A stretch of DNA of 64,000 nucleotides, taken from positions 124,001-188,000 of the forward strand of contig NZ_MTQN01000004.1 in the NCBI RefSeq assembly GCF_001984195.1. Direction: 5' to 3'. This DNA is from Kribbella sp. ALI-6-A. GTDB lineage: Bacteria; Actinomycetota; Actinomycetes; Propionibacteriales; Kribbellaceae. The notes below the pieces were generated by a model. It made no database searches. It had not been told where the DNA came from and worked only from the letters and a program-made list of their open reading frames with translations. Of the stretch, positions 1 through 64,000 are shown one piece after another. The first letter of the stretch is position 1. Every line of letters starts with the position of its first letter. The translations under genes were made by a program, and so were the position numbers.

Positions 1-1
1 G

Positions 2-625
2 TGGCTGAGTACCGTGCGTTCGCCGGAGGTGGCTGCGTTCTGGCCCGAGCCCGATCCAGTTGAGGACGCGGTCAGTGAGGTCGACATCCGCTGGGACGAG
101 CGGCTGACCCGCATCAGCCAGCACGACCGGGTGTTCGTCAGCCCGGAGGGCGGCGAGCGGTCGTACCACTCCCGCCAGGTCCTGCGGGCCGAGGCGGACG
201 GGCCCGACCGCTGGGTGGTGATCATGCACCTCGACGAGCACAACCGGCCGCTGCCGGCGATCCGCCCGCTCAGGCACTGCCGGCTCGGCCACGTCGTCTC
301 CCGTCCGGCCGACGGCCTGCTCGTCGCCGAACTGCTCTTCGACCGCCCACTGCGGCACGGCGAAACGGTGATCACCGAGCACGAGCTGGTGAACGCAGCG
401 CCGTACCCGCCGGCCGGCAACTACGAACGCAAGTTCCGCCTGCCCGTGCGCGAGTACGTTCTGGAGATCTCCTTCGACACCCCGCCGGCCTGGTGTGAGC
501 AGTACTCCCAGCTCGACGACGCCGCCGAGCGGATCCGCCTGGTGGACCCGAGCTCCGCGGTCCATGGTGTGGCGCTCAACTTCGGTCCCGGTCGGTACGG
601 CTTCCGGTGGGGCTTCCAGCTGTGA
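2..625 (+). CDS. C-terminal part of probable XRE-type regulator, 5' truncated by window
   Basis: The frame is open from base 2, so the gene probably begins upstream; a GTG at 14 is the first possible start inside the window. The visible 203 or so residues are rich in charged beta-strand-like segments and end in GRYGFRWGFQL. This resembles the C-terminal sensory half of actinobacterial helix-turn-helix proteins whose N-terminus binds DNA, but the HTH itself lies outside the window. No membrane segment or signal peptide is visible. The next gene starts 110 bases downstream on the same strand. The family call rests on overall resemblance only. Confidence 0.55.
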   Translation, partial: WLSTVRSPEVAAFWPEPDPVEDAVSEVDIRWDERLTRISQHDRVFVSPEGGERSYHSRQVLRAEADGPDRWVVIMHLDEHNRPLPAIRPLRHCRLGHVVSRPADGLLVAELLFDRPLRHGETVITEHELVNAAPYPPAGNYERKFRLPVREYVLEISFDTPPAWCEQYSQLDDAAERIRLVDPSSAVHGVALNFGPGRYGFRWGFQL

Positions 626-734
626 AGTGTTGAGGCCCGGAACCTTAACTGTGAAAGGGTTCTGAGCGATGTCGGGCGCCGTTGTTCGCTCCTAGGGTCG
701 GGCCACCCCTCCCGGACGAGCAAGGAGAACGCCC

Positions 735-2459
735 ATGAAACGCTGCAGGACAACGATGATCGGCGGTACGGCGGTGATCGCCGGACTGCTCGCGATCGCC
801 GGCCCCGCGAACGCGGCGGACCGAGCTCAACCCACACCAGCCCAACCGCACCACCCCACCCCGCACCAGATCTCCGAACAGTTGCCCGAAGCCCCGGATC
901 TCGCCGGCCGCTGGATCGCCGACGGCAACCTGCAGGTCGCCGTCACGACCACGCAGGCCGCCCAGCGAGTCCGGCAGGCCGGCGCAACGCCCAAGCTCGT
1001 CACGCGCAGCCAGCAGCAGCTGAACACCCTGCTCGCCAAGGTCGACAAACTCGCCCGCGCAGACCGCTCCGGCAGACTGCAGAGCTGGGGCATCGACCCA
1101 GCGTCCAACAAGGTCGTCGTCAAGGCCCGCGGCGCGTACGGCGCGCTGCGCGGGCTCGGCGACGGCGTACGGGTCGTGCCCACCAGCACCGACTTCCGCC
1201 AACAAGCCGGCGACGTGAACCCAGGCGATCCCTGGTGGCCCGGCAGCGAGACGTACTGCTCCGTCGGCTTCCCAGCAACCGATGCCCAAGGCAACAAGCA
1301 TTTCCTGACCGCCGGCCACTGCACCAACGACGCCAACCAGCCCGCGTACGGCGAGTCCGGTCAGCGCAACCGCCTGGGCACCTCGAACGCCGGCGGCGCC
1401 CGTAGCGTCAACGCCCGCGAGGGCGACATGGGTGTCGTGGCGGTGACCGAGACCGGCTGGACCATCTCCCCGGCCGTCAACACCTGGGGGCAGCCCGCGC
1501 TGACCCTCACCGGTTCGGCCGAGGCGATCGTCGGCGACACGGTCTGCCACTCCGGCAACACCGCGCCGAACTTCGAGTGCGGTCGCGTCACCGCGGTCAA
1601 CCAGTCCATCAATTACGGCACCGTCGTGATCGACGGCCTGACCACTACCACCGCCTGTTCCCAGGGCGGCGACTCCGGCGGCGCCTGGCTGCGGGGCGAC
1701 CGGGCCGTCGGCCTGCACTCCGGCGGCAACTCCACCTGTACGCCGAACGAGGACAACTCGATCTTCCAGCCGGTCAACGAAGCGCTGGCCAAGTGGAACC
1801 TCACCCTGCTCACCGGCGACCCCGGCGACCCGGACGAAGAGGCCCCGACGACACCGGGCAACCTCCGCTCCACCGGTACGACAAGCAGCTCGGTCTCGCT
1901 CGCCTGGGACGCCTCGACCGACAACACCGGCGTCACCGGGTACGACGTCTACACCGGCGGCTCGCTCGCCACATCAGTCGCCGGCACGTCCGCCACCGTC
2001 ACCGGACTGAGCGCCGACACGGCGTACACGTTCACCGTGCAGGCCAAAGACGCCGCAGGCAACAAGTCCCAGCCGAGCTCGGCAGTGACGGCCAGGACCC
2101 AGCCGGGCAGCACCGGAGGCCGGACCTTCAGCAACGGCACGGACTACCCCATCCGCGACTTCCAGACCACGGTTAGCGCAGTCCGCTCTACCGCGTCCGG
2201 CCGGGCGACCAGTCCGCTCCAGGTGACAGTCGAGGGCAACCACACCTGCCTGGAGGACCTCAACATCAGCCTGGTCTCGCCGAGCGGCCGCTGGTACTAC
2301 CTGCAGCGCTACGGCGGCAGCACCTGCCACGCACTGCCCAGCAGCAAGACCTACTCGGTCCCGGCCACCGAGAACGCCGCAGGCACCTGGACGCTGCGCA
2401 TCGGCGACAACGGCCCCGGTGACTCCGGCACGCTGACGAACTGGTCGATCACCCTCTGA
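735..2459 (+). CDS. Secreted S1-family serine protease with FnIII and P domains
   Basis: This is a 574-residue secreted trypsin/streptogrisin-like endopeptidase. A Sec signal peptide covers about residues 1-28 and ends in an ANAA-type cleavage site. A propeptide of about 130 residues follows. The catalytic triad is His195 in TAGHC, Asp231 in EGDMG and Ser314 in GDSGGAW. Residues about 370-456 form a fibronectin type III module, and about 462-574 match a P/Homo B (proprotein convertase) domain, which usually helps folding or substrate binding. The start is set by AAGGAG just upstream of ATG. It should act outside the cell on proteins. A strong hairpin follows the stop. The protease call is secure; the substrate is unknown. 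Confidence 0.92.
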   Translation: MKRCRTTMIGGTAVIAGLLAIAGPANAADRAQPTPAQPHHPTPHQISEQLPEAPDLAGRWIADGNLQVAVTTTQAAQRVRQAGATPKLVTRSQQQLNTLLAKVDKLARADRSGRLQSWGIDPASNKVVVKARGAYGALRGLGDGVRVVPTSTDFRQQAGDVNPGDPWWPGSETYCSVGFPATDAQGNKHFLTAGHCTNDANQPAYGESGQRNRLGTSNAGGARSVNAREGDMGVVAVTETGWTISPAVNTWGQPALTLTGSAEAIVGDTVCHSGNTAPNFECGRVTAVNQSINYGTVVIDGLTTTTACSQGGDSGGAWLRGDRAVGLHSGGNSTCTPNEDNSIFQPVNEALAKWNLTLLTGDPGDPDEEAPTTPGNLRSTGTTSSSVSLAWDASTDNTGVTGYDVYTGGSLATSVAGTSATVTGLSADTAYTFTVQAKDAAGNKSQPSSAVTARTQPGSTGGRTFSNGTDYPIRDFQTTVSAVRSTASGRATSPLQVTVEGNHTCLEDLNISLVSPSGRWYYLQRYGGSTCHALPSSKTYSVPATENAAGTWTLRIGDNGPGDSGTLTNWSITL

Positions 2460-2489
2460 GCGGTGCGCCCTGCCCAGCCGGCCCACCGG

Positions 2490-2528
2490 CCCGGCCATCG
2501 CCCGCGAAAGTGAGGGGCGATGGCCGGG
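2490..2528 (+). terminator. Hairpin terminator after the protease gene
   Basis: A perfect 14-bp inverted repeat (2490-2503 with 2515-2528) encloses an 11-nt loop, 30 bases after the protease stop and just before the next gene. There is no T-run, as is common for terminators in high-GC actinobacteria. Confidence 0.6.
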
Positions 2529-2549
2529 AGAGTCTGGTAGGCAAGGGGG

Positions 2550-3761
2550 ATGACGAACGGGATCGAGCGGTTCGAAGGCGAGTGGGACGAGCTGGTCAAG
2601 CTCCTGAACCTGGGCTTCGCGGCGCCCTGGAACGACGCGCAACTGGCGGCCGAGCAGCGGATGTGGGAGCCGGAGCGCAGCTTCGTCGCCCGGGAGGACA
2701 AGGAGCTCACCGGGCACACCGGCTCGTTCGGGATGACGATGACCGTGCCGGGCGCGCAGTTGCCGGTCGCGGGCGTCACGATGGTCTGCGTCAGCCCGAC
2801 GCACACGCGCCGGGGCATCCTGCGGGAGCTGATGCGGGCCCAGCTCACCGACCTGCACGAGACCGGGACCGAGCCGCTCGCCGTACTGACCGCCAGCGAG
2901 CCGGCGATCTACGGCCGCTTCGGCTACGGCCTGGGGTCCGACTACCAGCACATCACCGTGCCGAAGGCGTCCCGCGCGATGCGCCCGGTCGCAGGCATCG
3001 ACAAGGTCAGGATCCGGTACGCCGACCCGGTCGAGGCCCGTCCGGTGACGACCAAGATCCACAACGACGAGGCCGTCGGCCGGCCCGGGATGATCCTGCA
3101 CGACGAGCGCTGGGAGGACTACGTCGGCGGCGAGAACGTCGTGACCGACGCCAGCGGCGGCTCGCCGCTGCGGTGTGTGCTGGCCTCGGTCGACGGCGAG
3201 GTGACCGGGTACGCGTACTTCCGCACCCGCCGGACCACGAAAAAATTCGTCGACGTGTCGCGGGTCCATGCCCGGGACCTGGCGTCGCATGTCGCGCTCT
3301 GGCAGTTCCTGCTCAACCAGGACCTGCTGAGCGAGACGACGTACCACCACCTGCCGTCGGACGACCCGCTGCTGTCGCTGCTGGTGGACCCACGCGCGCC
3401 GAAGGCGGTCACGACGGACGGCCTGTGGGTGCGTCTGGTCGACGTGGGCCGGGCGCTGGCCGGGCGCACGTACGCCGAGGAGGTGGACGTGGTGCTCGGG
3501 GTCACCGACGAGTTCCTGCCCTGGAACGCGGGCGCGTGGCATCTGGCCGGGGGACCCGGTGGGGCGACGTGTGAGCCAACGGACCGGCCGGCCGACGTAC
3601 TGGTCGACGTACGGGAGCTGGGGGCGGTGTACCTGGGCAAGCCGTCGCTGGAGCTGCTCGGTGCGGCCGGTCTGGTCGAGGAGCGGACCGAAGGGGCACT
3701 CGCGGCCACCTCCAAGGCGTTGCTCGGAAACCGCCTACCCTGGCTCGACACGGGCTTCTGA
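2550..3761 (+). CDS. Eis-like GNAT N-acetyltransferase
   Basis: This 403-residue protein has the length and layout of the Eis (enhanced intracellular survival) family: an N-terminal GNAT domain, a second GNAT-like domain and a C-terminal sterol-carrier-like domain. The acetyl-CoA loop is visible as PTHTRRGILREL near residues 88-99. The protein ends in a free carboxyl-terminal Phe (WLDTGF), and in the mycobacterial enzyme the C-terminal Phe carboxylate takes part in catalysis. The family acetylates amines, including aminoglycosides and lysines, with acetyl-CoA. The ATG at 2550 is preceded by AAGGGGG. It is a single gene between a terminator and a leaderless-type start. The real substrate cannot be told from sequence. 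Confidence 0.88.
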   Translation: MTNGIERFEGEWDELVKLLNLGFAAPWNDAQLAAEQRMWEPERSFVAREDKELTGHTGSFGMTMTVPGAQLPVAGVTMVCVSPTHTRRGILRELMRAQLTDLHETGTEPLAVLTASEPAIYGRFGYGLGSDYQHITVPKASRAMRPVAGIDKVRIRYADPVEARPVTTKIHNDEAVGRPGMILHDERWEDYVGGENVVTDASGGSPLRCVLASVDGEVTGYAYFRTRRTTKKFVDVSRVHARDLASHVALWQFLLNQDLLSETTYHHLPSDDPLLSLLVDPRAPKAVTTDGLWVRLVDVGRALAGRTYAEEVDVVLGVTDEFLPWNAGAWHLAGGPGGATCEPTDRPADVLVDVRELGAVYLGKPSLELLGAAGLVEERTEGALAATSKALLGNRLPWLDTGF

Positions 3762-3781
3762 TTCGGAGCTACCCTTCCGGG

Positions 3782-4492
3782 ATGCAGCCGACGCGACGCA
3801 GTGTGCTGGCGGTGGCTGCTGTGCTCGTGCTGGGAGTCGCGGCGGTCGTGCTGGTGGTGTTCGCGTCGGCCGGTGGCAGTGTGCAGCCGGTCAGCGAGAG
3901 CACCCGCACGGCCGCGCCGCGCACTCCGCCCTCGATCGAGGTGAGCCAGTCGGTGTCGGTGCCGACGCCAGGCGAGGGGCCGTCGCCCAGGGAGATCAAG
4001 CCGATCGAGATTCCCGAGTGGATCAAGGCGTTGTGGACGGCGCTGCTGTACGCCGCCGCGGTGCTGGTCGTGCTCTTCCTGCTCCGGCTGGTCTACCGGA
4101 TCCTGCGGCGGGTCGAGCTGCCGCAGGCCGAGGACGGCGAGACCGACTGGGAGCGCGTGAAGGTCGACCGGCTCGCCGAGGCGGTCGAGTCCGGTCTGTC
4201 GTCGGTGGACTCCGGCACGGCGACCGACGCGGTGATCGCGTGCTGGGTCGCGCTGGAGGAGGCGGCCGCGTCGGCAGGTGTGGCGCGTGAGCCGTCGGAG
4301 ACTCCGGCCGAGTTCACGGTGCGGGTGCTCGGGATCGGCGGCATCTCGGAGCCGGAGCTGCTCCGGCTGGCTCAGCTGTACCGCGAGGCGCGCTACTCGA
4401 CCCACGGCTCGAGCGAAGAGGCTCGCACCCAGGCACGGACTGCGCTGCTGCGTTTGCGTGACGAGCTGGCCGCCGCCGTGGCGGCCCGATGA
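3782..4492 (+). CDS. Membrane protein with C-terminal DUF4129 domain
   Basis: This 236-residue protein has an N-terminal membrane segment (about residues 8-28), a Ser/Pro/Thr-rich extracytoplasmic stretch, a second membrane segment (about 84-106) and a C-terminal helical DUF4129 domain (about 160-232). DUF4129 proteins usually travel with MoxR ATPase and DUF58 genes, as here, and sometimes carry transglutaminase domains; none is present. A TACCCT hexamer lies six bases before ATG with no ribosome-binding site, suggesting a leaderless message. It is the first gene of a five-gene cassette and overlaps the next by ATGA. Exact role unknown; probably assembly or quality control at the cell envelope. 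Confidence 0.8.
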   Translation: MQPTRRSVLAVAAVLVLGVAAVVLVVFASAGGSVQPVSESTRTAAPRTPPSIEVSQSVSVPTPGEGPSPREIKPIEIPEWIKALWTALLYAAAVLVVLFLLRLVYRILRRVELPQAEDGETDWERVKVDRLAEAVESGLSSVDSGTATDAVIACWVALEEAAASAGVAREPSETPAEFTVRVLGIGGISEPELLRLAQLYREARYSTHGSSEEARTQARTALLRLRDELAAAVAAR

Positions 4493-5052
4493 CCACTCCA
4501 ACGGCCCCTGGTCCGAGCACCGGCGGGCAGGCTCGGCTGGTGAACCGAGTGCTGCTGCGGCACCTGCTGATCTGTTTGCTGGCTGCACTGCTGTTCATTG
4601 CCGGCTTCGGTCTGGCCGGGACGGCGCCGCGGCCGATGTGGTTCGTCGGGCTGGCGCTGGCCGTCGGCTTCGTGTCGGTGGCGGTGCGGCTGGTCTTTCC
4701 GCAGGTGATCGAGACCACCTGGCCGTCGCGGTTCGACGAGAAGTGGGCCGAGCTGCGGAGCCGGAGCAACGACAACCGGACCCAGTTCCTGGCGACCTGG
4801 GTGCAGGAGTCCGGGCGGGAGCGGCGTACCGGTGAGGGCTCACAGACGTTCGTCCGGCGGATCCGCCCGATGCTGCTGGAGCTGGCCACGGACCGGCTGG
4901 TGCACCGGCACGGCATCGACCCCGACCGCGAACCGGACCGCGCCCGCGCGCTGGTCGGCGACCAGGTGTGGGACCTGATCACCGGGACCGAACCGGCCAC
5001 GGCGTCGTTCGCCGAGATCGAGTTGGCTGTCCAGACCATCGAGAAGCTGTGA
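4489..5052 (+). CDS. Small two-pass membrane protein of the MoxR cassette
   Basis: This 187-residue protein has two membrane segments (about residues 22-43 and 48-70) followed by a charged cytoplasmic domain of about 110 residues. It begins at an ATG that overlaps the previous stop (ATGA), so the two are probably translationally coupled, and it ends six bases before the MoxR ATPase gene. I do not recognise a named domain. Its position and topology suggest a membrane partner of the MoxR/DUF58 pair. Confidence 0.72.
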   Translation: MTTPTAPGPSTGGQARLVNRVLLRHLLICLLAALLFIAGFGLAGTAPRPMWFVGLALAVGFVSVAVRLVFPQVIETTWPSRFDEKWAELRSRSNDNRTQFLATWVQESGRERRTGEGSQTFVRRIRPMLLELATDRLVHRHGIDPDREPDRARALVGDQVWDLITGTEPATASFAEIELAVQTIEKL

Positions 5053-5058
5053 GGAACC

Positions 5059-6057
5059 GTGACTGATTCCCAACCCCGCGACGCCGCCGGGCTGACGCCA
5101 CTTGACGTCTCCGCGCTCAGCCGGCAGGTGCTGGACCGGGTCGGCGAGGCCGTGGTCGGCAAGGGGGAGGCGCTCGAGCTGGTGCTGGCCGGAATCCTGG
5201 CCGGCGGTCACGTGCTGCTGGAGGACTATCCGGGCCTGGCCAAGACGCTGGCCGCGCGGTCGTTCGCGCAGGCGCTCGGGCTGGAGTTCCGGCGGGTCCA
5301 GTTCACCCCGGACCTGCTGCCGTCCGACGTCACCGGTGCCTCCGTGTACGACCAGAAGAACAGCGAGTTCGTCTTCCGGCCGGGACCGATCTTCACCGGT
5401 CTGCTGCTCGCCGACGAGATCAACCGGACCCCTCCGAAGACCCAGGCGGCTCTGCTGGAGTCCATGCAGGAGCACCAGGTCACCGTGGAGGGCCAGACGT
5501 TCCCGCTGCCGTCGCCGTTCCACGTGCTGGCAACGGCGAACCCGGTCGAGTACGAGGGCACCTACCCGTTGCCGGAGGCCCAGCTCGACCGCTTCATGCT
5601 GCGGATCGGCTTCGGCTACCCCAGCGCCGACGAGGAGTGGCAGGTACTCCAGCGCCGGATGGCACGGCGCCAGGAGGACCAGTCCGTCGAGCCGGTCACC
5701 GACGCGGCCGGTCTGCTCGCCGCTCAGCGCGCCGTCGAGACGGTGACCGTCGACGACACCGTCGGCCGGTACTGCGTGGACCTGGCCGCTGCGACCCGGC
5801 GTGACTCGCAGGTGCTCGTCGGTGCGTCGCCGCGCGGCTCGCTGGCGCTGCTGCTCACCGCCAGGTCGTACGCCGTGATCCAGGGCCGGGACTACGTCGT
5901 ACCGGAGGACGTGAAGGCTGTTGCCGTGGCCGCGCTGGCGCACCGGATCACTGTGCGGCCGGAGCTGTGGCTGCACGACGTGACCGGGGCCAGTGTCGTA
6001 CGGGCTGTGCTGGGGCAGGTACCGGCGCCGCCGACCGTCGTGGGCGCCCGGCAGTGA
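5059..6057 (+). CDS. MoxR-family AAA+ ATPase
   Basis: This 332-residue cytoplasmic AAA+ ATPase carries the MoxR form of Walker A (EDYPGLAKT), Walker B (LLADEINRTPPKTQ) and a sensor-1 stretch (LATANPVEYEGTYPLPEAQ). MoxR proteins act as chaperone-like ATPases that assemble or activate partners, often with von Willebrand-type or DUF58 proteins. The GTG at 5059 has GAGGA upstream. Its stop overlaps the DUF58 start as GTGA, so the pair is likely made together. Family assignment is firm; the client protein is not known. Confidence 0.92.
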   Translation: MTDSQPRDAAGLTPLDVSALSRQVLDRVGEAVVGKGEALELVLAGILAGGHVLLEDYPGLAKTLAARSFAQALGLEFRRVQFTPDLLPSDVTGASVYDQKNSEFVFRPGPIFTGLLLADEINRTPPKTQAALLESMQEHQVTVEGQTFPLPSPFHVLATANPVEYEGTYPLPEAQLDRFMLRIGFGYPSADEEWQVLQRRMARRQEDQSVEPVTDAAGLLAAQRAVETVTVDDTVGRYCVDLAAATRRDSQVLVGASPRGSLALLLTARSYAVIQGRDYVVPEDVKAVAVAALAHRITVRPELWLHDVTGASVVRAVLGQVPAPPTVVGARQ

Positions 6058-7355
6058 CCTGGCGGCCGACCCACGCGCAGGTCCGGGTGGTCTGCGTGGC
6101 CGCCGGACTGCTGGTGGTCGCGGTCGTCGCCCGTCGGCCGGACCTGGCGGTTCTGGGTGTGCCGCTGGCGTTCGTCGCGGTCTGGGGACGGTTCTTCCGG
6201 CCGCGGACCGTTCCAGAGGTCAGGACCGAGCTGGACGCGGACGTGCTGTTCGAGGGGCAGGCCACGACGTACCGGGTGCTGGTGCCGGGCACTGTCGATC
6301 CGGACATCGACCTGGTCGTCGCCGCGGTGCCGCGGACGCAGTGGTTCCGGTACGACCCGCCGCAGGCCGCGCTGGCCGAGCCGGCGGCTGACGGCACTGT
6401 GTCGCTGGAGGTCGGCGTACGGTCCGAGCGGTGGGGGCAGCGGAACTTGGAGCGGCCGCAGGTGATCGCCACCTCGGACCTGGGCGCGTACCGGGTGCAC
6501 CTGCCGGATGTCGAGCCGCAGGTCGTCACCACGCTGCCGCTACGGGAGGGGTTCGAGGCGGTGGACGCCGTACCGCGGCCTGCTGGGCTGGTCGGTCTGC
6601 ACCGGTCGCGGCGGCCGGGGGAGGGCACTGAACTGTCGGGTGTGCGGCCGTTCCGGACCGGTGACCGGCTGCGGCGGATCAACTGGTCGGTGTCCGCGCG
6701 CACGCGGGAGCTGCACGTGACGTCGACCTGGTCGGACCGGGACACCGAGGTCGTCATCCTGCTGGACTCCGGTGGTGAGGTCGGCATCAGCGAGGGCATC
6801 GACGGGCGCTCCAGCAGCCTGGACACGGCGGTCCGGGCGGCCGCGTCGATCGCCGAGCACTACCTGCGGCATGGGGATCGGGTGCGGCTGGTCGACACCG
6901 GTACGGCGGTCGGTGGGGTGCGGGCGGGGAGCGGGCGATCGCATCTGCGGCGGATCCTGGACGTGCTGGTGCACGCCGGTCAGAAGGGTCGCCAGCAGGA
7001 CGAGCATGCGCTGGCGCGGCGGCATCGGATCCGGCCGGACAGCCTGGTGCTGGTGCTGAGCCCGCTGCTGCGGCCGGCGATCCTCGGGTACGTGGTGACG
7101 CTGGTCCACTCCGGGTGCACGGTGATCGCCGTGGACACGCTGCCTGACGACGTGGCGGAGGTGACCGCGCTGGAGCAGCACGACGCGCAGGCTTGGCCGC
7201 TCGGGTGGCGGATCCGGTTGCTGGAACGGCGGCGTGAGCTGGATCGGCTGGGGAACCTGGGGGTTCCGACGGTCCGGTGGCGGGGTGCCGGCACGCTCGA
7301 CGAGGTGCTGCGCGACGCGGCTCGGGTCGCTGCTGCTCCGAGGATGCGGTCATGA
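6054..7355 (+). CDS. DUF58 domain protein, MoxR partner
   Basis: This protein of about 433 residues starts at a GTG overlapping the moxR stop (GTGA); an upstream in-frame ATG inside moxR is less likely. Two hydrophobic segments near residues 10-45 anchor it to the membrane. The middle has the DUF58 signature region (SGVRPFRTGDRLRRINWSVS), and a VWA-like segment follows (TEVVILLDSGGEVG). DUF58 proteins are encoded next to MoxR in very many bacteria and are thought to be activated by it. The gene ends by overlapping a short 13-codon frame that leads to the last gene of the cassette. Confidence 0.87.
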   Translation: MTWRPTHAQVRVVCVAAGLLVVAVVARRPDLAVLGVPLAFVAVWGRFFRPRTVPEVRTELDADVLFEGQATTYRVLVPGTVDPDIDLVVAAVPRTQWFRYDPPQAALAEPAADGTVSLEVGVRSERWGQRNLERPQVIATSDLGAYRVHLPDVEPQVVTTLPLREGFEAVDAVPRPAGLVGLHRSRRPGEGTELSGVRPFRTGDRLRRINWSVSARTRELHVTSTWSDRDTEVVILLDSGGEVGISEGIDGRSSSLDTAVRAAASIAEHYLRHGDRVRLVDTGTAVGGVRAGSGRSHLRRILDVLVHAGQKGRQQDEHALARRHRIRPDSLVLVLSPLLRPAILGYVVTLVHSGCTVIAVDTLPDDVAEVTALEQHDAQAWPLGWRIRLLERRRELDRLGNLGVPTVRWRGAGTLDEVLRDAARVAAAPRMRS

Positions 7356-7393
7356 ACGCGGGCGCTCGAGCACCTCTTGGGGGCGAGCTGTGA
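7352..7393 (+). other. 13-codon overlapping ORF linking DUF58 gene to next gene
   Basis: An ATG overlapping the DUF58 stop (ATGA) opens a 13-codon frame that ends in TGA at 7391-7393. This stop in turn overlaps the GTG start of the next gene at 7390 (GTGA). It may act as a stop-start relay that keeps ribosomes moving between the two genes. It may equally be chance. Confidence 0.3.
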
Positions 7394-7935
7394 GTATCGC
7401 TGATCGGTTGACGCGGTGGCTTGGTGAGCTTCGGGCGTCGGGGCGAGGGCCGTTGATCGCGCGGGGAATGATCGCGCTTGGTGGGGTGATCGCTCTGGTG
7501 GTGCCGGGGTTGCAGCCCTGGGACCAGATGGACGTGATCTCGATCGCGGGCGCGTTTCTGCTGCTGGTTTGTGTCGTGCTGCCGGATTCGGCGGCCGCGT
7601 TGGTCTTCCTGGTCGTCGTGCTCGCCGGATGGTTGCTCAGGGCCCCGGCTGACGTCGGCTGGGTGACCGTGGTGACCGGGCTCGGGCTGCTTCTGCTGCA
7701 CCTGGCCTCGGCGTACGCCGCGCAGCTGCCGTCGTACGCGAAGGTCGGCCGCCGGTCGCTGCGCAGGTGGTTGCTTCCAGCAAGCATCGCGGCGCTGCTC
7801 GGGCCGCTCGTCGCGATCGGCGCCGCGGTCGTGCGGGACGCCGAAGTGCCCGGCTCCCTGGTGGTCACCGTCGCCGCGCTGGCGGCCGCGACCGCCGCGG
7901 TCTGGTTCGCCGCCGGCCAGTCGGTGAACGACTAG
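7390..7935 (+). CDS. Polytopic membrane protein ending the MoxR cassette
   Basis: This protein of about 181 residues has five predicted membrane segments, rich in Leu/Val/Ala, separated by short loops. The first is about residues 20-42 and the last about 153-175. The GTG at 7390 is chosen because the hydrophobic protein begins sensibly there and the start overlaps a preceding stop; the longer upstream frame is out-of-frame DUF58 sequence. I recognise no named family. It is the fifth and last gene of the DUF4129-MoxR-DUF58 group. Confidence 0.7.
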   Translation: MSIADRLTRWLGELRASGRGPLIARGMIALGGVIALVVPGLQPWDQMDVISIAGAFLLLVCVVLPDSAAALVFLVVVLAGWLLRAPADVGWVTVVTGLGLLLLHLASAYAAQLPSYAKVGRRSLRRWLLPASIAALLGPLVAIGAAVVRDAEVPGSLVVTVAALAAATAAVWFAAGQSVND

Positions 7936-7949
7936 GGCGCGCCAGTGCG

Positions 7950-8483
7950 CTAGAGGTTCTCCAACAGGTCCGTCGCCCACGTGCAGGAGACCGGATTCGG
8001 CCCGGCGACCTGCATGGCGGCCATCACCGTCAGCAGCATGCCGGTCGCCATGAACTCGCGGGCCTCCGGAGCAGTCGCACCGGTCAGCTCACGCACGAGC
8101 CGGTAGATCCCGCCGAACCGCTCCCGGACGGCGTCCCCGATGGCCGGCTCCGCGCTCGCCGCGAATCCGTGCAGCAGGACGACGAGCAGCTCGCGCTGGA
8201 CCAGTAGCTGCTGGTACGCGTCACCCAGCGACTCCAGCTCGGGCCGCTCCGCCGCCGCGTCGCGGAAGGCCTGCTCGATCTCGTCGCAGACCCGCTGCAG
8301 GGTGGCCAGGAACAGCTGCTGCTTGGTCCCGAACAGCCGGATCACGTAGGGCTGCGACACCCCCGCGAGCCGCGCGATCTCGTCGGTTTTCGTCCCGGCG
8401 TACCCGGACCGGCCGAACGCGTGCACCGCCGCCTGGAGCACTTCCTCGCCGCGCTCGGCCGCCGTGAGCCTGGTCCTCGTCAT
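7950..8483 (-). CDS. TetR-family repressor of the adjacent efflux pump
   Basis: This 177-residue regulator has an N-terminal TetR helix-turn-helix: residues about 14-60 read AVHAFGRSGYAGTKTDEIA, then a recognition-helix region ending VIRLFGTKQQLF. The C-terminal ligand-binding domain is helical. The start at 8483 (ATG) is preceded by GAGGAG; the frame remains open further upstream but runs into the promoter region. It is divergent from a DHA2 drug-efflux gene. Two copies of a GTTATC-type operator lie in the gap, one inside the pump promoter. It very probably represses the pump, and perhaps itself, until a toxic ligand binds. Confidence 0.88.
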   Translation of the reverse strand: MTRTRLTAAERGEEVLQAAVHAFGRSGYAGTKTDEIARLAGVSQPYVIRLFGTKQQLFLATLQRVCDEIEQAFRDAAAERPELESLGDAYQQLLVQRELLVVLLHGFAASAEPAIGDAVRERFGGIYRLVRELTGATAPEAREFMATGMLLTVMAAMQVAGPNPVSCTWATDLLENL

Positions 8484-8569
8484 CCGCACTCCTCCGCACT
8501 CGACTGCACTCGTTCCGTACGCCGCGGGCGGCAGCTCGTCCCGCGCCTGTCTCGTCCCGCATTTGTCGC

Positions 8570-8626
8570 TTGACATGTTATCAGTCGATGCATACTTTGA
8601 GACGACGTTAGTTATCAGTCGATAAC
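8570..8626 (+). promoter_or_regulatory. Efflux promoter with two TetR operators
   Basis: A consensus-quality promoter faces the efflux gene: -35 TTGACA at 8570-8575, a 17-bp spacer and -10 TACTTT at 8593-8598. The spacer contains GTTATCAGTCGAT (8577-8589). A second copy at 8611-8626 is a perfect dyad, GTTATC-AGTC-GATAAC. The two copies start 34 bp apart, placing one operator between -35 and -10 and the other over the early transcribed region. Confidence 0.82.
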
Positions 8627-8649
8627 AACAACCGACGGAGGGGTACGAG

Positions 8650-10062
8650 ATGACATCGACAACCCTCGAGCCCGAGGTCCAGGCCCCCGGGCCGGCCCGG
8701 CGCTCGCTCGGCACGGTGCTGGCCGTGGTCGGCATACCGGTGTTCATGGTCACGCTGGACAACCTGGTGGTGACCACCGCGCTGCCGGTGATCAAGCAGG
8801 ACCTCGGCGCCTCACTGACCGACCTGCAGTGGTTCGTGAACGCCTACACGCTGTCGTTCGCCACGCTGCTGCTGACCGCCTCGGCAATCGGCGACCGACT
8901 CGGCCGGCGGCGGATCTTCCTGGCCGGGCTGTTGCTGTTCACGCTCGCGTCGGCGGCCTGCGCGCTGGCGACCGAGCCGTGGATGCTGATCGGCGCGCGG
9001 GCGATCCAGGGCGTCGGCGCGGCCGCGGTGATGCCGTTGTCGCTCACGCTGCTGTCGGCCGCCGTACCGGCGAGCAAGCGCAGCGCGGCGATCGGCATCT
9101 GGGGCGGCATCTCCGGCCTCGGCGTCGCGGTCGGTCCGGTCGTCGGTGGCGCGGTGGTCGACGGGCTCAACTGGCAGTGGATCTTCTGGCTGAACGTGCC
9201 GATCGGCCTGCTGGCGCTGCCGTTCGTAGCCCGCGTGCTGACCGAGTCCTACGGCGGTAGCCGCCGGTTCGACCCGCTCGGGCTGGTGCTGTCCGCGGCC
9301 GGCGTACTGGCGGTCGTGTGGGGAGTCGTGCACGGCGCCGACGACGGGTGGACGTCCGGGCCGGTGCTCGGCGCGATGATCGGCGGGGTGGTGCTGCTGG
9401 CCGTGTTCCTGGTCTGGGAGAGCCGGTCGCCGGCGCCGATGCTGCCGCTGCGGTTGTTCCGGATCCGGGCGATCAGCGCGGTCAACGCGACGTCGTTCAC
9501 CTTCTCGATGGGGGTCTTCGGGGCGGTGTTCCTGCTGGCCCAGTTCTTCCAGGTCGTGCAGGGCTACTCGCCGCTGGAGTCGGGGCTGCGGACGCTGCCG
9601 TGGACGATGGCGCCGATGGTCGTCGCGCCGATCGCCGGGCTGATCGTGGACCGGGTCGGTGCGCGAGTGCTGATCGCGAGCGGCCAGGCGTTGCTGGCCG
9701 TCGCGCTGGCCTGGATGGCGCTCGTCACGACGGTCGATGTCACCTACGGCTCGTACGTCGTACCGTTCGCGCTCGCCGGCGTCGGGATGGGACTGACGTT
9801 CGCCCCGACCGCGAGCGTGGTGATGGCGGCCGCGAGCGAGGCCGATCGGGGCGTCGCGTCGGGCACCAGCAACACGATCCGCGAGGTGGGCGTCGCGATG
9901 GGCGTCGCCGTGCTCGCCTCGGTCTTCGCGTCGGCCGGCGGGTACGAGTCACCCACCCGGTTCGTGGAGGGCTTGGTTCCGGCGGTGTGGGTCGGCGCCG
10001 CGGTGGTCGCGGTCGGAGCCTTCGTCGCCCTGCTCATCCCGGGACCCCGCCGAGCGCGCTGA
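8650..10062 (+). CDS. DHA2-type MFS drug efflux transporter
   Basis: This 470-residue integral membrane protein belongs to the 14-helix EmrB/QacA (DHA2) branch of the major facilitator superfamily. The DHA2 signature appears in helix 1 (FMVTLDNLVVTTALP), and motif A appears as GDRLGRRRIF between helices 2 and 3. The family exports lipophilic cations, antibiotics and dyes using the proton gradient. The ATG at 8650 has GGAGGGG upstream. Expression should be controlled by the divergent TetR protein through the twin operators in the promoter. The ligand and drugs cannot be predicted. Confidence 0.92.
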   Translation: MTSTTLEPEVQAPGPARRSLGTVLAVVGIPVFMVTLDNLVVTTALPVIKQDLGASLTDLQWFVNAYTLSFATLLLTASAIGDRLGRRRIFLAGLLLFTLASAACALATEPWMLIGARAIQGVGAAAVMPLSLTLLSAAVPASKRSAAIGIWGGISGLGVAVGPVVGGAVVDGLNWQWIFWLNVPIGLLALPFVARVLTESYGGSRRFDPLGLVLSAAGVLAVVWGVVHGADDGWTSGPVLGAMIGGVVLLAVFLVWESRSPAPMLPLRLFRIRAISAVNATSFTFSMGVFGAVFLLAQFFQVVQGYSPLESGLRTLPWTMAPMVVAPIAGLIVDRVGARVLIASGQALLAVALAWMALVTTVDVTYGSYVVPFALAGVGMGLTFAPTASVVMAAASEADRGVASGTSNTIREVGVAMGVAVLASVFASAGGYESPTRFVEGLVPAVWVGAAVVAVGAFVALLIPGPRRAR

Positions 10063-10106
10063 AGATGTACAGCCGGGGAAGAGTGTCCCCGGAGTGCGGC
10101 AGGATG

Positions 10107-10157
10107 GTTCCCTCGCAGGAGTTGGGTGTGAGGGAACGGTCCTGGGTGGGAGGGAAC
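10107..10157. repeat. Inverted and direct copies of an 8-bp GAGGGAAC element
   Basis: GTTCCCTC at 10107-10114 pairs with GAGGGAAC at 10130-10137 to form a hairpin, and a further direct copy of GAGGGAAC sits at 10150-10157, 20 bp on. The element fills the gap between the efflux gene and the next gene. It could end the first transcript or bind a protein at the second gene's start. Confidence 0.4.
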
Positions 10158-10161
10158 AACT

Positions 10162-10494
10162 GTGCTGGACGCGGACGACGTACGCCGGATCGCGCTGTCG
10201 TTGCCGGAGACGGTGGAGAAGCAGCGGTGGAACCACCCGACCTTCGATGTCGCCGGGCGGATGTTCGTCACCGTGCCGGACGACCAGACGTCGTTCGCGG
10301 TGCGTTGTCCCCGGCTCGAGCGCGACGAGTTGATCGCGGCCGAGCCGGACAAGTTCTGGGTTCCGCCGCACGAGGCGGGCTCGGCCTGGGTGCGGGCCAG
10401 GTTGTCGGCACTCGAAGGGCCCGACGAGCTCTACGACATCCTGCTCGACTCCTGGAAGCAGGCGGCGCCCGCGGGCCTGACGGTCGAGCAGTAA
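10162..10494 (+). CDS. MmcQ/YjbR family protein
   Basis: This 110-residue protein matches the small MmcQ/YjbR fold. It begins with the typical helix LDADDVRRIALSLPET, followed by a WNHPTFDV strand region and the CPRLERDELIAAEPDKF segment, and ends with a helix ahead of the stop. Structures of the family resemble a double-wing DNA-binding fold, but no molecular function is proven. The GTG at 10162 is the only sensible start. The last codons and stop (10479-10493) recur almost exactly 24 bp later at 10503-10517, hinting at a small tandem duplication at the gene end. Confidence 0.83.
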   Translation: MLDADDVRRIALSLPETVEKQRWNHPTFDVAGRMFVTVPDDQTSFAVRCPRLERDELIAAEPDKFWVPPHEAGSAWVRARLSALEGPDELYDILLDSWKQAAPAGLTVEQ

Positions 10495-10519
10495 CTGGGC
10501 CGGACGGTCGACCAGTAGC

Positions 10520-11995
10520 TCAGTCCTCCTCGGCCTTGAACCGCGACTCCTTGAACCACAGCGACCGGTCGACCCGCCGCTCCAGTTCGTCGACAACCTT
10601 CGCGCCACCGCGGTAGAGGTCACCGGAGACAGGGAACACGCAGCCGTCCGCTCCGAACACCACCGTCGTACCGTCGCCGGCCCGCATCACGCCCGCCACA
10701 CCGTCCCACGGCAACCGGTGGACGCCGTCGTTGTCGCGAATGGCCAGCCCGTCCGGCGCCAGGACGAGCGTCATCTCCCGAGCCTCCCGCGAGAACAGCC
10801 GCGCGACCCGGTGCGGCCGGAACTCCTGCCCGGCGGGCAGTTCACCGCCGACCGGGCAGAGCGGGACCGCCTGGAAGCCCAGCTTGGTCCACTGCTCCAG
10901 CGACTCCTCGGTGGCATACCCGATCGCCGACGGCAGCGCGGCCCGCAGTACGGCGGCCAGCTCGTCGGGTCGCACGGCCCGCACCCGGTCCGGATCGAGC
11001 GGCTCTGCTTCGGGCTCGTCGAACAGTTCCCGCCGCAACGCCGCGAACTCCGCGCTCAGCTCGGTATCGAACGTCGCGCGCTCCTCGTCGAAGCGGTCGA
11101 GAGCCAACCGCAGCTCCTCCTCGGACGGCCCGTTGGCCGCCAGGTCGGTCAGTGCCTCGGCGACCGCCTGGGCGACCGCGTCCTCGGTGCCCTCGCGGGC
11201 CTCGGCGTACAGGACCCAGTCGGTGGTGCCGTCCGGCTGGTGCACGGAGTCGGAGTCGACCACGTAGCTGTGGCCGCCGACGTGCCGGCACATCTCCTCA
11301 ATGCGCTGCTGCAGGACGTCGGTCGCCAGCACCGAGGTCCGGGCCGCGTCACCGTCGGGCAGGGACAGCAGGACGGCGGCGCCCGGGATGCCGAAGCCGA
11401 CCGCGACCGGGCCGTCGAACGACCTGGCGGCGTACCGGCCGTGGCGCGGGCGGCCGCCGGTCGGCAGGGACAGCTTCAGCCCCTCAGGGATCGGGCCGGT
11501 GAGCTGCAGGACCGCGTTGTCCGCGGTGAACCACCTGCGCGCGAAGGCGATCACCTGGTCGCCGGTCAGGCCGTCCGGGCCCGGACCGTCGAGCCAGTCG
11601 AGCCCTGCGCCGCGGTTGCCGTACCGGACGTTGTAGAGCAGGGCTGCCATCGGGTGCGTGACCCAGCCGTCCTCGGCCGCGAGCACCCCGGCCTCGACCT
11701 CGAGCCGCTCGACCGGCGGCGCGGACAGGGCCGCGCAGATGCCGTTGAGGAACTCCCCGACCCTGGCCGGGGAGCCGCTCGCCAGGAAGCTGGTGGTGGT
11801 CGTGTCCACAGTCGCGTCGATCGTGATCGGCAGCCGGCGGACCGTGCTCATCACCAGGTGCTCCAGCGCGTGCGCGATCCCGACCGTGGGCAGCGTCTCG
11901 TCCTGCGCGCCGACGGCGAAGGTCAACGTGGCGTCGGTGGTGGTCTGCTGGTCCTTGTGGTGCAGCAGACGGACGCCGTCGAGGTACTGGGGCAT
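10520..11995 (-). CDS. M16-like (insulinase/pitrilysin-type) peptidase
   Basis: This 491-residue protein has the inverted zinc motif HxxEH as HALEHLV near residues 42-48. The downstream glutamate region (VEAGVLAAEDGW) supplies the third metal ligand expected for M16 enzymes. The rest resembles an M16B half with a C-terminal extension. It is probably a cytoplasmic peptidase for unfolded peptides or a processing protease. The frame is open well upstream, but that part is a shadow of the divergent DUF885 gene; MPQYLDGVRLL at 11995 is the plausible start, with only a weak ribosome site. It is divergent from the DUF885 peptidase. Confidence 0.78.
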   Translation of the reverse strand: MPQYLDGVRLLHHKDQQTTTDATLTFAVGAQDETLPTVGIAHALEHLVMSTVRRLPITIDATVDTTTTSFLASGSPARVGEFLNGICAALSAPPVERLEVEAGVLAAEDGWVTHPMAALLYNVRYGNRGAGLDWLDGPGPDGLTGDQVIAFARRWFTADNAVLQLTGPIPEGLKLSLPTGGRPRHGRYAARSFDGPVAVGFGIPGAAVLLSLPDGDAARTSVLATDVLQQRIEEMCRHVGGHSYVVDSDSVHQPDGTTDWVLYAEAREGTEDAVAQAVAEALTDLAANGPSEEELRLALDRFDEERATFDTELSAEFAALRRELFDEPEAEPLDPDRVRAVRPDELAAVLRAALPSAIGYATEESLEQWTKLGFQAVPLCPVGGELPAGQEFRPHRVARLFSREAREMTLVLAPDGLAIRDNDGVHRLPWDGVAGVMRAGDGTTVVFGADGCVFPVSGDLYRGGAKVVDELERRVDRSLWFKESRFKAEED

Positions 11996-12136
11996 CGGAC
12001 CGCCTGTCTCGAGAAGTGGATGCGCCGACGGTACCGACACCGGCCGGCGAAGACGCGCGGGGCGCGCAGGCGGGGTTCCGCGGGCGGTGAGGGAAATGGG
12101 CAGGAGGGCCGGACCGGCGGCAGGTAGGGTCGGGGC

Positions 12137-13828
12137 GTGACGGACGCGACCACACCGAACAGCCCGATCGACCAGGTTTCCGAGCGGTTCCTCGAGCAGT
12201 ACCTCGAGTTGATGCCGACGGAGGCGACCTTCATGGGGGTCGAGGGCCACGACCACCAGCTGCCGGACTTCTCCCCGAACGGCTTCGACGGCCTGCTCGA
12301 ACTGCACCAGCGGGCGCTGGCCGAGGCGCGCGCGATCCAGCCGGGCAGCCCGCGCGAGGAGGTCGCCCAGGACGCGTTCGTGGAGCGGCTCGGGCTCGAG
12401 GTGGAGAACCTCGAGGCCGGCGTACCGCAGTCGCAGCTGAACGCGCTGACCTCGATCCCGGCCCAGATCCGGCAGGTCTTCGACCTGATGCCGACCGCGT
12501 CGGAGTCGGACTGGGAGACGATCGCGATCCGGCTCAACCAGGTCGGTACGACGCTGGACGGGTTCCGCGAGACCGTGCTCGACCAGGCCGGCCAGGGTCG
12601 GGTGTCGGCCGTCCGGCAGCTGAACGACCTGGCCACCCGGATCGCCAGCTGGACCGGGGCCGAGGGGGACGACTTCTTCGGCGGCCTGGCCGCGCGAGCG
12701 CCGGAAGGGCCGGTGAAGGCGGCGGTCGAGGCGGCCGCGGCGTCGGCGCGTTCGGCGTACGACCAGTTCGGGCAGTGGGTGGCCACCGAGGTGGTGCCGA
12801 AGGGCCGGGCCCGCGACGCGGTCGGCCGGGAGATCTACGAGCTTGCCTCGCGCAACTTCCTCGGCGCGGCCGTCGACCTCGACGAGACCTACGCCTGGGG
12901 CTGGCAGGAGCTGGCCCGGATCGACGCCGAGATGCAGACGATCGCCGCGTCGCTGAACGGCGGCGACCGCAGCATCGTCGCCGCGGCCGAACTGCTGGAC
13001 AACGACCCGGCCCGCAAGATCCACGGCAAGGAGGCGTTCCGGGACTGGATGCAGCAGCTCGCCGACGCGGCCGTCGCGGAACTGGCCGGCGAGCACTTCG
13101 ACATCCCCGACGCGATCCGGACGATCGAGTGCATGATCGCGCCGACGTCGGACGGATCGATCTACTACACCCCGCCGAGCGAGGATCTGACCACCCGGCC
13201 CGGCCGGATGTGGTGGGCGGTGCCGAACGGCATCGACGACTTCGCGACCTGGCGTGAGGTGACCACGGTCTACCACGAGGGCGTGCCCGGGCATCACCTG
13301 CAGGTCGCGCAGACGATGCTGCGCGGCGAGACGCTGAACCGCTGGCAGCGGATCGGCTGCTGGGTCTCCGGCCACGGCGAAGGCTGGGCCCTGTACGCCG
13401 AACGCCTGATGGAGGAGCTCGGTTACCTGGAGGAGCCTGGCGCGCGGCTCGGCATGCTGGACGCGCAGGGATTCCGGGCGGCCCGGGTGATCGTCGACAT
13501 CGGCATGCACCTGGAGCTGGAGATCCCGCGCGACAACCCGCTCGGCTTCCGGCCGGGGGAGCGGTGGAACGCCGAGCTCGGCTTCGAGTTCCTGCGGGCC
13601 TACTCGCGGATGGAGACCGAGTTTCTGCGCTCGGAGCTGAACCGGTACCTGGGCTGGCCGGGACAGGCGCCGTCGTACAAGGTCGGCGAGCGGATCTGGC
13701 TGCAGGCCCGCGAGGAGGTCCGGCAGCGCCGGGGTGCCGACTTCGACCTGCGCAGCTTCCACCGCGAGGCCCTCGACCTCGGCTCGATCGGGCTCGACCC
13801 GCTGCGTCGCGCCCTCGCCCGCCTGTGA
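12137..13828 (+). CDS. DUF885 family probable metallopeptidase
   Basis: This 563-residue protein belongs to DUF885, which has a metallopeptidase-like fold. The signature YHEGVPGHHLQ (about residues 379-389) supplies a His-Glu and further His ligands, and a second conserved block, SGHGEGWALYAERLM, follows. No signal peptide is present, so a cytoplasmic location is likely. A TAGGGT hexamer six bases before the GTG suggests leaderless transcription. The next gene may overlap its stop by GTGA. Peptidase activity is inferred from the motif; substrate unknown. Confidence 0.86.
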   Translation: MTDATTPNSPIDQVSERFLEQYLELMPTEATFMGVEGHDHQLPDFSPNGFDGLLELHQRALAEARAIQPGSPREEVAQDAFVERLGLEVENLEAGVPQSQLNALTSIPAQIRQVFDLMPTASESDWETIAIRLNQVGTTLDGFRETVLDQAGQGRVSAVRQLNDLATRIASWTGAEGDDFFGGLAARAPEGPVKAAVEAAAASARSAYDQFGQWVATEVVPKGRARDAVGREIYELASRNFLGAAVDLDETYAWGWQELARIDAEMQTIAASLNGGDRSIVAAAELLDNDPARKIHGKEAFRDWMQQLADAAVAELAGEHFDIPDAIRTIECMIAPTSDGSIYYTPPSEDLTTRPGRMWWAVPNGIDDFATWREVTTVYHEGVPGHHLQVAQTMLRGETLNRWQRIGCWVSGHGEGWALYAERLMEELGYLEEPGARLGMLDAQGFRAARVIVDIGMHLELEIPRDNPLGFRPGERWNAELGFEFLRAYSRMETEFLRSELNRYLGWPGQAPSYKVGERIWLQAREEVRQRRGADFDLRSFHREALDLGSIGLDPLRRALARL

Positions 13829-13884
13829 GCGCGCAAGCCGGGGACCGGCGGACGACGACGGAGGCGCGCGACGCGGAGCCGGAG

Positions 13885-15081
13885 ATGCGGCGGCCGCGGT
13901 TCGTGCTCGCTTCGGCGTCGCCGGCGCGGCTCAAGACGCTGCGCAACGCCGGCGTCGAGCCGGAGGTGATCGTCTCCGGTGTCGACGAGGACAACGTCAC
14001 GGCGGAGAACCCTGGCGAGCTGGCGCGACTGCTGGCGGTCCTGAAGGCGCGAGCCGTGGTCGCGACGCTCGACGACCACGCGACGGTGCTCGGGTGCGAC
14101 TCGGTGCTGGAGATCGACGGCGTCGCCTATGGCAAGCCCGGTACGCCGGAGATCGCGCGCGAACGGCTGCGGATGATGCGCGGGCGCAGCGGCGTACTGC
14201 ACACCGGGCACTGTCTGTTCGACACCAGCAGCAAGCAGGAACTGCGCGAACTGGCCTCCACCACGGTTCACTTCGCCGAACTGACCGACGAGGAGATCGA
14301 CGCGTACGTCGAGACCGGCGAGCCGTTGGTCGTCGCTGGTTCCTTCACTGTCGATGGTTTCGGCGGTCCTTTCGTCACCGGCATCGAGGGCGACTACCAC
14401 AATGTCGTCGGTCTCTCGCTGCCGTTGTTGCGCCGCATGCTCGCCGACGTCGGCATCCCGTGGCCGTCGCTGTGGCAGCCCACCCACTTCGCGTACGACG
14501 AGGCCGAAGCCGCGGACTACGACGAAACCCGAGGCGGCCAAGCCCGCGCCCGAGCCGCCGCCGAAGCGGTGCACCGTTTGTTGCCGGAAGCCAGTTCCCG
14601 CGTGCTGGAACTTGCCGTTGGCACCGGGATCGTCGGCGCCGAGCTGGTTGCTCTAGGCAACTTGGTGCACGGCGTCGACCTGTCGTCCGCGATGCTCCAG
14701 CACGCCCGTTACCGGCTTCCCGGTCACGTCGCCGCGGCTGACGCCGCCCGGCTGCCCATCGCCGACCGCCGCTGTGACGCGGTGGTCGCGATCTGGCTGC
14801 TGCACCTGCTCGACGACACCGAAGGCATCATCGCCGAGGCGGCGCGGGTGCTGCGGCCCGGTGGGGTTTTTGTCACCACGACGGAGAAGTCCGACGCCGG
14901 CCGGTACGCCCAGGGCCGCTCGCCCAAGGAACGCCGCTCCGGCGACGCCCTGTCCCACCTGATCGCCCGCGCCTCCGAGCACGGTCTGGTCCTCGACGGC
15001 GCCACGACGTTCGAAGGTCCGGCGCGCGGCGGCCCCGGCGTACCCGTCTATCCGTTGGTCCGATTCCGCCGGCTCACTTGA
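13885..15081 (+). CDS. Maf pyrophosphatase fused to SAM methyltransferase
   Basis: One continuous frame of about 398 codons joins two enzymes. Residues 1-200 are a complete Maf domain: LASASPARLKTL with the SxxR motif, GCDSVLEIDG, a GKPGTPEIARERL block and GDYHNVVGLSLPLL. Maf proteins hydrolyse non-canonical nucleoside triphosphates. Residues about 225-398 are a class I methyltransferase with motif I VLELAVGTGIVG near 240, an acidic HGVDLS strand and AARVLRPGGVFVT. ATG 13885 has GGAG seven bases upstream and begins four residues before the Maf core. A GTG at 13825 overlapping the previous stop is the alternative. There is no start codon at the domain boundary. It converges with, and overlaps by eight bases, the next gene. 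Confidence 0.87.
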   Translation: MRRPRFVLASASPARLKTLRNAGVEPEVIVSGVDEDNVTAENPGELARLLAVLKARAVVATLDDHATVLGCDSVLEIDGVAYGKPGTPEIARERLRMMRGRSGVLHTGHCLFDTSSKQELRELASTTVHFAELTDEEIDAYVETGEPLVVAGSFTVDGFGGPFVTGIEGDYHNVVGLSLPLLRRMLADVGIPWPSLWQPTHFAYDEAEAADYDETRGGQARARAAAEAVHRLLPEASSRVLELAVGTGIVGAELVALGNLVHGVDLSSAMLQHARYRLPGHVAAADAARLPIADRRCDAVVAIWLLHLLDDTEGIIAEAARVLRPGGVFVTTTEKSDAGRYAQGRSPKERRSGDALSHLIARASEHGLVLDGATTFEGPARGGPGVPVYPLVRFRRLT

Positions 15082-15430
15082 TCCCGGCTTTGGCGTCCAG
15101 GAGTTGGAGCAGGTCGTGCGCGGCCAGTTCCACGTCCTTGTGGCGCCACTCGGACGCCCGGTAGACGCACGCGATCAGCCCGGTCCGGTGGACTCGGCGG
15201 AAGTCGCCGTACACGAAGGCGTGCCGGGCCTTGGTCTCGTCGTTCGCGCCCTCGGTCAGGCCGAGGTGCCAGGCGCCGTACTCGTCCCAGCCGTGGTTGG
15301 CCAGGTAGGAGTTCTGCGCATCGGCGTCGGGTTGGGACGCACCCCAGTCGCTGTCCAGCACGTACTGCCGGCCCTCGATCAGCTTCCGCGCGTACTCCAC
15401 TGCCGCCGGGTTCACCGCGTACTTGGCCAT
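15074..15430 (-). CDS. Conserved hypothetical protein, 118 residues
   Basis: This small, evenly composed acidic protein begins MAKYAVNPAAVEYARKLIE and is rich in Trp and Tyr (SDWGASQPDADAQ, GWDEYGAWHLG). It has no signal or membrane segment. It resembles a conserved actinobacterial hypothetical family, but I cannot name a function. It ends convergently inside the tail of the Maf-methyltransferase gene and lies just downstream of accE on the same strand, so it may be read with the carboxylase genes. Confidence 0.72.
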   Translation of the reverse strand: MAKYAVNPAAVEYARKLIEGRQYVLDSDWGASQPDADAQNSYLANHGWDEYGAWHLGLTEGANDETKARHAFVYGDFRRVHRTGLIACVYRASEWRHKDVELAAHDLLQLLDAKAGIK

Positions 15431-15440
15431 ACCTCAGTGT

Positions 15441-15710
15441 TCACGGGTGCGCGCTCGCGCGCCACCGTCCAGGGCCGGGGTGCAGCGGGCGCTTCGCGTG
15501 CCGCCAGTACGTCGCCCAGTCGCTCGCGCGCTGGGTGTCCGGGGCGGGAGCGGGCGCGGCGGCGCGGGCGCTGACGACGGCGACCAGCGCGGCCAGTTCC
15601 TCGGGCGACGGGTCACCCTTGACCACCCGGAGGATCGGCGCGGCGGCGTCGGACTCGGTCCGCGAATCGGCACCAGGCTCGACCGGCGGATCGGCGGGAA
15701 TGTCAGGCAT
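15441..15710 (-). CDS. Acyl-CoA carboxylase epsilon subunit
   Basis: This 89-residue protein carries the compact epsilon-subunit signature PILRVVKGDPSPEELAALVAV near residues 26-46, between an acidic N-terminus and an Ala/Pro-rich stretch ending in a Trp-containing tail. Epsilon subunits are found in actinobacterial acyl-CoA carboxylases, where they bridge and stimulate the alpha-beta complex. The gene lies 12 bases after the beta subunit on the same strand, the usual accD-accE arrangement. Confidence 0.87.
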   Translation of the reverse strand: MPDIPADPPVEPGADSRTESDAAAPILRVVKGDPSPEELAALVAVVSARAAAPAPAPDTQRASDWATYWRHAKRPLHPGPGRWRASAHP

Positions 15711-15722
15711 GCGGGGCTCCGA

Positions 15723-17300
<1,578 letters not shown>

Positions 17301-17417
17301 AAGCTCGCAGCCTAACCGCCCAGTAGCCTGCCTGTGCTGTGACATGGGCCGCTGAGTTCCTGTGACTCGTGCCGCAGCCACGCCACCCCGATCCCGCCGC
17401 GCCGAGGTGTCAGCAGG

Positions 17418-17900
17418 TCAGCGGGGGCCGACGGCGAAGATCTTGGTGAGCCGGGCGGCCAGCGCCAGGTCGCCGCGCACCGACAGCCGTTGCTTCAGTA
17501 CGGCGGTGACCGGGTCCTCGTTGCCGGTGACGATTCTCAGCAGCGTGGTGGGATCGGTCCGGACCGAGATCTGCGCCGGGCCGTCGTGATCGGCCAGCAG
17601 CTCGCACCGGCCGTCGGCGACCCGCACGTGGTACTCGTCGATGCCCTCGCCGTGCACACTGCCGCCGCCACCGGTGATCTGCCAGGTGACGACCGCGTCG
17701 AACCCCTCGGCCCGGGCGGGCCGGAGGTACTCCGGCATCCGGCGAAAGATCTCGCGCAACGCGACCTCTCGCACACCCCCGATGAGTCGATGCCGAAGCT
17801 CCCGTTCCGACGTCCGGTCGACCAAGCGGGCCAGCTCGGACAGCTCGAGCCTCGACAACGCACCGGACTCCAGCCAGTGGGCGCCGCCTCGTTCGGTCAA
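17418..17900 (-). CDS. SCP2 sterol-binding domain protein
   Basis: This protein of about 160 residues has an SCP2-like lipid-binding fold in its C-terminal two thirds (VTWQITGGGGSVHGEG, then HVRVADGRCELLADHDGPAQ, then TDPTTLLRIVTGNEDP and FAVGPR at the end). Such domains bind sterols or acyl chains in a hydrophobic tunnel. The start is uncertain: I prefer TTG at 17900, which has GGGGAGG just upstream, over an upstream TTG at 17927. It is divergent from a TetR regulator, and the gap holds a long palindrome, so it is likely controlled by that regulator. The ligand is unknown. Confidence 0.78.
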   Translation of the reverse strand: MTERGGAHWLESGALSRLELSELARLVDRTSERELRHRLIGGVREVALREIFRRMPEYLRPARAEGFDAVVTWQITGGGGSVHGEGIDEYHVRVADGRCELLADHDGPAQISVRTDPTTLLRIVTGNEDPVTAVLKQRLSVRGDLALAARLTKIFAVGPR

Positions 17901-17957
17901 CGGCGACCTCCCCGGGGCAGCTCCCAAGGAAGTCCTCCGGCGATCCGAAAAGGCTTC

Positions 17958-17992
17958 CTACCAGACCGTAGGAATTTCCTACGACCTGGTAG
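17958..17992. promoter_or_regulatory. 35-bp palindromic operator between SCP2 and TetR genes
   Basis: Outer arms CTACCAG and CTGGTAG and inner arms CGTAGGAA and TTCCTACG are arranged symmetrically around one central T, with only the two AC spacers breaking symmetry. It lies 57 bases from the SCP2 start and nine bases before the TetR start, so a bound repressor could shut both genes. Confidence 0.75.
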
Positions 17993-18001
17993 CTTTGTCA
18001 A

Positions 18002-18640
18002 GTGGTCAGCTCCGACGAACCGGTTGCGGAACCTCGCCGCCGGGCCGCGCACCTGGGGCCGCAACGGCGGCGGCCGATGATCCTGGACGCCGCCCTGCAG
18101 GTGTTCTCCGAGCGCGGCTTCGCCGGTACGACGATGCAGTCGGTCGCCGACGCGGCCGGAGTGACCAAGCCGGTGGTCTACGCCTCCTTCGCCAACCGCG
18201 ACGAGCTGCTGCTGGCCCTGCTGGCGCGCGAGGAGCAGCACCTGGTGCTCTCGATCATGGCCGCGCTGCCGGCGAATCCCGGCGTCGGAACACCCGAGCA
18301 GCACGTGCTCGACGGCCTGTCGGCGTTCCTGGAGACCGCGGCCAAGAACCCCCAGTCCTGGCGGATCGTCTTCGGCGCCCAGTACGGCGCGGCGCCGGTC
18401 GTGGCCGACCGGGTCCGGGCGGCGCGCGCCTTCCTGGTCGAAGGCCTGCGGCTGACGCTCGTCCAGTCCCTGCCGGGCGTCACCGACCCGGACGCGAACC
18501 TGCCCGTGCTGGCCGAGATGCTCGCCTCGATGACCGAGGCCTGCGCCCGGATGCTCGTCGTCGATGGCACCGACCGGTCTCCGGCCGAGCTGGCCCAGGT
18601 GGTCTCCAAGGTCGTCGGCGGCGGGTTCGGCGCGGTCTGA
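18002..18640 (+). CDS. TetR-family regulator
   Basis: This 212-residue protein has a standard TetR DNA-binding domain (LDAALQVFSERGFAGTTMQS, then VADAAGVTKPVVYASFANRDEL) at about residues 25-70 and a helical ligand domain after it. The GTG at 18002 lies directly after the palindromic operator and has no ribosome site. It probably represses itself and the divergent SCP2 gene. The C-terminal domain (MLASMTEACARMLVVDGTDRSP) suits a hydrophobic effector, which would fit a lipid-binding target gene, but that is a guess. Confidence 0.87.
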   Translation: MVSSDEPVAEPRRRAAHLGPQRRRPMILDAALQVFSERGFAGTTMQSVADAAGVTKPVVYASFANRDELLLALLAREEQHLVLSIMAALPANPGVGTPEQHVLDGLSAFLETAAKNPQSWRIVFGAQYGAAPVVADRVRAARAFLVEGLRLTLVQSLPGVTDPDANLPVLAEMLASMTEACARMLVVDGTDRSPAELAQVVSKVVGGGFGAV

Positions 18641-18753
18641 CCGGCCGGTTGCGTCGCCGTACAGTGCGGTCACCGCGACGCTGCGTCATTTTCTGCTGTT
18701 CACAGACCGGACCATGCGGCAAGTGAGCGCGGCCACGGATATCGTGGGCGAAC

Positions 18754-21392
<2,639 letters not shown>

Positions 21393-21393
<1 letters not shown>

Positions 21394-22220
21394 TGGCAGA
21401 CGACCGGCCGGCGTTCGCCGACCTGGAGCGCCCGCCGCTGGACGAGAAGTTCCTGCGCGGGCGCCTGGTGCGTCCCGGTGGGCTGTGGACGCAGATCGAC
21501 GTACTGACCGAGACGCCGTCGACCAACGCCGTCCTGGCCGCTGCTGCACGCGCCGGGGCTCCTGAGGGGCTGGTGGCGACAGCGGAGTACCAGTCGTCCG
21601 GACGGGGACGGCTGGGGCGTACGTGGACCACTCCGCCGCGCTCTGCGCTGCTGACGTCGGTCCTGCTGCGCCCGACCACGGTCCCGGCTGCCCGCTGGCC
21701 GTGGCTGGGCCTGCTGGTCTCCCTGGCCGTCACCTCCGCCGTACGACGGGTGGCCGAGATCCCGGCGCAGGTGAAGTGGCCGAACGACGTCCTGGTCGAG
21801 GACCGCAAACTCGCGGGCATCCTGCTCGAGCGGGTCGAAGGCCCGGCGGCGATCGTCGGCATGGGGCTGAACGTCACGCTGCGCGCGGACGAGCGGCCGC
21901 ATCCAGGGGCGACCTCGCTGGCGCTGGAAGGCGCGGCGACGACGGATCGGGTGACGGTGCTGGCCGCCGTACTGCGGGAGCTGGCGGTTCGCTACCAGGA
22001 GTGGGTGGCCGCGGCGGGTGATCCGGCGGTGATCCTGCCCGACTATCAGGGGCTGTCGGCAACGATCGGCCGGCCGGTCCGGGTGGAGCTGCCGGACGGG
22101 AAGTTCCTGGAGGGCACGGCGACCGGTCTGGACACCGACGGCCGGCTGCTGGTCGACGCCGCCGACGGCCAACACGCGCTGGCCGCCGGCGATGTGACGC
22201 ATCTGCGAACTAGTGAGTGA
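21393..22220 (+). CDS. birA: Biotin--[acetyl-CoA-carboxylase] ligase
   Basis: This 275-residue enzyme activates biotin with ATP and attaches it to the carboxylase carrier protein. The ligase core shows TPSTNAVL, the biotin/adenylate loop SSGRGRLGRTW, VKWPNDVLV with the key Lys, and KLAGILLE. A C-terminal SH3-like domain follows. There is no N-terminal helix-turn-helix, so it is a monofunctional ligase and not a repressor. It is coupled to ppc by a TGATG overlap, and its substrate complex is represented by the nearby accD-accE genes. Confidence 0.93.
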
Positions 22221-22317
22221 AAAGCTTCGCCGCGGTGATCAGGGTCTGGATGACGCCGTAGCCGAGCAGGACGGCGACGAGCGCCCAGGAGACGACTAGG
22301 CGAGGGGTCTGGTTCAT
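22210..22317 (-). CDS. 35-residue membrane peptide, MFS small subunit
   Basis: This tiny gene overlaps the upstream transporter stop by ATGA (22314-22317). It encodes a single hydrophobic helix (VVSWALVAVLLGYGVIQTLI) with short polar ends. Small one-helix proteins of this kind are often encoded directly after oxalate/formate-type MFS transporters in actinobacteria and are annotated as MFS small subunits. The tight coupling argues for a stoichiometric partner. The frame ends convergently within the last 11 bases of birA. Existence rests on overlap, composition and context. Confidence 0.66.
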   Translation of the reverse strand: MNQTPRLVVSWALVAVLLGYGVIQTLITAAKLFTH

Positions 22318-23726
22318 TTCGCGGCCTCCGCGGCTTCGGTGCTGGTCTTCTCGTGACCGGGCCTTTCGTGGAACCGGTCAGAGACCGGGCGGATCAGCAG
22401 GTTGGCGACGAACCCGATCGCCAGCACGCCGACCATCGTGAACAGCGCCGGGCTGTAGGCCTCTTCGGTCAGCGTGCCGGGTTTGCCCTCCCGGTCCAGG
22501 AAGCCGTTGATGATCAGTGGCCCGAAAACGCCCGCCGCCGACCAGGCGGTCAGCAGCCGGCCGTGGATCGCGCCGACCTGGTAGGTGCCGAACAGGTCCC
22601 GCAGGTACGCCGGTACGGTGGCGAACCCGCCGCCGTAGAAGGACAGGATCACCGCGGCCAGCAGCACGAACACGATCGTGCTGGTGTGCCCGACGGTGGC
22701 CAGCAACGCGTAGGCGATGATGCCGACGCCGAGGTACAGCGCGTAGATCGGCTTGCGGCCGATCAGGTCCGACGTGGTCGACCAGCCGAACCGGCCGGCC
22801 ATGTTGAAGATCGACAGCACGCCGACAAAGCCGGCCGCCGCGGCGACCGCGACCGAGGACTTGCCGTCCGCGCCGCGGAAGAAGTCCTGGATCATCGGGC
22901 TGGCCTGCTCCAGGATGCCGATCCCGGCAGTGACGTTGCACAGCAGCACCACCCACAGCAGCCAGAACTGCGGGGTCTTGATCGCGTTCGCGGCCGAGAC
23001 GTTGGCGGTGGTGACCAGCGCCTTCTGCTTGACCTTCGACGGGTCGAATCCGTCGGGCTTCCAGCCGTCGGCGGGCACGCGGATGTTGAAGACGCCGAAC
23101 ATCATGACCACGAAGTAGCCGATGCCGAGCGTGAGGAACAGCGCGACCAGCGCGCCGCCGCCGGCCACCGACGCGGAGTTGTTCGGGTCGTAGCCGTCGT
23201 CGTACAGGCCGAGCAGCTGGCGCGACAGCGGACTGGCGACCAGCGCGCCGCCACCGAAGCCCATGATCGCCAGGCCGGTGGCCAGACCCGGGCGGTCGGG
23301 GAACCACTTGATCAGCGTCGACACCGGCGAGATGTAGCCGATGCCGAGGCCGATGCCGCCGATCACGCCGTAGCCGAGGTAGACCAGCCAGAGCTGACCG
23401 GTACCGATGCCCAGGGCACCGACTCCGAACCCGGCCGCCCAGAAGCACGCGGAGACGAACATCGCCTTGCGCGGTCCGTTGCGCTCCACCCAGGTACCGC
23501 CGATCGCCGCCGACAGCCCGAGCATCACGATCGCGATGCTGAAGATCACGCCGATCGCGGTCTGGCTGGCGTCGAAGTGCTGGACCAGCGAGGTCTTGTA
23601 GACCGAGGTGGCGTAGGCCTGACCGATGCACAGGTGCACCGCCAGCGCGGCCGGCGGGATCAGCCAGCGGCTGTAGCCCGGGGGCGCGACGCTGTGCTCC
23701 CGATCGAGGACCGACAAGATGCCCAT
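22314..23726 (-). CDS. OFA-family (oxalate/formate antiporter-like) MFS transporter
   Basis: This 470-residue, 12-helix MFS protein is of the OFA type. The first helices carry RWLIPPAALAVHLCIGQAYATSVYK, here cut to the family pattern LCIGQAYA. GYISPVSTLIKWFPDRPGLATG and GRFGWSTTSDLIGRKPIY are the usual OFA cytoplasmic loops. Substrates of the family are small carboxylates such as oxalate, formate or pyruvate-like acids. The ATG at 23726 has AAGGAG upstream. A 35-residue hydrophobic peptide is encoded in an ATGA overlap at its end. The exact substrate is not visible from sequence. Confidence 0.87.
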   Translation of the reverse strand: MGILSVLDREHSVAPPGYSRWLIPPAALAVHLCIGQAYATSVYKTSLVQHFDASQTAIGVIFSIAIVMLGLSAAIGGTWVERNGPRKAMFVSACFWAAGFGVGALGIGTGQLWLVYLGYGVIGGIGLGIGYISPVSTLIKWFPDRPGLATGLAIMGFGGGALVASPLSRQLLGLYDDGYDPNNSASVAGGGALVALFLTLGIGYFVVMMFGVFNIRVPADGWKPDGFDPSKVKQKALVTTANVSAANAIKTPQFWLLWVVLLCNVTAGIGILEQASPMIQDFFRGADGKSSVAVAAAAGFVGVLSIFNMAGRFGWSTTSDLIGRKPIYALYLGVGIIAYALLATVGHTSTIVFVLLAAVILSFYGGGFATVPAYLRDLFGTYQVGAIHGRLLTAWSAAGVFGPLIINGFLDREGKPGTLTEEAYSPALFTMVGVLAIGFVANLLIRPVSDRFHERPGHEKTSTEAAEAAK

Positions 23727-23877
23727 CACGACTCCTTCGAGTGGTCGCCCCCCAGTTGTGGCCCCCAGGGCGCGAACGCCCCTGGGCATCTTCGCGGAAC
23801 GGTATGCAATTTGTGAAGTCTTCAACCATCGTGTCGCCCGGCGACATTTCACCCCTGGAACTGTGAGACTGGGACCC

Positions 23878-24495
23878 ATGGCGATCTCGGCGAAGTTGTT
23901 GGGTGAGGACGAGTACGTCGTCGTCAGCACCCGGACGCACTGGAAGGCACTGATCTTCCCGGTGTTCCTGCTGCTCGTGGTGGCGGCCGGCGGCGGGTTC
24001 CTGGCCGCGATCGTGCCGTCGGGCAGCCTGCAGACGCCGGCCCGGATCGCGATCGGTGTGATCGGTCTGCTGGTCGTGCTGGTGTTCGGGGCCAAGCCGT
24101 TCCTGAACTGGTTCTTCTCGTCGTACACGCTGACGAACCGGCGGCTGATCACCCGGCACGGCATCTTGACCCGGACCGGCCGGGACATCCCGCTGATGCG
24201 GATCAACGACGTGTCCTACGAGCACGGCCTGATCGACCGGATGCTCGGCTGCGGCACGCTGCAGATCCAGTCGGCCAGCGAGGGCGGCCACGTGGTGCTG
24301 CCCGACGTCCCGCACGTCGAGCAGATGCACCTGAAGATGTCCGACCTGCTGTTCGGCGGTCCGGACGGCAAGCCCGGTGACGGCTACCTCGACGACGAGG
24401 CGCCGCCGCAGCACCAGCGGATCCGCCCGCAGCGGCCGGCCGCCGAGCCCGACGCCGAGACCCTGTTCAGCTCCGAGGACACCGACCGCCGCTGA
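23878..24495 (+). CDS. Membrane protein with bacterial PH domain (YdbS-like)
   Basis: This 205-residue protein starts in the cytoplasm and has two membrane helices (about residues 24-45 and 56-78). A bPH2-type pleckstrin-like domain follows (SYTLTNRRLITRHGILTRTGRDIPL, shortened here to its marker TNRRLITRHG). The Pro/Gln-rich acidic tail looks disordered. Proteins of this class sit in the inner membrane; their role is unknown. The ATG is taken where the membrane protein begins. It is divergent from the OFA transporter. Confidence 0.82.
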   Translation: MAISAKLLGEDEYVVVSTRTHWKALIFPVFLLLVVAAGGGFLAAIVPSGSLQTPARIAIGVIGLLVVLVFGAKPFLNWFFSSYTLTNRRLITRHGILTRTGRDIPLMRINDVSYEHGLIDRMLGCGTLQIQSASEGGHVVLPDVPHVEQMHLKMSDLLFGGPDGKPGDGYLDDEAPPQHQRIRPQRPAAEPDAETLFSSEDTDRR

Positions 24496-24559
24496 TCTGC
24501 CCCGGTCTGCCCCACGAAATGGCCTGCCGGGGCGCTTCGGCGTACGAAAACCTCGGCGC

Positions 24560-25363
24560 ATGGAGCAACTCAGTGAGCCACCCCTGCTTGTCGACGTGAA
24601 CAAGCCGAGCAGCGCTCGGGTCCACGACGTGCTGCTCGGCGGCAAGAACCACTACGAGTCCGACCGGATCCTCGCCCGCCAATTGCTGGAGATCGCGCCT
24701 GGCCTGCCGCTCTGGGCCCGCGAGAACCGCCGCTGGCTGCACCGCGTCGTCAGCTGGCTGGCCCGCGAGCACGCCGTCGGCCAATTCATCGACTTGGGCG
24801 TCGGCTTGCCGACCGAGGTGAATCTCCACGAACTCGTCCCGGGCAGCAAGGTCGTGTACGTCGACAACGACCCGACGGTGGTCGCTCACGGCCGCGCCCT
24901 GCTCGCCGGCGAGCACACCGCCTTCGTCGCAGCCGACCTCACCCGCCCGCACCAGGTCCTGTCGGACGAGGCCGTGATCGACCTCGACCCGCACCGCCCG
25001 ATCGCGTTGATCGAGTCCCTCGTGCTGCACCACGTGCCCGGCCTCAACCACGTTCGCGACATCCAAGCGGCGTACCTGGACACGCTGCCGTCCGGGTCGT
25101 TCGTCGCGATCAGCCACGCCTGCAACCCACGCGACGGCAGCGCGACCGCCCGGCTGGCCGACGCCGTCGAGCAGACGCTGGCCACGAGCTTTCCCGACCT
25201 GCGGTTCCGGACGCCGGACGAGATCCTGTCGCTGTTCGGCGACCTGCCGGTGCTCGCGCCCGGCCTGGTCCGGGTCGCGGAGTGGGACCCGTCGGGTGAG
25301 CGCGCCGCGGAGAACGAGGCCGACGGCAACTTCCTGTACTGCGCGGTCGCCCGCAAGCCCTGA
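24560..25363 (+). CDS. SAM-dependent methyltransferase, Methyltransf_19 type
   Basis: This 267-residue protein has the characteristic N-terminus SSARVHDVLLGGKNHYESDR and a SAM-binding motif FIDLGVGLPTEVNLHEL, then VVYVDNDPTVVAHGRALL. This actinobacterial family (PF04672) is very abundant in Streptomyces relatives and has no firmly established substrate. The ATG at 24560 gives a complete N-terminus. A strong hairpin terminator starts 20 bases after the stop. Confidence 0.88.
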   Translation: MEQLSEPPLLVDVNKPSSARVHDVLLGGKNHYESDRILARQLLEIAPGLPLWARENRRWLHRVVSWLAREHAVGQFIDLGVGLPTEVNLHELVPGSKVVYVDNDPTVVAHGRALLAGEHTAFVAADLTRPHQVLSDEAVIDLDPHRPIALIESLVLHHVPGLNHVRDIQAAYLDTLPSGSFVAISHACNPRDGSATARLADAVEQTLATSFPDLRFRTPDEILSLFGDLPVLAPGLVRVAEWDPSGERAAENEADGNFLYCAVARKP

Positions 25364-25383
25364 CCATCCGGCCCGGCAACGGC

Positions 25384-25419
25384 GAAGGCCCGGAACAGGA
25401 TGTCCTGTTCCGGGCCTTC
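25384..25419. terminator. Bidirectional hairpin terminator
   Basis: A perfect 17-bp inverted repeat (25384-25400 with 25403-25419) has a 2-nt centre and arms starting GAAGGCCCGG. It lies between two convergent genes and should stop transcription from both sides. Confidence 0.85.
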
Positions 25420-25434
25420 GAAGTACTGTGCGGG

Positions 25435-26031
25435 TCAGCGCACCACGGGGAGGTCGCCGGTGTTCTCGGCGTCCAGCGAGGCCGGAGAGTCCGGCGCCTT
25501 CGTCTGGTGCTCGGCCTCTTCCAGCTCGATCTCCTCGCGGAAGACCCACTTGCGGTAGGACCAGAACCGGAACAGCGTGCCCAGCCCCAGGCCGATCACG
25601 TTCGCCGAGACGTTGTCGGCCAGCGCGGTGTGCAGGTCCAGCACGTAGCGCGAGAAGCCCAGGCAGCCGGCCGCGATCAGCAGGCCGATGCCGTTCAGCA
25701 CGAAGAACAGCACGTACTCGCGGTGCAGGCCGGTGCGCTCGCGGTGCCGCCAGGTCCAGTGCCGGTTGCCCAGGTACGTCGCGACGGTGGCGACCGTGAC
25801 CGAGATGAACTTCGCCGTCACCGGCTTGTCGTGCAGCATGCCGTCGCCGTGCTCGCCGAAGATCACCAGCGGGTTGTTGAACACCAGCCAGTTGTAGATC
25901 GGCAGATCGACGACCATGCCGAGCAGACCGACCAGCCCGAACTTGGCCACTTCGTGCACCAGGTGCTCGACCTGGCGGTACAGCGTGGTGAAGATCTTCA
26001 ACGGACCAGTGGACTCTCTGTGAACGGACAA
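25435..26031 (-). CDS. GtrA-family membrane protein
   Basis: This 198-residue protein has four membrane segments with the GtrA signature: VAKFGLVGLLGMVVDLPIYN at helix 1, ISVTVATVATYLGNRHWTWR, FFVLNGIGLLIAAGCLG and GLGTLFRFWSYRKWVF. GtrA-like proteins are thought to help move polyprenyl-linked sugars across the membrane for surface polysaccharides. The C-terminal 35 residues are acidic and likely disordered. The start is uncertain: TTG 26031 gives full length, and another TTG lies 11 codons in. A UDP-sugar dehydrogenase lies about 3 kb away, but no glycosyltransferase is next to it. Confidence 0.85.
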   Translation of the reverse strand: MSVHRESTGPLKIFTTLYRQVEHLVHEVAKFGLVGLLGMVVDLPIYNWLVFNNPLVIFGEHGDGMLHDKPVTAKFISVTVATVATYLGNRHWTWRHRERTGLHREYVLFFVLNGIGLLIAAGCLGFSRYVLDLHTALADNVSANVIGLGLGTLFRFWSYRKWVFREEIELEEAEHQTKAPDSPASLDAENTGDLPVVR

Positions 26032-26176
26032 CTGGTTGGGGCCCCTTCACGGTACCCGGCGTGGGGGCCGACACGAAAATCCCCCGCGTGCCGGAGTGGC
26101 CCTCACGCCTGTCGTGCGGTAGGCGGCCCAGCGGGTGCTGTCAGGGTCCGGCAGGCCGGGCACTAGGCTCAGGACC

Positions 26177-27349
26177 GTGAAGTTCGAGCGTAAGGATCTC
26201 CCCGTCGGGACCCCTGTGGTGGGCATGGTCGGCGGGGGACAACTGGCCAGGATGACGCAGGAGTCGGCGGTCGCGCTGGGGATCCAGCTACGGGTGCTGG
26301 CCGAGGGACCGGCGGTGTCCGCGGCGCAGGCGGTGGCCGACGCGCCGGTGGGCGACTACCGCGACCCCGCCACGGTGAAGGCCTTCGCCGCCGAGGCCGA
26401 CGTGGTCACCTTCGACCACGAGCACGTGCCGACCGAACTGCTCCGCGAGCTGGAGGCCGCCGGCGTCGCCGTCCGGCCCGGGCCCGACGCGCTCGTGCAC
26501 GCGCAGGACAAGGCCGTGATGCGGCAGCGGCTGGACACCATCGGGGCGCCGTCGCCGGCTCACCAGGTCGTCGCGACGCCCGACGAGGTCGCCGACTTCG
26601 CCAAGCGCGTCGGCGGCTTCCCGGTCGTGCTCAAGACCACCCGCGGCGGGTACGACGGCAAGGGCGTCTGGGTCGTCGACGGCCCGGACGACGCGGCGGT
26701 GGCGCAGGCGTTCGGCTCCGGCGTACCGATCCTGGCCGAGGAGAAGGTCGACTTCGTCCGCGAGCTGTCCGCGATCGTGGCCCGCAGCCCGCACGGCCAG
26801 GCCGTCGCCTACCCGGTGGTCGAGTCGGTCCAGAAGGACGGGATCTGCGTCGAGGTGACCGCACCGGCACCCGGCCTCGACCCCGACCGGGCCGCGCAGG
26901 CGCAGCAGACCGCCCTGCGGATCGCGGGTGAGCTGGGCGTGGTGGGGATTCTCGCGGTCGAGATGTTCGAGGCCCGCGACGGCCGCCTGCTGGTGAACGA
27001 GCTGGCGATGCGCCCGCACAACACCGGCCACTGGTCGATCGAGGGTGCCGTCACCAGCCAGTTCGAGAACCACCTGCGCGCCGTCCTGGACCTGCCGCTG
27101 GGATCGCCGGCCGCGCGGGCGCCGTACACGGTGATGGTGAACGTGCTCGGCGGTGATGTCGAGGACATGCATCTCGGGCTGCTGCACTGCATGGCGCGCG
27201 ACCCGGGCCTGAAGGTGCACTTCTACGGCAAGTCCGTGAAGCCGGGCCGCAAGGTCGGCCACGTCACGGCGTACGGCGACGACCTGGACGAGGTCCGCGA
27301 ACGCGCCCGGCACGCCGCGGCGTACCTGACCGGCACGATCGACGAGTGA
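26177..27349 (+). CDS. purK: 5-(carboxyamino)imidazole ribonucleotide synthase
   Basis: This 390-residue ATP-grasp enzyme carboxylates aminoimidazole ribonucleotide with ATP and bicarbonate to N5-CAIR in purine synthesis. Markers are the N-terminal [11 protein letters not shown] loop, the ATP-grasp Gly-rich loop [12 protein letters not shown] and the C-terminal [14 protein letters not shown] metal-binding block. The GTG at 26177 follows TAGGCT by seven bases with no ribosome site, so it is probably leaderless. The stop is ten bases before purE, and the pair forms an operon. Confidence 0.96.
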
Positions 27350-27359
27350 GGAACCGGCC

Positions 27360-27857
27360 ATGACCGTGGGCATCGTGATGGGTTCGGACTCCGACTGGCC
27401 GGTGATGAAGGCGGCCGCGGAGGTGTGCGCCGAGTTCGGCGTGCCGTTCGAGGCGGACGTGATCTCCGCGCACCGGATGCCGGTGGAGATGATCGACTAC
27501 GGACGCGAGGCGCACGGGCGTGGGCTCAAGGTGCTGATCGCCGGGGCCGGTGGTGCCGCGCACCTGCCCGGCATGCTGGCCGCCGTGACGCCGTTGCCGG
27601 TGATCGGCGTACCGGTGCCGCTGAAGTACCTGGACGGGATGGACTCGCTGCTGTCGATCGTGCAGATGCCGGCCGGCGTACCGGTCGCTACGGTGTCGAT
27701 CGGCAACGCGCGCAACGCGGGCCTGCTCGCGGTCCGCATCCTGGCCGCGCACGACCCGGAGCTGCTGGACAAGATGACGCAGTTCCAGGAGTCGCTGGCC
27801 GAGCTGGCCAGGGCCAAGGGCGCGACGGTGCGTAACGGCGCGAAAGAACTGCGTTAG
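27360..27857 (+). CDS. purE: N5-carboxyaminoimidazole ribonucleotide mutase
   Basis: This 165-residue class I PurE moves the carboxyl group of N5-CAIR to give CAIR, the step after PurK. The active-site motif [10 protein letters not shown] opens the protein, followed by SAHRMP with the catalytic His and the [13 protein letters not shown] loop. It should form an octamer. GAGGAA precedes ATG, and purK lies ten bases upstream. Length and motifs are normal. Confidence 0.96.
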
Positions 27858-27938
27858 GTCCGGCGCCGAGCCGGTTTTCCACATCTCCGGGGCGGGTAGC
27901 CGTGAGATCCCAACCATTGTCGTCTAAGGTCGTCGATC

Positions 27939-29159
27939 GTGACTCCGCCCGCAGAACCGGACACTCAGCGCATCCCGGTCCGCTACTGGATCTGGCTCTT
28001 CGGCGCTGCTGTCTCGTTGCTCGGCGATCTCACGATGACGTTCGCCATCGGCTGGTCCGCGAGTCACTACGGCGGCCAGGTGGCCGGTCTGGTGCTGCTG
28101 CTCGCGGCGGCGCCCCGGGCGGCGTTGCTGCTGATCGGTGGCGCGGTCGGTGACCGGTTCGGCGCTCCGCTGGTGCTGCTGGCCAGCTGTACGGCGATGT
28201 TCGTGGTCACCGCGGCGCTCGTTCCCGCGACGAGCGCGGTCGGCGAGCCGGTCTGGTTGCTGCTGACCACGGCCCTGGTCGTCGGAGTGATCGACGCGTT
28301 CTTCCTGCCGTCGTCGCGCTCGATGCCGCGCCTGCTGGTGCCGCCCGCTCTGATCCCGCAGGCGCTTGCGAGTTACCAGGTGACCGGCGTCGTCTTCGCC
28401 GTCACCGGTACGGCGGTCGGCGGCGTACTGGTCAGCTGGGCCGGGCTCACGGCGGCAGCGGCGTTCGACGCGCTGACCTTCGCCGTGATGATCGTCGTCC
28501 TGGTGGTACTGCGCAAGACGGTCGACCCGCCGGTCAAGACCACGACCGGGATGTTCCGGTCGATCCAGGAGGGCATCCGGATGGCGTTCGGGCGTCCGCA
28601 GACCCGGGCACTGCTGATCACGATGACGGTGGCCGCCGGACTGCTGATGCCGCTGGACGCGCTGTTGCTGCCGCTGCTGGCTCGCGACCACGGCCTGGAC
28701 GCCGCGACCGCCGGCCTGCTCGTCGCCAGCCGGAGCCTCGGTGTCGGAGTGATCGCCTTGCGCATCCTGACCCGCGGAGCCTTTCCCCGGCCCGGGTTGT
28801 TCGCCGCGCTGGGCTTGCTGCTGGCCGGTCTGGGGCTGCTCGGCCTTTCGTTGTTCGAGCCCCTGCCGCTGACGATCCTTGCCGGTGTGGTGAGCGGGAT
28901 CGGGGTCGGGACCTTCACCGGGCACGTGCTGCCACTGCTGATGAACTCGGTGGAGCAGGAGTTCCAGTCCCGGCTGCAGTCGGTGGTCGTGCTGTGCCAG
29001 AGCCTGGCGATCGTGGTGATGAACCCGGTGCTCGGGACGCTCGCCGACGTGGACGGCTTCGGCATCACCGGTGTCTGCCTGGCGGTCGGGGTCGGCGCGG
29101 CCCTGCTCGGGACCGTCGCGCTCACACGTCCGATTCTGCGGAACGCGACGGTCACCTAG
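27939..29159 (+). CDS. MFS transporter, DHA3/macrolide-efflux-like
   Basis: This 406-residue, 12-helix MFS protein has a DHA3-type N-terminus (YWIWLFGAAVSLLGDLTMTF) and motif A-like GGAVGDRFGAPLVL. Members export macrolides, siderophores or other drugs. The GTG at 27939 follows TAAGGT by eight bases, again a leaderless pattern. It stands alone between purE and a convergent UDP-sugar dehydrogenase, separated from the latter by only ten bases. No regulator is adjacent. Substrate unknown. Confidence 0.85.
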   Translation: MTPPAEPDTQRIPVRYWIWLFGAAVSLLGDLTMTFAIGWSASHYGGQVAGLVLLLAAAPRAALLLIGGAVGDRFGAPLVLLASCTAMFVVTAALVPATSAVGEPVWLLLTTALVVGVIDAFFLPSSRSMPRLLVPPALIPQALASYQVTGVVFAVTGTAVGGVLVSWAGLTAAAAFDALTFAVMIVVLVVLRKTVDPPVKTTTGMFRSIQEGIRMAFGRPQTRALLITMTVAAGLLMPLDALLLPLLARDHGLDAATAGLLVASRSLGVGVIALRILTRGAFPRPGLFAALGLLLAGLGLLGLSLFEPLPLTILAGVVSGIGVGTFTGHVLPLLMNSVEQEFQSRLQSVVVLCQSLAIVVMNPVLGTLADVDGFGITGVCLAVGVGAALLGTVALTRPILRNATVT

Positions 29160-29169
29160 CGTCGGTGGT

Positions 29170-30510
29170 TCAGGGCTTGCCGGGCGCCCGGTAGGTCCAG
29201 CCCGCGGCGCGCCACTGTGCCGCGTCGAGCACCAGGCGCGCGTCCAGCATCACCGGGTTCGCCACGACGTCCTTCAGCGCGACCGGGTCGAGCGCGCGGA
29301 ACTCGGGCCACTCGGTCAGGTGCAGCACCAGGTGGGCGCCGTCGCAGGCCTCGGCCGCGGAGCCGGCGTACCGCAGCGTCGGGCGGACGCGGCGGGCGTT
29401 CTCCATCGCCTCGGGGTCGTAGACGGTGACGGTCGCGCCGTGCAGCTGGATCCGGCCGGCGATGTCGAGCGCGGGCGAGTCCCGGACGTCGTCGGTGCCG
29501 GCCTTGAACGCGGCGCCGAGCACGGTGACGTTCCGGCCGACCCATTCGGCGCCGAGCAGCTCGTGGGTGACATCGACGATGCGCGCGCGCCGGCGGTAGT
29601 TGATGTCGTCGACCTCGCGCAGCAGCGTGATCACTTCCTCGACCCCGAGCTCCCCGGCGCGGGCCATGAACGAGCGCAGGTCCTTGGGCAGGCAGCCACC
29701 GCCGTACCCGGGGCCCGCGTTCAGCATGCCGCGGCCGATCCGCTTGTCGAAGCCCAGGGCGTCGGCCAGCTGGGTGACGTCGGCGCCGGTGGCGTCGGCC
29801 ATCTCCGACAGCGCGTTGATGAAGGAGATCTTCGTGGCCAGGAAGGCGTTCGCGCCGCCCTTGACCAGCTCGGCGGTCGGCAGGTTGCAGACCACCACCG
29901 GGCTGCCCTCGGCGATCGGGGTGGCGAACACCTGGCGCAGCTTGGCTTCGGCCTCGGCGGACTGGACGCCGAAGACCAGGCGGTCCGGGTGCAGCGTGTC
30001 GTCGACGCCGTGCGCCTCGCGCAGGAACTCCGGCTGCCAGGCGATCTCCACGCCGGTGCCGGCCGGGGACTCGCTGTGGAAGCGCTGCTCGACCAGCTTC
30101 GACGTACCGACCGGGACCGTGGAGCGGCCGACCACCAGGCAGGGCTTGGTGAGCAGCGGGGCGAGCATGTCGACGACCGAGTGGACCTGGGCCAGGTCGG
30201 CGGCGTCGCTGCCCTCCTGCTGCGGGGTGCCGACGCAGACGAAGTGCACGTCGGCCCAGTCGGCGATCTCGTGGTAGTCCTTGGTGAACCGCAGCCGTCC
30301 GGAGTCGACGTGCTTTTTCAGCAACGGGTCCAGTCCCGGCTCGTACAGCGGGGCCTTGCCGTCGTTGAGCAGCTTCAGCCGGTGCTCGTCGATCTCGACG
30401 CCGATCACGTCGAATCCGAACTCGGCCATTCCCGCGGCGGTGTTGGCGCCGAGGTAGTTGGTGCCGATCACCGCGATCCGCAGCGGGCCGGTGGGCGTGC
30501 CTTCAGTCAT
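29170..30510 (-). CDS. UDP-glucose/GDP-mannose 6-dehydrogenase family protein
   Basis: This 446-residue enzyme oxidises a nucleotide sugar at C6 to the uronic acid in two NAD steps. The NAD-binding loop is IAVIGTNYLGANTA near residues 11-24. The catalytic cysteine is Cys273 in GPGYGGGCLPKDL. The C-terminal domain ends with VLGAAFKAGTDDVRDSPAL. Most likely it is UDP-glucose dehydrogenase, supplying UDP-glucuronate for surface polysaccharide. It is a single gene, convergent with the MFS gene. Confidence 0.92.
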   Translation of the reverse strand: MTEGTPTGPLRIAVIGTNYLGANTAAGMAEFGFDVIGVEIDEHRLKLLNDGKAPLYEPGLDPLLKKHVDSGRLRFTKDYHEIADWADVHFVCVGTPQQEGSDAADLAQVHSVVDMLAPLLTKPCLVVGRSTVPVGTSKLVEQRFHSESPAGTGVEIAWQPEFLREAHGVDDTLHPDRLVFGVQSAEAEAKLRQVFATPIAEGSPVVVCNLPTAELVKGGANAFLATKISFINALSEMADATGADVTQLADALGFDKRIGRGMLNAGPGYGGGCLPKDLRSFMARAGELGVEEVITLLREVDDINYRRRARIVDVTHELLGAEWVGRNVTVLGAAFKAGTDDVRDSPALDIAGRIQLHGATVTVYDPEAMENARRVRPTLRYAGSAAEACDGAHLVLHLTEWPEFRALDPVALKDVVANPVMLDARLVLDAAQWRAAGWTYRAPGKP

Positions 30511-30644
30511 GCGGGCGACTCTACCGATCCGGCGTTCGAGCCGGTGAACGGCTCAGGTCCAGGCGGTGCTCGGCTGTGCGCCGTTGGTCACTTTCCGGTG
30601 TCGCGAGGTCCCGGCGGCGGGCGATCCGTCGTACATTCGAACTC

Positions 30645-31808
30645 GTGAGTAACTCATTCGACCTGTACGCGCTGTCCGAGGAGCACGAGGCGATCCGGGC
30701 CGCGGTCCGCGACGTCTGCGACGCCAAGGTGGCCCCGCACGCCGGGGACGTCGACGAGCTCGCCGAGTTCCCGAAGGCGTCGTACGACGCGCTGAAGGCC
30801 TCGGACTTCCACGCCCCGCACATCCCGGAGGCCTACGGCGGCGCCGGCGCCGACGCGCTGGCCACGGTGATCGTGATCGAGGAGGTCGCTCGCGCCTGCG
30901 CGTCCACCTCGCTGATCCCGGCGGTGAACAAACTCGGCTCGCTGCCGCTGCTGCTGTCGGCGTCCGAGGAGGTCAAGCAGCGGTACCTGCCGCCGGTCGC
31001 GGCCGGGGACGCGATGTTCTCCTACTGCCTGTCCGAGCCCGAGGCCGGTTCCGACGCGGTCTCGATGAAGACCCGCGCGGTCGCCGACGGTTCGGACTTC
31101 GTGCTGAACGGCGTGAAGCGCTGGATCACCAACGCCGGCGTCAGCGACTACTACACGGTCTTCGCGGTGACCGACCCCGACGCCCGCTCCAAGGGCATCT
31201 CGGCGTTCGTGGTGGAGAAGTCCGACGAGGGGGTGTCGTTCGGCGCGCCGGAGAAGAAGCTCGGCATCAAGGGCTCGCCGACCCGCGAGGTCTACTTCGA
31301 CAACGTCCGGATCCCGGCGTCGCGGATGATCGGCGCCCCCGGCACCGGCTTCGCCACCGCGATGGCGACGCTCGACCACACCCGGGTGACGATCGCCGCC
31401 CAGGCCGTCGGCATCGCCCAGGGCGCGCTGGACTACGCGCTCGGCTACGTCAAGGAACGCAAGCAGTTCGGCAAGCCGATCGCGGAGTTCCAGGGCCTGC
31501 AGTTCATGCTCGCCGACATGGGCATGAAGCTCGAGGCCGCCCGCCAGCTCACCTACGCCGCGGCCGCCCGCTCCGAGCGCAACGCCGCCGACCTCACCTA
31601 CTTCGGCGCTGCCGCCAAGTGCTTCGCCTCCGACGTCGCGATGGCCGTCACCACCGACGCCGTCCAGCTCCTCGGCGGCTACGGCTACACCCACGACTAC
31701 CCGGTCGAGCGCATGATGCGCGACGCCAAGATCACCCAGATCTACGAGGGCACCAACCAGGTCCAGCGCATCGTGATGGCGCGGCAGCTGCTGAAGGGTC
31801 TCGGCTGA
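30645..31808 (+). CDS. Acyl-CoA dehydrogenase
   Basis: This 387-residue FAD flavoenzyme introduces a 2,3 double bond into acyl-CoA. The signatures CLSEPEAGSDAVSMKT, WITNAGVSDYYTVFAVT and QLLGGYGYTHDYPVERMMRDAKI are complete, and the catalytic Glu lies in the IYEGTNQVQRIVMARQLL block. It may act on short or branched chains. The GTG at 30645 lies seven bases after TACATT, a leaderless-type start. A non-coding, decayed stretch follows. Confidence 0.94.
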   Translation: MSNSFDLYALSEEHEAIRAAVRDVCDAKVAPHAGDVDELAEFPKASYDALKASDFHAPHIPEAYGGAGADALATVIVIEEVARACASTSLIPAVNKLGSLPLLLSASEEVKQRYLPPVAAGDAMFSYCLSEPEAGSDAVSMKTRAVADGSDFVLNGVKRWITNAGVSDYYTVFAVTDPDARSKGISAFVVEKSDEGVSFGAPEKKLGIKGSPTREVYFDNVRIPASRMIGAPGTGFATAMATLDHTRVTIAAQAVGIAQGALDYALGYVKERKQFGKPIAEFQGLQFMLADMGMKLEAARQLTYAAAARSERNAADLTYFGAAAKCFASDVAMAVTTDAVQLLGGYGYTHDYPVERMMRDAKITQIYEGTNQVQRIVMARQLLKGLG

Positions 31809-32355
31809 GGACAAAACTGCAGGTCAGAGGCATGAAGGCGAGGAATCCCCCCCGCGCCGGGAATGAATCCTCGTGGCATCGGAGCGCCGCACCGATGACG
31901 CCCTGCTCCGTGGCTGCTCCGTCGGCCTCTGCGCGGCGGGTTTACCTGAGTCCGCTCCGTCATACGGGGCCACCGCAAGGCGCAGCCCGAAGATCCTCAC
32001 CCGGCAGCAGCCGCAGGTAGCTCCAGGATCTCGACCACTGGTTCTCAGCCGGGTACACACCAATGTCGTAGGCACCACATCCCCCTCCGAGACGTAATCC
32101 ATCCTCCTTCGTCAGGTTGTCGCCACGCAGCAAACCCCCGGACTGGGCGCAGTGAAGACCAGCCGGAGCCGCTCATCGTCCACGGCGCCGAGCGGTTTCC
32201 GGGATCGTGATGATCAGAACTAACGCCCTTGCGGGTGCAACGAAGTCCTCGATCTGTGCGTGTGCGGCCGCTCGTGGGTGCGCGGCGTTCATCGGCGTCG
32301 AGATGCTCTGTATTGCTCGCCGGTGCGTCGCACCCTCCCTTCGAGCGGTAGGGCG
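31809..32355. other. Decayed DNA with no intact gene
   Basis: No convincing open gene is present on either strand. On the minus strand, 31960 to about 32160 reads as a short protein-like piece (LRLGGGCGAYDIGVYPAENQ, then WSRSWSYLRLLPGEDL) without a usable start; it may be the tail of a lost secreted protein. GC and codon pattern differ from the flanking genes. Confidence 0.4.
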
Positions 32356-32784
32356 TCCTCGGCCTGGCCAGCATCTACAACAGCGTCGCCATGGAAACAG
32401 CCACGGTTTCCACCTTCGGTGCCCAACTCGCCCTGCCCCCGAAGGACCAGGCCGCGACCATGGTCCATGAGCTGACCCACCAGTACTTCGGTGACGCCGT
32501 GTCCGGGCGGACCTGGGACGACATGTGATCAGCGAGGGTCACGCCCGCTACTACGAGACCCGGTACGCCGTCCGACCGCGGCTACCTTGGCCTCGACACC
32601 GAGCTGAAGTCGCTCTACGAAAGCGACCCGCAGCTCCGACGACGTCGGCCCGATGGGCCGACTCAACAACCGGGGCGGGTTGCTGCTGAACACCGACGAC
32701 CCCGGCGCACTGATGCTCGCCGGTCTCCGCACCCAGGTCGGCGACCTAACCTTCCGAGAGAACGTCCAGGACAACAGACCACGT
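32356..32784 (+). pseudogene. Broken M1-family metallopeptidase remnant
   Basis: The frame from 32356 reads through a GLASIYNSVAMETATVSTFG segment to the gluzincin motif HELTHQYFGDAV (zinc HExxH at 32466-32480), then hits TGA at 32526-32528. Skipping one missing base there restores WISEGHARYYETRYA, the conserved block with the third zinc ligand. Further frame changes lead to NNRGGLLLNTDDPGALMLAGL and GDLTF, the usual downstream M1 region. The first third and last third of the gene are gone. It is a dead fragment of a secreted-type M1 aminopeptidase, just upstream of the catabolic cluster. Confidence 0.72.
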
Positions 32785-32900
32785 TCGCCTCATGGCTGTC
32801 AGGGTTTCGCCGGTTGGCTCGTTCGGTTGTGAGCTGCGCCATACGTTGGCGGCCAGTTCTGCCGGCGGCAACGCCGCGGCCACCTGTCAGGAGGACATCA

Positions 32901-34190
32901 ATGGCAACTCCCACCGCTCGACCGCAGGGCACCGGCCGGATGACGGGTGCGCAGTGCGGCATCGTCGGCCTGTGCCTGCTGGTCGCCGTCATGGACGGGC
33001 TCGACGCCCAGTTGATCGCGTACGCGGCACCCGCGATCGTGAAGGAATTCGGCTTCGGTCCGGCCGCATTTGGAGTCGTCTTCTCCGCGAGCCTGCTCGG
33101 GATGGCTCTCGGCAGCGTGTTGTTCGGGATGCTGGCCGACCGCTACGGCCGCAAACGCAGCATGATCGCCGCGATCACCCTCTTCGCGGTCGCAACGTTG
33201 CTGATCCCATTGGCCGCCACGAACATCCCGAGCTTCCTCGCGCTCCGGTTCGTGGCGGGGCTCGGACTCGGCGGCGTGACACCCAGCCTGATCGCGCTGA
33301 TCGCGGAGAACACGCCACAACGCGTCCGGTCGATGGCGATCATGGTCGCCGTCGGGTCGCTGTCGCTGGGCGCCTTCTTCGGCGGACTGCTCGCCGCCTG
33401 GATGATCCCCGCCCACGGCTGGCGGTCGATCTTCGTTCTCGGCGGCGTCGTTCCCGTGTTGCTCGTCGTGGCCATGGCCGCCGGTCTCAGGTCCCGGGCC
33501 GACGTCAGAGACCCGGCCGCCGGTACCAGCCCTGCCACGTCCTCGGCACAGCTGCTGCGCGACGGCCGCGCACCCGGCACGATCGTGTTATGGATCGTGT
33601 TCTTCACGAACCTCCTGCTGCTCTTCTCGCTGCTCAACTGGTTGCCGACCCTCTTCCTCAGCGCGGGACTGACGGCCAAGGCCGCGCTCACCGGAAGTTC
33701 GGTGTTCGCGCTGGGTGGTTTCACCGGTGGCCTCGTCATGGGCGCCCTGATCGACCGCACCGGCCGGTCTCACGCCGTACTGGTGATCGGCTACGCCCTC
33801 GGCATCGCCGGCATCGGCATCGTGACGACTGCGACCGACAACGTGCCGTTGCTGATGGCCGGCATCGTCCTGGCGGGCGTTGGCGTTGCCGGTGGCCAGA
33901 CCGGAATCAGCGCGCTCGCGGCGTCGCTGTACCCGCCTTCGATCCGCGGCGCGGGCATCGGCTGGGCGTACGGCGTCGGCCGCGTGGGGTCGATCGTCGG
34001 ACCCGCCGTCAGCGGCTTCCTGGTGGCGTCCGGACTCGGCGCCACCTCCATCATCGGGCTGGCCGTTGTCCCGGCCGCGATCGCCGGTACCGGGGTGGCG
34101 ACGCTTGCCGTCCTCGGCCGTCGACGGACTTCGCACAGTGGCCTGGAGGAGTTCGCCCCACGGCTCGGGGCGGGGCCGTCCGGTCCGTAG
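32901..34190 (+). CDS. MFS aromatic acid:H+ symporter (AAHS family)
   Basis: This 429-residue, 12-helix transporter imports aromatic carboxylates with protons. Helix 1 carries the AAHS signature as VAVMDGLDAQLIAYAAPAI, and motif A reads GMLADRYGRKRSM. Known members transport 4-hydroxybenzoate, protocatechuate, vanillate or 3-hydroxyphenylpropionate. The ATG at 32901 has AGGAGG upstream; longer upstream starts are not supported. It heads the plus-strand catabolic supercluster, 63 bases before the HisD-like gene, and fits uptake of its substrate. Confidence 0.9.
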   Translation: MATPTARPQGTGRMTGAQCGIVGLCLLVAVMDGLDAQLIAYAAPAIVKEFGFGPAAFGVVFSASLLGMALGSVLFGMLADRYGRKRSMIAAITLFAVATLLIPLAATNIPSFLALRFVAGLGLGGVTPSLIALIAENTPQRVRSMAIMVAVGSLSLGAFFGGLLAAWMIPAHGWRSIFVLGGVVPVLLVVAMAAGLRSRADVRDPAAGTSPATSSAQLLRDGRAPGTIVLWIVFFTNLLLLFSLLNWLPTLFLSAGLTAKAALTGSSVFALGGFTGGLVMGALIDRTGRSHAVLVIGYALGIAGIGIVTTATDNVPLLMAGIVLAGVGVAGGQTGISALAASLYPPSIRGAGIGWAYGVGRVGSIVGPAVSGFLVASGLGATSIIGLAVVPAAIAGTGVATLAVLGRRRTSHSGLEEFAPRLGAGPSGP

Positions 34191-34253
34191 GTTCTCGTCA
34201 CCACGAGCCCGGTCGCACTCCGGACGACGGGCGATCAGTCAGGGAGCATACGC

Positions 34254-35558
34254 ATGGAGCAGTTGAAAGCGGCCGCGGCGGGACCGCGGGACGAACAAGC
34301 GGACAAGCAGGTCTCCCAGCTCGTCACCGAGGTGATCGCGAACGTACGTGACCGCGGCGACGCGGCAGTGCGCGAGTACTCTGAGCGCTTCGACGGGTGG
34401 TCGCCGGCGAGTTTCCGCCTCGCCCCGGAGGACGTGGCCAAGATCGTCGCAAGCGTTCCGGAGCAGGCAATCAGCGACATCCTTGCCGTCCAGGCGCGGG
34501 TCCGGACGTTCGCCGAGCACCAACTGGCCTCGCTGCGCGACTTCGAGGTCGAGACCGAACCCGGAGTCCTGCTGGGACAGAAGAATCTACCGGTCGGATC
34601 GGTGGGCGCATACGTACCTGGTGGACGGTATCCGCTCGTCGCCTCGGCGCACATGACGGTCGTCACCGCCAAGGTCGCCGGGGTCGAACGGGTCACGGCC
34701 TGTACGCCACCGATCCGCGGGCAGGTGCCGGCCGCAACTGTCGCGGCGCTGCACCTCGCCGGTGCCGACGAGATTCTGCTGCTCGGGGGCACTCAGGCCG
34801 TCGCGGCGATGGCACTCGGCACCGAGACGATCGGCAAGGTCGACATGCTCGCCGGTCCGGGCAACGCGTTCGTGGCCGAGGCCAAGCGCCAGCTGTATGG
34901 AACCGTCGGGATCGACCTGTTCGCCGGTCCGACCGAGGTCCTCGTCATCGCCGACGAGGACGCCGACCCGTTGGTCGTCGCCGTTGATCTGCTCAGCCAG
35001 GCCGAGCACGGACCGGACTCGCCCGCCGTCCTGATCACGACGTCGGCCGCGCTCGGACGCCGAGTGCTGGAACTGATCGACGACCTTCTGCCCGACATGC
35101 CGACTGCCGACTACGCCGAACCAGCCTGGCGTGACCATGGCGAGGTCATCGTCGTAGGCACCCTCGCCGAGGCGTACACGCTCGCGAACCGGTACGCGTC
35201 GGAGCACGTCCAGGTCCTCACGGCGAACCCGCGAGAGGCGCTGGACCGTATGTCGAACTACGGCGCGCTGTTCCTCGGCGAGGGAACTTGCGTCTCATAC
35301 GGCGACAAGGTCATCGGCACGAACCACACGCTACCCACCCGCGGTGCCGCGAACTACACCGGCGGGCTCTGGGTAGGCAAGTACCTCAAAACAGTGACCT
35401 ACCAGGAGGTGACCTCCCCCGCCGCGAGCGCGGCGCTCGGAGAGTTGTGCGGGAGGGCCGCCCGGGTCGAGTTCTTCGAGGGCCACGCACGATCCGGCGA
35501 TATTCGGGCCCATAAGTTCGGCGAGGCCGAGCTCCTGTGGGCCCCCGCGGACCGATGA
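34254..35558 (+). CDS. Histidinol dehydrogenase-like zinc alcohol dehydrogenase
   Basis: This 434-residue protein is clearly in the HisD family, which oxidises an alcohol through an aldehyde to an acid with two NAD. Zinc ligands (SQAEHGPDSP), the catalytic Glu-His pair (YASEHVQ) and the GDKVIGTNHTLPTRGAAN block are intact. It sits in an aromatic-catabolism operon with no other his gene, and its stop overlaps the SDR start (ATGA). HisD homologues recruited to catabolism are known, for example for dihydroxypropanesulfonate. I infer oxidation of a hydroxymethyl or side-chain alcohol of the imported compound. GGGAG precedes ATG. Confidence 0.87.
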   Translation: MEQLKAAAAGPRDEQADKQVSQLVTEVIANVRDRGDAAVREYSERFDGWSPASFRLAPEDVAKIVASVPEQAISDILAVQARVRTFAEHQLASLRDFEVETEPGVLLGQKNLPVGSVGAYVPGGRYPLVASAHMTVVTAKVAGVERVTACTPPIRGQVPAATVAALHLAGADEILLLGGTQAVAAMALGTETIGKVDMLAGPGNAFVAEAKRQLYGTVGIDLFAGPTEVLVIADEDADPLVVAVDLLSQAEHGPDSPAVLITTSAALGRRVLELIDDLLPDMPTADYAEPAWRDHGEVIVVGTLAEAYTLANRYASEHVQVLTANPREALDRMSNYGALFLGEGTCVSYGDKVIGTNHTLPTRGAANYTGGLWVGKYLKTVTYQEVTSPAASAALGELCGRAARVEFFEGHARSGDIRAHKFGEAELLWAPADR

Positions 35559-36331
35559 CGACCGTGATGGAGGGTCCGCTCGTCGGGCGGACCGGCCTCG
35601 TCACCGGCGCCGGCAACGGACTCGGCCGCGCGATCGCGCTGCTGCTGTCTCGGTATGGCGTCCGCGTGCTGCTGGTCGGCCGAGACGAGGCGAAGCTCGA
35701 AGCCGTCAAGGCGGAGATCGGTCCGAGCGCCAGGGTAGAGACCTGCGACACGTCATCTCCCAGCGCTGTCGAGGAACTGCGGAACACTCTGGCCGACGAG
35801 GACGTCTCGATCCTGGTCAACAACGCCGGGGTCCCGGGACCGGTGGCCGACCTCACGCAGGTCACGGCCGAGGAGTGGGACTACGTCTTCGCCGTCAACG
35901 TGCGAGGCGTCTACCTGATGTGCCGGGCGTTCCTGCCGGCCATGATCGAGCGCGCCGCCGGCGACATCATCAACGTGGCGTCGGTGAGCGGCAAGCGCCC
36001 GCTGGCCCGGCGTACGCCGTACGCGGCGTCGAAGATGGCCGTCATCGGCCTGACCACCACCTTGGCGCATGAGGTCGGTGCGTACGGAATCGCGGTGAAC
36101 ACCCTGTCGCCGGGCCCTGTCGCCGGCCCCCGGATGGAACGGATCCTCGCGCTGGACGCCGGGCGCCGCGGAACCTCGGTCGCGGATGCGGAAAGCGACT
36201 TCGTGTCCCGATCCGCGATCAAGCGGATGGTGACCGAGGCGGAGGTGGCCCAAGCCGCGCTGGCGATGCTGCACATGCCCGGCTTGTGCGGCGCCGACGT
36301 GGATCTGTCCGGAGGGATGGTGGCGAGATGA
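35555..36331 (+). CDS. SDR-family oxidoreductase of the aromatic operon
   Basis: This 258-residue short-chain dehydrogenase has NAD(P)-binding TGAGNGLG near the N-terminus, the NNAG motif, catalytic Ser in NVASVSG and the Tyr-Lys pair in YAASK. The start overlaps the HisD-like stop (ATGA), and its own stop overlaps the monooxygenase start (ATGA), so the three are translationally coupled. It should interconvert an alcohol and a ketone or aldehyde, perhaps on the same side chain as the HisD-like enzyme, or dehydrogenate a dihydrodiol. Substrate unknown. Confidence 0.9.
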   Translation: MTTVMEGPLVGRTGLVTGAGNGLGRAIALLLSRYGVRVLLVGRDEAKLEAVKAEIGPSARVETCDTSSPSAVEELRNTLADEDVSILVNNAGVPGPVADLTQVTAEEWDYVFAVNVRGVYLMCRAFLPAMIERAAGDIINVASVSGKRPLARRTPYAASKMAVIGLTTTLAHEVGAYGIAVNTLSPGPVAGPRMERILALDAGRRGTSVADAESDFVSRSAIKRMVTEAEVAQAALAMLHMPGLCGADVDLSGGMVAR

Positions 36332-37860
36332 GCGGTTCGGCAACCGAGCAGCGGAACGGACGAAGCATGACGAACACCAAGAGCAATAGGTATGACGTCG
36401 TCGTGGTCGGCGCCGGACCGGCGGGCCTGGTGCTGGCGGCACTGTTGGACCGCAGGGGGGTCTCGGCCGCGTTGATCGATCCGAACAAGATCGTCTGCCA
36501 GCACCCGCGGGCGTCCCATCTCGACGACGAGGTGATGCGCATCCTGCAGACGATCGGTATGGACCGCGCCGAGCCGACCTACATGCGCCAGACCGGTTTC
36601 GACTTCTATGCCCCCGACGGCAGGTGCTTTCTCAAGTGGGACATCCGGCCGGGCGAGACCGAGCAGGGATGGCAGCCGGCGTACCAGTTCTTCCAGCCGG
36701 ACTTCGAGGCGGAGCTGCGCGGCCGGCTCGCGGCGAACGAGCACACCGATCTGCTGATCGGGTGGGAGGCGACCGCCATCACCGAGTCGGCTGATGAGGT
36801 CCAGATCTCGATCAAGCGGCGCGCAGACGGTGCGGAGCGCGGACTGCGGGCCGGATATGTGGTCGGTTGCGACGGATCGCGGTCGATGGTCCGCGGCCTG
36901 GTGATGAAGGATCTGCTCGACCTCAACGGAACCAAACAGTCGGTCATCATCGACGTGAACCATCTCAGTCCTGCCAAGGATCTGCCCCGGACCGCACTGT
37001 CGATCATGTGCGGTCCGGTGCCGATCACCCACGTTCCGATCGTCGAGCCGATGTCGCGGTTCCAGTTCATGCTCGGACCGGACGAGGACCCGCTGCCCTA
37101 CGAAGATCCGACCACGATCTATCGGCTGCTGGACCGCTTCGTCGAGCCTGACTCGTACCGGATCATGCGTACCGACGTGTACGAGTGGAACGCGCACCTG
37201 GTGCAGGGCTGGCGGTCCGGACGGCTGATGATCGCCGGTGACGCAGCGCACCTGATGCCGCCGATGCTCGGGCAAGGAATGTGCTCGGGGCTGCGGGACG
37301 TGAGCAACCTGGCGTGGAAGCTTGCTCTGGTCGTGAGTGGGCGGGCGCCGGCCACGCTGCTGGACACCTACGAGTCGGAGCGGTCACCGCACGTCCGTGC
37401 GATGATCGCCGAGTCGGCCCGGCAGGCCAATCTCGTCGCCGCGATCAGCCGCGGCGAGGACCAGGCCGGCTCCGAGACCTCGGTCGACCGGTCACGCAAG
37501 CCGTTGGGGCCAGGGCTGTCGGATCACAGATTCAAGGCATCCGGAACGTTGGCCCCGCAACCGCGCGACCTGACCGGCGCCCGGATGGACGACCTGGTGG
37601 GATACGAGTTCGCTGTCGTCGTGTCCGCGGATCTCGGCCAAAGCCTGGCTGAGACACTCAAGCGGAGGTTCGCGCGGATGAGCCTGCCAATGGTTGTCGT
37701 CGAGGACCCCAGAACGACGGCCTGGCTGAGCTCGTACGGCGTCGACGCGGCGATCCTGCGCCCGGATCGCTACGTGTACGCCGCGACCAAGGGCCCCGAA
37801 GAGCTGGCCGCAGCGGCGCAGGCGCTGGAGGCAGCACTCGCATCGGAGGTCTTCGTGTGA
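36328..37860 (+). CDS. FAD-dependent aromatic monooxygenase (MhpA/PheA-like)
   Basis: This 510-residue class A flavoprotein monooxygenase has the FAD loop VVVGAGPAGLVLAALLDRRG, the NAD(P)H/FAD motif GCDGSRSMVRG and the second FAD motif MIAGDAAHLMPPMLGQGM. A thioredoxin-like C-terminal domain (about residues 400-510) is typical of phenol and 3-(3-hydroxyphenyl)propionate hydroxylases. It adds a ring hydroxyl ortho to a phenol, preparing a catechol for cleavage. The ATG at 36328 is the coupled start; another in-frame ATG lies 13 codons in. It overlaps the lactonase gene by GTGA. Confidence 0.9.
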   Translation: MSGSATEQRNGRSMTNTKSNRYDVVVVGAGPAGLVLAALLDRRGVSAALIDPNKIVCQHPRASHLDDEVMRILQTIGMDRAEPTYMRQTGFDFYAPDGRCFLKWDIRPGETEQGWQPAYQFFQPDFEAELRGRLAANEHTDLLIGWEATAITESADEVQISIKRRADGAERGLRAGYVVGCDGSRSMVRGLVMKDLLDLNGTKQSVIIDVNHLSPAKDLPRTALSIMCGPVPITHVPIVEPMSRFQFMLGPDEDPLPYEDPTTIYRLLDRFVEPDSYRIMRTDVYEWNAHLVQGWRSGRLMIAGDAAHLMPPMLGQGMCSGLRDVSNLAWKLALVVSGRAPATLLDTYESERSPHVRAMIAESARQANLVAAISRGEDQAGSETSVDRSRKPLGPGLSDHRFKASGTLAPQPRDLTGARMDDLVGYEFAVVVSADLGQSLAETLKRRFARMSLPMVVVEDPRTTAWLSSYGVDAAILRPDRYVYAATKGPEELAAAAQALEAALASEVFV

Positions 37861-38690
37861 GGACGTTGCTGGAAGGACTTACCTGGGGCGAAGGGCCCCG
37901 CTACGGGAACGATCACCTGGTCGTGTCGGATCCCCACCGGAACACCCTCTGGAGCGACGCGTCGGGCCGATGGGTGCCACACGCGCTGCCGTCGGCCAGC
38001 AACGGTCTCGGCTTCCTGCCGGACGGCAGCCTGATCGCGGCACTCATGGATGAAGTTGCCGTGGGCAAGTGGAACGGCACCCTTTTCGAGCCCTACTGCG
38101 ACCTGTCAAAAGTTGCCTCCGGCCCGCTCGGAGATTTGACCGTGGACGCTGCGGGTGGTCTCTACGTTGACGATGTCGGATACGCCGCCCACCGCGGGGA
38201 GCCGCCGCGGCCGGGTCGCCTGATCTACGTCTCCCCTGGCGGCCGTGACGCGGTGGTGGCCGCCGACAACGTCGAGTTCCCGAACGGCATCTGCCTGGTG
38301 GACAACGGCCGCACGCTGATCGTCGCCGAGACGTGGCGGCAGCGACTGCTCTCCTTCCACATCGTGTGCCCTGGCGTGCTGACGGATCGTCGGGACTATG
38401 CCGTGCTGGGCGCGGCCGTTCCGGCCGTCCGGCCGGACGGGATCTGTCCGGCGAACGGCGGAGGCGTCTGGGTGGCCACGTTGACCGGCCGGTCGGTGTT
38501 GCGCGTGGATCGCCAAGGAGTCAAGGAGATTCTGTTCACCGGCAGTGAGTGTCCGATCGCCGTCTGCGTCGGCGCGGACGGCTCTTTGTTCGCCACGCTG
38601 GCGGATACCAGTGGGCTGCCGTTGATGGAAGCGCTTGCCCTCGACAAGGTCTCGACCAAATTCGTTCAGCTGCCGCACACTGGGAACTGA
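37857..38690 (+). CDS. SMP-30/gluconolactonase family lactonase
   Basis: This 277-residue six-bladed beta-propeller hydrolase has the metal-binding residues in place: Glu in WGEGPRY, Asn in EFPNGIC and Asp in RPDGIC. The family hydrolyses lactones with a divalent metal. Start GTG 37857 overlaps the monooxygenase stop, making a four-gene coupled block. In this context it may open a lactone formed from a ring-fission or side-chain intermediate. The precise substrate is not visible. Confidence 0.88.
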   Translation: MRTLLEGLTWGEGPRYGNDHLVVSDPHRNTLWSDASGRWVPHALPSASNGLGFLPDGSLIAALMDEVAVGKWNGTLFEPYCDLSKVASGPLGDLTVDAAGGLYVDDVGYAAHRGEPPRPGRLIYVSPGGRDAVVAADNVEFPNGICLVDNGRTLIVAETWRQRLLSFHIVCPGVLTDRRDYAVLGAAVPAVRPDGICPANGGGVWVATLTGRSVLRVDRQGVKEILFTGSECPIAVCVGADGSLFATLADTSGLPLMEALALDKVSTKFVQLPHTGN

Positions 38691-38729
38691 TCCTCGACCT
38701 GCCAGGCGGGCGCGAGGGTGGGAGACGCC

Positions 38730-39755
38730 ATGACTGATGAGGCGACAGCAGCCGACGGGGGTGGATTCCTGCATGCCTACGAGCGGTACCGCACCAGCGA
38801 CCCGCTGGAGGCGGCCTCGCTGTCGGCGGCCGTCCTGGCCCCCAACCGGCTGACGCCGTTCAAGGGACCGGAGGTCTTCGAAGCCAGGTGCCGCTTCGTC
38901 AGCTCGCAGTGCGCGTCGCTGATCTACATGCGGTACGGGGCGGAGGTCGTGATCGACCGGCCGGCCGCCAACGACTATGTGGCGATCCTGATCCCCACCG
39001 CGGGATCGCTGCTGCTGCGCCACTGCGGGCGTGAGTACCTCGCCGGAGCCGACGAGTCGCTGGCCGTCACCTCAGCCAGGGATCCGCTGCACATGCAGTG
39101 GAGTCCAGGCGCTTCGGTGCTCGCCGTACGGATCAGCGGGAGCGCGATCGACGACGCTCTCAGCCGGATGCTAGCCGGAGACGTCCCGGGCACGCTCGAG
39201 CTCAACGTCGGTGCGGTGAGTGGCCGGGCTCGCTCCATCATCATGGCGGCGGTCGACCTTTTCGCGTCCACCTACGAGGAAAAATCGCCGGGCTCGCCGA
39301 TGCCGGCGGTGGTCGCGCGCCGCCTCGAGGAGCAGGTGCTGTCCGCGCTCCTGCTCGGTCTGGACCACAACTACCGCAGCAGACTCATCGGGGAGGAGAC
39401 CCGTCCCGGTCGGAGAACCGTCCGGGAGGTGGTCGACCTCGTCTGCGCCGAGACCGACGGTTCCTGGACGGTGCACGAGCTTGCCCGGGCAGTCGGCGTC
39501 ACCGTGCGTGCGCTGGAGCTCGGCTTCCGCAAGGAGCTCGGGAAGACGCCGCGGGAATTCGTGCACGAGATCCGGATGGCCCGCGCACACGACGAGCTGA
39601 TCCGCGCGCTGCCAGGTGACGGAACCTCCGTGACCGACGTCGCCACCAAGTGGGGTTTCGGCCACACCGGCCGGTTCGCGGCTGCGTACCTGCTGAAGTT
39701 CGGGGTGAAGCCGTCGGAGACGTTGCGTTCCAGCGGGACCGAGCCGCTTCGCTAA
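38730..39755 (+). CDS. AraC-family regulator of the aromatic cluster
   Basis: This 341-residue protein has an N-terminal AraC-binding-like sensor domain and a C-terminal double helix-turn-helix (DGSWTVHELARAVGVTVRAL, then FVHEIRMARAHDEL and VTDVATKWGFGHTGRFAAAYLLKFG). The start is ATG 38730, which has GGGAG five bases upstream, and not the GTG 12 bases earlier. It lies between the two halves of the supercluster in the same direction. A 33-bp element starting at its stop recurs downstream of folD and may be its binding site. Probably an activator responding to the aromatic substrate. Confidence 0.87.
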   Translation: MTDEATAADGGGFLHAYERYRTSDPLEAASLSAAVLAPNRLTPFKGPEVFEARCRFVSSQCASLIYMRYGAEVVIDRPAANDYVAILIPTAGSLLLRHCGREYLAGADESLAVTSARDPLHMQWSPGASVLAVRISGSAIDDALSRMLAGDVPGTLELNVGAVSGRARSIIMAAVDLFASTYEEKSPGSPMPAVVARRLEEQVLSALLLGLDHNYRSRLIGEETRPGRRTVREVVDLVCAETDGSWTVHELARAVGVTVRALELGFRKELGKTPREFVHEIRMARAHDELIRALPGDGTSVTDVATKWGFGHTGRFAAAYLLKFGVKPSETLRSSGTEPLR

Positions 39756-39786
39756 CTGGCCGTCGCCGGTTCGGTCAACGTCTCGG
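39754..39786 (+). repeat. 33-bp intergenic repeat, copy 1
   Basis: The copy overlaps the AraC stop codon and lies 100 bases before the demethylase start. It begins AACTGGCCGTCGCCGGTTCGG and is shared with 42092-42124 (27 of 33 positions identical). Both copies precede a gene with a strong ribosome site, suggesting a shared operator or promoter element. Confidence 0.55.
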
Positions 39787-39885
39787 AAGGGCCTACCTGA
39801 CCCCCTATCGTCGGCCGCCCCGGCCGCGTCTCGGCTCCACGTTCGAGCGCCGGTCACCCCGATGAGTTCTCCGGAGGGTCACCCC

Positions 39886-41244
39886 ATGGCTGCCGAAAAC
39901 CTTCAGCAGAAGATCAACGACGCCGGTGGCGCTGTCGCCATGCTGCGCAGTTCGCAGGCCGGCGCGTACCCGTTCCCGATCCCCCCGCAATACACCACCT
40001 GGCAGGACGAGCAGAAGTCCTGGCACGAGACCGCCGTCGTCTTCGACCAGTCCCACCACATGACCGACGTCTCGTTCGAGGGACCGGATGTCCGCCGCCT
40101 GCTGTCCGACGTCGCCGTTAACAGCTTCAAGACCTTCGGCGCCTCGAAGGCCAAGCAGCTTGTGGTCTGCAACGCCGACGGGCAGTACGTCGGCGACGCG
40201 ATCCTGTTTGGTCTGACCGAGGACAAGGTGAGCATCGTCGGCAGCCCGTCCGCCTCGAACTGGGTCGCCTATCAGGCTGAGGTCGGCGGCTACGACGTCG
40301 CCGTCACCCGGGATGAGCGAACACTGGCCAACGCAGGCGAGCGTCGGCTGTTCCGGTACCAGATCCAAGGACCCCGAGCGCTCGACATCGTCACCGCCGC
40401 GCATGGCGCGGAGCTGCCCCGGATCAAGTTCTTCAACATCGGCACCTTCGATCTTGCCGGGCAGCAGGTTCATGCTCTGAACCACACAATGGTGGGCATT
40501 CCCGGCGAGGAGAAAACCGGACTCGAGATCTGGGGTCCCCGTGAGGGCGGACCTGCCGTACTAGAAGCGATTCTGCGCGCCGGTGAGCAATACGGGCTGC
40601 GGCAGGGCGGTGCCATCGCCTACTCGACGACTGCGCTGGAGTCCGGCTGGCTGGGGCTTCCGGTGCCCGGAATCTATTCCGGCGAGGCGACCAAGGCATA
40701 CCGCGAATGGCTGCCCGCCGACGGGTACGAGGCGAACGCGTCGCTGGGCGGCAGCTTCGACTCCGCGGACATTGCAGACTACGTTCCGACGCCGTTCGAT
40801 CTCGGCTACGGCAACATCGTCAAGTTCGACCACGACTTCATCGGCGCGGACGCCCTGCGCCGGCTGAGCCAGGAACCGCAGCGGCGCAAGGTGTGGCTGC
40901 GCTGGAACGCCGACGACGTGACCCGCATCCTCGGCGACAGCCTGCACAAATCTGAGACCGAGCGTCCGAAGTACCTGCAAATCCCGTACGGCGTCTACGC
41001 CACCTTCCAGTACGACGCCGTTCTCAACGGTGCCGCGACGATCGGCATCTCGAACCGGACCGGCTACACCGTGAACGTCGGCGGCTGGTCGTCGCTGGCC
41101 ATGGTCGACGAGGCCCACGCCGTCGACGGCACCGAGGTCACCGTGGTCTGGGGCGACCCGGCTGGTGCGCGGCTGCGTCCCACGGTCGAGACACACGCCT
41201 GTGTTGAGGTGCGTGCGACCGTCAGAACCAGGCCGCTCGCGTGA
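39886..41244 (+). CDS. LigM/DesA-like tetrahydrofolate-dependent O-demethylase
   Basis: This 452-residue GcvT-fold protein transfers a methyl group from substrate to tetrahydrofolate. It aligns by eye with LigM/DesA along its length: AGAYPFPIPPQY, AVVFDQSHHMTDV, SKAKQLVVCNADGQYVGDAI, FRYQIQGPRALDIV, LEIWGPREGG, LPADGYEANASLGGSF and GNIVKFDHDFIGADALRR. In Sphingobium SYK-6 these enzymes demethylate vanillate, 3-O-methylgallate and syringate to 5-methyl-THF. The ATG at 39886 has GGAGGG seven bases upstream; an ATG at 39862 lacks one. It overlaps folD (GTGA), and MetF and PurU follow. A methoxyaromatic acid is the likely substrate, though an N- or S-methyl compound is possible. Confidence 0.87.
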   Translation: MAAENLQQKINDAGGAVAMLRSSQAGAYPFPIPPQYTTWQDEQKSWHETAVVFDQSHHMTDVSFEGPDVRRLLSDVAVNSFKTFGASKAKQLVVCNADGQYVGDAILFGLTEDKVSIVGSPSASNWVAYQAEVGGYDVAVTRDERTLANAGERRLFRYQIQGPRALDIVTAAHGAELPRIKFFNIGTFDLAGQQVHALNHTMVGIPGEEKTGLEIWGPREGGPAVLEAILRAGEQYGLRQGGAIAYSTTALESGWLGLPVPGIYSGEATKAYREWLPADGYEANASLGGSFDSADIADYVPTPFDLGYGNIVKFDHDFIGADALRRLSQEPQRRKVWLRWNADDVTRILGDSLHKSETERPKYLQIPYGVYATFQYDAVLNGAATIGISNRTGYTVNVGGWSSLAMVDEAHAVDGTEVTVVWGDPAGARLRPTVETHACVEVRATVRTRPLA

Positions 41245-42092
41245 CGGCTGAACTCCTGGACGGCGCCGCCGTCGCCCGCAAGATCCTGGCCGGTGTCACC
41301 GAGCGCGCGGCTGACTTCGCCGCCGCGCACGGCAGGGCTCCTTGCTTAGTCACCGTTCTGGTCGGCGACGACCCGGCGTCTCACACCTACGTTCGGATGA
41401 AGCACCGCAGGTGTCAGCAGGCCGGCATCAGGTCCCGGGGCGTCGTTCTGGCGGCCGACACGTCGACGGAGGCACTGGTCGGCGTGGTCGAGGAGCTGTC
41501 GGCCGACGGCTCCATCGACGGCATCCTGCTCCAGCATCCGGTGCCGGCCCCGATCGACGAGTCGCAAGCGTTCGAGGCGATCGACCCGGCCAAGGACGTC
41601 GACGGCGTGACGAGGGCCAGCTTCGCGGCGATGAGCCTGGATCCGGCGCCCGCGTTCGTCTCGTGCACACCGGGAGGAATCCTCCGGCTGCTGGACGAGT
41701 ACGCCGTACCGATCGAGGGCCGGCACGCCGTCGTGGTCGGCCGCAGTCCGATCCTGGGCAAGCCGGTGGGAATGCTGTTGCTGGCCCGGCACGCGACCGT
41801 GACGTACTGCCACTCACGGACCCGGGACCTCGCCGACCAGGTGGCCCGCGCCGACATCGTCGTTGCGGCCGTGGGCAGTCCCCGGGTGATCGCCGGGTCG
41901 TGGATCAAACCGGGAGCTGTCGTGCTGGACGCCGGCTACAACGACGGCAACGTCGGAGACGTGGACTTCGAGTCTGCGCTCGGCCGGGCGGCGATGCTCA
42001 CCCCGGTCCCCGGCGGCGTCGGTCCGATGACGATCGCCGTCCTGCTCGACCAGACGGTGCGTTCTGCCCAGCTGCGGGCGGGCGCTTCGTGA
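41241..42092 (+). CDS. folD: Bifunctional methylene-THF dehydrogenase/cyclohydrolase
   Basis: This 283-residue enzyme oxidises 5,10-methylene-THF and hydrolyses the product to 10-formyl-THF. Catalytic Lys lies in TYVRMKHRRC, and the ILLQHPVP, DPAKDVDG, VGRSPILGKPVGML and PGGVGPMT motifs are complete. GTG 41241 overlaps the demethylase stop, showing a dedicated link. Here it should process methyl groups removed by the demethylase after MetF oxidation, with PurU finishing the path. It may be a second, pathway-specific FolD beside a housekeeping copy elsewhere. Confidence 0.95.
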   Translation: MTAELLDGAAVARKILAGVTERAADFAAAHGRAPCLVTVLVGDDPASHTYVRMKHRRCQQAGIRSRGVVLAADTSTEALVGVVEELSADGSIDGILLQHPVPAPIDESQAFEAIDPAKDVDGVTRASFAAMSLDPAPAFVSCTPGGILRLLDEYAVPIEGRHAVVVGRSPILGKPVGMLLLARHATVTYCHSRTRDLADQVARADIVVAAVGSPRVIAGSWIKPGAVVLDAGYNDGNVGDVDFESALGRAAMLTPVPGGVGPMTIAVLLDQTVRSAQLRAGAS

Positions 42093-42124
42093 ACTGGCCA
42101 TCCCCGGTTCGGCTGACGGCTCGG
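42092..42124 (+). repeat. 33-bp intergenic repeat, copy 2
   Basis: This second copy of the element at 39754-39786 begins AACTGGCCATCCCCGGTTCGG directly at the folD stop and lies 100 bases before the YciI gene. Six mismatches separate the copies, three of them adjacent. Confidence 0.55.
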
Positions 42125-42223
42125 GCCCGGGACAACACATCCGTAGCTTCGTGACTCAGGAGCTGTCCGCCGGAGTCGGCGTACGGCTCGTCCGGAACAC
42201 CACCGAATTTCAAGGAGTCCTTG

Positions 42224-42580
42224 ATGGCTGACCAGACCCAGGAGGCGCTCGTGGTCTACGCCTGCTTCACCAACCGGTCGGACGCCTCGATGGAGGAGAT
42301 CCAGAAGATCGTGCCGGCGCACAAGGAGTGGGCAGCGCAGCGGGAGGCGGCCGGCGACATCTTCATCGCCGGACCGTTCCTGGCCGAAGACCTGAGCTAC
42401 GCCGGTGAGGGACTGATCGCCTTCCGGGCGGACAGTCTCGCGCAGGCCGAGAAACTGGCCGCGAGCGACCCGATGCACTCCTCGGGCGTCCGGACGTTCC
42501 ACGTCCGGCCGTGGCGTCTCAACGAAGGCCTGATCCACTACTCGGTCCTGTTGTCGCAGCGCTCGACGACAATCAGCTGA
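42224..42580 (+). CDS. YciI-family protein, first copy
   Basis: This 118-residue protein has the YCII domain, a ferredoxin-like fold with a conserved His near AHKEWAAQREAAGDIF and the AGPFLAED strand. Family members act in small isomerase, dehalogenase-like or dehydrochlorinase reactions in aromatic catabolism, but most are uncharacterised. The ATG has AAGGAG six bases upstream. It starts the second transcription block after the 33-bp repeat and ends eight bases before metF. A second YciI gene follows at 45178. It may handle an unstable ring intermediate. Confidence 0.82.
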   Translation: MADQTQEALVVYACFTNRSDASMEEIQKIVPAHKEWAAQREAAGDIFIAGPFLAEDLSYAGEGLIAFRADSLAQAEKLAASDPMHSSGVRTFHVRPWRLNEGLIHYSVLLSQRSTTIS

Positions 42581-42588
42581 GCGCGATC

Positions 42589-43467
42589 ATGACCACTCAG
42601 CAGCCGTACCCGCGCAGCCGTCCCGCCGCGATGAGCCTGGCCGGGTTGGTCCGCACCGCCACCGTGGAGATCATTCCCCTCAAGGGCGCGGACGCACAGA
42701 TCCAGGCCGCCCCCGCCGATGCGACCGTTACCGTGACCTGCTCGCCGAAGTTCGGCCTCGCCCGCACCCTGGAGTACTGCGCGATCGCTACCCGGTCGAA
42801 CCGACGGGTCGTTCCGCATCTGGCGGCCCGCATGGTCGAGAACCGCGCCGCCCTGCGCGAGTTCGTCGCCCGGATCACCGATCTGGGTGTCACCGACCTC
42901 TACGTGATCGGCGGCGACGGTGACCGGCCGGTCGGCATCTACTCCGAAGCAAGTCAGGTCCTCGAGGATCTCCGTGGGTTGGACCACGGGCTGACGCGGC
43001 TCGGGGTGGGGTGCTATCCCGAGGGTCACCCCACCGTCGACGACGACCGGCTGTGGGAGTCTCTTGCGCGCAAACAGAAGCTGGCGACGTACATGGTGAG
43101 CCAGCTCTGCTTCGACGCGCGGGCGCTGGAGGACTGGCTGCTGCAGGCTCGCGGACGTGGCATCACCCTGCCGCTGCGGGTCGGTGTCGCCGGTCCGCTC
43201 AAGGTCGCCAAACTGGCCGAGCTGTCGCTGCGGATCGGAGTGGGCCAGTCGCTGCGCTACCTGAGCAAGCAACACGGGCTGGTGGGCAACGTCCTGCTCG
43301 GGCGCACCTACGACCCGGAGCCGTTCGTCGATGCCGTCGGAAAGATCGGATCTGCCGACGGCAGCGGGATCGAGGGCCTGCACGTCTTCAGCTTCAACCA
43401 GGTGGCGCAGTACGCGGCCTGGCGCGCCGCCGCTGTTCCGCCTACGGCAGGAGGGCAGGTCTCATGA
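42589..43467 (+). CDS. metF: Methylenetetrahydrofolate reductase (MetF-like)
   Basis: This 292-residue TIM-barrel flavoprotein is of the MTHFR family. Visible blocks are VTVTCSPKFGLARTLEY, RRVVPHLAARMVENRAAL, VTDLYVIGGDGDRPVGIY and LPLRVGVAGPLKVAKL. It is somewhat divergent from biosynthetic MetF. In a demethylation cluster it should run in reverse, oxidising 5-methyl-THF to 5,10-methylene-THF, as MetF does for LigM in Sphingobium. ATG 42589 is the first good start after the YciI stop. It overlaps purU (ATGA). Confidence 0.88.
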   Translation: MTTQQPYPRSRPAAMSLAGLVRTATVEIIPLKGADAQIQAAPADATVTVTCSPKFGLARTLEYCAIATRSNRRVVPHLAARMVENRAALREFVARITDLGVTDLYVIGGDGDRPVGIYSEASQVLEDLRGLDHGLTRLGVGCYPEGHPTVDDDRLWESLARKQKLATYMVSQLCFDARALEDWLLQARGRGITLPLRVGVAGPLKVAKLAELSLRIGVGQSLRYLSKQHGLVGNVLLGRTYDPEPFVDAVGKIGSADGSGIEGLHVFSFNQVAQYAAWRAAAVPPTAGGQVS

Positions 43468-44318
43468 ACCAACTGGTACTGACCTTCAGCTGCCCCGACC
43501 GGCCCGGTATCGTACACGCCGTCAGCCGCTTCCTGGACGAACAGGGTTGCAACATCGCGGAATGCCACCAGTTCGGTGACCGCTCCTCGAACCGCTTCCA
43601 CATGCGGGTCGCGTTCCACGACGCCGCGGGCGGTGACCTCGACCCGGAGCGGTTCGAGGCGCGGTTCGCGAACCTGGCGCGGGAGCTCTACATCTCCTGG
43701 CGGCTCGTGGACACCGCCCGGCCGCAACGCGTCGTGCTGATGGTCAGCAAGTACGGCCACTGCCTGAACGACTTGCTTTTCCGGGTGGGCGTCGGCCGGC
43801 TCAACGCCGAGGTGGCGGCGGTTGTGTCGAACCACCCCGACCTTGAACCGATGGTCGCGGCGGCCGGTGTCCCGTTCTTCCACGTTCCGGTGACCGCGGC
43901 GACCAAACCGGAGGCTGAAGCGGAGCTGCTGCGGCTGGTCGACGAACTGGAGGTCGACCTCGTCGTCCTGGCCCGGTACATGCAAATCCTGTCCGCCGAC
44001 CTGTGCGCCAAGCTCGAGGGCAAGGCGATCAACATCCACCACTCGATGCTGCCCAGCTTCAAGGGTGCCCGTCCCTACCACCAGGCCTTCGACCGCGGCG
44101 TGAAGCTGGTCGGTGCGACCGCCCACTACGTCACGACGGACCTGGACGAAGGTCCGATCATCGAGCAGGAGGTCCAGCGGGTGGACCACTCGCTGGACGC
44201 CGCCGAGGTGGCCGCGCTGGGGCGTGACGCCGAGTGCCTGGCGCTGGCTCGCGCGGTCCAGTGGCACCTGGAGAACCGAGTGATTCTGGACGGCATCCGT
44301 ACGGTCGTGTTCCGATGA
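43464..44318 (+). CDS. purU: Formyltetrahydrofolate deformylase
   Basis: This 284-residue enzyme splits 10-formyl-THF into formate and THF. An N-terminal ACT domain (about residues 1-80, TFSCPDRPGIVHAVSRFL) is followed by a formyltransferase-fold domain with INIHHSMLPSFKGARPYHQA and GATAHYVTTDLDEGPII, which contain the catalytic Asn, His and Asp. ATG 43464 overlaps metF, and its stop overlaps folP (ATGA). Here it frees THF for another round of demethylation and releases the carbon as formate. Confidence 0.95.
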   Translation: MNQLVLTFSCPDRPGIVHAVSRFLDEQGCNIAECHQFGDRSSNRFHMRVAFHDAAGGDLDPERFEARFANLARELYISWRLVDTARPQRVVLMVSKYGHCLNDLLFRVGVGRLNAEVAAVVSNHPDLEPMVAAAGVPFFHVPVTAATKPEAEAELLRLVDELEVDLVVLARYMQILSADLCAKLEGKAINIHHSMLPSFKGARPYHQAFDRGVKLVGATAHYVTTDLDEGPIIEQEVQRVDHSLDAAEVAALGRDAECLALARAVQWHLENRVILDGIRTVVFR

Positions 44319-45196
44319 CCGTCACCGCTCGACCGACGCCGAACGGGATCACCGCCCGCCCGTTGGTGATCGGCATACTCAACGTGACCCCAGACTCCTT
44401 TTCGGACGGCGGGCTCTACCCCACGGCCGACGCTGCCACAGAGCGGGGATTGCAGCTGGCACGCGCTGGCGCCGACTGGGTGGATGTCGGCGGAGAGTCG
44501 ACCCGCCCTGGCGCTCGGAGAGTCAGCGCCGCCGAGGAGCTGCGACGCGTTGTACCGGTGGTTGCCGCACTGGCCGGACAAGATGTCCGGGTCTCGGTGG
44601 ACACCCTGCGAGCAGAAGTCGCCGAAGCTGCGGTCGCCGCTGGAGCGATCGTCGTCAACGATGTCAGCGGTGGACGGGCGGATCCGAGGATGCTGCCCGC
44701 CGTCGCGGATCTCGGCGTCGTCTACGTCGTCAGCCACTGGCGGGCGCACTCCGTGGTGATGGACCGGCACGCGACCTACGAGGACGTCGTCGCCGACGTC
44801 GTGCGCGAGCTGAACCATCAGTTGCATGAGGCAATCAAAGCGGGCATCGACGCATCCCGGCTGCTGGCCGATCCCGGTCTCGGGTTCGCCAAGACCGGTT
44901 CCCAGAGCTGGCAGCTGCTCCGCCGGATCGACGCCGTCCAGGCGCTCGGATTCCCGGTCCTAGTAGGGGCGAGCCGCAAACGCCTGCTGCGGGAGATCCT
45001 CGATCACGCCGGTCAGCGGGATCTCGATCTGGCCGGCGCGGTGCTGTCCTCCCTGCTGGCCACCCGCGGAATCTCCGCGCTGCGGGTCCACGACGTTGCG
45101 GCGACCGTGACGGCGCTGCAGGTGGTGCGCCGGTTCACCGGATGCGACGACAAGCGATCACCGATCAAGGAGGAATCGTGGCCGAACCACACATGA
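44315..45196 (+). CDS. folP: Dihydropteroate synthase
   Basis: This 293-residue TIM barrel condenses pterin pyrophosphate with p-aminobenzoate in folate synthesis. Motifs are complete: GILNVTPDSFSDGG, VDVGGESTRPGA, VNDVSGGRADPRM, ADPGLGFAKTGSQSW and VGASRKR. It is placed inside a catabolic operon by ATGA overlap with purU, which is unusual and suggests extra folate supply when demethylation is induced. It probably duplicates a housekeeping folP elsewhere. The next gene's start lies 19 bases inside its end. Confidence 0.94.
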   Translation: MTVTARPTPNGITARPLVIGILNVTPDSFSDGGLYPTADAATERGLQLARAGADWVDVGGESTRPGARRVSAAEELRRVVPVVAALAGQDVRVSVDTLRAEVAEAAVAAGAIVVNDVSGGRADPRMLPAVADLGVVYVVSHWRAHSVVMDRHATYEDVVADVVRELNHQLHEAIKAGIDASRLLADPGLGFAKTGSQSWQLLRRIDAVQALGFPVLVGASRKRLLREILDHAGQRDLDLAGAVLSSLLATRGISALRVHDVAATVTALQVVRRFTGCDDKRSPIKEESWPNHT

Positions 45197-45579
45197 AATG
45201 GTCCGAGCAGGCCGAGATCGCCCACACGCACGGCCTGCTGGGCAAGACGTTGTATGTCATCTCGTCCACCCCCCGCCGTGGGCTCCAGCCGATTCTCGAC
45301 GTACTCGACGAGCACATCGCGTACCAGACCCAGCTCGAACGCGACGGCGTCATGTTCGCCGCCGGCCCAGTGGCCAACGACGACCGGACCGAGTGGCTGG
45401 GCGAAGGCCTGTTCATGTACCGGGCGTCGTCGGCCGAGCACGCGCGTGAGCTCGCGGAGGCCGATCCCATGCACAAGTGCGGCGCTCGCACCTTCACGAT
45501 CCGCGAGTGGATGCTCAACGAGGGGACCTTCACGATCCAGGTCTTCTACTCCACCGGTGACCGCCCCCGGATCCAGTGA
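45178..45579 (+). CDS. YciI-family protein, second copy
   Basis: This 133-residue protein is related in pattern to the gene at 42224: LDEHIAYQTQLERDGVMFAAGP, then AEADPMHKCGARTFTIREWMLNEG, matching DPMHSSGVRTFHVRPWRLNEG in the first copy. GTG 45178 has AAGGAGG six bases upstream and lies within the end of folP. It carries a longer N-terminus than the first copy. The two may form a heteromer or act on successive intermediates. Function unknown. Confidence 0.83.
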   Translation: MAEPHMKWSEQAEIAHTHGLLGKTLYVISSTPRRGLQPILDVLDEHIAYQTQLERDGVMFAAGPVANDDRTEWLGEGLFMYRASSAEHARELAEADPMHKCGARTFTIREWMLNEGTFTIQVFYSTGDRPRIQ

Positions 45580-45607
45580 ACATCCCGTTCGACACCCGGA
45601 GGACGTC

Positions 45608-46174
45608 ATGACGCACCATCTTCAGATCGTCATCGGCAGCACCCGGCCCGGCCGCGTCGGGCCGGCCGTCGCGCACTGGTTCGCCCGGACCGCGCGCGAG
45701 CACGGCGGTTTCGACATCGAGCTCGTCGACCTCGCCGACCTGGACCTGCCGCTGCTCGACGAGCCGAACCATCCGCGGTTGCAGGAGTACCGCAACGCCC
45801 ACACGAAGATGTGGAGCGACACGGTGCAACGCGCCGACGCATTCGTCTTCGTCCATCCGGAGTACAACTTCGGCGTCAACGCGGCGCTCAAGAACGCCCT
45901 CGACTACCTGGTGCACGAATGGCGTGACAAGACCGTCGGGCTGGTCAGCTACGGCGGTGTGTCCGGCGGCCTGCGCGCGGCGCAGATGCTCAAGCAGAGC
46001 TTCTCGGCACTCGGCCTGTTCGCGGTCCCGGCAGCGGTCACCGTGCCGTTCGTGGCGGAACATCTGAACGTTCTCGGCGAGTTCGAGCCGACGCCGATCA
46101 TGCAGGACTCGGCCCAGCTGATGCTCGACGAACTGGTCCGACTGACCGGCGCACTGGCGCCCCTGCGCGCGTGA
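45608..46174 (+). CDS. NADPH-dependent FMN reductase family protein
   Basis: This 188-residue flavodoxin-fold protein has the phosphate-binding GSTRPGRVGPAVAHWF loop near the N-terminus and the PEYNFGVNAALKNALDYL block. Family members reduce FMN, quinones or azo compounds with NADPH. In this operon it may keep quinones formed from hydroquinone or catechol intermediates reduced, or feed a partner flavoenzyme. GGAGG precedes ATG 45608. Confidence 0.88.
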   Translation: MTHHLQIVIGSTRPGRVGPAVAHWFARTAREHGGFDIELVDLADLDLPLLDEPNHPRLQEYRNAHTKMWSDTVQRADAFVFVHPEYNFGVNAALKNALDYLVHEWRDKTVGLVSYGGVSGGLRAAQMLKQSFSALGLFAVPAAVTVPFVAEHLNVLGEFEPTPIMQDSAQLMLDELVRLTGALAPLRA

Positions 46175-46206
46175 CCCGACGACTGAGCGACAAGGAGAGA
46201 ACACCG

Positions 46207-47064
46207 ATGAAACTCGCGAACGTGAGTGGCCATGCAGTCCTTGTGACCGGCGACCGGGCTGGGATCAACGTGCACCAAGCGTCCGGTGGCGAGTTCGGGC
46301 CCGGCCCACACGAGGTCTATCAGCGGTGGGCAGAGTTCGAGCGCTGGGTCGCGGCGGCAGGCGACCTCGGAGGGGAGGTCGCCTTCGAGCCCGAGGACCT
46401 CGGCTGTCCGTCGCCCTCCCCGCGGCAAGTAGTTGCCGTCGGCCTCAACTATTCGGCGCACGCCGCCGAGGCCGGCTTCGCCGTACCGGAGCGGCTGCCA
46501 CCCACCTTCACGAAGTTCCCCTCCAGCCTGGCCGGCCCTTACTGCGAGGTCGAGCTGCCGCCTGGCGGACGGACGGACTGGGAGGTCGAGCTGGTCGTCG
46601 TCGTCGGCCGGTCCGCGTCACGGGTGGGCGAGCACGAGGCCTGGGACCACGTGGCGGGACTGAGCGTCGGACAGGACCTGTCGGAACGGATCTCCCAACT
46701 CGACGGTCCTGCACCTCAGTTCAGTCTGGGCAAGTCCTATCCCCGGTTCGGACCGGTCGGGCCATGGCTGGTGACTCCGGACGAGCTCGGCGACCGCGAC
46801 AACCTGGAACTGTCCTGCGCCGTGAACGGCGAGACCGTCCAAGCGGCCTCGACGAAGGAAATGATTTTCCCGGTGCCCGCGCTGATCGCGCAGCTAAGCG
46901 ACGTCATCACGCTGTTCCCCGGAGACCTGATCTTCACCGGGACCCCGGCCGGTGTCGGCCAGGGACGGCAACCGCAGAGGTTCCTGGCCGACGGTGACGT
47001 CCTGGTCAGCCGGATCGAGGGCATCGGCGAGATCAGGCAGACCTTCACGGCGGGAGGCCGGTGA
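46207..47064 (+). CDS. Fumarylacetoacetate hydrolase-family protein
   Basis: This 285-residue metal-dependent enzyme of the FAH superfamily has VAVGLNYSAHAAEAG, KFPSSLAGPY, the metal-binding WEVELVVVVGR with two Glu, SVGQDLSER and FTGTPAGVGQG. Members hydrolyse, hydrate or decarboxylate ring-cleavage products in homoprotocatechuate, gentisate and meta-cleavage routes. ATG 46207 has AAGGAG upstream and is preferred to an overlapping GTG at 46171. It lies two bases before the extradiol dioxygenase gene and probably acts directly on that enzyme's product. Confidence 0.9.
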   Translation: MKLANVSGHAVLVTGDRAGINVHQASGGEFGPGPHEVYQRWAEFERWVAAAGDLGGEVAFEPEDLGCPSPSPRQVVAVGLNYSAHAAEAGFAVPERLPPTFTKFPSSLAGPYCEVELPPGGRTDWEVELVVVVGRSASRVGEHEAWDHVAGLSVGQDLSERISQLDGPAPQFSLGKSYPRFGPVGPWLVTPDELGDRDNLELSCAVNGETVQAASTKEMIFPVPALIAQLSDVITLFPGDLIFTGTPAGVGQGRQPQRFLADGDVLVSRIEGIGEIRQTFTAGGR

Positions 47065-47065
47065 A

Positions 47066-47983
47066 ATGAGTCTGCATCGACTGACGCACGTCAAGATCGG
47101 CGTACCGAACGTGGGCGAGACGGTCGACTACTACGAAGAGTTCGGGCTGAGCCGTCGCGCCGACGGTGTACTGGCGACCAGCGACGGCGGTGATCAGCTC
47201 AAGGTGACGCACGCGCCGACCAGACGGCTCGTCGAACTGGGCGTGGGTGCCGACGACGAGGACGACTTGGCTCGCATCGCGGTGTCCCTCGGCCAACTGG
47301 GGGTGCCCGCGTCCCGCACCGGGGGCGTTCTGCGGGCCAGGGAGCCGGCGGCCGGGTTCGGCGTCGCCCTGACGGTGACCGATCGCCTGTCGCAACACCC
47401 GCAACCGCCCACGCCGTACAACGGGCCGGGGCGGATCGAGAGATACGGCCGGGCGCCGGGTGTTGTGCGGGAGACCCCGATCCGTCCGCGCAAGCTCGGC
47501 CACGCGGTGATCGGAACACGGAACTTGGAGGCCACCAAGGCGTTTTTCGTCGATGGTCTCGGCTTCAAGGTGAGCGACTACATCGCAGACCAGGGAGTGT
47601 TCTTGCGCTGCTCCGCGGACCACCACAACGTGCTGGCCATGCAGTCGAAGATCAATTACCTGCACCACACGAGCTGGCAGGTCGACGACATCGACGATAT
47701 CGGGCGGGGCGCGATGTCGATGCTCGAGGGCAACCCGGAGCGGCACGTCTGGGGCCTGGGCCGGCACCACGCGGGCTCCAACTTTTTCTGGTACCTGAAG
47801 GACCCGGCCGGCAACTTCTCGGAGTACTACGCGGACATGGACTGCATCCCCGAGGACGAGATCTGGGAACCGGAGGTGCTTCACGGCGCCCGGGGACTGT
47901 TCAATTGGGGCCCCCCACCGCCCCCATCCTTCCTGGAACCCGAGGACCTGGCCGCCCTGATGATCGGCGCGCATTCCCGCTGA
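47066..47983 (+). CDS. Type I extradiol ring-cleavage dioxygenase
   Basis: This 305-residue protein has two VOC (bleomycin-resistance/extradiol) modules. The C-terminal module carries the full 2-His-1-Glu iron site: His146 in KLGHAVIGT, His200 or His201 in LHHTSWQV and Glu253 in NFSEYYADM, with a Tyr right after. Positions match those of BphC-type 2,3-dihydroxybiphenyl dioxygenases. It should cleave a catechol next to the diol (meta-cleavage). It is the last gene of the supercluster, directly after the FAH-family enzyme. The start is ATG 47066 after GGGAGG. Confidence 0.9.
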   Translation: MSLHRLTHVKIGVPNVGETVDYYEEFGLSRRADGVLATSDGGDQLKVTHAPTRRLVELGVGADDEDDLARIAVSLGQLGVPASRTGGVLRAREPAAGFGVALTVTDRLSQHPQPPTPYNGPGRIERYGRAPGVVRETPIRPRKLGHAVIGTRNLEATKAFFVDGLGFKVSDYIADQGVFLRCSADHHNVLAMQSKINYLHHTSWQVDDIDDIGRGAMSMLEGNPERHVWGLGRHHAGSNFFWYLKDPAGNFSEYYADMDCIPEDEIWEPEVLHGARGLFNWGPPPPPSFLEPEDLAALMIGAHSR

Positions 47984-48763
47984 CGTACAACGCCGCCCTG
48001 CGCTCCCCACCCCCGGCAGAGACACCCAGCGTGCCTGGAGCGCAGCGACACCCGCTGTGGCAGCCGGCCGCCGCCACGCGCGGCAGCCTTAAGGCCGGGG
48101 GAAATATGACCGCTGTCCATCAGCGGCGCCATCTCTCACCTCTCAAAGGCGGAGGTCGTACGCGTTCTTGGCAGCCTCTGACGAATGACAGCAACTGCGG
48201 GACGCGAATCAGCGGGCTCGGGGCCGGGTCCCTGGCAGCGCACCGCATCGAGGCTCAGGGAGACATCGCATCTGATCCTGAGACTTTGCGCGTTCTCGGC
48301 GTCCTCTGTCGCCTCTCTTTGCCGATCGATCGCCTGTAGCGGTGCCGCGGAGTCCTCCCGCGACTCCTCGCTCCAGGTCCTGTGGTACCCGGTGGAGCGT
48401 CTCCGCTTTGTTGTCGAGCCAGAACTCGCAGCGTCCTCCGCTCCGAGCCGGTTCCCCTTCCTGCGGCCCTGCTTGAGACGTATCCAGGGCGACGGGATTT
48501 CGCGGGTGCGGAGCATTTTGCGCCGTCATCCTGGTGGAGTTTTCGCCTTGCTGCGCTGATTCCGGGGGCGGTCATGGGCCTGGACGACCCATCATGGCGA
48601 CACGACCGCCATCCCAGTGTGAGCGCTAGAGGTCCGGAGTCGAGTGAGGTTCTCGCCAGCCGTTGAACATCCGTCACCCTTCGCGGGCATTTATCCACAG
48701 GCGACTTTTGCCGATCGCCCAGAGTTCGTACGGTTGCGGAACCACGTCGACAGAGAGGGCAGG
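47984..48763. other. Non-coding stretch before the integrase
   Basis: No ORF here looks protein-like on either strand, and base composition is less GC-biased by codon position than in the genes. A single TTATCCACA sequence, a DnaA-box match, lies at 48691-48699. No tRNA that could be the attachment site was recognised. Confidence 0.45.
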
Positions 48764-50002
48764 ATGGCGTTCACGAAGGACCAGTGGACCCGTCCGGCGA
48801 AGCAGCCGGACGGGACGGTCAAGCGTGTTCGGAATGAGGCACGTTGGGGCCGGGGCAAGCGGTGGCTGGCTGTCTGGCTCGATCCCAACGGAGCGGAGCG
48901 TTCGAAGGCCTTCGACACGAAGACAGCGGCGACGAAGTACGCAGCCGCGATGGAGACCGACCGCGAGCGTGGAGACTACTTCGACCCCGAAGGCGGGAAG
49001 GCGAAACTGGCCGAGGTCGCCGCGCACTGGTTGGCATCAAGGGACGTCGATCCCTCCACTGAGATTCACTACGAAACGAAGTGGCGTCTCCACGTCGGAC
49101 CGGCCTTCGGTAACCGACAGCTCCGGAGTATTCGCCCCTCTGAGATCGGATCGTGGCTCACGCGAGTAAAGACCGCATACGGCCCTTCGACCGCTAGAAG
49201 CGCCTTTCTCGTATTGAACGGCTGTCTCGAGCTGGCTGTGGCCGACGGCCTGATCAAGAAGAACCCCGCACAGTCCAAGCTCGTCACACGGCCGGCGACC
49301 TCGCGGTCGAAGGTTCATGTGTGGACCCCCGACCTGGTGGATCGCATCATCGATGTGCACCCTGATGAGTACCGCTTGATCCCGATCCTCGGAGCTGCGT
49401 GCGGACTTCGGCAAGGTGAGATCTTCGGCCTGGCGCTGGAGGATTTCGACTTCGAAGAACAGGTCATCCGGGTACGCCGCCAGGTTAAGAAGCTTGGCAA
49501 GCACTTCGTCTTCGCATTGCCGAAGAACGACCTGGAGCGGGAGGTTCCCCTCGCTGCCTGGCCGGCAGCTCGTGTTCACGAGTATGTGGAGCGTCACGCG
49601 CCGGAGCCGTACTCCTTGCCCTGGGAACGACCGGACAATGAACCAGTAACCGCGAACCTTCTGTTCCGATGGCTCGACGGCGGCCACATGAAGGCGCGAA
49701 ACTACGACGAGGTGGTCTGGAAACCAGCGCTCGCGGCGGCTGGAGTCATCCCGCCGGCCGTCAGGGATGCCCGCGGACGTCGCCATTTCAAGACTGACCG
49801 GACGACCGGGCTGCATGCACTCCGCCACCACTATGCGAGCGTGTCACTAGCGGACGGCGTCAACATCAAGGAATTGGCCGAGTATCTTGGCCATGGTGAC
49901 CCAGGCTTCACGCTCGCCCTATACACCCATCTCCTACCGTCGTCACACGATCGCGCTCGGCGCGCAATCGACGCACGGTTCGAGCGCTTGTCTGCTGCCT
50001 GA
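48764..50002 (+). CDS. Tyrosine-type site-specific recombinase (integrase)
   Basis: This 412-residue phage-type integrase has an arm-binding domain (MAFTKDQWTRPAKQPDGTV and ARWGRGKRWLAVWLDP), a SAM-like core-binding domain (about residues 70-160) and a catalytic domain with Arg216 (CGLRQGE), His351 and Arg354 (HALRHHYAS), His377 (LGHGD) and Tyr387 (LYTHLL). All catalytic residues are present, so it may still be active. ATG 48764 has GAGAGGG upstream; the frame is open earlier. No excisionase gene is nearby. It marks the edge of a mobile or formerly mobile island. Confidence 0.93.
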   Translation: MAFTKDQWTRPAKQPDGTVKRVRNEARWGRGKRWLAVWLDPNGAERSKAFDTKTAATKYAAAMETDRERGDYFDPEGGKAKLAEVAAHWLASRDVDPSTEIHYETKWRLHVGPAFGNRQLRSIRPSEIGSWLTRVKTAYGPSTARSAFLVLNGCLELAVADGLIKKNPAQSKLVTRPATSRSKVHVWTPDLVDRIIDVHPDEYRLIPILGAACGLRQGEIFGLALEDFDFEEQVIRVRRQVKKLGKHFVFALPKNDLEREVPLAAWPAARVHEYVERHAPEPYSLPWERPDNEPVTANLLFRWLDGGHMKARNYDEVVWKPALAAAGVIPPAVRDARGRRHFKTDRTTGLHALRHHYASVSLADGVNIKELAEYLGHGDPGFTLALYTHLLPSSHDRARRAIDARFERLSAA

Positions 50003-50545
50003 GGCCTATGCCCAAAGCATCTTTGGCCATCGTGACAGCGGCCGACGCCGCGAGTCAGTTGGCACTTGACATCACTGCCGTGGCAGAGCCGATCTGTATG
50101 TCAATGAGCCGGCCTGTCTCGACTCCGGGGTGCTGAGGCATCTAAGTGGGCATAGAGATTGGAGTGCTGAACAACGGCGAAACCCAGTGTGAGGCTGCCT
50201 GAGACGGTCGGGCCACAACTGCAGGAGCCACTGGATCGGCTGACGCGGGAGTCGATCAGCTGTCCGAGTCGATCGCTCAGGTCGCTGGATCAATGCAGCG
50301 GCATCATCACACGATCCTCAATGTTCAGGACGTTTGCATCGAGTCGTACCGATGTTGCACTGTGCTTGGTTAGGCTGTCCGCGCGGCCTGGCCCCTGGCC
50401 GCTGATTCCGAGGTCACCGTGTTCGCTTGCCGCAATCGTGCCGCCGGGAGCTCCGCTGCATCCGCTAGACATGGACGGAGTCGCTACCTTTGCCGGCTCC
50501 GTCGCGGCCGGCTCAGCGTGCCTGCCTCCGAAGGCTCATCCGCCG
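50003..50545. other. Non-coding stretch after the integrase
   Basis: I see no gene here. Short frames on both strands have no recognisable motif or consistent codon bias. The stretch joins the integrase to a truncated SDR gene and is likely recombination debris. Confidence 0.45.
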
Positions 50546-51088
50546 TTACAGACCCTTCGCCGCGAAATACGGTCCCAGGAACGGCGGGGTGCCTCCGTGC
50601 ACGCTGTTCGAGCTGATCCAGACGATGTGACCGCTGCGCTGGTCACGGAGATGCGGCAGGACGGTGCGGTTGACGCGCTGGGTGCCGAGCACGTTCACGT
50701 CGTACTGGGCAGCGAGTTCTTCGGCGCTGAACGCCTCGGCCGGACCGAGCACCATGTGACCGGCGTTGTGGACCCTCACGTCCAACCGTGGTGATGTCTC
50801 CAGCAACGTGGCCACGGCCGGGTCGATGCTCTGCTGGTCGGTGACGTCGAGCTCGACGGGGTGGATCGCGAGATCGTTGCCGGAGGCGTGGTCGGTCAGC
50901 TCCGCGGCCGCGTTGCGGCTGCCGAGCTGGCGCCTGCCGACGTATACGGTGTGCCCCGCGGCGGCCAGGGCGCGTGTTGTGAGTGCGCCGAAGCCGCTGG
51001 TGATGAGCACGACCTTGCGTTCGGACGAGGTGTTCGCGGGCCGGCGCGGTGGGTCGTCGGCCCCCTGCTCCCGGATGGACTGCAGCAT
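50546..51088 (-). pseudogene. Truncated SDR oxidoreductase with damaged cofactor motif
   Basis: The 180-codon frame is clearly SDR (VRVHNAGHMVLGPAEAFSAEEL, shortened to HNAGHMVLGPAEAF; VWISSNSVHGGTPPF; YFAAKGL) but stops right after the YxxxK-like FAAK motif, losing about 100 residues that carry the substrate loop. The N-terminal Gly-rich motif, normally TGASSGFG in relatives, reads TSGFG here, consistent with a nine-base in-frame deletion. Both defects argue for a dead gene. It lies next to an intact SDR of the same strand, 31 bases away. Confidence 0.72.
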
Positions 51089-51119
51089 GAGGGATCCTCC
51101 TTGTGCGGGCGCCGGCCGG

Positions 51120-51911
51120 TCAGAGGCGGTATCCGCCGCTGGCCTCGATCCGCTGGGCGGTGATCCAACCGGTGCCGATGCCGACCAGGGCGGCCACGGC
51201 GGGCCCGATGTCGTCGGCGTAGGCCAGGCGGCCGAGCGCGGTGGCGTTGACCAGGGTCTCGCGCATACCCTCCTGGGCGTTCTTGTACAGGCCGTCGGCG
51301 AAGTCGGTCAGGACCGGGCCGGGAGCGACGGTGTTGACGGTGATGCCGCGCGGGCCGAGCTGGGCTGCCCAATAGCGCGTCACCACCTCGATCGCGCCCT
51401 TCATCGCGGCGTAGACGGCGTTGGGACCGCTGACGAACCGGGCCAGCCCGGAGGAGAAGTTCACGATGCGGCCACCGTCGGCCAGCAGCGGGGAAGTTCC
51501 CTCGGGTGCGACGGCCAGCGCCTGGGTCAGCAGATAGACACCCTTGAAATGAACGGCGAAGAGCTGATCGAGGGTCTCCTCCTCGGTGGAGCCCAGCACG
51601 GTGGCGAGGTGGAAGCCGGCGTTGTTGACGAGGATGTCGAAGCTGTCGCGTCTCCAGTGCAGACGCAGCGTCTCGCGCAGCGCGTCGGCGAACTGGGCGA
51701 AAGTGCCGGTCCGGGTGGTGTCGAGCTGGATCGCGGCCGCGGTGCGCCCGAGTGCGGTCACCGCCTCGACGACTTGCTTGGCCTCGTCCTCGTGCGAACG
51801 GTAGGTGAGGACGATGTCGATACCGTCGGCGGCGAGCGCCTCGACCACGGAGCGGCCGAGACCGCGGTTCCCACCGGTGATCAGCGCGATCCTGGACTGC
51901 TGGGCAGACAT
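51120..51911 (-). CDS. SDR-family oxidoreductase
   Basis: This 263-residue short-chain dehydrogenase is intact: TGGNRGLG cofactor motif, NNAG, Ser in IVNFSSG and the Tyr-Lys pair in YAAMK. It resembles 3-oxoacyl-ACP reductase-like SDRs of unknown substrate. ATG 51911 has AAGGAA upstream; the longer frame upstream overlaps the divergent regulator. It is divergent from an XRE-type regulator, the common layout in which the regulator controls the reductase. Confidence 0.9.
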   Translation of the reverse strand: MSAQQSRIALITGGNRGLGRSVVEALAADGIDIVLTYRSHEDEAKQVVEAVTALGRTAAAIQLDTTRTGTFAQFADALRETLRLHWRRDSFDILVNNAGFHLATVLGSTEEETLDQLFAVHFKGVYLLTQALAVAPEGTSPLLADGGRIVNFSSGLARFVSGPNAVYAAMKGAIEVVTRYWAAQLGPRGITVNTVAPGPVLTDFADGLYKNAQEGMRETLVNATALGRLAYADDIGPAVAALVGIGTGWITAQRIEASGGYRL

Positions 51912-52062
51912 TAGGGTTCCTTCTTCCTTCCGGAGCGTTGCGGGCCGCGGGATGCGGCGCCTGCCTCGATGCTGGCCCCGGTTCGCGCAGCGGAGGAGGC
52001 GGTGCTTTCCCAGGGGACGCCAACCCCTGCTTAAGGGCTGGCCCGCCGCGGATACTGAGTCC

Positions 52063-52923
52063 ATGGACCTCGATTCCCTTGGCTCGTTCCTGCGCAAGAG
52101 ACGCGACCAGGTGCGGCCCCAGGACGTCGGCCTGCCCGTTGGCAGCCGGCGCCGGGTGCCAGGATTGCGACGCGACGAGGTCGCCCTGCTGGCCGGCGCG
52201 TCGACCGACTACTACACCCAGCTCGAACGGGGCGACGCGCAGCCGTCAGAGCAGATGCTGGCCGCCCTGTGTCGAGCCCTGCGGCTCAGCCACGACGAGC
52301 GGAACTACCTGTTCCACCTGGCCGGCCGGCCGTTGCCCGCCGCTACGAGCCCGTCGGCTCATGTGCCGCCCGCGATGCTCGATCTGCTCGACCGGCTCCA
52401 GACCACACCTGCGATGGTGATCACCGACCTGCACGTCACCCTGGTCCAAAACCCGCTGGCCCGCGCGCTGCTCGGTGCCCCGGTCGCTACGAAGGGGCCC
52501 CGGGACAGCTTCTTGTACCGCTGGTTCACCGAGCCGGAGGCGCGCGCCATCTATCGCGAGGCCGAGCACGAGCATCACACGCTCGCGCTGGTGGCGGACC
52601 TCCGTGCCGTCGTCGGCCGCCGCGGCTGGGACGCCGACGTACGCGGCCTCGTCGATAATCTGCTGCGCTACAGCGAGGAGTTCGCCGAGCTGTGGGAGCG
52701 ACAGGACGTCGCGGTACGTCGGAACGACCGCAAACGCATCGTGTGCCCGCCGGTCGGCGTCATCGACCTCAATTGCCTCGCCCTGCACAGCGAGGACGGC
52801 TTGCACCGACTCCTTTGGTTCACCGCCCCACCCGGCACAGAATCCGTCGAACAGCTCGAACTGCTCTCCGTCATCGGTCTCCAGCAGCTCGAACCCGAGA
52901 CCGCCGACCGCGCCCAGTGGTGA
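52063..52923 (+). CDS. XRE-family regulator with MmyB-like sensor domain
   Basis: This 286-residue protein has an N-terminal helix-turn-helix (LRRDEVALLAGASTDYYTQL, about residues 35-55) followed by a PAS-like MmyB ligand domain (VITDLHVTLVQNPLARALLG, then FLYRWFTEPEARAIY). Such proteins are plentiful in actinobacteria and usually repress a divergent oxidoreductase, here the SDR at 51911. ATG 52063 is the clear start. Its stop lies eight bases before the AraC gene start. Confidence 0.9.
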   Translation: MDLDSLGSFLRKRRDQVRPQDVGLPVGSRRRVPGLRRDEVALLAGASTDYYTQLERGDAQPSEQMLAALCRALRLSHDERNYLFHLAGRPLPAATSPSAHVPPAMLDLLDRLQTTPAMVITDLHVTLVQNPLARALLGAPVATKGPRDSFLYRWFTEPEARAIYREAEHEHHTLALVADLRAVVGRRGWDADVRGLVDNLLRYSEEFAELWERQDVAVRRNDRKRIVCPPVGVIDLNCLALHSEDGLHRLLWFTAPPGTESVEQLELLSVIGLQQLEPETADRAQW

Positions 52924-52931
52924 GGCGGTAC

Positions 52932-53825
52932 ATGAAGGGCTACGAGGCGCTGGAACTCGACCTCGGGCAGCACGCGCGGCGTACCTTCTGCAGCTGGACC
53001 GATTCCGGCTGGCGCTCGGTCCTGCTGCAGGTCCACGAGGACGCTTCTGTCGTGGAGGAGATCTTTCTGCCGCCCATCGGTGACCAGCACCTGGTGCTCG
53101 CCACGGCCGGCGATGCGTGGTTGGAATCCCACGCGAACGGCGGCTGGCGTTCCGCCCGCTACATGCGGGGGCAAATCGGGCTGACTGCCCCAGGCCGGGC
53201 AACGCAGCTGCGCTATCGATCGACCGTCGGCATGACGACAATGCACCTGTATCTGCCGGGCGAGCTGATGCAGCGGGTCGGCCTCGAGTTGTGGGGGCGC
53301 TACCGCCTCGATTCCCACCAGCCCGACGCGCTGGCCCTGTCCGACCCCGTGGTCGAGCAAATCATGCTGGGGATGGCCTCGGCGGCGACCGCGCAGTTGG
53401 ACGACATGTACGCCGAGAGCGCGGCTGAGTTTCTCGCCGTCCATCTGCACACCCGGTACGGCGGGATGCCGCCGGTCGCCGGACCGCGGCACGACGACGC
53501 CCGCGTCCGCAAGGCGATCGAGCTGATGCGGGACAACCTGCACCTGCCGTTGACGCTGGCCGACATCGCCGGTGAGGTCTGGCTGAGCGTCTATCACTTC
53601 CTGCGGGTGTTCAAGGCGGCGACCGGGCAGACGCCGCGCCGCTACCTCACCTCGCTGCGGATCGAGGCCGCGCGCCGGCATCTCGCCGAAAGCGACGCGT
53701 TGATCGGTGAGGTGGCCCGCCTGTGCGGGTTCGGCAGCCCGGCGCACCTGTCGTCGGCGTTCACCCGGGAGACCGGGATGACGCCGTCGCAGTACCGGCA
53801 AAGCCATCGTCGCGCCCAGCTGTGA
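52932..53825 (+). CDS. AraC-family regulator
   Basis: This 297-residue protein has a cupin-like N-terminal sensor and a C-terminal AraC double helix-turn-helix (LTLADIAGEVWLSVYHFLRV, then RYLTSLRIEAARRHLAES and IGEVARLCGFGSPAHLSSAF). It follows the XRE gene in the same direction, so both regulators may respond to one signal. ATG 52932 has GAGGCGG upstream; a GTG 12 bases earlier overlaps the previous stop. Target genes unknown. Confidence 0.88.
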   Translation: MKGYEALELDLGQHARRTFCSWTDSGWRSVLLQVHEDASVVEEIFLPPIGDQHLVLATAGDAWLESHANGGWRSARYMRGQIGLTAPGRATQLRYRSTVGMTTMHLYLPGELMQRVGLELWGRYRLDSHQPDALALSDPVVEQIMLGMASAATAQLDDMYAESAAEFLAVHLHTRYGGMPPVAGPRHDDARVRKAIELMRDNLHLPLTLADIAGEVWLSVYHFLRVFKAATGQTPRRYLTSLRIEAARRHLAESDALIGEVARLCGFGSPAHLSSAFTRETGMTPSQYRQSHRRAQL

Positions 53826-55214
53826 TCTGACCGGCCGGCAGCTCAGCAATCCGTGCAGCGCGGGCAGCAATCTCACGCAAACGATGGGTTCGGCGTACGG
53901 GGCACCAGGATCTATCTGGCCGGTGCAATGCGCACGCTGACGACTAGGCCCGGTGGCTGCACGACACGGTCGCACCCCGCGCTGCCCTGCTCGCAGAGCA
54001 CCTCCACGGCGGCGTCCAGGTTCGCCGGCGACTACGCGCGGCGTCCCTGCGCAGTCCGGGAGGAGTTCGGTTGTTTCGACGCGCGGCGGCCGCCGTCGCT
54101 GACCCCGCTCCAGCCGCAAGGCCACCCCGCCGAGCCGGCCGCACCGATCAACAGCCGCCCGCCGAGGCGGGGACTCTCATCGGACAAGAAACCCTTTCTG
54201 TTCACGCGTCGAGCCTGTCAAGGACAGCTGGCTCGAGGATCCCCGGCTCTCGACGGCTGGATCTCGGTGCTTCAATGGCTGCTCGAGTGCGTGACATTCC
54301 CCTTCATCGTCGAGGCCGCAGTAGGTACCGCGGTGACGCCCGAGGCTTCCGCGTAACCACACGGCGGGATCAACGGTTCCCATGACAACTAGCGGATCGG
54401 GGTCTGTCTGGCCACGGCCGATTAGTGACCGGCCGGGCGCCCGGCGCTTGCTCCGCCGATGCGTGGCGAATATAGCTGTTCGGTCGGCTCGCCCATCGCT
54501 GCCCATCCGAGGAAGCGAGCTTTGGCCCCATCACCACCACAGCAGCCACGTTGGCATCCAGGTGGGGTTCTTCAGAATTCCCCAGGCAGTCGGTGATCGG
54601 TCATCTCTTGCAGACATTCGCTGCCGTTCGCCGGTCTTCGCAGCTTTCTCGACCGAGCAACTGACGGATTTGTTGGCGCCGCGGTGCGCGGGTCGAAGGC
54701 AACAACTCACGGATCGACGATTGCAGCGAGAGGTGGTACTGCCCAGTCGACCGGTGGAACCCTTTGGGAGTCAGTCCGGCGCGTCCTTGTGCTGCTTGTG
54801 TCCGCGGGTGCCCGCATTGCCTGTGGGCGGCGAACTGTCGGCTGCCGTCCGAGCCCGTCGACCACATCGACGGTGGCACCGCCCGCCGCACGCGGGGTCT
54901 CGAACGTTCTGGCCGGCCGTGGCGAAAGCCAAGCCCGTCGCTGACTGGGGTTCGGCGGCGTGCGCCCGGCGCCGCTACCCGGGCGGTCCCGGGCCGACGC
55001 GGATCCCCGCCGCGGTGCTGCTCGCATGCGTGCATGGCACGTGCCTACCGGACCCGGGACCGCAGACCCGGCTGGTAAGGCGGACTGGTCCTCGCCGTGA
55101 CCTGCTGGCTGGCGCTTCGGCGGCTCGTAGAGCGCCGATGGCCCCAGGCCCACCACCGAACCGGTCGCCAAGCGAGCACATCCGCCCAGACCGACCGACG
55201 GAGTCCCAGGCTCA
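53826..55214. other. Long stretch without a convincing gene
   Basis: Nearly 1.4 kb lacks any frame with clear homology. The longest plus-strand frame (54382-55218) has Arg/Pro/Ala-rich composition typical of spurious high-GC frames and no motif. Mosaic composition suggests decayed or shuffled DNA within the island. Confidence 0.45.
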
Positions 55215-56012
55215 CTAGACCCCGCGGACGCTGCCGCCGTCGACGCGCAGCGAGGCTCCGCTGATGTAGTCGGCGAGGGGGCCGCACAGGTACGCGACGG
55301 CGCCGGCGATCTCATCGGGGTGTCCGAAGCGGTTGGCGTCGTTCGGGACAACTTCACGCACGCAGTTCTCCTCGATCTCCGGCCAGGTGCTGCCCCAACC
55401 ACGCTCGTCCGCGACCTCCATCAGCAGTTTCCGCACCGCGGGGACGAGGATCGCTCCGGGGGCGACCACGTTGGAGGTCACGCCGGTGCCTTTGAGCTCG
55501 CGGGCGAGGGAGACGGCCAGGTTGTGCCGGGCCGCGAGGGTGGCATTGTACTGCGGGTGGGTGTTCATCGGCTGACCGCCGAGTCCACCGCCGATTGTGA
55601 TCACCCGGCCCCAGCCGCGTTCGCGCATCGCCGGGACCAGCCGCTGGATCATCCGGACACCGGAGATCACGTTCTGGTTGTAAGTGCTCGCCCAGATGTT
55701 CGGTGTGGCCTCGTCCCACTTCAGGTGCTCGTAGGCACCGGCGTTGTTGACCAGGATGTCGACAGGCCCTCCGGCCACGGCGCCCTCGGCGACGGCGTCG
55801 GCTCCGGTGTCGGTGGTCAAGTCGCCTACCGCGACCGAGGCGTGTCCGCCAGCCGCAGTGATCTGGTCGGCGATCGCATGGGCTCGGTCGGCGTTGCGCC
55901 CGTGGACGACCACGGCGGCGCCTTCGGCGGCGAGCATTCGGACGGTCGCTTCACCAAGTCCGGAAGTGGAACCGGTGACCAGAGCGCGCCGTTGCCTCAA
56001 CTGCAGATCCAT
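55215..56012 (-). CDS. SDR-family protein with altered catalytic motif
   Basis: This 265-residue SDR has ALVTGSTSGLGEATVRML, NNAG and a C-terminal GASLRVDGGSVRG tail. The active-site stretch reads YNATLAARHNL: the Tyr is present but the Lys expected four residues later is replaced by Leu. The whole block looks conserved in style, so it may be a subfamily trait with a shifted basic residue. ATG 56012 has AAAGG upstream. It is divergent from a TetR regulator with three GTATAC sites between them. Confidence 0.85.
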   Translation of the reverse strand: MDLQLRQRRALVTGSTSGLGEATVRMLAAEGAAVVVHGRNADRAHAIADQITAAGGHASVAVGDLTTDTGADAVAEGAVAGGPVDILVNNAGAYEHLKWDEATPNIWASTYNQNVISGVRMIQRLVPAMRERGWGRVITIGGGLGGQPMNTHPQYNATLAARHNLAVSLARELKGTGVTSNVVAPGAILVPAVRKLLMEVADERGWGSTWPEIEENCVREVVPNDANRFGHPDEIAGAVAYLCGPLADYISGASLRVDGGSVRGV

Positions 56013-56031
56013 CGTGCTGACCTTTCGGTTT

Positions 56032-56065
56032 GTATACGAGTGTATACTTACGGCTTCGAGTATAC
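56032..56065. promoter_or_regulatory. Triple GTATAC operator region
   Basis: GTATAC occurs at 56032-56037, 56042-56047 and 56060-56065 within 34 bases, each within a partly symmetric TGTATAC or GAGTATACAT context. The cluster is AT-rich compared with its surroundings and lies between the SDR and TetR starts, as expected for the TetR operator and shared promoter. Confidence 0.62.
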
Positions 56066-56082
56066 ATACGTAGACTCTGTGT

Positions 56083-56652
56083 ATGGAGAAGAGGACCCGC
56101 AACGCCGCAGCGACCCGTCAGGCGATCCTGGACTCGGCGGCGACAGCGTTCACCCGGCACGGGTACGACGGGGTCGGAGTCCGCGAGATTGCGGCGGAGG
56201 CCGGTGTGACAGCGATGCTGGTCAACCGGTACTTCGGGTCGAAGGAAGGTTTGTTCGCCGAGGTTGTCGACACGGTGTTCGCGCCGCCGACGATGGTCCC
56301 GAACGATCCCGGCTCATCGGTCGAGCTGGCCCGGTCGACAGCCGAGGCGCTGGTCGCCCGCACCGCTCCCGGCGCGGAGCATCTGGACCCGTTCGCGTTG
56401 CTGCTGCGGTCGGCGGCCAATCCCCGAGCGGCCGGCATCATGCGCGCCGGCATCGAACGCCATGTCGGCGCCCGTTTCGTAGCCAATCTCGACGGCCCGG
56501 ACGCGAACGAGCGGGCCGAGCTCGGATTGGCCTTGCTCGCGGGCGTCTGGCTCATGCGCACCGTGATTGCCACACCCGGACTGCAGAACGCTCAGCAGCA
56601 GCAACTCGCTGAGCGGTTGAGCGAAATGCTCGCCGTGGTGGTGGATCCGTGA
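56083..56652 (+). CDS. TetR-family regulator
   Basis: This 189-residue protein has a TetR DNA-binding domain (ILDSAATAFTRHGYDGVGVR, then EIAAEAGVTAMLVNRYFGSKEGLF) and a C-terminal helical domain of the TetR_C type with LGLALLAGVWLMRTVI near the end. ATG 56083 lies 18 bases after the last GTATAC copy. It probably represses the divergent SDR gene and itself. The effector is unknown. Confidence 0.88.
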   Translation: MEKRTRNAAATRQAILDSAATAFTRHGYDGVGVREIAAEAGVTAMLVNRYFGSKEGLFAEVVDTVFAPPTMVPNDPGSSVELARSTAEALVARTAPGAEHLDPFALLLRSAANPRAAGIMRAGIERHVGARFVANLDGPDANERAELGLALLAGVWLMRTVIATPGLQNAQQQQLAERLSEMLAVVVDP

Positions 56653-56761
56653 CGACAGTTCAGCCCCCGTCGAACCCGCTCCGCGGCGGGAGGGACTCCC
56701 GAGTTCGGTTGACTCGCGGGGTGTGGTGGTTCAGGCTGCGAGTGCGACGGGTTGAATTGTC

Positions 56762-57060
56762 TCAACTCGATGGGCTCGAGTTTGCCGAGGCGGCGTTGTC
56801 GCCGCGAGCTCCGACCCGGCCCATTGATCCGGTGAGTTCGTGACTTTGCGGACCCGGACGAACTTCTTGGACCGAGATTGGCTGCCGCGGTCGGAATGCG
56901 CACAGACCTGCGCCTGGCGCCTGCAACGCAACCGCGTTCCGCCAGCGACGTAGGCGCGCTCGGTGAGGGAAACGAGGAGCGTGGTCGGGGTCGAGCCGTC
57001 GTAGGCGACCAGGCGTTGATCCCCAGCGGCGGATCGGTCTCCCTGCGAGACGAACGTTCT
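56762..57060 (-). pseudogene. IS3-family transposase fragment
   Basis: On the minus strand one frame reads VCAHSDRGSQSRSKKFVRVR (HSDRGSQ at 56878-56898), the DDE integrase core block. After a frame change, HELTGSMGRVGARGDNAAS (from 56842) gives the next conserved block of IS3 orfB. The glutamate-bearing end and the N-terminal half are missing, so it is a dead remnant. No terminal inverted repeats were recognised. Confidence 0.6.
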
Positions 57061-57334
57061 GCGGACGAAGTCCGCAGAATACTTAGCCAGGTTCGCCGGG
57101 GCGGTGAACAGCTGCAGTCGGAAGGTTAGCGTGGCTCCGCTCCGTGTCAGGGCAGCCGCTGACGCGGCGCGGCGAGGTCAGTACAGGTACCACCGGTGTA
57201 CGTCGTGCTCGCCCCAGTACTACAGGGCGACGGTTCGTGGTTCATGGACGGGGCGTCTCTGTCTGCTGGCACGTCCGTCGTGAGGGCTGGTGACGGCAGC
57301 GGCTGTGTCTGTGCCCACGGAGGGCGTCGGGCCC

Positions 57335-57690
57335 GGGGTACTGCTTCGTCTGCTTAGTGATCTGGCGGTGCGGGCCGCGCTGCTGCGGGTGCTGGGGGGA
57401 TCACTGACCGGACTGGGCCGACTGCGCGCGCGTTCGCCGTGGACCGACGTTCACGGGGTTGCCCCAGCGCCACGTTTTGATCTTCGACATCGTGACTGGG
57501 GCGTTGCTGGCCGAGGAAGAGGTGCTCACCAGTCCGCCGGTCGACTCGGCGTCTCGGGGGAGTGGATGGGGTCAGTTGGCGGTCCAGGACGAGCGCCGGT
57601 TCGGCACGTCGGCGGTGACCTGGTCGACGGTCTGGCCCACGGGCATCACCCACAAGATGGTGCCGGTGTGGTTCGTGCCGTCGTAGGTGA
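57335..57690 (+). pseudogene. Remnant of a CU044_5270-like protein
   Basis: The plus strand reads LRLLSDLAVRAALLRVLGG in one frame and then, after a frame change near 57440, HVLIFDIVTGALLAEEEVL followed by TSPPV. These match the order of blocks in the C-terminal domain of CU044_5270-type anti-sigma-associated proteins. No start or full frame exists. It lies next to the IS3 remnant. The family call is tentative. Confidence 0.4.
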
Positions 57691-57722
57691 TCGGGCAGAC
57701 GTTGGAGTGGGTGTTGCCCTAG

Positions 57723-58556
57723 TTAGTACTGGCCAAGGGCCAGGCCCTTCGCGAAGTAGCGTTGCGAGACCAGGAACAGCAGGGCGGTCGGGAGTGAGAC
57801 GAGGATCGCGGCCGCCAGTACCACGGTGTAACTGGCGCCGCCGCCCTCGGTGGACTGCAGGCCGGTGAGGACCGGCATGACCGGGCGGGTGGTGTCGCTC
57901 TGGGTCAGGATGAGACCGAGCAGCAGGTCGTTCCACACCCAGGTGGCCTGAAGGATGAAAACGACAGCCAGAGCGCTGGACGACATCGGGAGGTAGATCG
58001 TGGTGAAGATGCGCAGGGTTTTCGCGCCGTCGACCACGGCGGCCTCGAAGACGGACTCGGCGATGCCGGCGAAGAAGTTGCGCATGACGAACGCCGAGAA
58101 CGGCAGGCAGACGATGGAGTAGATCAGCACCATGCCGGTCAGGGAGTCGTAGAGCCCCAGCCGGGAGTAGCTGTCGAACAGCGGGATCACCAGCATCTGC
58201 AGGGGGAACACCGATCCGCAGTAGATGACGAAGAACCACAGGAATCCGTTGCGCAGCTTGAGAACGATCACGGCGAAGCCGACGGTGGCGCCCAGAACGA
58301 CGGCGATCGCCGGAGCCACGACGCTGTAGACGGCGGTGTTCGCCAATGCGCGGGGGATGTCAGTTCCGGTGGCTACCTGGCGGAGGTTGTCCCACAGGTC
58401 GGTCAGCGAGCCGGGTTGCCACAAGGTGGAGCCGGAGTAGTTTCCGACCGTCTTGCCGGCGTTGGCCAGCAGCAGGTACACCGGGACGAGCCAGATGGCG
58501 CCCAACAGCGCCAGCACCGTGACCCGAAGGATGATTCCGGTCCGTGAAGGGGTCAC
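57723..58556 (-). CDS. Sugar ABC transporter permease, MalG type
   Basis: This 277-residue protein has six membrane helices and the EAA loop (AAVVDGAKTLRIFTTIYLPM) that contacts the ATPase. It is a CUT1-family permease that pairs with the upstream MalF-type protein. GTG 58556 overlaps the previous stop (GTGA). It is the last gene of the operon, and no ATP-binding protein gene follows, so an ATPase encoded elsewhere (MsiK-like) is probably shared. Confidence 0.92.
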   Translation of the reverse strand: MTPSRTGIILRVTVLALLGAIWLVPVYLLLANAGKTVGNYSGSTLWQPGSLTDLWDNLRQVATGTDIPRALANTAVYSVVAPAIAVVLGATVGFAVIVLKLRNGFLWFFVIYCGSVFPLQMLVIPLFDSYSRLGLYDSLTGMVLIYSIVCLPFSAFVMRNFFAGIAESVFEAAVVDGAKTLRIFTTIYLPMSSSALAVVFILQATWVWNDLLLGLILTQSDTTRPVMPVLTGLQSTEGGGASYTVVLAAAILVSLPTALLFLVSQRYFAKGLALGQY

Positions 58557-59449
58557 TTGCCACCTCCGAGGCTGGCGCTGCTCAAGCTCAGTTGCCGACG
58601 CAGGTAGATGATCGAGGCGCCGACGGTCACGACGCTGAGGAAGATGGCCACGGCCGATCCCAGACCGTAGTCGCTGTTCACGAAGGTGTCGCGGTACATG
58701 GTCAACGCCAGCGTCTCGGACGAGCGCGCAGGCCCGCCCTGCGTCATCGCCTGGACGACGTCGAAGGTCTTCAAGCCGTTGACGATCGACAGCCCGACGA
58801 CCACGGTCGTCGACGGTCGCAGCAGTGGCCAGGTGATGGTGCTGAACAGACGCCAGCCGGTCGCCCCGTCGATCCTGGCTGCTTCGAGTGGTTCCTTCGG
58901 GATCGACTGCAGGCCGACGGTGAACAGCAGCGCGTTGACACCGACGCCTTGCCAGGCCGCCGCGATCACCATCACGACAGTGTTCAACGGCGAGTCCTGA
59001 AGCCAGCGCAATTCGGTCCCTGGCAGGTTCAGGAACTGCAGCGCCTGAGTGAGTGCGCCGCCCGATCCCAGCATGAAGCTCCAGATCACACCGACGGCCA
59101 CTCCGGACAGCGCATACGGAACAAGGAACGGCAGCCGGAGCCAGCCACTTCCGCGGAATCCGTACGCCAGAACCGCGACGAGCAGGCCGAGACCGACCGG
59201 CAGAACCAGCGTGCCGACTACCCAGATCATCGTGTTCCGGACCGCGCCCAGGAAGGCGGAGTCCCCGAACATCGCGGCAAAGTTGTCGACGCCGACGAAC
59301 TCCGGCGTCCCCAGGCCGTTGTACTCGGTGAAGCTCAGGTAGAAGGTGTAGAGCACCGGAAGGTAGAAGACCAGGAGCACCAGAGCAAGGCTCGGGAGGA
59401 GGAAGCCCCGAGCCTGGCCCTGGTACGAGGTCGCGCCTGACTGCCTCAC
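58553..59449 (-). CDS. Sugar ABC transporter permease, MalF type
   Basis: This 298-residue protein has six membrane helices and the EAA loop EAARIDGATGWRLFSTITWP. It forms the other half of the CUT1 sugar channel with the MalG-type protein. GTG 59449 lies four bases after the solute-binding protein stop, and its own stop overlaps the next gene, so translation is coupled along the operon. Confidence 0.92.
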   Translation of the reverse strand: MRQSGATSYQGQARGFLLPSLALVLLVFYLPVLYTFYLSFTEYNGLGTPEFVGVDNFAAMFGDSAFLGAVRNTMIWVVGTLVLPVGLGLLVAVLAYGFRGSGWLRLPFLVPYALSGVAVGVIWSFMLGSGGALTQALQFLNLPGTELRWLQDSPLNTVVMVIAAAWQGVGVNALLFTVGLQSIPKEPLEAARIDGATGWRLFSTITWPLLRPSTTVVVGLSIVNGLKTFDVVQAMTQGGPARSSETLALTMYRDTFVNSDYGLGSAVAIFLSVVTVGASIIYLRRQLSLSSASLGGGK

Positions 59450-59453
59450 GCTG

Positions 59454-60698
59454 CTATCGCCCGGCCCAGTACTCGTCGGCCGCGGCCTGGATTGCCGTCA
59501 GGTACGGCATCGGGTCGCCACGGTTGGTCAGGAATGCGCTGAACTGCTCCAGCGCGACCGTTCGGATCGGTACCGGCGTCGCCTCGAAGTACCGGTTGTA
59601 GTACTCGTACTTGCCGGCGGCAAGCTTCGACTTCAGCGCCTTCATCTGCGGCGTCGGCGCCTCTGCGTCGGAGTTGAACGGCAAGTTCCCTTGCTGCTTC
59701 ACCCAGGGCTGCTGCCCTTGCGGCGACATCCACCACTGCGAGAACTTCAGCCCCAGGCTCTTCTGCTTGGAGCTCTCGCCAACGCACACCGGCGCGGTCT
59801 CGATCGCGATCGGCGTGGCCGCGCCCGGCGTGACCGCCGGGATCACGAACATGTCGACATCCTTGCCCATGGTCATGCCGGCCAGGGCTGCGTCGGCGGT
59901 GAACCAGGTGCCTTCGGGCGCCATTGCGATCTTGCCCTCCCGCATCAGGTCGCGGGCGAAGTCGGTCTGACCGGGATCGTTGAAGTAGCCCTTCTTCTGC
60001 AGCTCGAGCCAGTTGTTCATGACCGCCACCACCCGGGGATCGGTGTACTTCGCCTTACCGGTGGACAGGTCGTTGTACAACCGCAGATCGGTACCGGCGA
60101 GCAGGGTCTGGAACCAGACGAAGGAGAAGTTCTTCGTCTGGTTCCAGAACGGCGTCACCCCACGCTGCTTGAGGGTGGCCGCCACCTGCATCAGCTCGTC
60201 CCACGTCGTCGGGACGCTGAGGCCGTACTTGGTGAAGATCGCCTTGTTGTAGAACATCACCCAGTTGTCGACGCTGATCGGCGTGCAGTACTGCTTGCCG
60301 TCGACCGTGTAGAGCTGTCGCACCGCATCGCTCACGTAGCCCTTCTCGACCGCCTCGGTCCACAGGTCGGTCGTTTCCGCGATGACCCCCTGCTCGGCGA
60401 GCTCGTCGAGTGCCGTGCTGACCTCCCAGGTGAACAGCCCCGGACTCTCCTTGGTCCGGAACGACTGCCGGATGAAGGCCCGGTACGGATCACCGGAGTA
60501 CTGCGTGCTCTTCAGACTGATGTCGATGTCCTGCTTCGAAACCTTCGAGAAGGCGTCGAAGTCCCACGGCTTGTTGTGGGCGAATGCCAGTTCACCGGTG
60601 GTGGCACCGGCGTCGTTCGCTTCGCCTCCACAGGCGGTGGCGAGCAGAGCCGTGACTACCACGGTTGCCAGCCCCGCCGGAAGCTTCAGGGTTTTCAT
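59454..60698 (-). CDS. Extracellular sugar-binding lipoprotein
   Basis: This 414-residue CUT1-type solute-binding protein has a lipoprotein signal peptide whose lipobox LLATAC places the lipidated Cys at residue 23. The mature part is a bilobed binding protein with the YNKAIFTKYGLSVPTTWDEL hallmark and Trp-rich C-terminus (KFSQWWMSPQGQQPWV) that suits carbohydrate stacking. It delivers sugar or glycoside to the two permeases. ATG 60698 overlaps the glycosidase stop (ATGA), and AAGGAG lies upstream. Confidence 0.92.
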   Translation of the reverse strand: MKTLKLPAGLATVVVTALLATACGGEANDAGATTGELAFAHNKPWDFDAFSKVSKQDIDISLKSTQYSGDPYRAFIRQSFRTKESPGLFTWEVSTALDELAEQGVIAETTDLWTEAVEKGYVSDAVRQLYTVDGKQYCTPISVDNWVMFYNKAIFTKYGLSVPTTWDELMQVAATLKQRGVTPFWNQTKNFSFVWFQTLLAGTDLRLYNDLSTGKAKYTDPRVVAVMNNWLELQKKGYFNDPGQTDFARDLMREGKIAMAPEGTWFTADAALAGMTMGKDVDMFVIPAVTPGAATPIAIETAPVCVGESSKQKSLGLKFSQWWMSPQGQQPWVKQQGNLPFNSDAEAPTPQMKALKSKLAAGKYEYYNRYFEATPVPIRTVALEQFSAFLTNRGDPMPYLTAIQAAADEYWAGR

Positions 60699-61927
60699 CG
60701 TTCGGGCACTCCTTCGCTTGGGGACACGCGATCGATGCCTTGAGCAAGTATCATCGGGTCGCGTAGGGCGATCACGAGACCGGTCCACGTCTGCGGCGCG
60801 GCGCCGAGTCCTCTGCCGTTCTCGGGGTTCCAGTACTCGGCCCAGCCGCTCTGCAGCGCTCCGTCGACCGAGCGGGATGCCAGCGTGGAGGCGGCATCTT
60901 CGAGTTCCCACCGGCGGGTCGCCAGCCAGAACAGATAGTTCAGCGGCGGCCAGGCAGGCCCTCGCCAGTACGTCTGCGGGTCGTACGCCGGGTGGCCGCG
61001 GGCAACGTTCGCCGGGCCGTACGGCGCACCGAAGCGATCGGGGTCGTCGAGTTGGCGCAGCGACGCGAGCGCCTTGGCCCGGTCCCGGGTGACCAGGGCC
61101 GGCATGACGCCATCGCTGGTCGGTGTCTTGGCCGACGCGCCCCCTCCGACCACCGAACGATCGGACCACAGCTGTTGATCCTGATCCCACAGGATCGTGT
61201 CGATCGCCTCGCTCAGCTGCTCCGCCCTGTCTGCCAGTTCCTGGTCGTCCAGGAGCTCGGCGAGTTCGGCCAGGTTGAACGCGACGTAGGCATTGAAGGC
61301 TGCCGGGCAGGTGACGAAGCTCGCCGACCAGCGCGCACCGCCGTCACCGTCGAAGGTGATGTCATGGATTCGTTCCTTGTTCCAGGCCGTCCGGGCCGGC
61401 CGGCTGTAGTTCGCCGGCGTCCGCCCGGGTGCGCCGAAGTCGTCCCAGCGGGGGCTGTGGTCGTTGCCGGCCTCCCAGGGATGGACGACGTAGATCAGGC
61501 CGTCGTCGGTGCGGCGGGTCCGCCACAGCCAGTCGAGCCCTCGTCTGGCCCGGTCGAGGGTTTCTGCCGACGGCATGAACCCGCACGCGGCCAGGACGCT
61601 GGCCGCGTGCCCGAACATCGGTGGCTGCGTGATCGAAGACGTCTGCTCGAGTGGACCCAACCATGAGTCCGGGCTCTTGCCGCCGTAGCGCATGTGCGGG
61701 ACGAGCCCGTTCGGCAGTTGCCCCGCCAAGGTGGCGTCGAGCTCCCGCAGTGCGCGGTCGTCGCCGAGATGTGCCCAGATGATCGCGTGGAAGCAGGAGT
61801 CCCACAGCCACAGGTGCGGATAGGTCGTAGGGTTCGGGACGCAGTACCCCCGGGTCTCGTCCCAATGGCTCTCGAGCAACTGCCGGACTTCCTGCTCGAG
61901 GGCGTGTCCCTCGATGGTCCCGGTCAT
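60695..61927 (-). CDS. GH63-like (mannosylglycerate hydrolase-type) glycosidase
   Basis: This 410-residue cytoplasmic protein has the (alpha/alpha)6 barrel pattern of bacterial GH63 enzymes: HLWLWDSCFHAIIWAHLGDD near the N-terminus, PHMRYGGKSPDSW, TYWRGPAWPPLNYLFWLA and EYWNPENGRGLGAAPQTWTG near the C-terminus, with candidate acid and base residues in these blocks. Small bacterial members hydrolyse mannosylglycerate, glucosylglycerate or related alpha-glycosides. It overlaps neighbours by ATGA on both sides. It likely acts on what the transporter brings in. The substrate is inferred from family only. Confidence 0.84.
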   Translation of the reverse strand: MTGTIEGHALEQEVRQLLESHWDETRGYCVPNPTTYPHLWLWDSCFHAIIWAHLGDDRALRELDATLAGQLPNGLVPHMRYGGKSPDSWLGPLEQTSSITQPPMFGHAASVLAACGFMPSAETLDRARRGLDWLWRTRRTDDGLIYVVHPWEAGNDHSPRWDDFGAPGRTPANYSRPARTAWNKERIHDITFDGDGGARWSASFVTCPAAFNAYVAFNLAELAELLDDQELADRAEQLSEAIDTILWDQDQQLWSDRSVVGGGASAKTPTSDGVMPALVTRDRAKALASLRQLDDPDRFGAPYGPANVARGHPAYDPQTYWRGPAWPPLNYLFWLATRRWELEDAASTLASRSVDGALQSGWAEYWNPENGRGLGAAPQTWTGLVIALRDPMILAQGIDRVSPSEGVPER

Positions 61928-62520
61928 CGAACCTCCTTCGTCGGCCCGCAGGCCTCGCGGACGGCTGCTACCAGCGACTGCGCCAGTACGGCATGCCCGC
62001 TGTCGTTCGGGTGGACGTTGTCCTGGGCAAGCATCGTGGCGGCGTCCCACCGGTGGGCGACCACCGTTCGCGCCGACGGGAAGCGGCTGACACTGTTCCG
62101 CAGGATCGAGTTGTACTGATCGACGATCGCGTCCGAGGCACGGTCGTACGGCGGGTGGCCCGAGTAGTCCTCGATGTAGGGCTGCTCGATTGCGAGCAGC
62201 ACCGCGTGCGGATCGGACTTGTGCAGGACCCGCAACACGATCTCGAGAGAGTCCTCGTACTGGCGGCGTCCGGCCGATGCCGGTCCGTACAGGCGCGCGT
62301 CGTTGAAGCCGGTCATCAGCACGAAGACGTCGGCCGGTTCAGGAGTCTGCGCCATGACGAGTCGAGCCGTCCCGGTACTCAAACTCCCGCTCTCCGCATG
62401 GTTGTTCGGGCGAAGACCCAGCTTCCGCGCGGCCAGCTCCACGAACCCTTCGCTGTGCAGTCGCGCCCCGGTCCCGTACACCCAGGAGTGCCCATAGGCA
62501 CCGAGCACGCGATGTCTCAC
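61924..62520 (-). CDS. SGNH-type hydrolase with GHS in place of GDS
   Basis: This protein of about 198 residues has the SGNH layout: block I AYGHSWVYGTGA near residue 8, block II ESGSLSTG, block III MTGFNDARLYG and block V DNVHPNDSGH with the catalytic Asp and His. Block I has His where GDSL enzymes have Asp. GTG 62520 has GAGG five bases upstream and lies 13 bases after the PhyH stop; an ATG at 62613 would overlap that gene. The family deacetylates or de-esterifies sugars and lipids, so it may strip acyl groups from the imported glycoside. Confidence 0.8.
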   Translation of the reverse strand: MRHRVLGAYGHSWVYGTGARLHSEGFVELAARKLGLRPNNHAESGSLSTGTARLVMAQTPEPADVFVLMTGFNDARLYGPASAGRRQYEDSLEIVLRVLHKSDPHAVLLAIEQPYIEDYSGHPPYDRASDAIVDQYNSILRNSVSRFPSARTVVAHRWDAATMLAQDNVHPNDSGHAVLAQSLVAAVREACGPTKEVR

Positions 62521-62533
62521 CAGCACCTCGATG

Positions 62534-63313
62534 TCAGCACGCCGGGCCCACCTTGCCGGCCGGCGACCGAAAGTGATCATCCGCACGAAAGGGCGGCGGC
62601 TCCAGATACGCATTGAGGCCTGTCACCGCTTCGCCGCGGAGGAGGAACGGCGAGGCCTCGTCAGGCCTGGTGATGCGCGTACTGGTCGGGATGTAGCGGA
62701 TGGTCAGAGCGCGCCGCCACCGGTCCGAGCGGTTCGGCGTCGAACTGTGCACCATGTTCGGATGGTGCACCTCGACATCGCCCGGCCCCATCACGAGGTC
62801 TTCCACGCGATCCTCGTCGACGTCGGTGTCGATCCGTCGGCGGAGCACGCTGTCGCGGTCCGTCGGCCTCATCTGGGCCAGCTCCGATCGGTGCGATCCT
62901 GGCAGGACGCGAAGACACCCGTTCTCGAGGTCGGAGCCGGTGAGTGCCAGCCACAGCGTGACGACGTTCATCGGTTCCAGCGGCCAGAACGCTCCGTCCT
63001 GGTGCCACTCGACGCCTTTGCCGCAGCGCGGCGGTTTGCACAGGTAGTGCGTCGCGAACAAGGCGATGTCCGGACCGACGAACAGTTCGGCGAGGTCGAG
63101 CAGGCGCTGGTCGGAGACGAGTTCGATCCAGAAGGGATCATCACGGCAGAGCCGATGACCCAGTTGCTCCGGGGCCAGTTCGGGGTGCCGGTCCAGCAAC
63201 CAGTCGATGTGCGTGTTCGCCGCACCCACCAGGTCCGGGTCGATCGCGTCCCGAACGACCACGTAACCGTCTGCCGCGTACTGCCGGGTGAGGGCCCCGC
63301 TCGTAGCTTGCAT
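62534..63313 (-). CDS. Phytanoyl-CoA dioxygenase (PhyH)-family protein
   Basis: This 259-residue Fe(II)/2-oxoglutarate oxygenase has the first metal ligands in VEWHQDGAFWPL (HxD), the distal His in EVHHPNMVH and the 2-oxoglutarate Arg in the following RRALTIRY block. Such enzymes hydroxylate small molecules or cleave ethers by hydroxylation. It is the first gene of the sugar-transport operon and divergent from an AraC regulator. It may modify a methyl or ether group of the imported sugar. GGAGCTACCG precedes ATG 63313. Confidence 0.88.
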   Translation of the reverse strand: MQATSGALTRQYAADGYVVVRDAIDPDLVGAANTHIDWLLDRHPELAPEQLGHRLCRDDPFWIELVSDQRLLDLAELFVGPDIALFATHYLCKPPRCGKGVEWHQDGAFWPLEPMNVVTLWLALTGSDLENGCLRVLPGSHRSELAQMRPTDRDSVLRRRIDTDVDEDRVEDLVMGPGDVEVHHPNMVHSSTPNRSDRWRRALTIRYIPTSTRITRPDEASPFLLRGEAVTGLNAYLEPPPFRADDHFRSPAGKVGPAC

Positions 63314-63393
63314 CGGTAGCTCCTTCCGGGGTTGTGCTGCTATCGACGCTATATGCTGGAATGTGATGCTTCTTCCTCAGGAAGGACGAAAAA

Positions 63394-64000
63394 TTGCTCT
63401 CCGGTGATATGGATGTCACGGTGCTGCGGTTGGAGGACTACGTCGCGGCAGGTGAGACCTGCTACGTCGGCCGGAGGACGGAGGCCGTCAGATTCGTCGG
63501 CAGACTGCACACCCACGACAACTTCGCCGAACTGACCTGGATCGAGTACGGCGCACTCCTGCACGTGGTGAATGGCTCACGCCGACTGCTCGAGGCCGGT
63601 GACGTGGTATTCATCCGGCCTGCCGACGTCCATCTGTTCCGGCCTGTCCCCGGCCAGGCGTTTGCGCAAGTGAGCGTCTCTTTTCCCAGCGAGACGCTGA
63701 CAGCGATCGAGGCGCGGTACTTCGCCTCCGGAGACTGGGCCTGGTCGGCCGGCGGTTTGCCGGTCACGCACCGCTTCGACAGCGTGCGCCTGCAACGGCT
63801 GACCGAACTGACGTCGACCTTGGTGGCCGGGCCCGCCGGCCGCTTGCAGCTCGAACGCTTCCTGCTCGAGCTGCTGTGCGACCTGGTCGGCCGTCCCGCC
63901 GGCGACGCGCTGCCGACTTGGTTGACTGAGGCAATCGCCCGGCTCGTCGACGATTCGGACGCACTCGCCGAAGGAGTGACGGGGCTGGCCGAACTCGCCG
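63394..64000 (+). CDS. AraC-type regulator of the sugar operon, 3' truncated by window
   Basis: An open frame runs off the window end. The N-terminal cupin-like domain is visible (FVGRLHTHDNFAELTWIEYG, then GDVVFIRPADVHLFRPVPGQ), resembling sugar-responsive AraC proteins such as ChbR. The HTH should lie beyond the window. TTG 63394 has AAGGA upstream and is preferred; ATG 63409 is the alternative. It is divergent from the PhyH-led sugar operon and probably controls it. A short TTCCT-C-AGGAA dyad lies in the gap. Confidence 0.8.
   Translation, partial: MLSGDMDVTVLRLEDYVAAGETCYVGRRTEAVRFVGRLHTHDNFAELTWIEYGALLHVVNGSRRLLEAGDVVFIRPADVHLFRPVPGQAFAQVSVSFPSETLTAIEARYFASGDWAWSAGGLPVTHRFDSVRLQRLTELTSTLVAGPAGRLQLERFLLELLCDLVGRPAGDALPTWLTEAIARLVDDSDALAEGVTGLAELA

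Follow-up and report, generated by a model that had tools for sequence, protein, structure and literature searches.

Does the folate gene cluster of Kribbella sp. ALI-6-A remove methyl groups by transferring them to THF, or by oxidative demethylation? Within the window, the whole 64,000-nucleotide stretch of DNA analyzed, an earlier note had described a demethylase-folD-metF-purU gene set at positions 39886–44318 and had argued from it for methyl transfer. We confirmed these four genes, all on the + strand. From the comparisons below, it is very likely that the cluster takes the O-methyl group from a methoxylated aromatic, transfers it to THF and oxidizes it to formate.

The set begins with a gene for a predicted THF-dependent demethylase of the DesA/LigM family with a GCV_T fold (39886–41244, 452 a.a.), followed by folD, matched by profile and encoding methylene-THF dehydrogenase/methenyl-THF cyclohydrolase (41241–42092), metF, encoding a non-canonical MTHFR (42589–43467), and purU, encoding formyl-THF deformylase (43464–44318). 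Two further + strand genes were absent from the earlier account: one for a YciI-like small protein between folD and metF (42224–42580; NCBIfam and Pfam YCII), and folP, encoding dihydropteroate synthase of folate synthesis (44315–45196; 278 bits, cut-off 162.6), which overlaps the end of purU. Since start and stop codons overlap at the demethylase/folD, metF/purU and purU/folP junctions, the set from the demethylase gene to folP is probably a single transcript. An AraC-type regulator gene, with AndR as the nearest model under its cut-off, precedes the set (38718–39755, +; profile match).

We compared the demethylase with the known families that use this fold. In NCBIfam, it scored 499.8 bits on the DesA model and 471.3 bits on the LigM model, both short of the equivalog thresholds (800 and 580, respectively), and so was not classed as a true DesA or LigM; the GcvT and DMSP demethylase models gave 74.9 and 41.8 bits. 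LigM was the closest PDB match (2e-119, residues 2–450), with entries that we take to be from SYK-6, and the next family was far weaker, GcvT and TMAO demethylase matching at 5e-10 or worse. The full-length homology is to LigM/DesA, not to GcvT, DmdA or the FAD fusions. GCV_T was the sole Pfam domain at an E-value of 0.001, and neither a flavin nor an iron domain was found in that search, in favor of methyl transfer. Tyr246 aligns with LigM Tyr247, the catalytic tyrosine, and is invariant in 13 of 13 aligned sequences, and 44 of the 46 family rows, including the Kribbella protein, have Tyr at this column. A catalytic tyrosine of the LigM/DesA family is named, unnumbered, in an excerpt of PMC9296663. 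LigM Arg122 and Arg245 are replaced by Ser and Ile, so the substrate may differ from a LigM-like benzoate. The AlphaFold model of the demethylase was set aside (pLDDT 67.9, pTM 0.62, residues 243–301 below 50). The sequence comparisons support the prediction of an enzyme that passes methyl groups to THF and carries no flavin domain.

MetF gave a bare MTHFR match in Pfam (25.4 bits, cut-off 24) and 43.4 bits on the canonical TIGR00676 model, for which the cut-off is 293.7, indicating that it is not the canonical biosynthetic MetF; a canonical MetF over the cut-off is encoded on another contig of the genome. Its closest PDB sequence match was 7xg9 (1.5e-28), by title the SYK-6 MTHFR. When its structure model (pLDDT 76.1, pTM 0.78) was submitted to Foldseek, 7xg9/7xlf occupied ranks 1–3 (TM 0.69–0.72), a Thermus structure followed at rank 4 (0.63), and the best 50 folds were all MTHFR. 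Glu27, Asp110 and Gln172, the catalytic Glu, Asp and Gln of MTHFR, occupy the same alignment positions as their counterparts in canonical MetF. In the tree, 16 canonical MetF sequences were separate from 74 others, including the SYK-6 MTHFR (S6MTHFR), with a support of 0.817, and a node supported at 0.721 joined the Kribbella MetF, itself not part of the S6-like subgroup, to 68 others. Sequence and model suggest that MetF is related to S6MTHFR and distinct from canonical MetF. A flavin-free mycobacterial-type identity was rejected, with MetF being nearest to SYK-6 MTHFR and only 19% identical to a separate distant MTHFR homologue (L002) in the Kribbella genome, which we guess to be of that flavin-free type. 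S6MTHFR oxidizes 5-methyl-THF (PMC12585457), and an excerpt of PMC13001107 also describes it as working in the oxidizing direction. The closeness of the demethylase to LigM and of MetF to 7xg9 indicates that the gene set is not a chance one, and a DesA/LigM-type demethylase in which no flavin domain was found, beside a SYK-6-related MetF, supports methyl transfer over oxidative demethylation.

The pathway that we infer, in its reactions as well as their direction, would start with the demethylase, which would convert a methoxylated aromatic and THF to the phenol and 5-methyl-THF. The cluster MetF would oxidize 5-methyl-THF to 5,10-methylene-THF, FolD would convert methylene-THF to 10-formyl-THF, and PurU would free formate from 10-formyl-THF with regeneration of THF. 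FolP may increase the folate supply. That MetF is needed only if the demethylase makes 5-methyl-THF, as the earlier note put it, is likewise something we infer. PurU scored 323.1 bits on TIGR00655, above the cut-off of 285.95, and its gene is the only match over that cut-off in the genome; FolD and FolP are each present in three copies, one of them in the cluster.

We searched the surroundings of 47 distinct ORFs of the demethylase family, up to 9 kb away, for folate genes. MetF of this kind was found near 13 of the 47, and PurU lay on the same strand in all 13 MetF-bearing loci. FolD, near just 12 of the 47, was rejected as an obligate part, and 26 ORFs had no MetF, PurU, FolD or FolP within that distance, where some stretches stop at contig edges. 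This MetF family was present in 11 of 15 genomes with the demethylase versus 69 of 381 others (Fisher p = 8.5e-6, from hand counts and uncorrected for common descent). Some of the 11 have it at a DmdA-like locus, away from the demethylase, as for both MetF loci (L144 and L174) of genome G342. From 87 MetF loci, we picked a further 60 on the basis of score and position within the contig, a non-random choice. In 39 of them, a methyltransferase of the DmdA-like or MttB kind was near MetF, versus none of 16 canonical MetF neighborhoods. DmdA-like proteins accounted for 29 of the 60 loci and MttB for 10, and in 25 there was an oxidative-type FAD-GcvT fusion nearby. These wider neighborhoods led us to reject the idea that the MetF family is special to O-demethylation. 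The Rhodococcus, Rhizobium and Haloarcula neighborhoods were taken as single examples outside the counts: one R. opacus plasmid carries pabB, metF, demethylase, purU and folP genes together, and another R. opacus plasmid stretch carries pabB, demethylase, metF, purU and folD genes next to those for class III extradiol dioxygenase, and fdhD and folP are on it too. Together with the demethylase and MetF comparisons above, the constant MetF-PurU pairing and the other methyl-to-THF systems around this MetF family make the route predicted in the earlier note, from 5-methyl-THF via methylene-THF and formyl-THF to formate, the best reading.

Further + strand genes flank the set. Upstream are genes for an MFS transporter nearest to an aromatic acid/H+ symporter model, under its cut-off (32901–34190), a HisD-family dehydrogenase with sulfopropanediol 3-dehydrogenase as the closest solved relative (34254–35558), an SDR oxidoreductase (35537–36331; profile match) and an MhpA-like FAD-dependent aromatic monooxygenase (36328–37860; profiles and Pfam), the last two with uncertain start codons, and an SMP-30/gluconolactonase-like protein (37857–38690; Pfam). 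Downstream are genes for a second YciI-like protein (45142–45579; start codon uncertain), an FMN_red (NADPH-dependent FMN reductase) family protein (45608–46174; Pfam), a fumarylacetoacetate-hydrolase (FAH) family protein (46207–47064) and a VOC-family, type I extradiol-dioxygenase-like protein (47066–47983; Pfam). The dioxygenase and FAH recur in comparison loci L010–L012, and the monooxygenase recurs in two of these, L010 and L011 (Catenulispora, Streptomyces). Ring cleavage of the demethylated product would fall to these three enzymes. The MFS, HisD-family and FMN-reductase-family genes had no match in L010–L022 at 1e-5 and so may not belong to the pathway; for the same reason, the FMN-reductase-family protein was dropped as a candidate electron-acceptor partner of MetF.

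The methyl donor might nonetheless be non-aromatic, such as an N- or S-methyl compound, with methyl transfer proceeding as proposed. The DmdA-like and MttB neighbors of the same MetF family would fit such a donor, as would the HisD-family neighbor with its likeness to sulfopropanediol dehydrogenase, but the demethylase matches LigM far better than GcvT or TMAO demethylase, and an aromatic monooxygenase, an extradiol-type dioxygenase, FAH and an aromatic-acid-type transporter are nearby, the first three recurring in the L010–L012 range; we regard this donor as unlikely. Quite unlikely, in our estimation, is that the GCV_T protein is a BrdA/SesA-type demethylenase that turns a methylenedioxy ring into 5,10-methylene-THF, leaving MetF as a bystander or as a drain to methionine. 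According to excerpts of PMC5547118, BrdA and SesA, considered here by description, are homologous to LigM/DesA and depend on THF; vanillate/3-O-methylgallate O-demethylase appears in the BrdA table as an annotation of such homologues. However, a demethylenase would not need MetF and PurU travelling along, yet all 13 MetF-bearing demethylase loci have both, and the cluster MetF is SYK-6-related while the canonical enzyme is encoded elsewhere in the genome.

Oxidative demethylation to methylene-THF, with MetF reducing as usual to supply 5-methyl-THF for methionine, is the reading to which we assign a very low probability. MTHFR is reversible in vitro, as stated in an excerpt of PMC13001107, and the FAD-GcvT fusions near this MetF family would also suit an oxidative entry. 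Against this stand the FAD domain not found in the demethylase and the oxidative case of pAO1, which is without MetF in the stretch searched; moreover, purU beside metF would presumably drain the methionine supply, not fill it.

With methyl transfer to THF as the preferred reading, we see an even chance that the MTHFR subfamily of the Kribbella MetF, a large one, consists of dedicated 5-methyl-THF oxidases, an exit common to unrelated methyl-entry systems. These systems would, with equal odds, comprise O-demethylases of the DesA/LigM-like type, with PurU or formyl-THF synthetase as the last step, as well as DmdA-like proteins and corrinoid MttB in Actinomycetota, and haloarchaea and rhizobia have relatives. 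If so, the presence of the subfamily in a genome would distinguish methyl transfer from oxidative demethylation and would hint at unrecognized THF-dependent demethylases; as a general 5-methyl-THF oxidase, it would allow methyl-transferring demethylases to be told by neighborhood alone, and the fate of the electrons would be directly testable. A literature search on this gene set gave a single paper, PMC9296663; in it, and among the matches listed for DmdA or MttB with MTHFR, we found no report of the wider MetF pattern, although Yu 2025 (Commun Biol) may cover part of it, because its authors state that many bacteria carry similar gene sets (PMC12585457). The lead beyond what is known is the MetF subfamily common to several methyl-entry systems. 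The Kribbella cluster itself would be a compact actinomycete case of folate-based O-demethylation, with no oxygen requirement in the demethylation step, and the same kind of gene set occurs on mobilizable Rhodococcus plasmids, which is relevant to lignin and herbicide breakdown.

The principle is not new, as it has been published for the lignin degrader Sphingobium lignivorans SYK-6, whose LigM and MTHFR are the closest solved relatives of the Kribbella proteins. In the ligM-metF-ligH genes of SYK-6, a GCV_T-type O-demethylase forms 5-methyl-THF, as LigM and DesA are both described to do in an excerpt of PMC6888825, and an oxidizing MTHFR follows (PMC12585457). The SYK-6 operon has a formyl-THF synthetase (LigH), whereas the Kribbella cluster has FolD, PurU and FolP instead, and the tree places its MetF beyond the SYK-6-like subgroup, with 29% identity to the compared part of SYK-6 MTHFR over 234 positions. 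Nor is the actinobacterial setting new: an excerpt of PMC9296663 reports a DesA-like aminomethyltransferase (69.5% to SYK-6 DesA), metF and ligH, in place of purU, in the Solirubrobacterales genome MB2.64, placing them in the same genome with adjacency unstated. In the nicotine catabolism of pAO1, FolD and PurU likewise convert a C1 unit carried on THF to formate, but a FAD-dependent oxidoreductase stands where Kribbella has a lone methyltransferase. The 14.8 kb pAO1 stretch contained purU, the oxidoreductase gene, which we take to be mabO, and folD, and MetF profiles detected no MetF there, bearing out the contrast with Arthrobacter that the earlier note had drawn. The dicamba demethylase Dmt of Rhizorhabdus dicambivorans Ndbn-20, downstream of which we assume a metF, folD-like and purU set, differs from the Kribbella enzyme in substrate. 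It resembles it in transferring the methyl group of a methoxybenzoate to THF to yield 5-methyl-THF, as described in part of PMC9404685. Finally, the cmu system of Methylobacterium extorquens CM4 combines a methyl-to-THF system with extra metF2, folD, purU and folC2 genes, and metF and purU are essential in its chloromethane system, according to excerpts of PMC3621897; there, the methyl group enters via a corrinoid protein, whereas in Kribbella it would enter via the GCV_T demethylase.

The gene order that the earlier note had pointed to, with metF between folD and purU, was confirmed. On the + strand, a gene for a 452 aa GCV_T-family protein (39886-41244), the putative demethylase, is followed by genes for FolD (41241-42092), a YciI-like protein adjoining the folate genes (42224-42580), a MetF-like protein (42589-43467), PurU (43464-44318) and, after purU, the dihydropteroate synthase FolP (44315-45196), with start/stop codon overlaps at demethylase/folD, metF/purU and purU/folP. 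The flanking genes from 32.9 to 48.0 kb, all on the + strand, encode an aromatic-acid-type MFS transporter, a HisD-family dehydrogenase, an SDR, an MhpA-like FAD monooxygenase, an SMP-30 protein, an AraC regulator, a second YciI, an FMN_red-family protein, an FAH-family hydrolase and an extradiol-dioxygenase-like VOC protein. The HisD-family enzyme (34254-35558) is probably a catabolic dehydrogenase rather than HisD, since its match to sulfopropanediol 3-dehydrogenase (3e-117) is stronger than that to histidinol dehydrogenase (7e-81).

Two LigM sequences were the closest solved relatives of the demethylase (2e-119 and 4e-119), and the next was an aminomethyltransferase (5e-10). The scores against the DesA model (499.8 bits) and the LigM model (471.3 bits) were each below the equivalog cut-off, so its sequence assigns the protein to the DesA/LigM family as neither DesA nor LigM proper. 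GCV_T was the sole Pfam domain, and the Pfam search detected no FAD domain as in oxidative demethylases. Tyr246, kept in 13/13 aligned relatives, pairs in the alignment with LigM Tyr247, the catalytic tyrosine; 44 of the 46 family rows have tyrosine in this column, and the outliers L062_3757 and L078 lack it. At the positions of LigM Arg122 and Arg245, the window demethylase has Ser and Ile, and 24/46 family rows have Arg at the former. Because Arg122, presumably the carboxylate ligand of LigM, is replaced by Ser, the substrate may be other than vanillate. The methyl-transferring tyrosine is named, without a number, in a published report (PMC9296663).

The MTHFR family is matched three times in the genome, by a canonical protein at 324.7 bits, by a distant one at 51.9 bits and by the window MetF at 24.9 bits. 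The top solved relative of the window MetF was 7xg9 (1.5e-28), with the Thermus MTHFR far behind (0.00095). For the structure predicted from four sequences (pLDDT 76.1, pTM 0.78), 7xg9 / 7xlf, titled as the SYK-6 MTHFR and its CH3-THF complex, occupied ranks 1 to 3 (TM 0.69-0.72), and Thermus was at rank 4 (TM 0.63). Glu27, Asp110 and Gln172 match the equivalent residues of the genome's canonical MetF in the alignment; the fold matches include structures titled as a Glu28Gln mutant of the E. coli enzyme and as an Asp120Ala mutant, which we assume to be the same positions as Glu27 and Asp110. In a tree of 90 MTHFR sequences, 16 canonical members were split from the 74 others, including the SYK-6 MTHFR (support 0.817), and the window MetF grouped with those of the scan loci L010-L013 (support 0.997), outside the SYK-6-like subgroup. 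No gene naming the MetF electron acceptor was seen in the cluster neighbourhood. In L002, a stretch of the same genome, the gene for a distant 252 aa homologue of MTHFR is directly upstream of genes that, read by eye, resemble those for NADH-dehydrogenase subunits.

These comparisons support the proposal that the locus converts 5-methyl-THF via methylene-THF and formyl-THF to formate. In this most likely route, the demethylase would convert a methoxyaromatic compound and THF to a phenol and 5-methyl-THF, MetF would act in the oxidising direction to give methylene-THF, FolD would produce formyl-THF, and PurU would release formate and THF. PurU is the step newly supplied by the cluster, since its own purU is the one gene in the genome that passes the PurU cut-off, while the genome has three copies each of FolD and FolP, those of the cluster included. 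We also observed that folP, plus pabB on Rhodococcus plasmids, recurs beside THF-dependent demethylases (window 44315-45196, L013 11405-12340, L084 7394-8305, L201 and L204). Because FolP and pabB adjoin such clusters, these few cases suggest that folate supply is limiting, as if the cell enlarged the THF pool for catabolism.

The MetF-PurU pairing was evaluated in 47 distinct demethylase-family ORFs of at least 340 aa, from 13 scan loci, 31 further stretches and the window, including the outliers L062_3757, L078 and L079 and the partial gene L085. MetF lay within 9 kb of 13/47 ORFs, and PurU was also present, on the same strand, in all 13; PurU without MetF occurred once (L015, Verrucomicrobia). 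FolD was found near 12/47, FolP near 3/47 and none of the four near 26/47, part of which are on short contigs. In four genomes (G255, G285, G331 and G353), a window-family MetF lies ~11-13 kb from a demethylase, past the 9 kb limit. The MetF-PurU carriers are scattered across several branches of the demethylase tree. Window-family MetF occurred in 11/15 demethylase genomes versus 69/381 others (Fisher p 8.5e-6, with relatedness ignored and the overlap counted by hand), and in some of the 11 (G342) it is at a DmdA-like locus instead of the demethylase. In genome G182 (C1 2155300-2191000; L083, L084), two demethylases ~15 kb apart, one with MetF-PurU and the other with FolD-FolP, jointly have the window's gene set.

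The demethylase is rare, being present in 3/245 genomes of the order (E 1e-20), two of which, besides Kribbella, belong to other families, and in 15/396 genomes of the phylum (DesA model, 1e-60). The search of the 245 genomes did not find it in the other sampled genomes of the genus, which suggests that a mobile island carries the cluster. Beyond the cluster, a tyrosine recombinase gene (48644-50002) lies in a stretch of lowered GC (0.638), and ARAGORN found no tRNA in the whole window. Among the 13 loci of the collection scan, the nearest were from Catenulispora and Streptomyces (75-77% identity), then Actinacidiphila (62%). The regulator, demethylase, MetF, PurU, FAH, VOC, SMP-30 and YciI genes recur in L010-L012; the MhpA-like gene had matches in L010 and L011 and none in L012, and no match to the HisD-family, MFS or FMN_red gene was found anywhere in L010-L022. 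Two YciI-like small proteins are among the window's folate genes (42224-42580 and 45142-45579), and YciI-like matches were also obtained in L010-L012, within the clusters' catabolic half.

On the Rhodococcus opacus 1CP plasmid pR1CP1, pabB, MetF, demethylase, PurU and FolP are surrounded by transposases. A plasmid of R. opacus DSM 44186 carries pabB, demethylase, MetF, PurU, FolD and class III extradiol dioxygenase genes; fdhD and folP lie on that stretch as well. A second DesA/LigM-family protein, annotated as hypothetical, is encoded close to the first but on the other strand (L204 2309-3934). In Rhizobium WSM2304, MetF adjoins the demethylase, and PurU and FolD were not found within 15 kb. 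In Haloarcula marismortui, a GcvT-annotated protein and dihydrofolate reductase are near MetF.

The window-type MetF is not confined to O-demethylation, since its profile (alignment A1) matched 87 places in 80/396 genomes at 1e-15. We examined 60 of these (L125-L184), picked by score and contig position; 6 others were already demethylase loci and 21 were left out. A GCV_T protein of <560 aa directly adjoined MetF on the same strand in 28/60, and all 27 scanned (L153 fragments excluded) were matched by the DMSP-demethylase model as well as by other GCV_T models. The DMSP-demethylase model was the best one for the first such protein, at 342 bits, below the cut-off of 410, and thus betaine or another methyl donor might be the substrate of the DmdA-like neighbours. 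Among solved structures, their profile matched best to 3tfh (DmdA). Over the whole stretches (n=60), DmdA-like proteins were found in 29, MttB in 10 and either one in 39, with the corrinoid activator RACo in 10/10 MttB stretches; formyl-THF synthetase was present in 30, a FAD-GcvT fusion in 25 and PurU in 3. The sought partners were absent from 4/60 (L161, L165, L182 and L183), of which L165 and L183 correspond to the MetF copies of G255 and G285, ~13 kb from a demethylase. In a control of 16 canonical MetF stretches of equal median length, from 15/60 genomes with a match at 1e-60, the partners were found in 0/16 (Fisher p 1.2e-6 versus window-family MetF stretches). This wider pattern is a more interesting lead than the window locus itself.

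The earlier note had set methyl transfer against oxidative demethylation and named Arthrobacter nicotine catabolism as a case where methylene-THF is handled without MetF; this contrast was borne out, as pAO1 has purU, a FAD-dependent oxidoreductase and folD, and MetF is absent from the 14.8 kb stretch searched. According to published reports, LigM and DesA of SYK-6 transfer the methyl group onto THF, with ligM-metF-ligH forming an operon (PMC6888825), S6MTHFR catalyzes the reverse of the usual reaction, 5-CH3-THF oxidation, in which FAD becomes reduced (PMC13001107), the actinobacterial genome MB2.64 has a DesA-like protein, metF and ligH (PMC9296663), and M. extorquens CM4 requires metF and purU for chloromethane use, with folD, metF2, purU and folC2 plasmid-borne (PMC3621897). 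A meeting abstract likewise reported that S6MTHFR runs the usual reaction backwards, oxidising 5-CH3-THF and acting with LigM (PMC12585457). Because of these SYK-6, MB2.64 and CM4 reports, the principle of methyl transfer combined with MetF is already established, and the window locus, whose reading is not new in principle given the known SYK-6-type route, is one more instance, in which PurU takes the place that LigH has in SYK-6.
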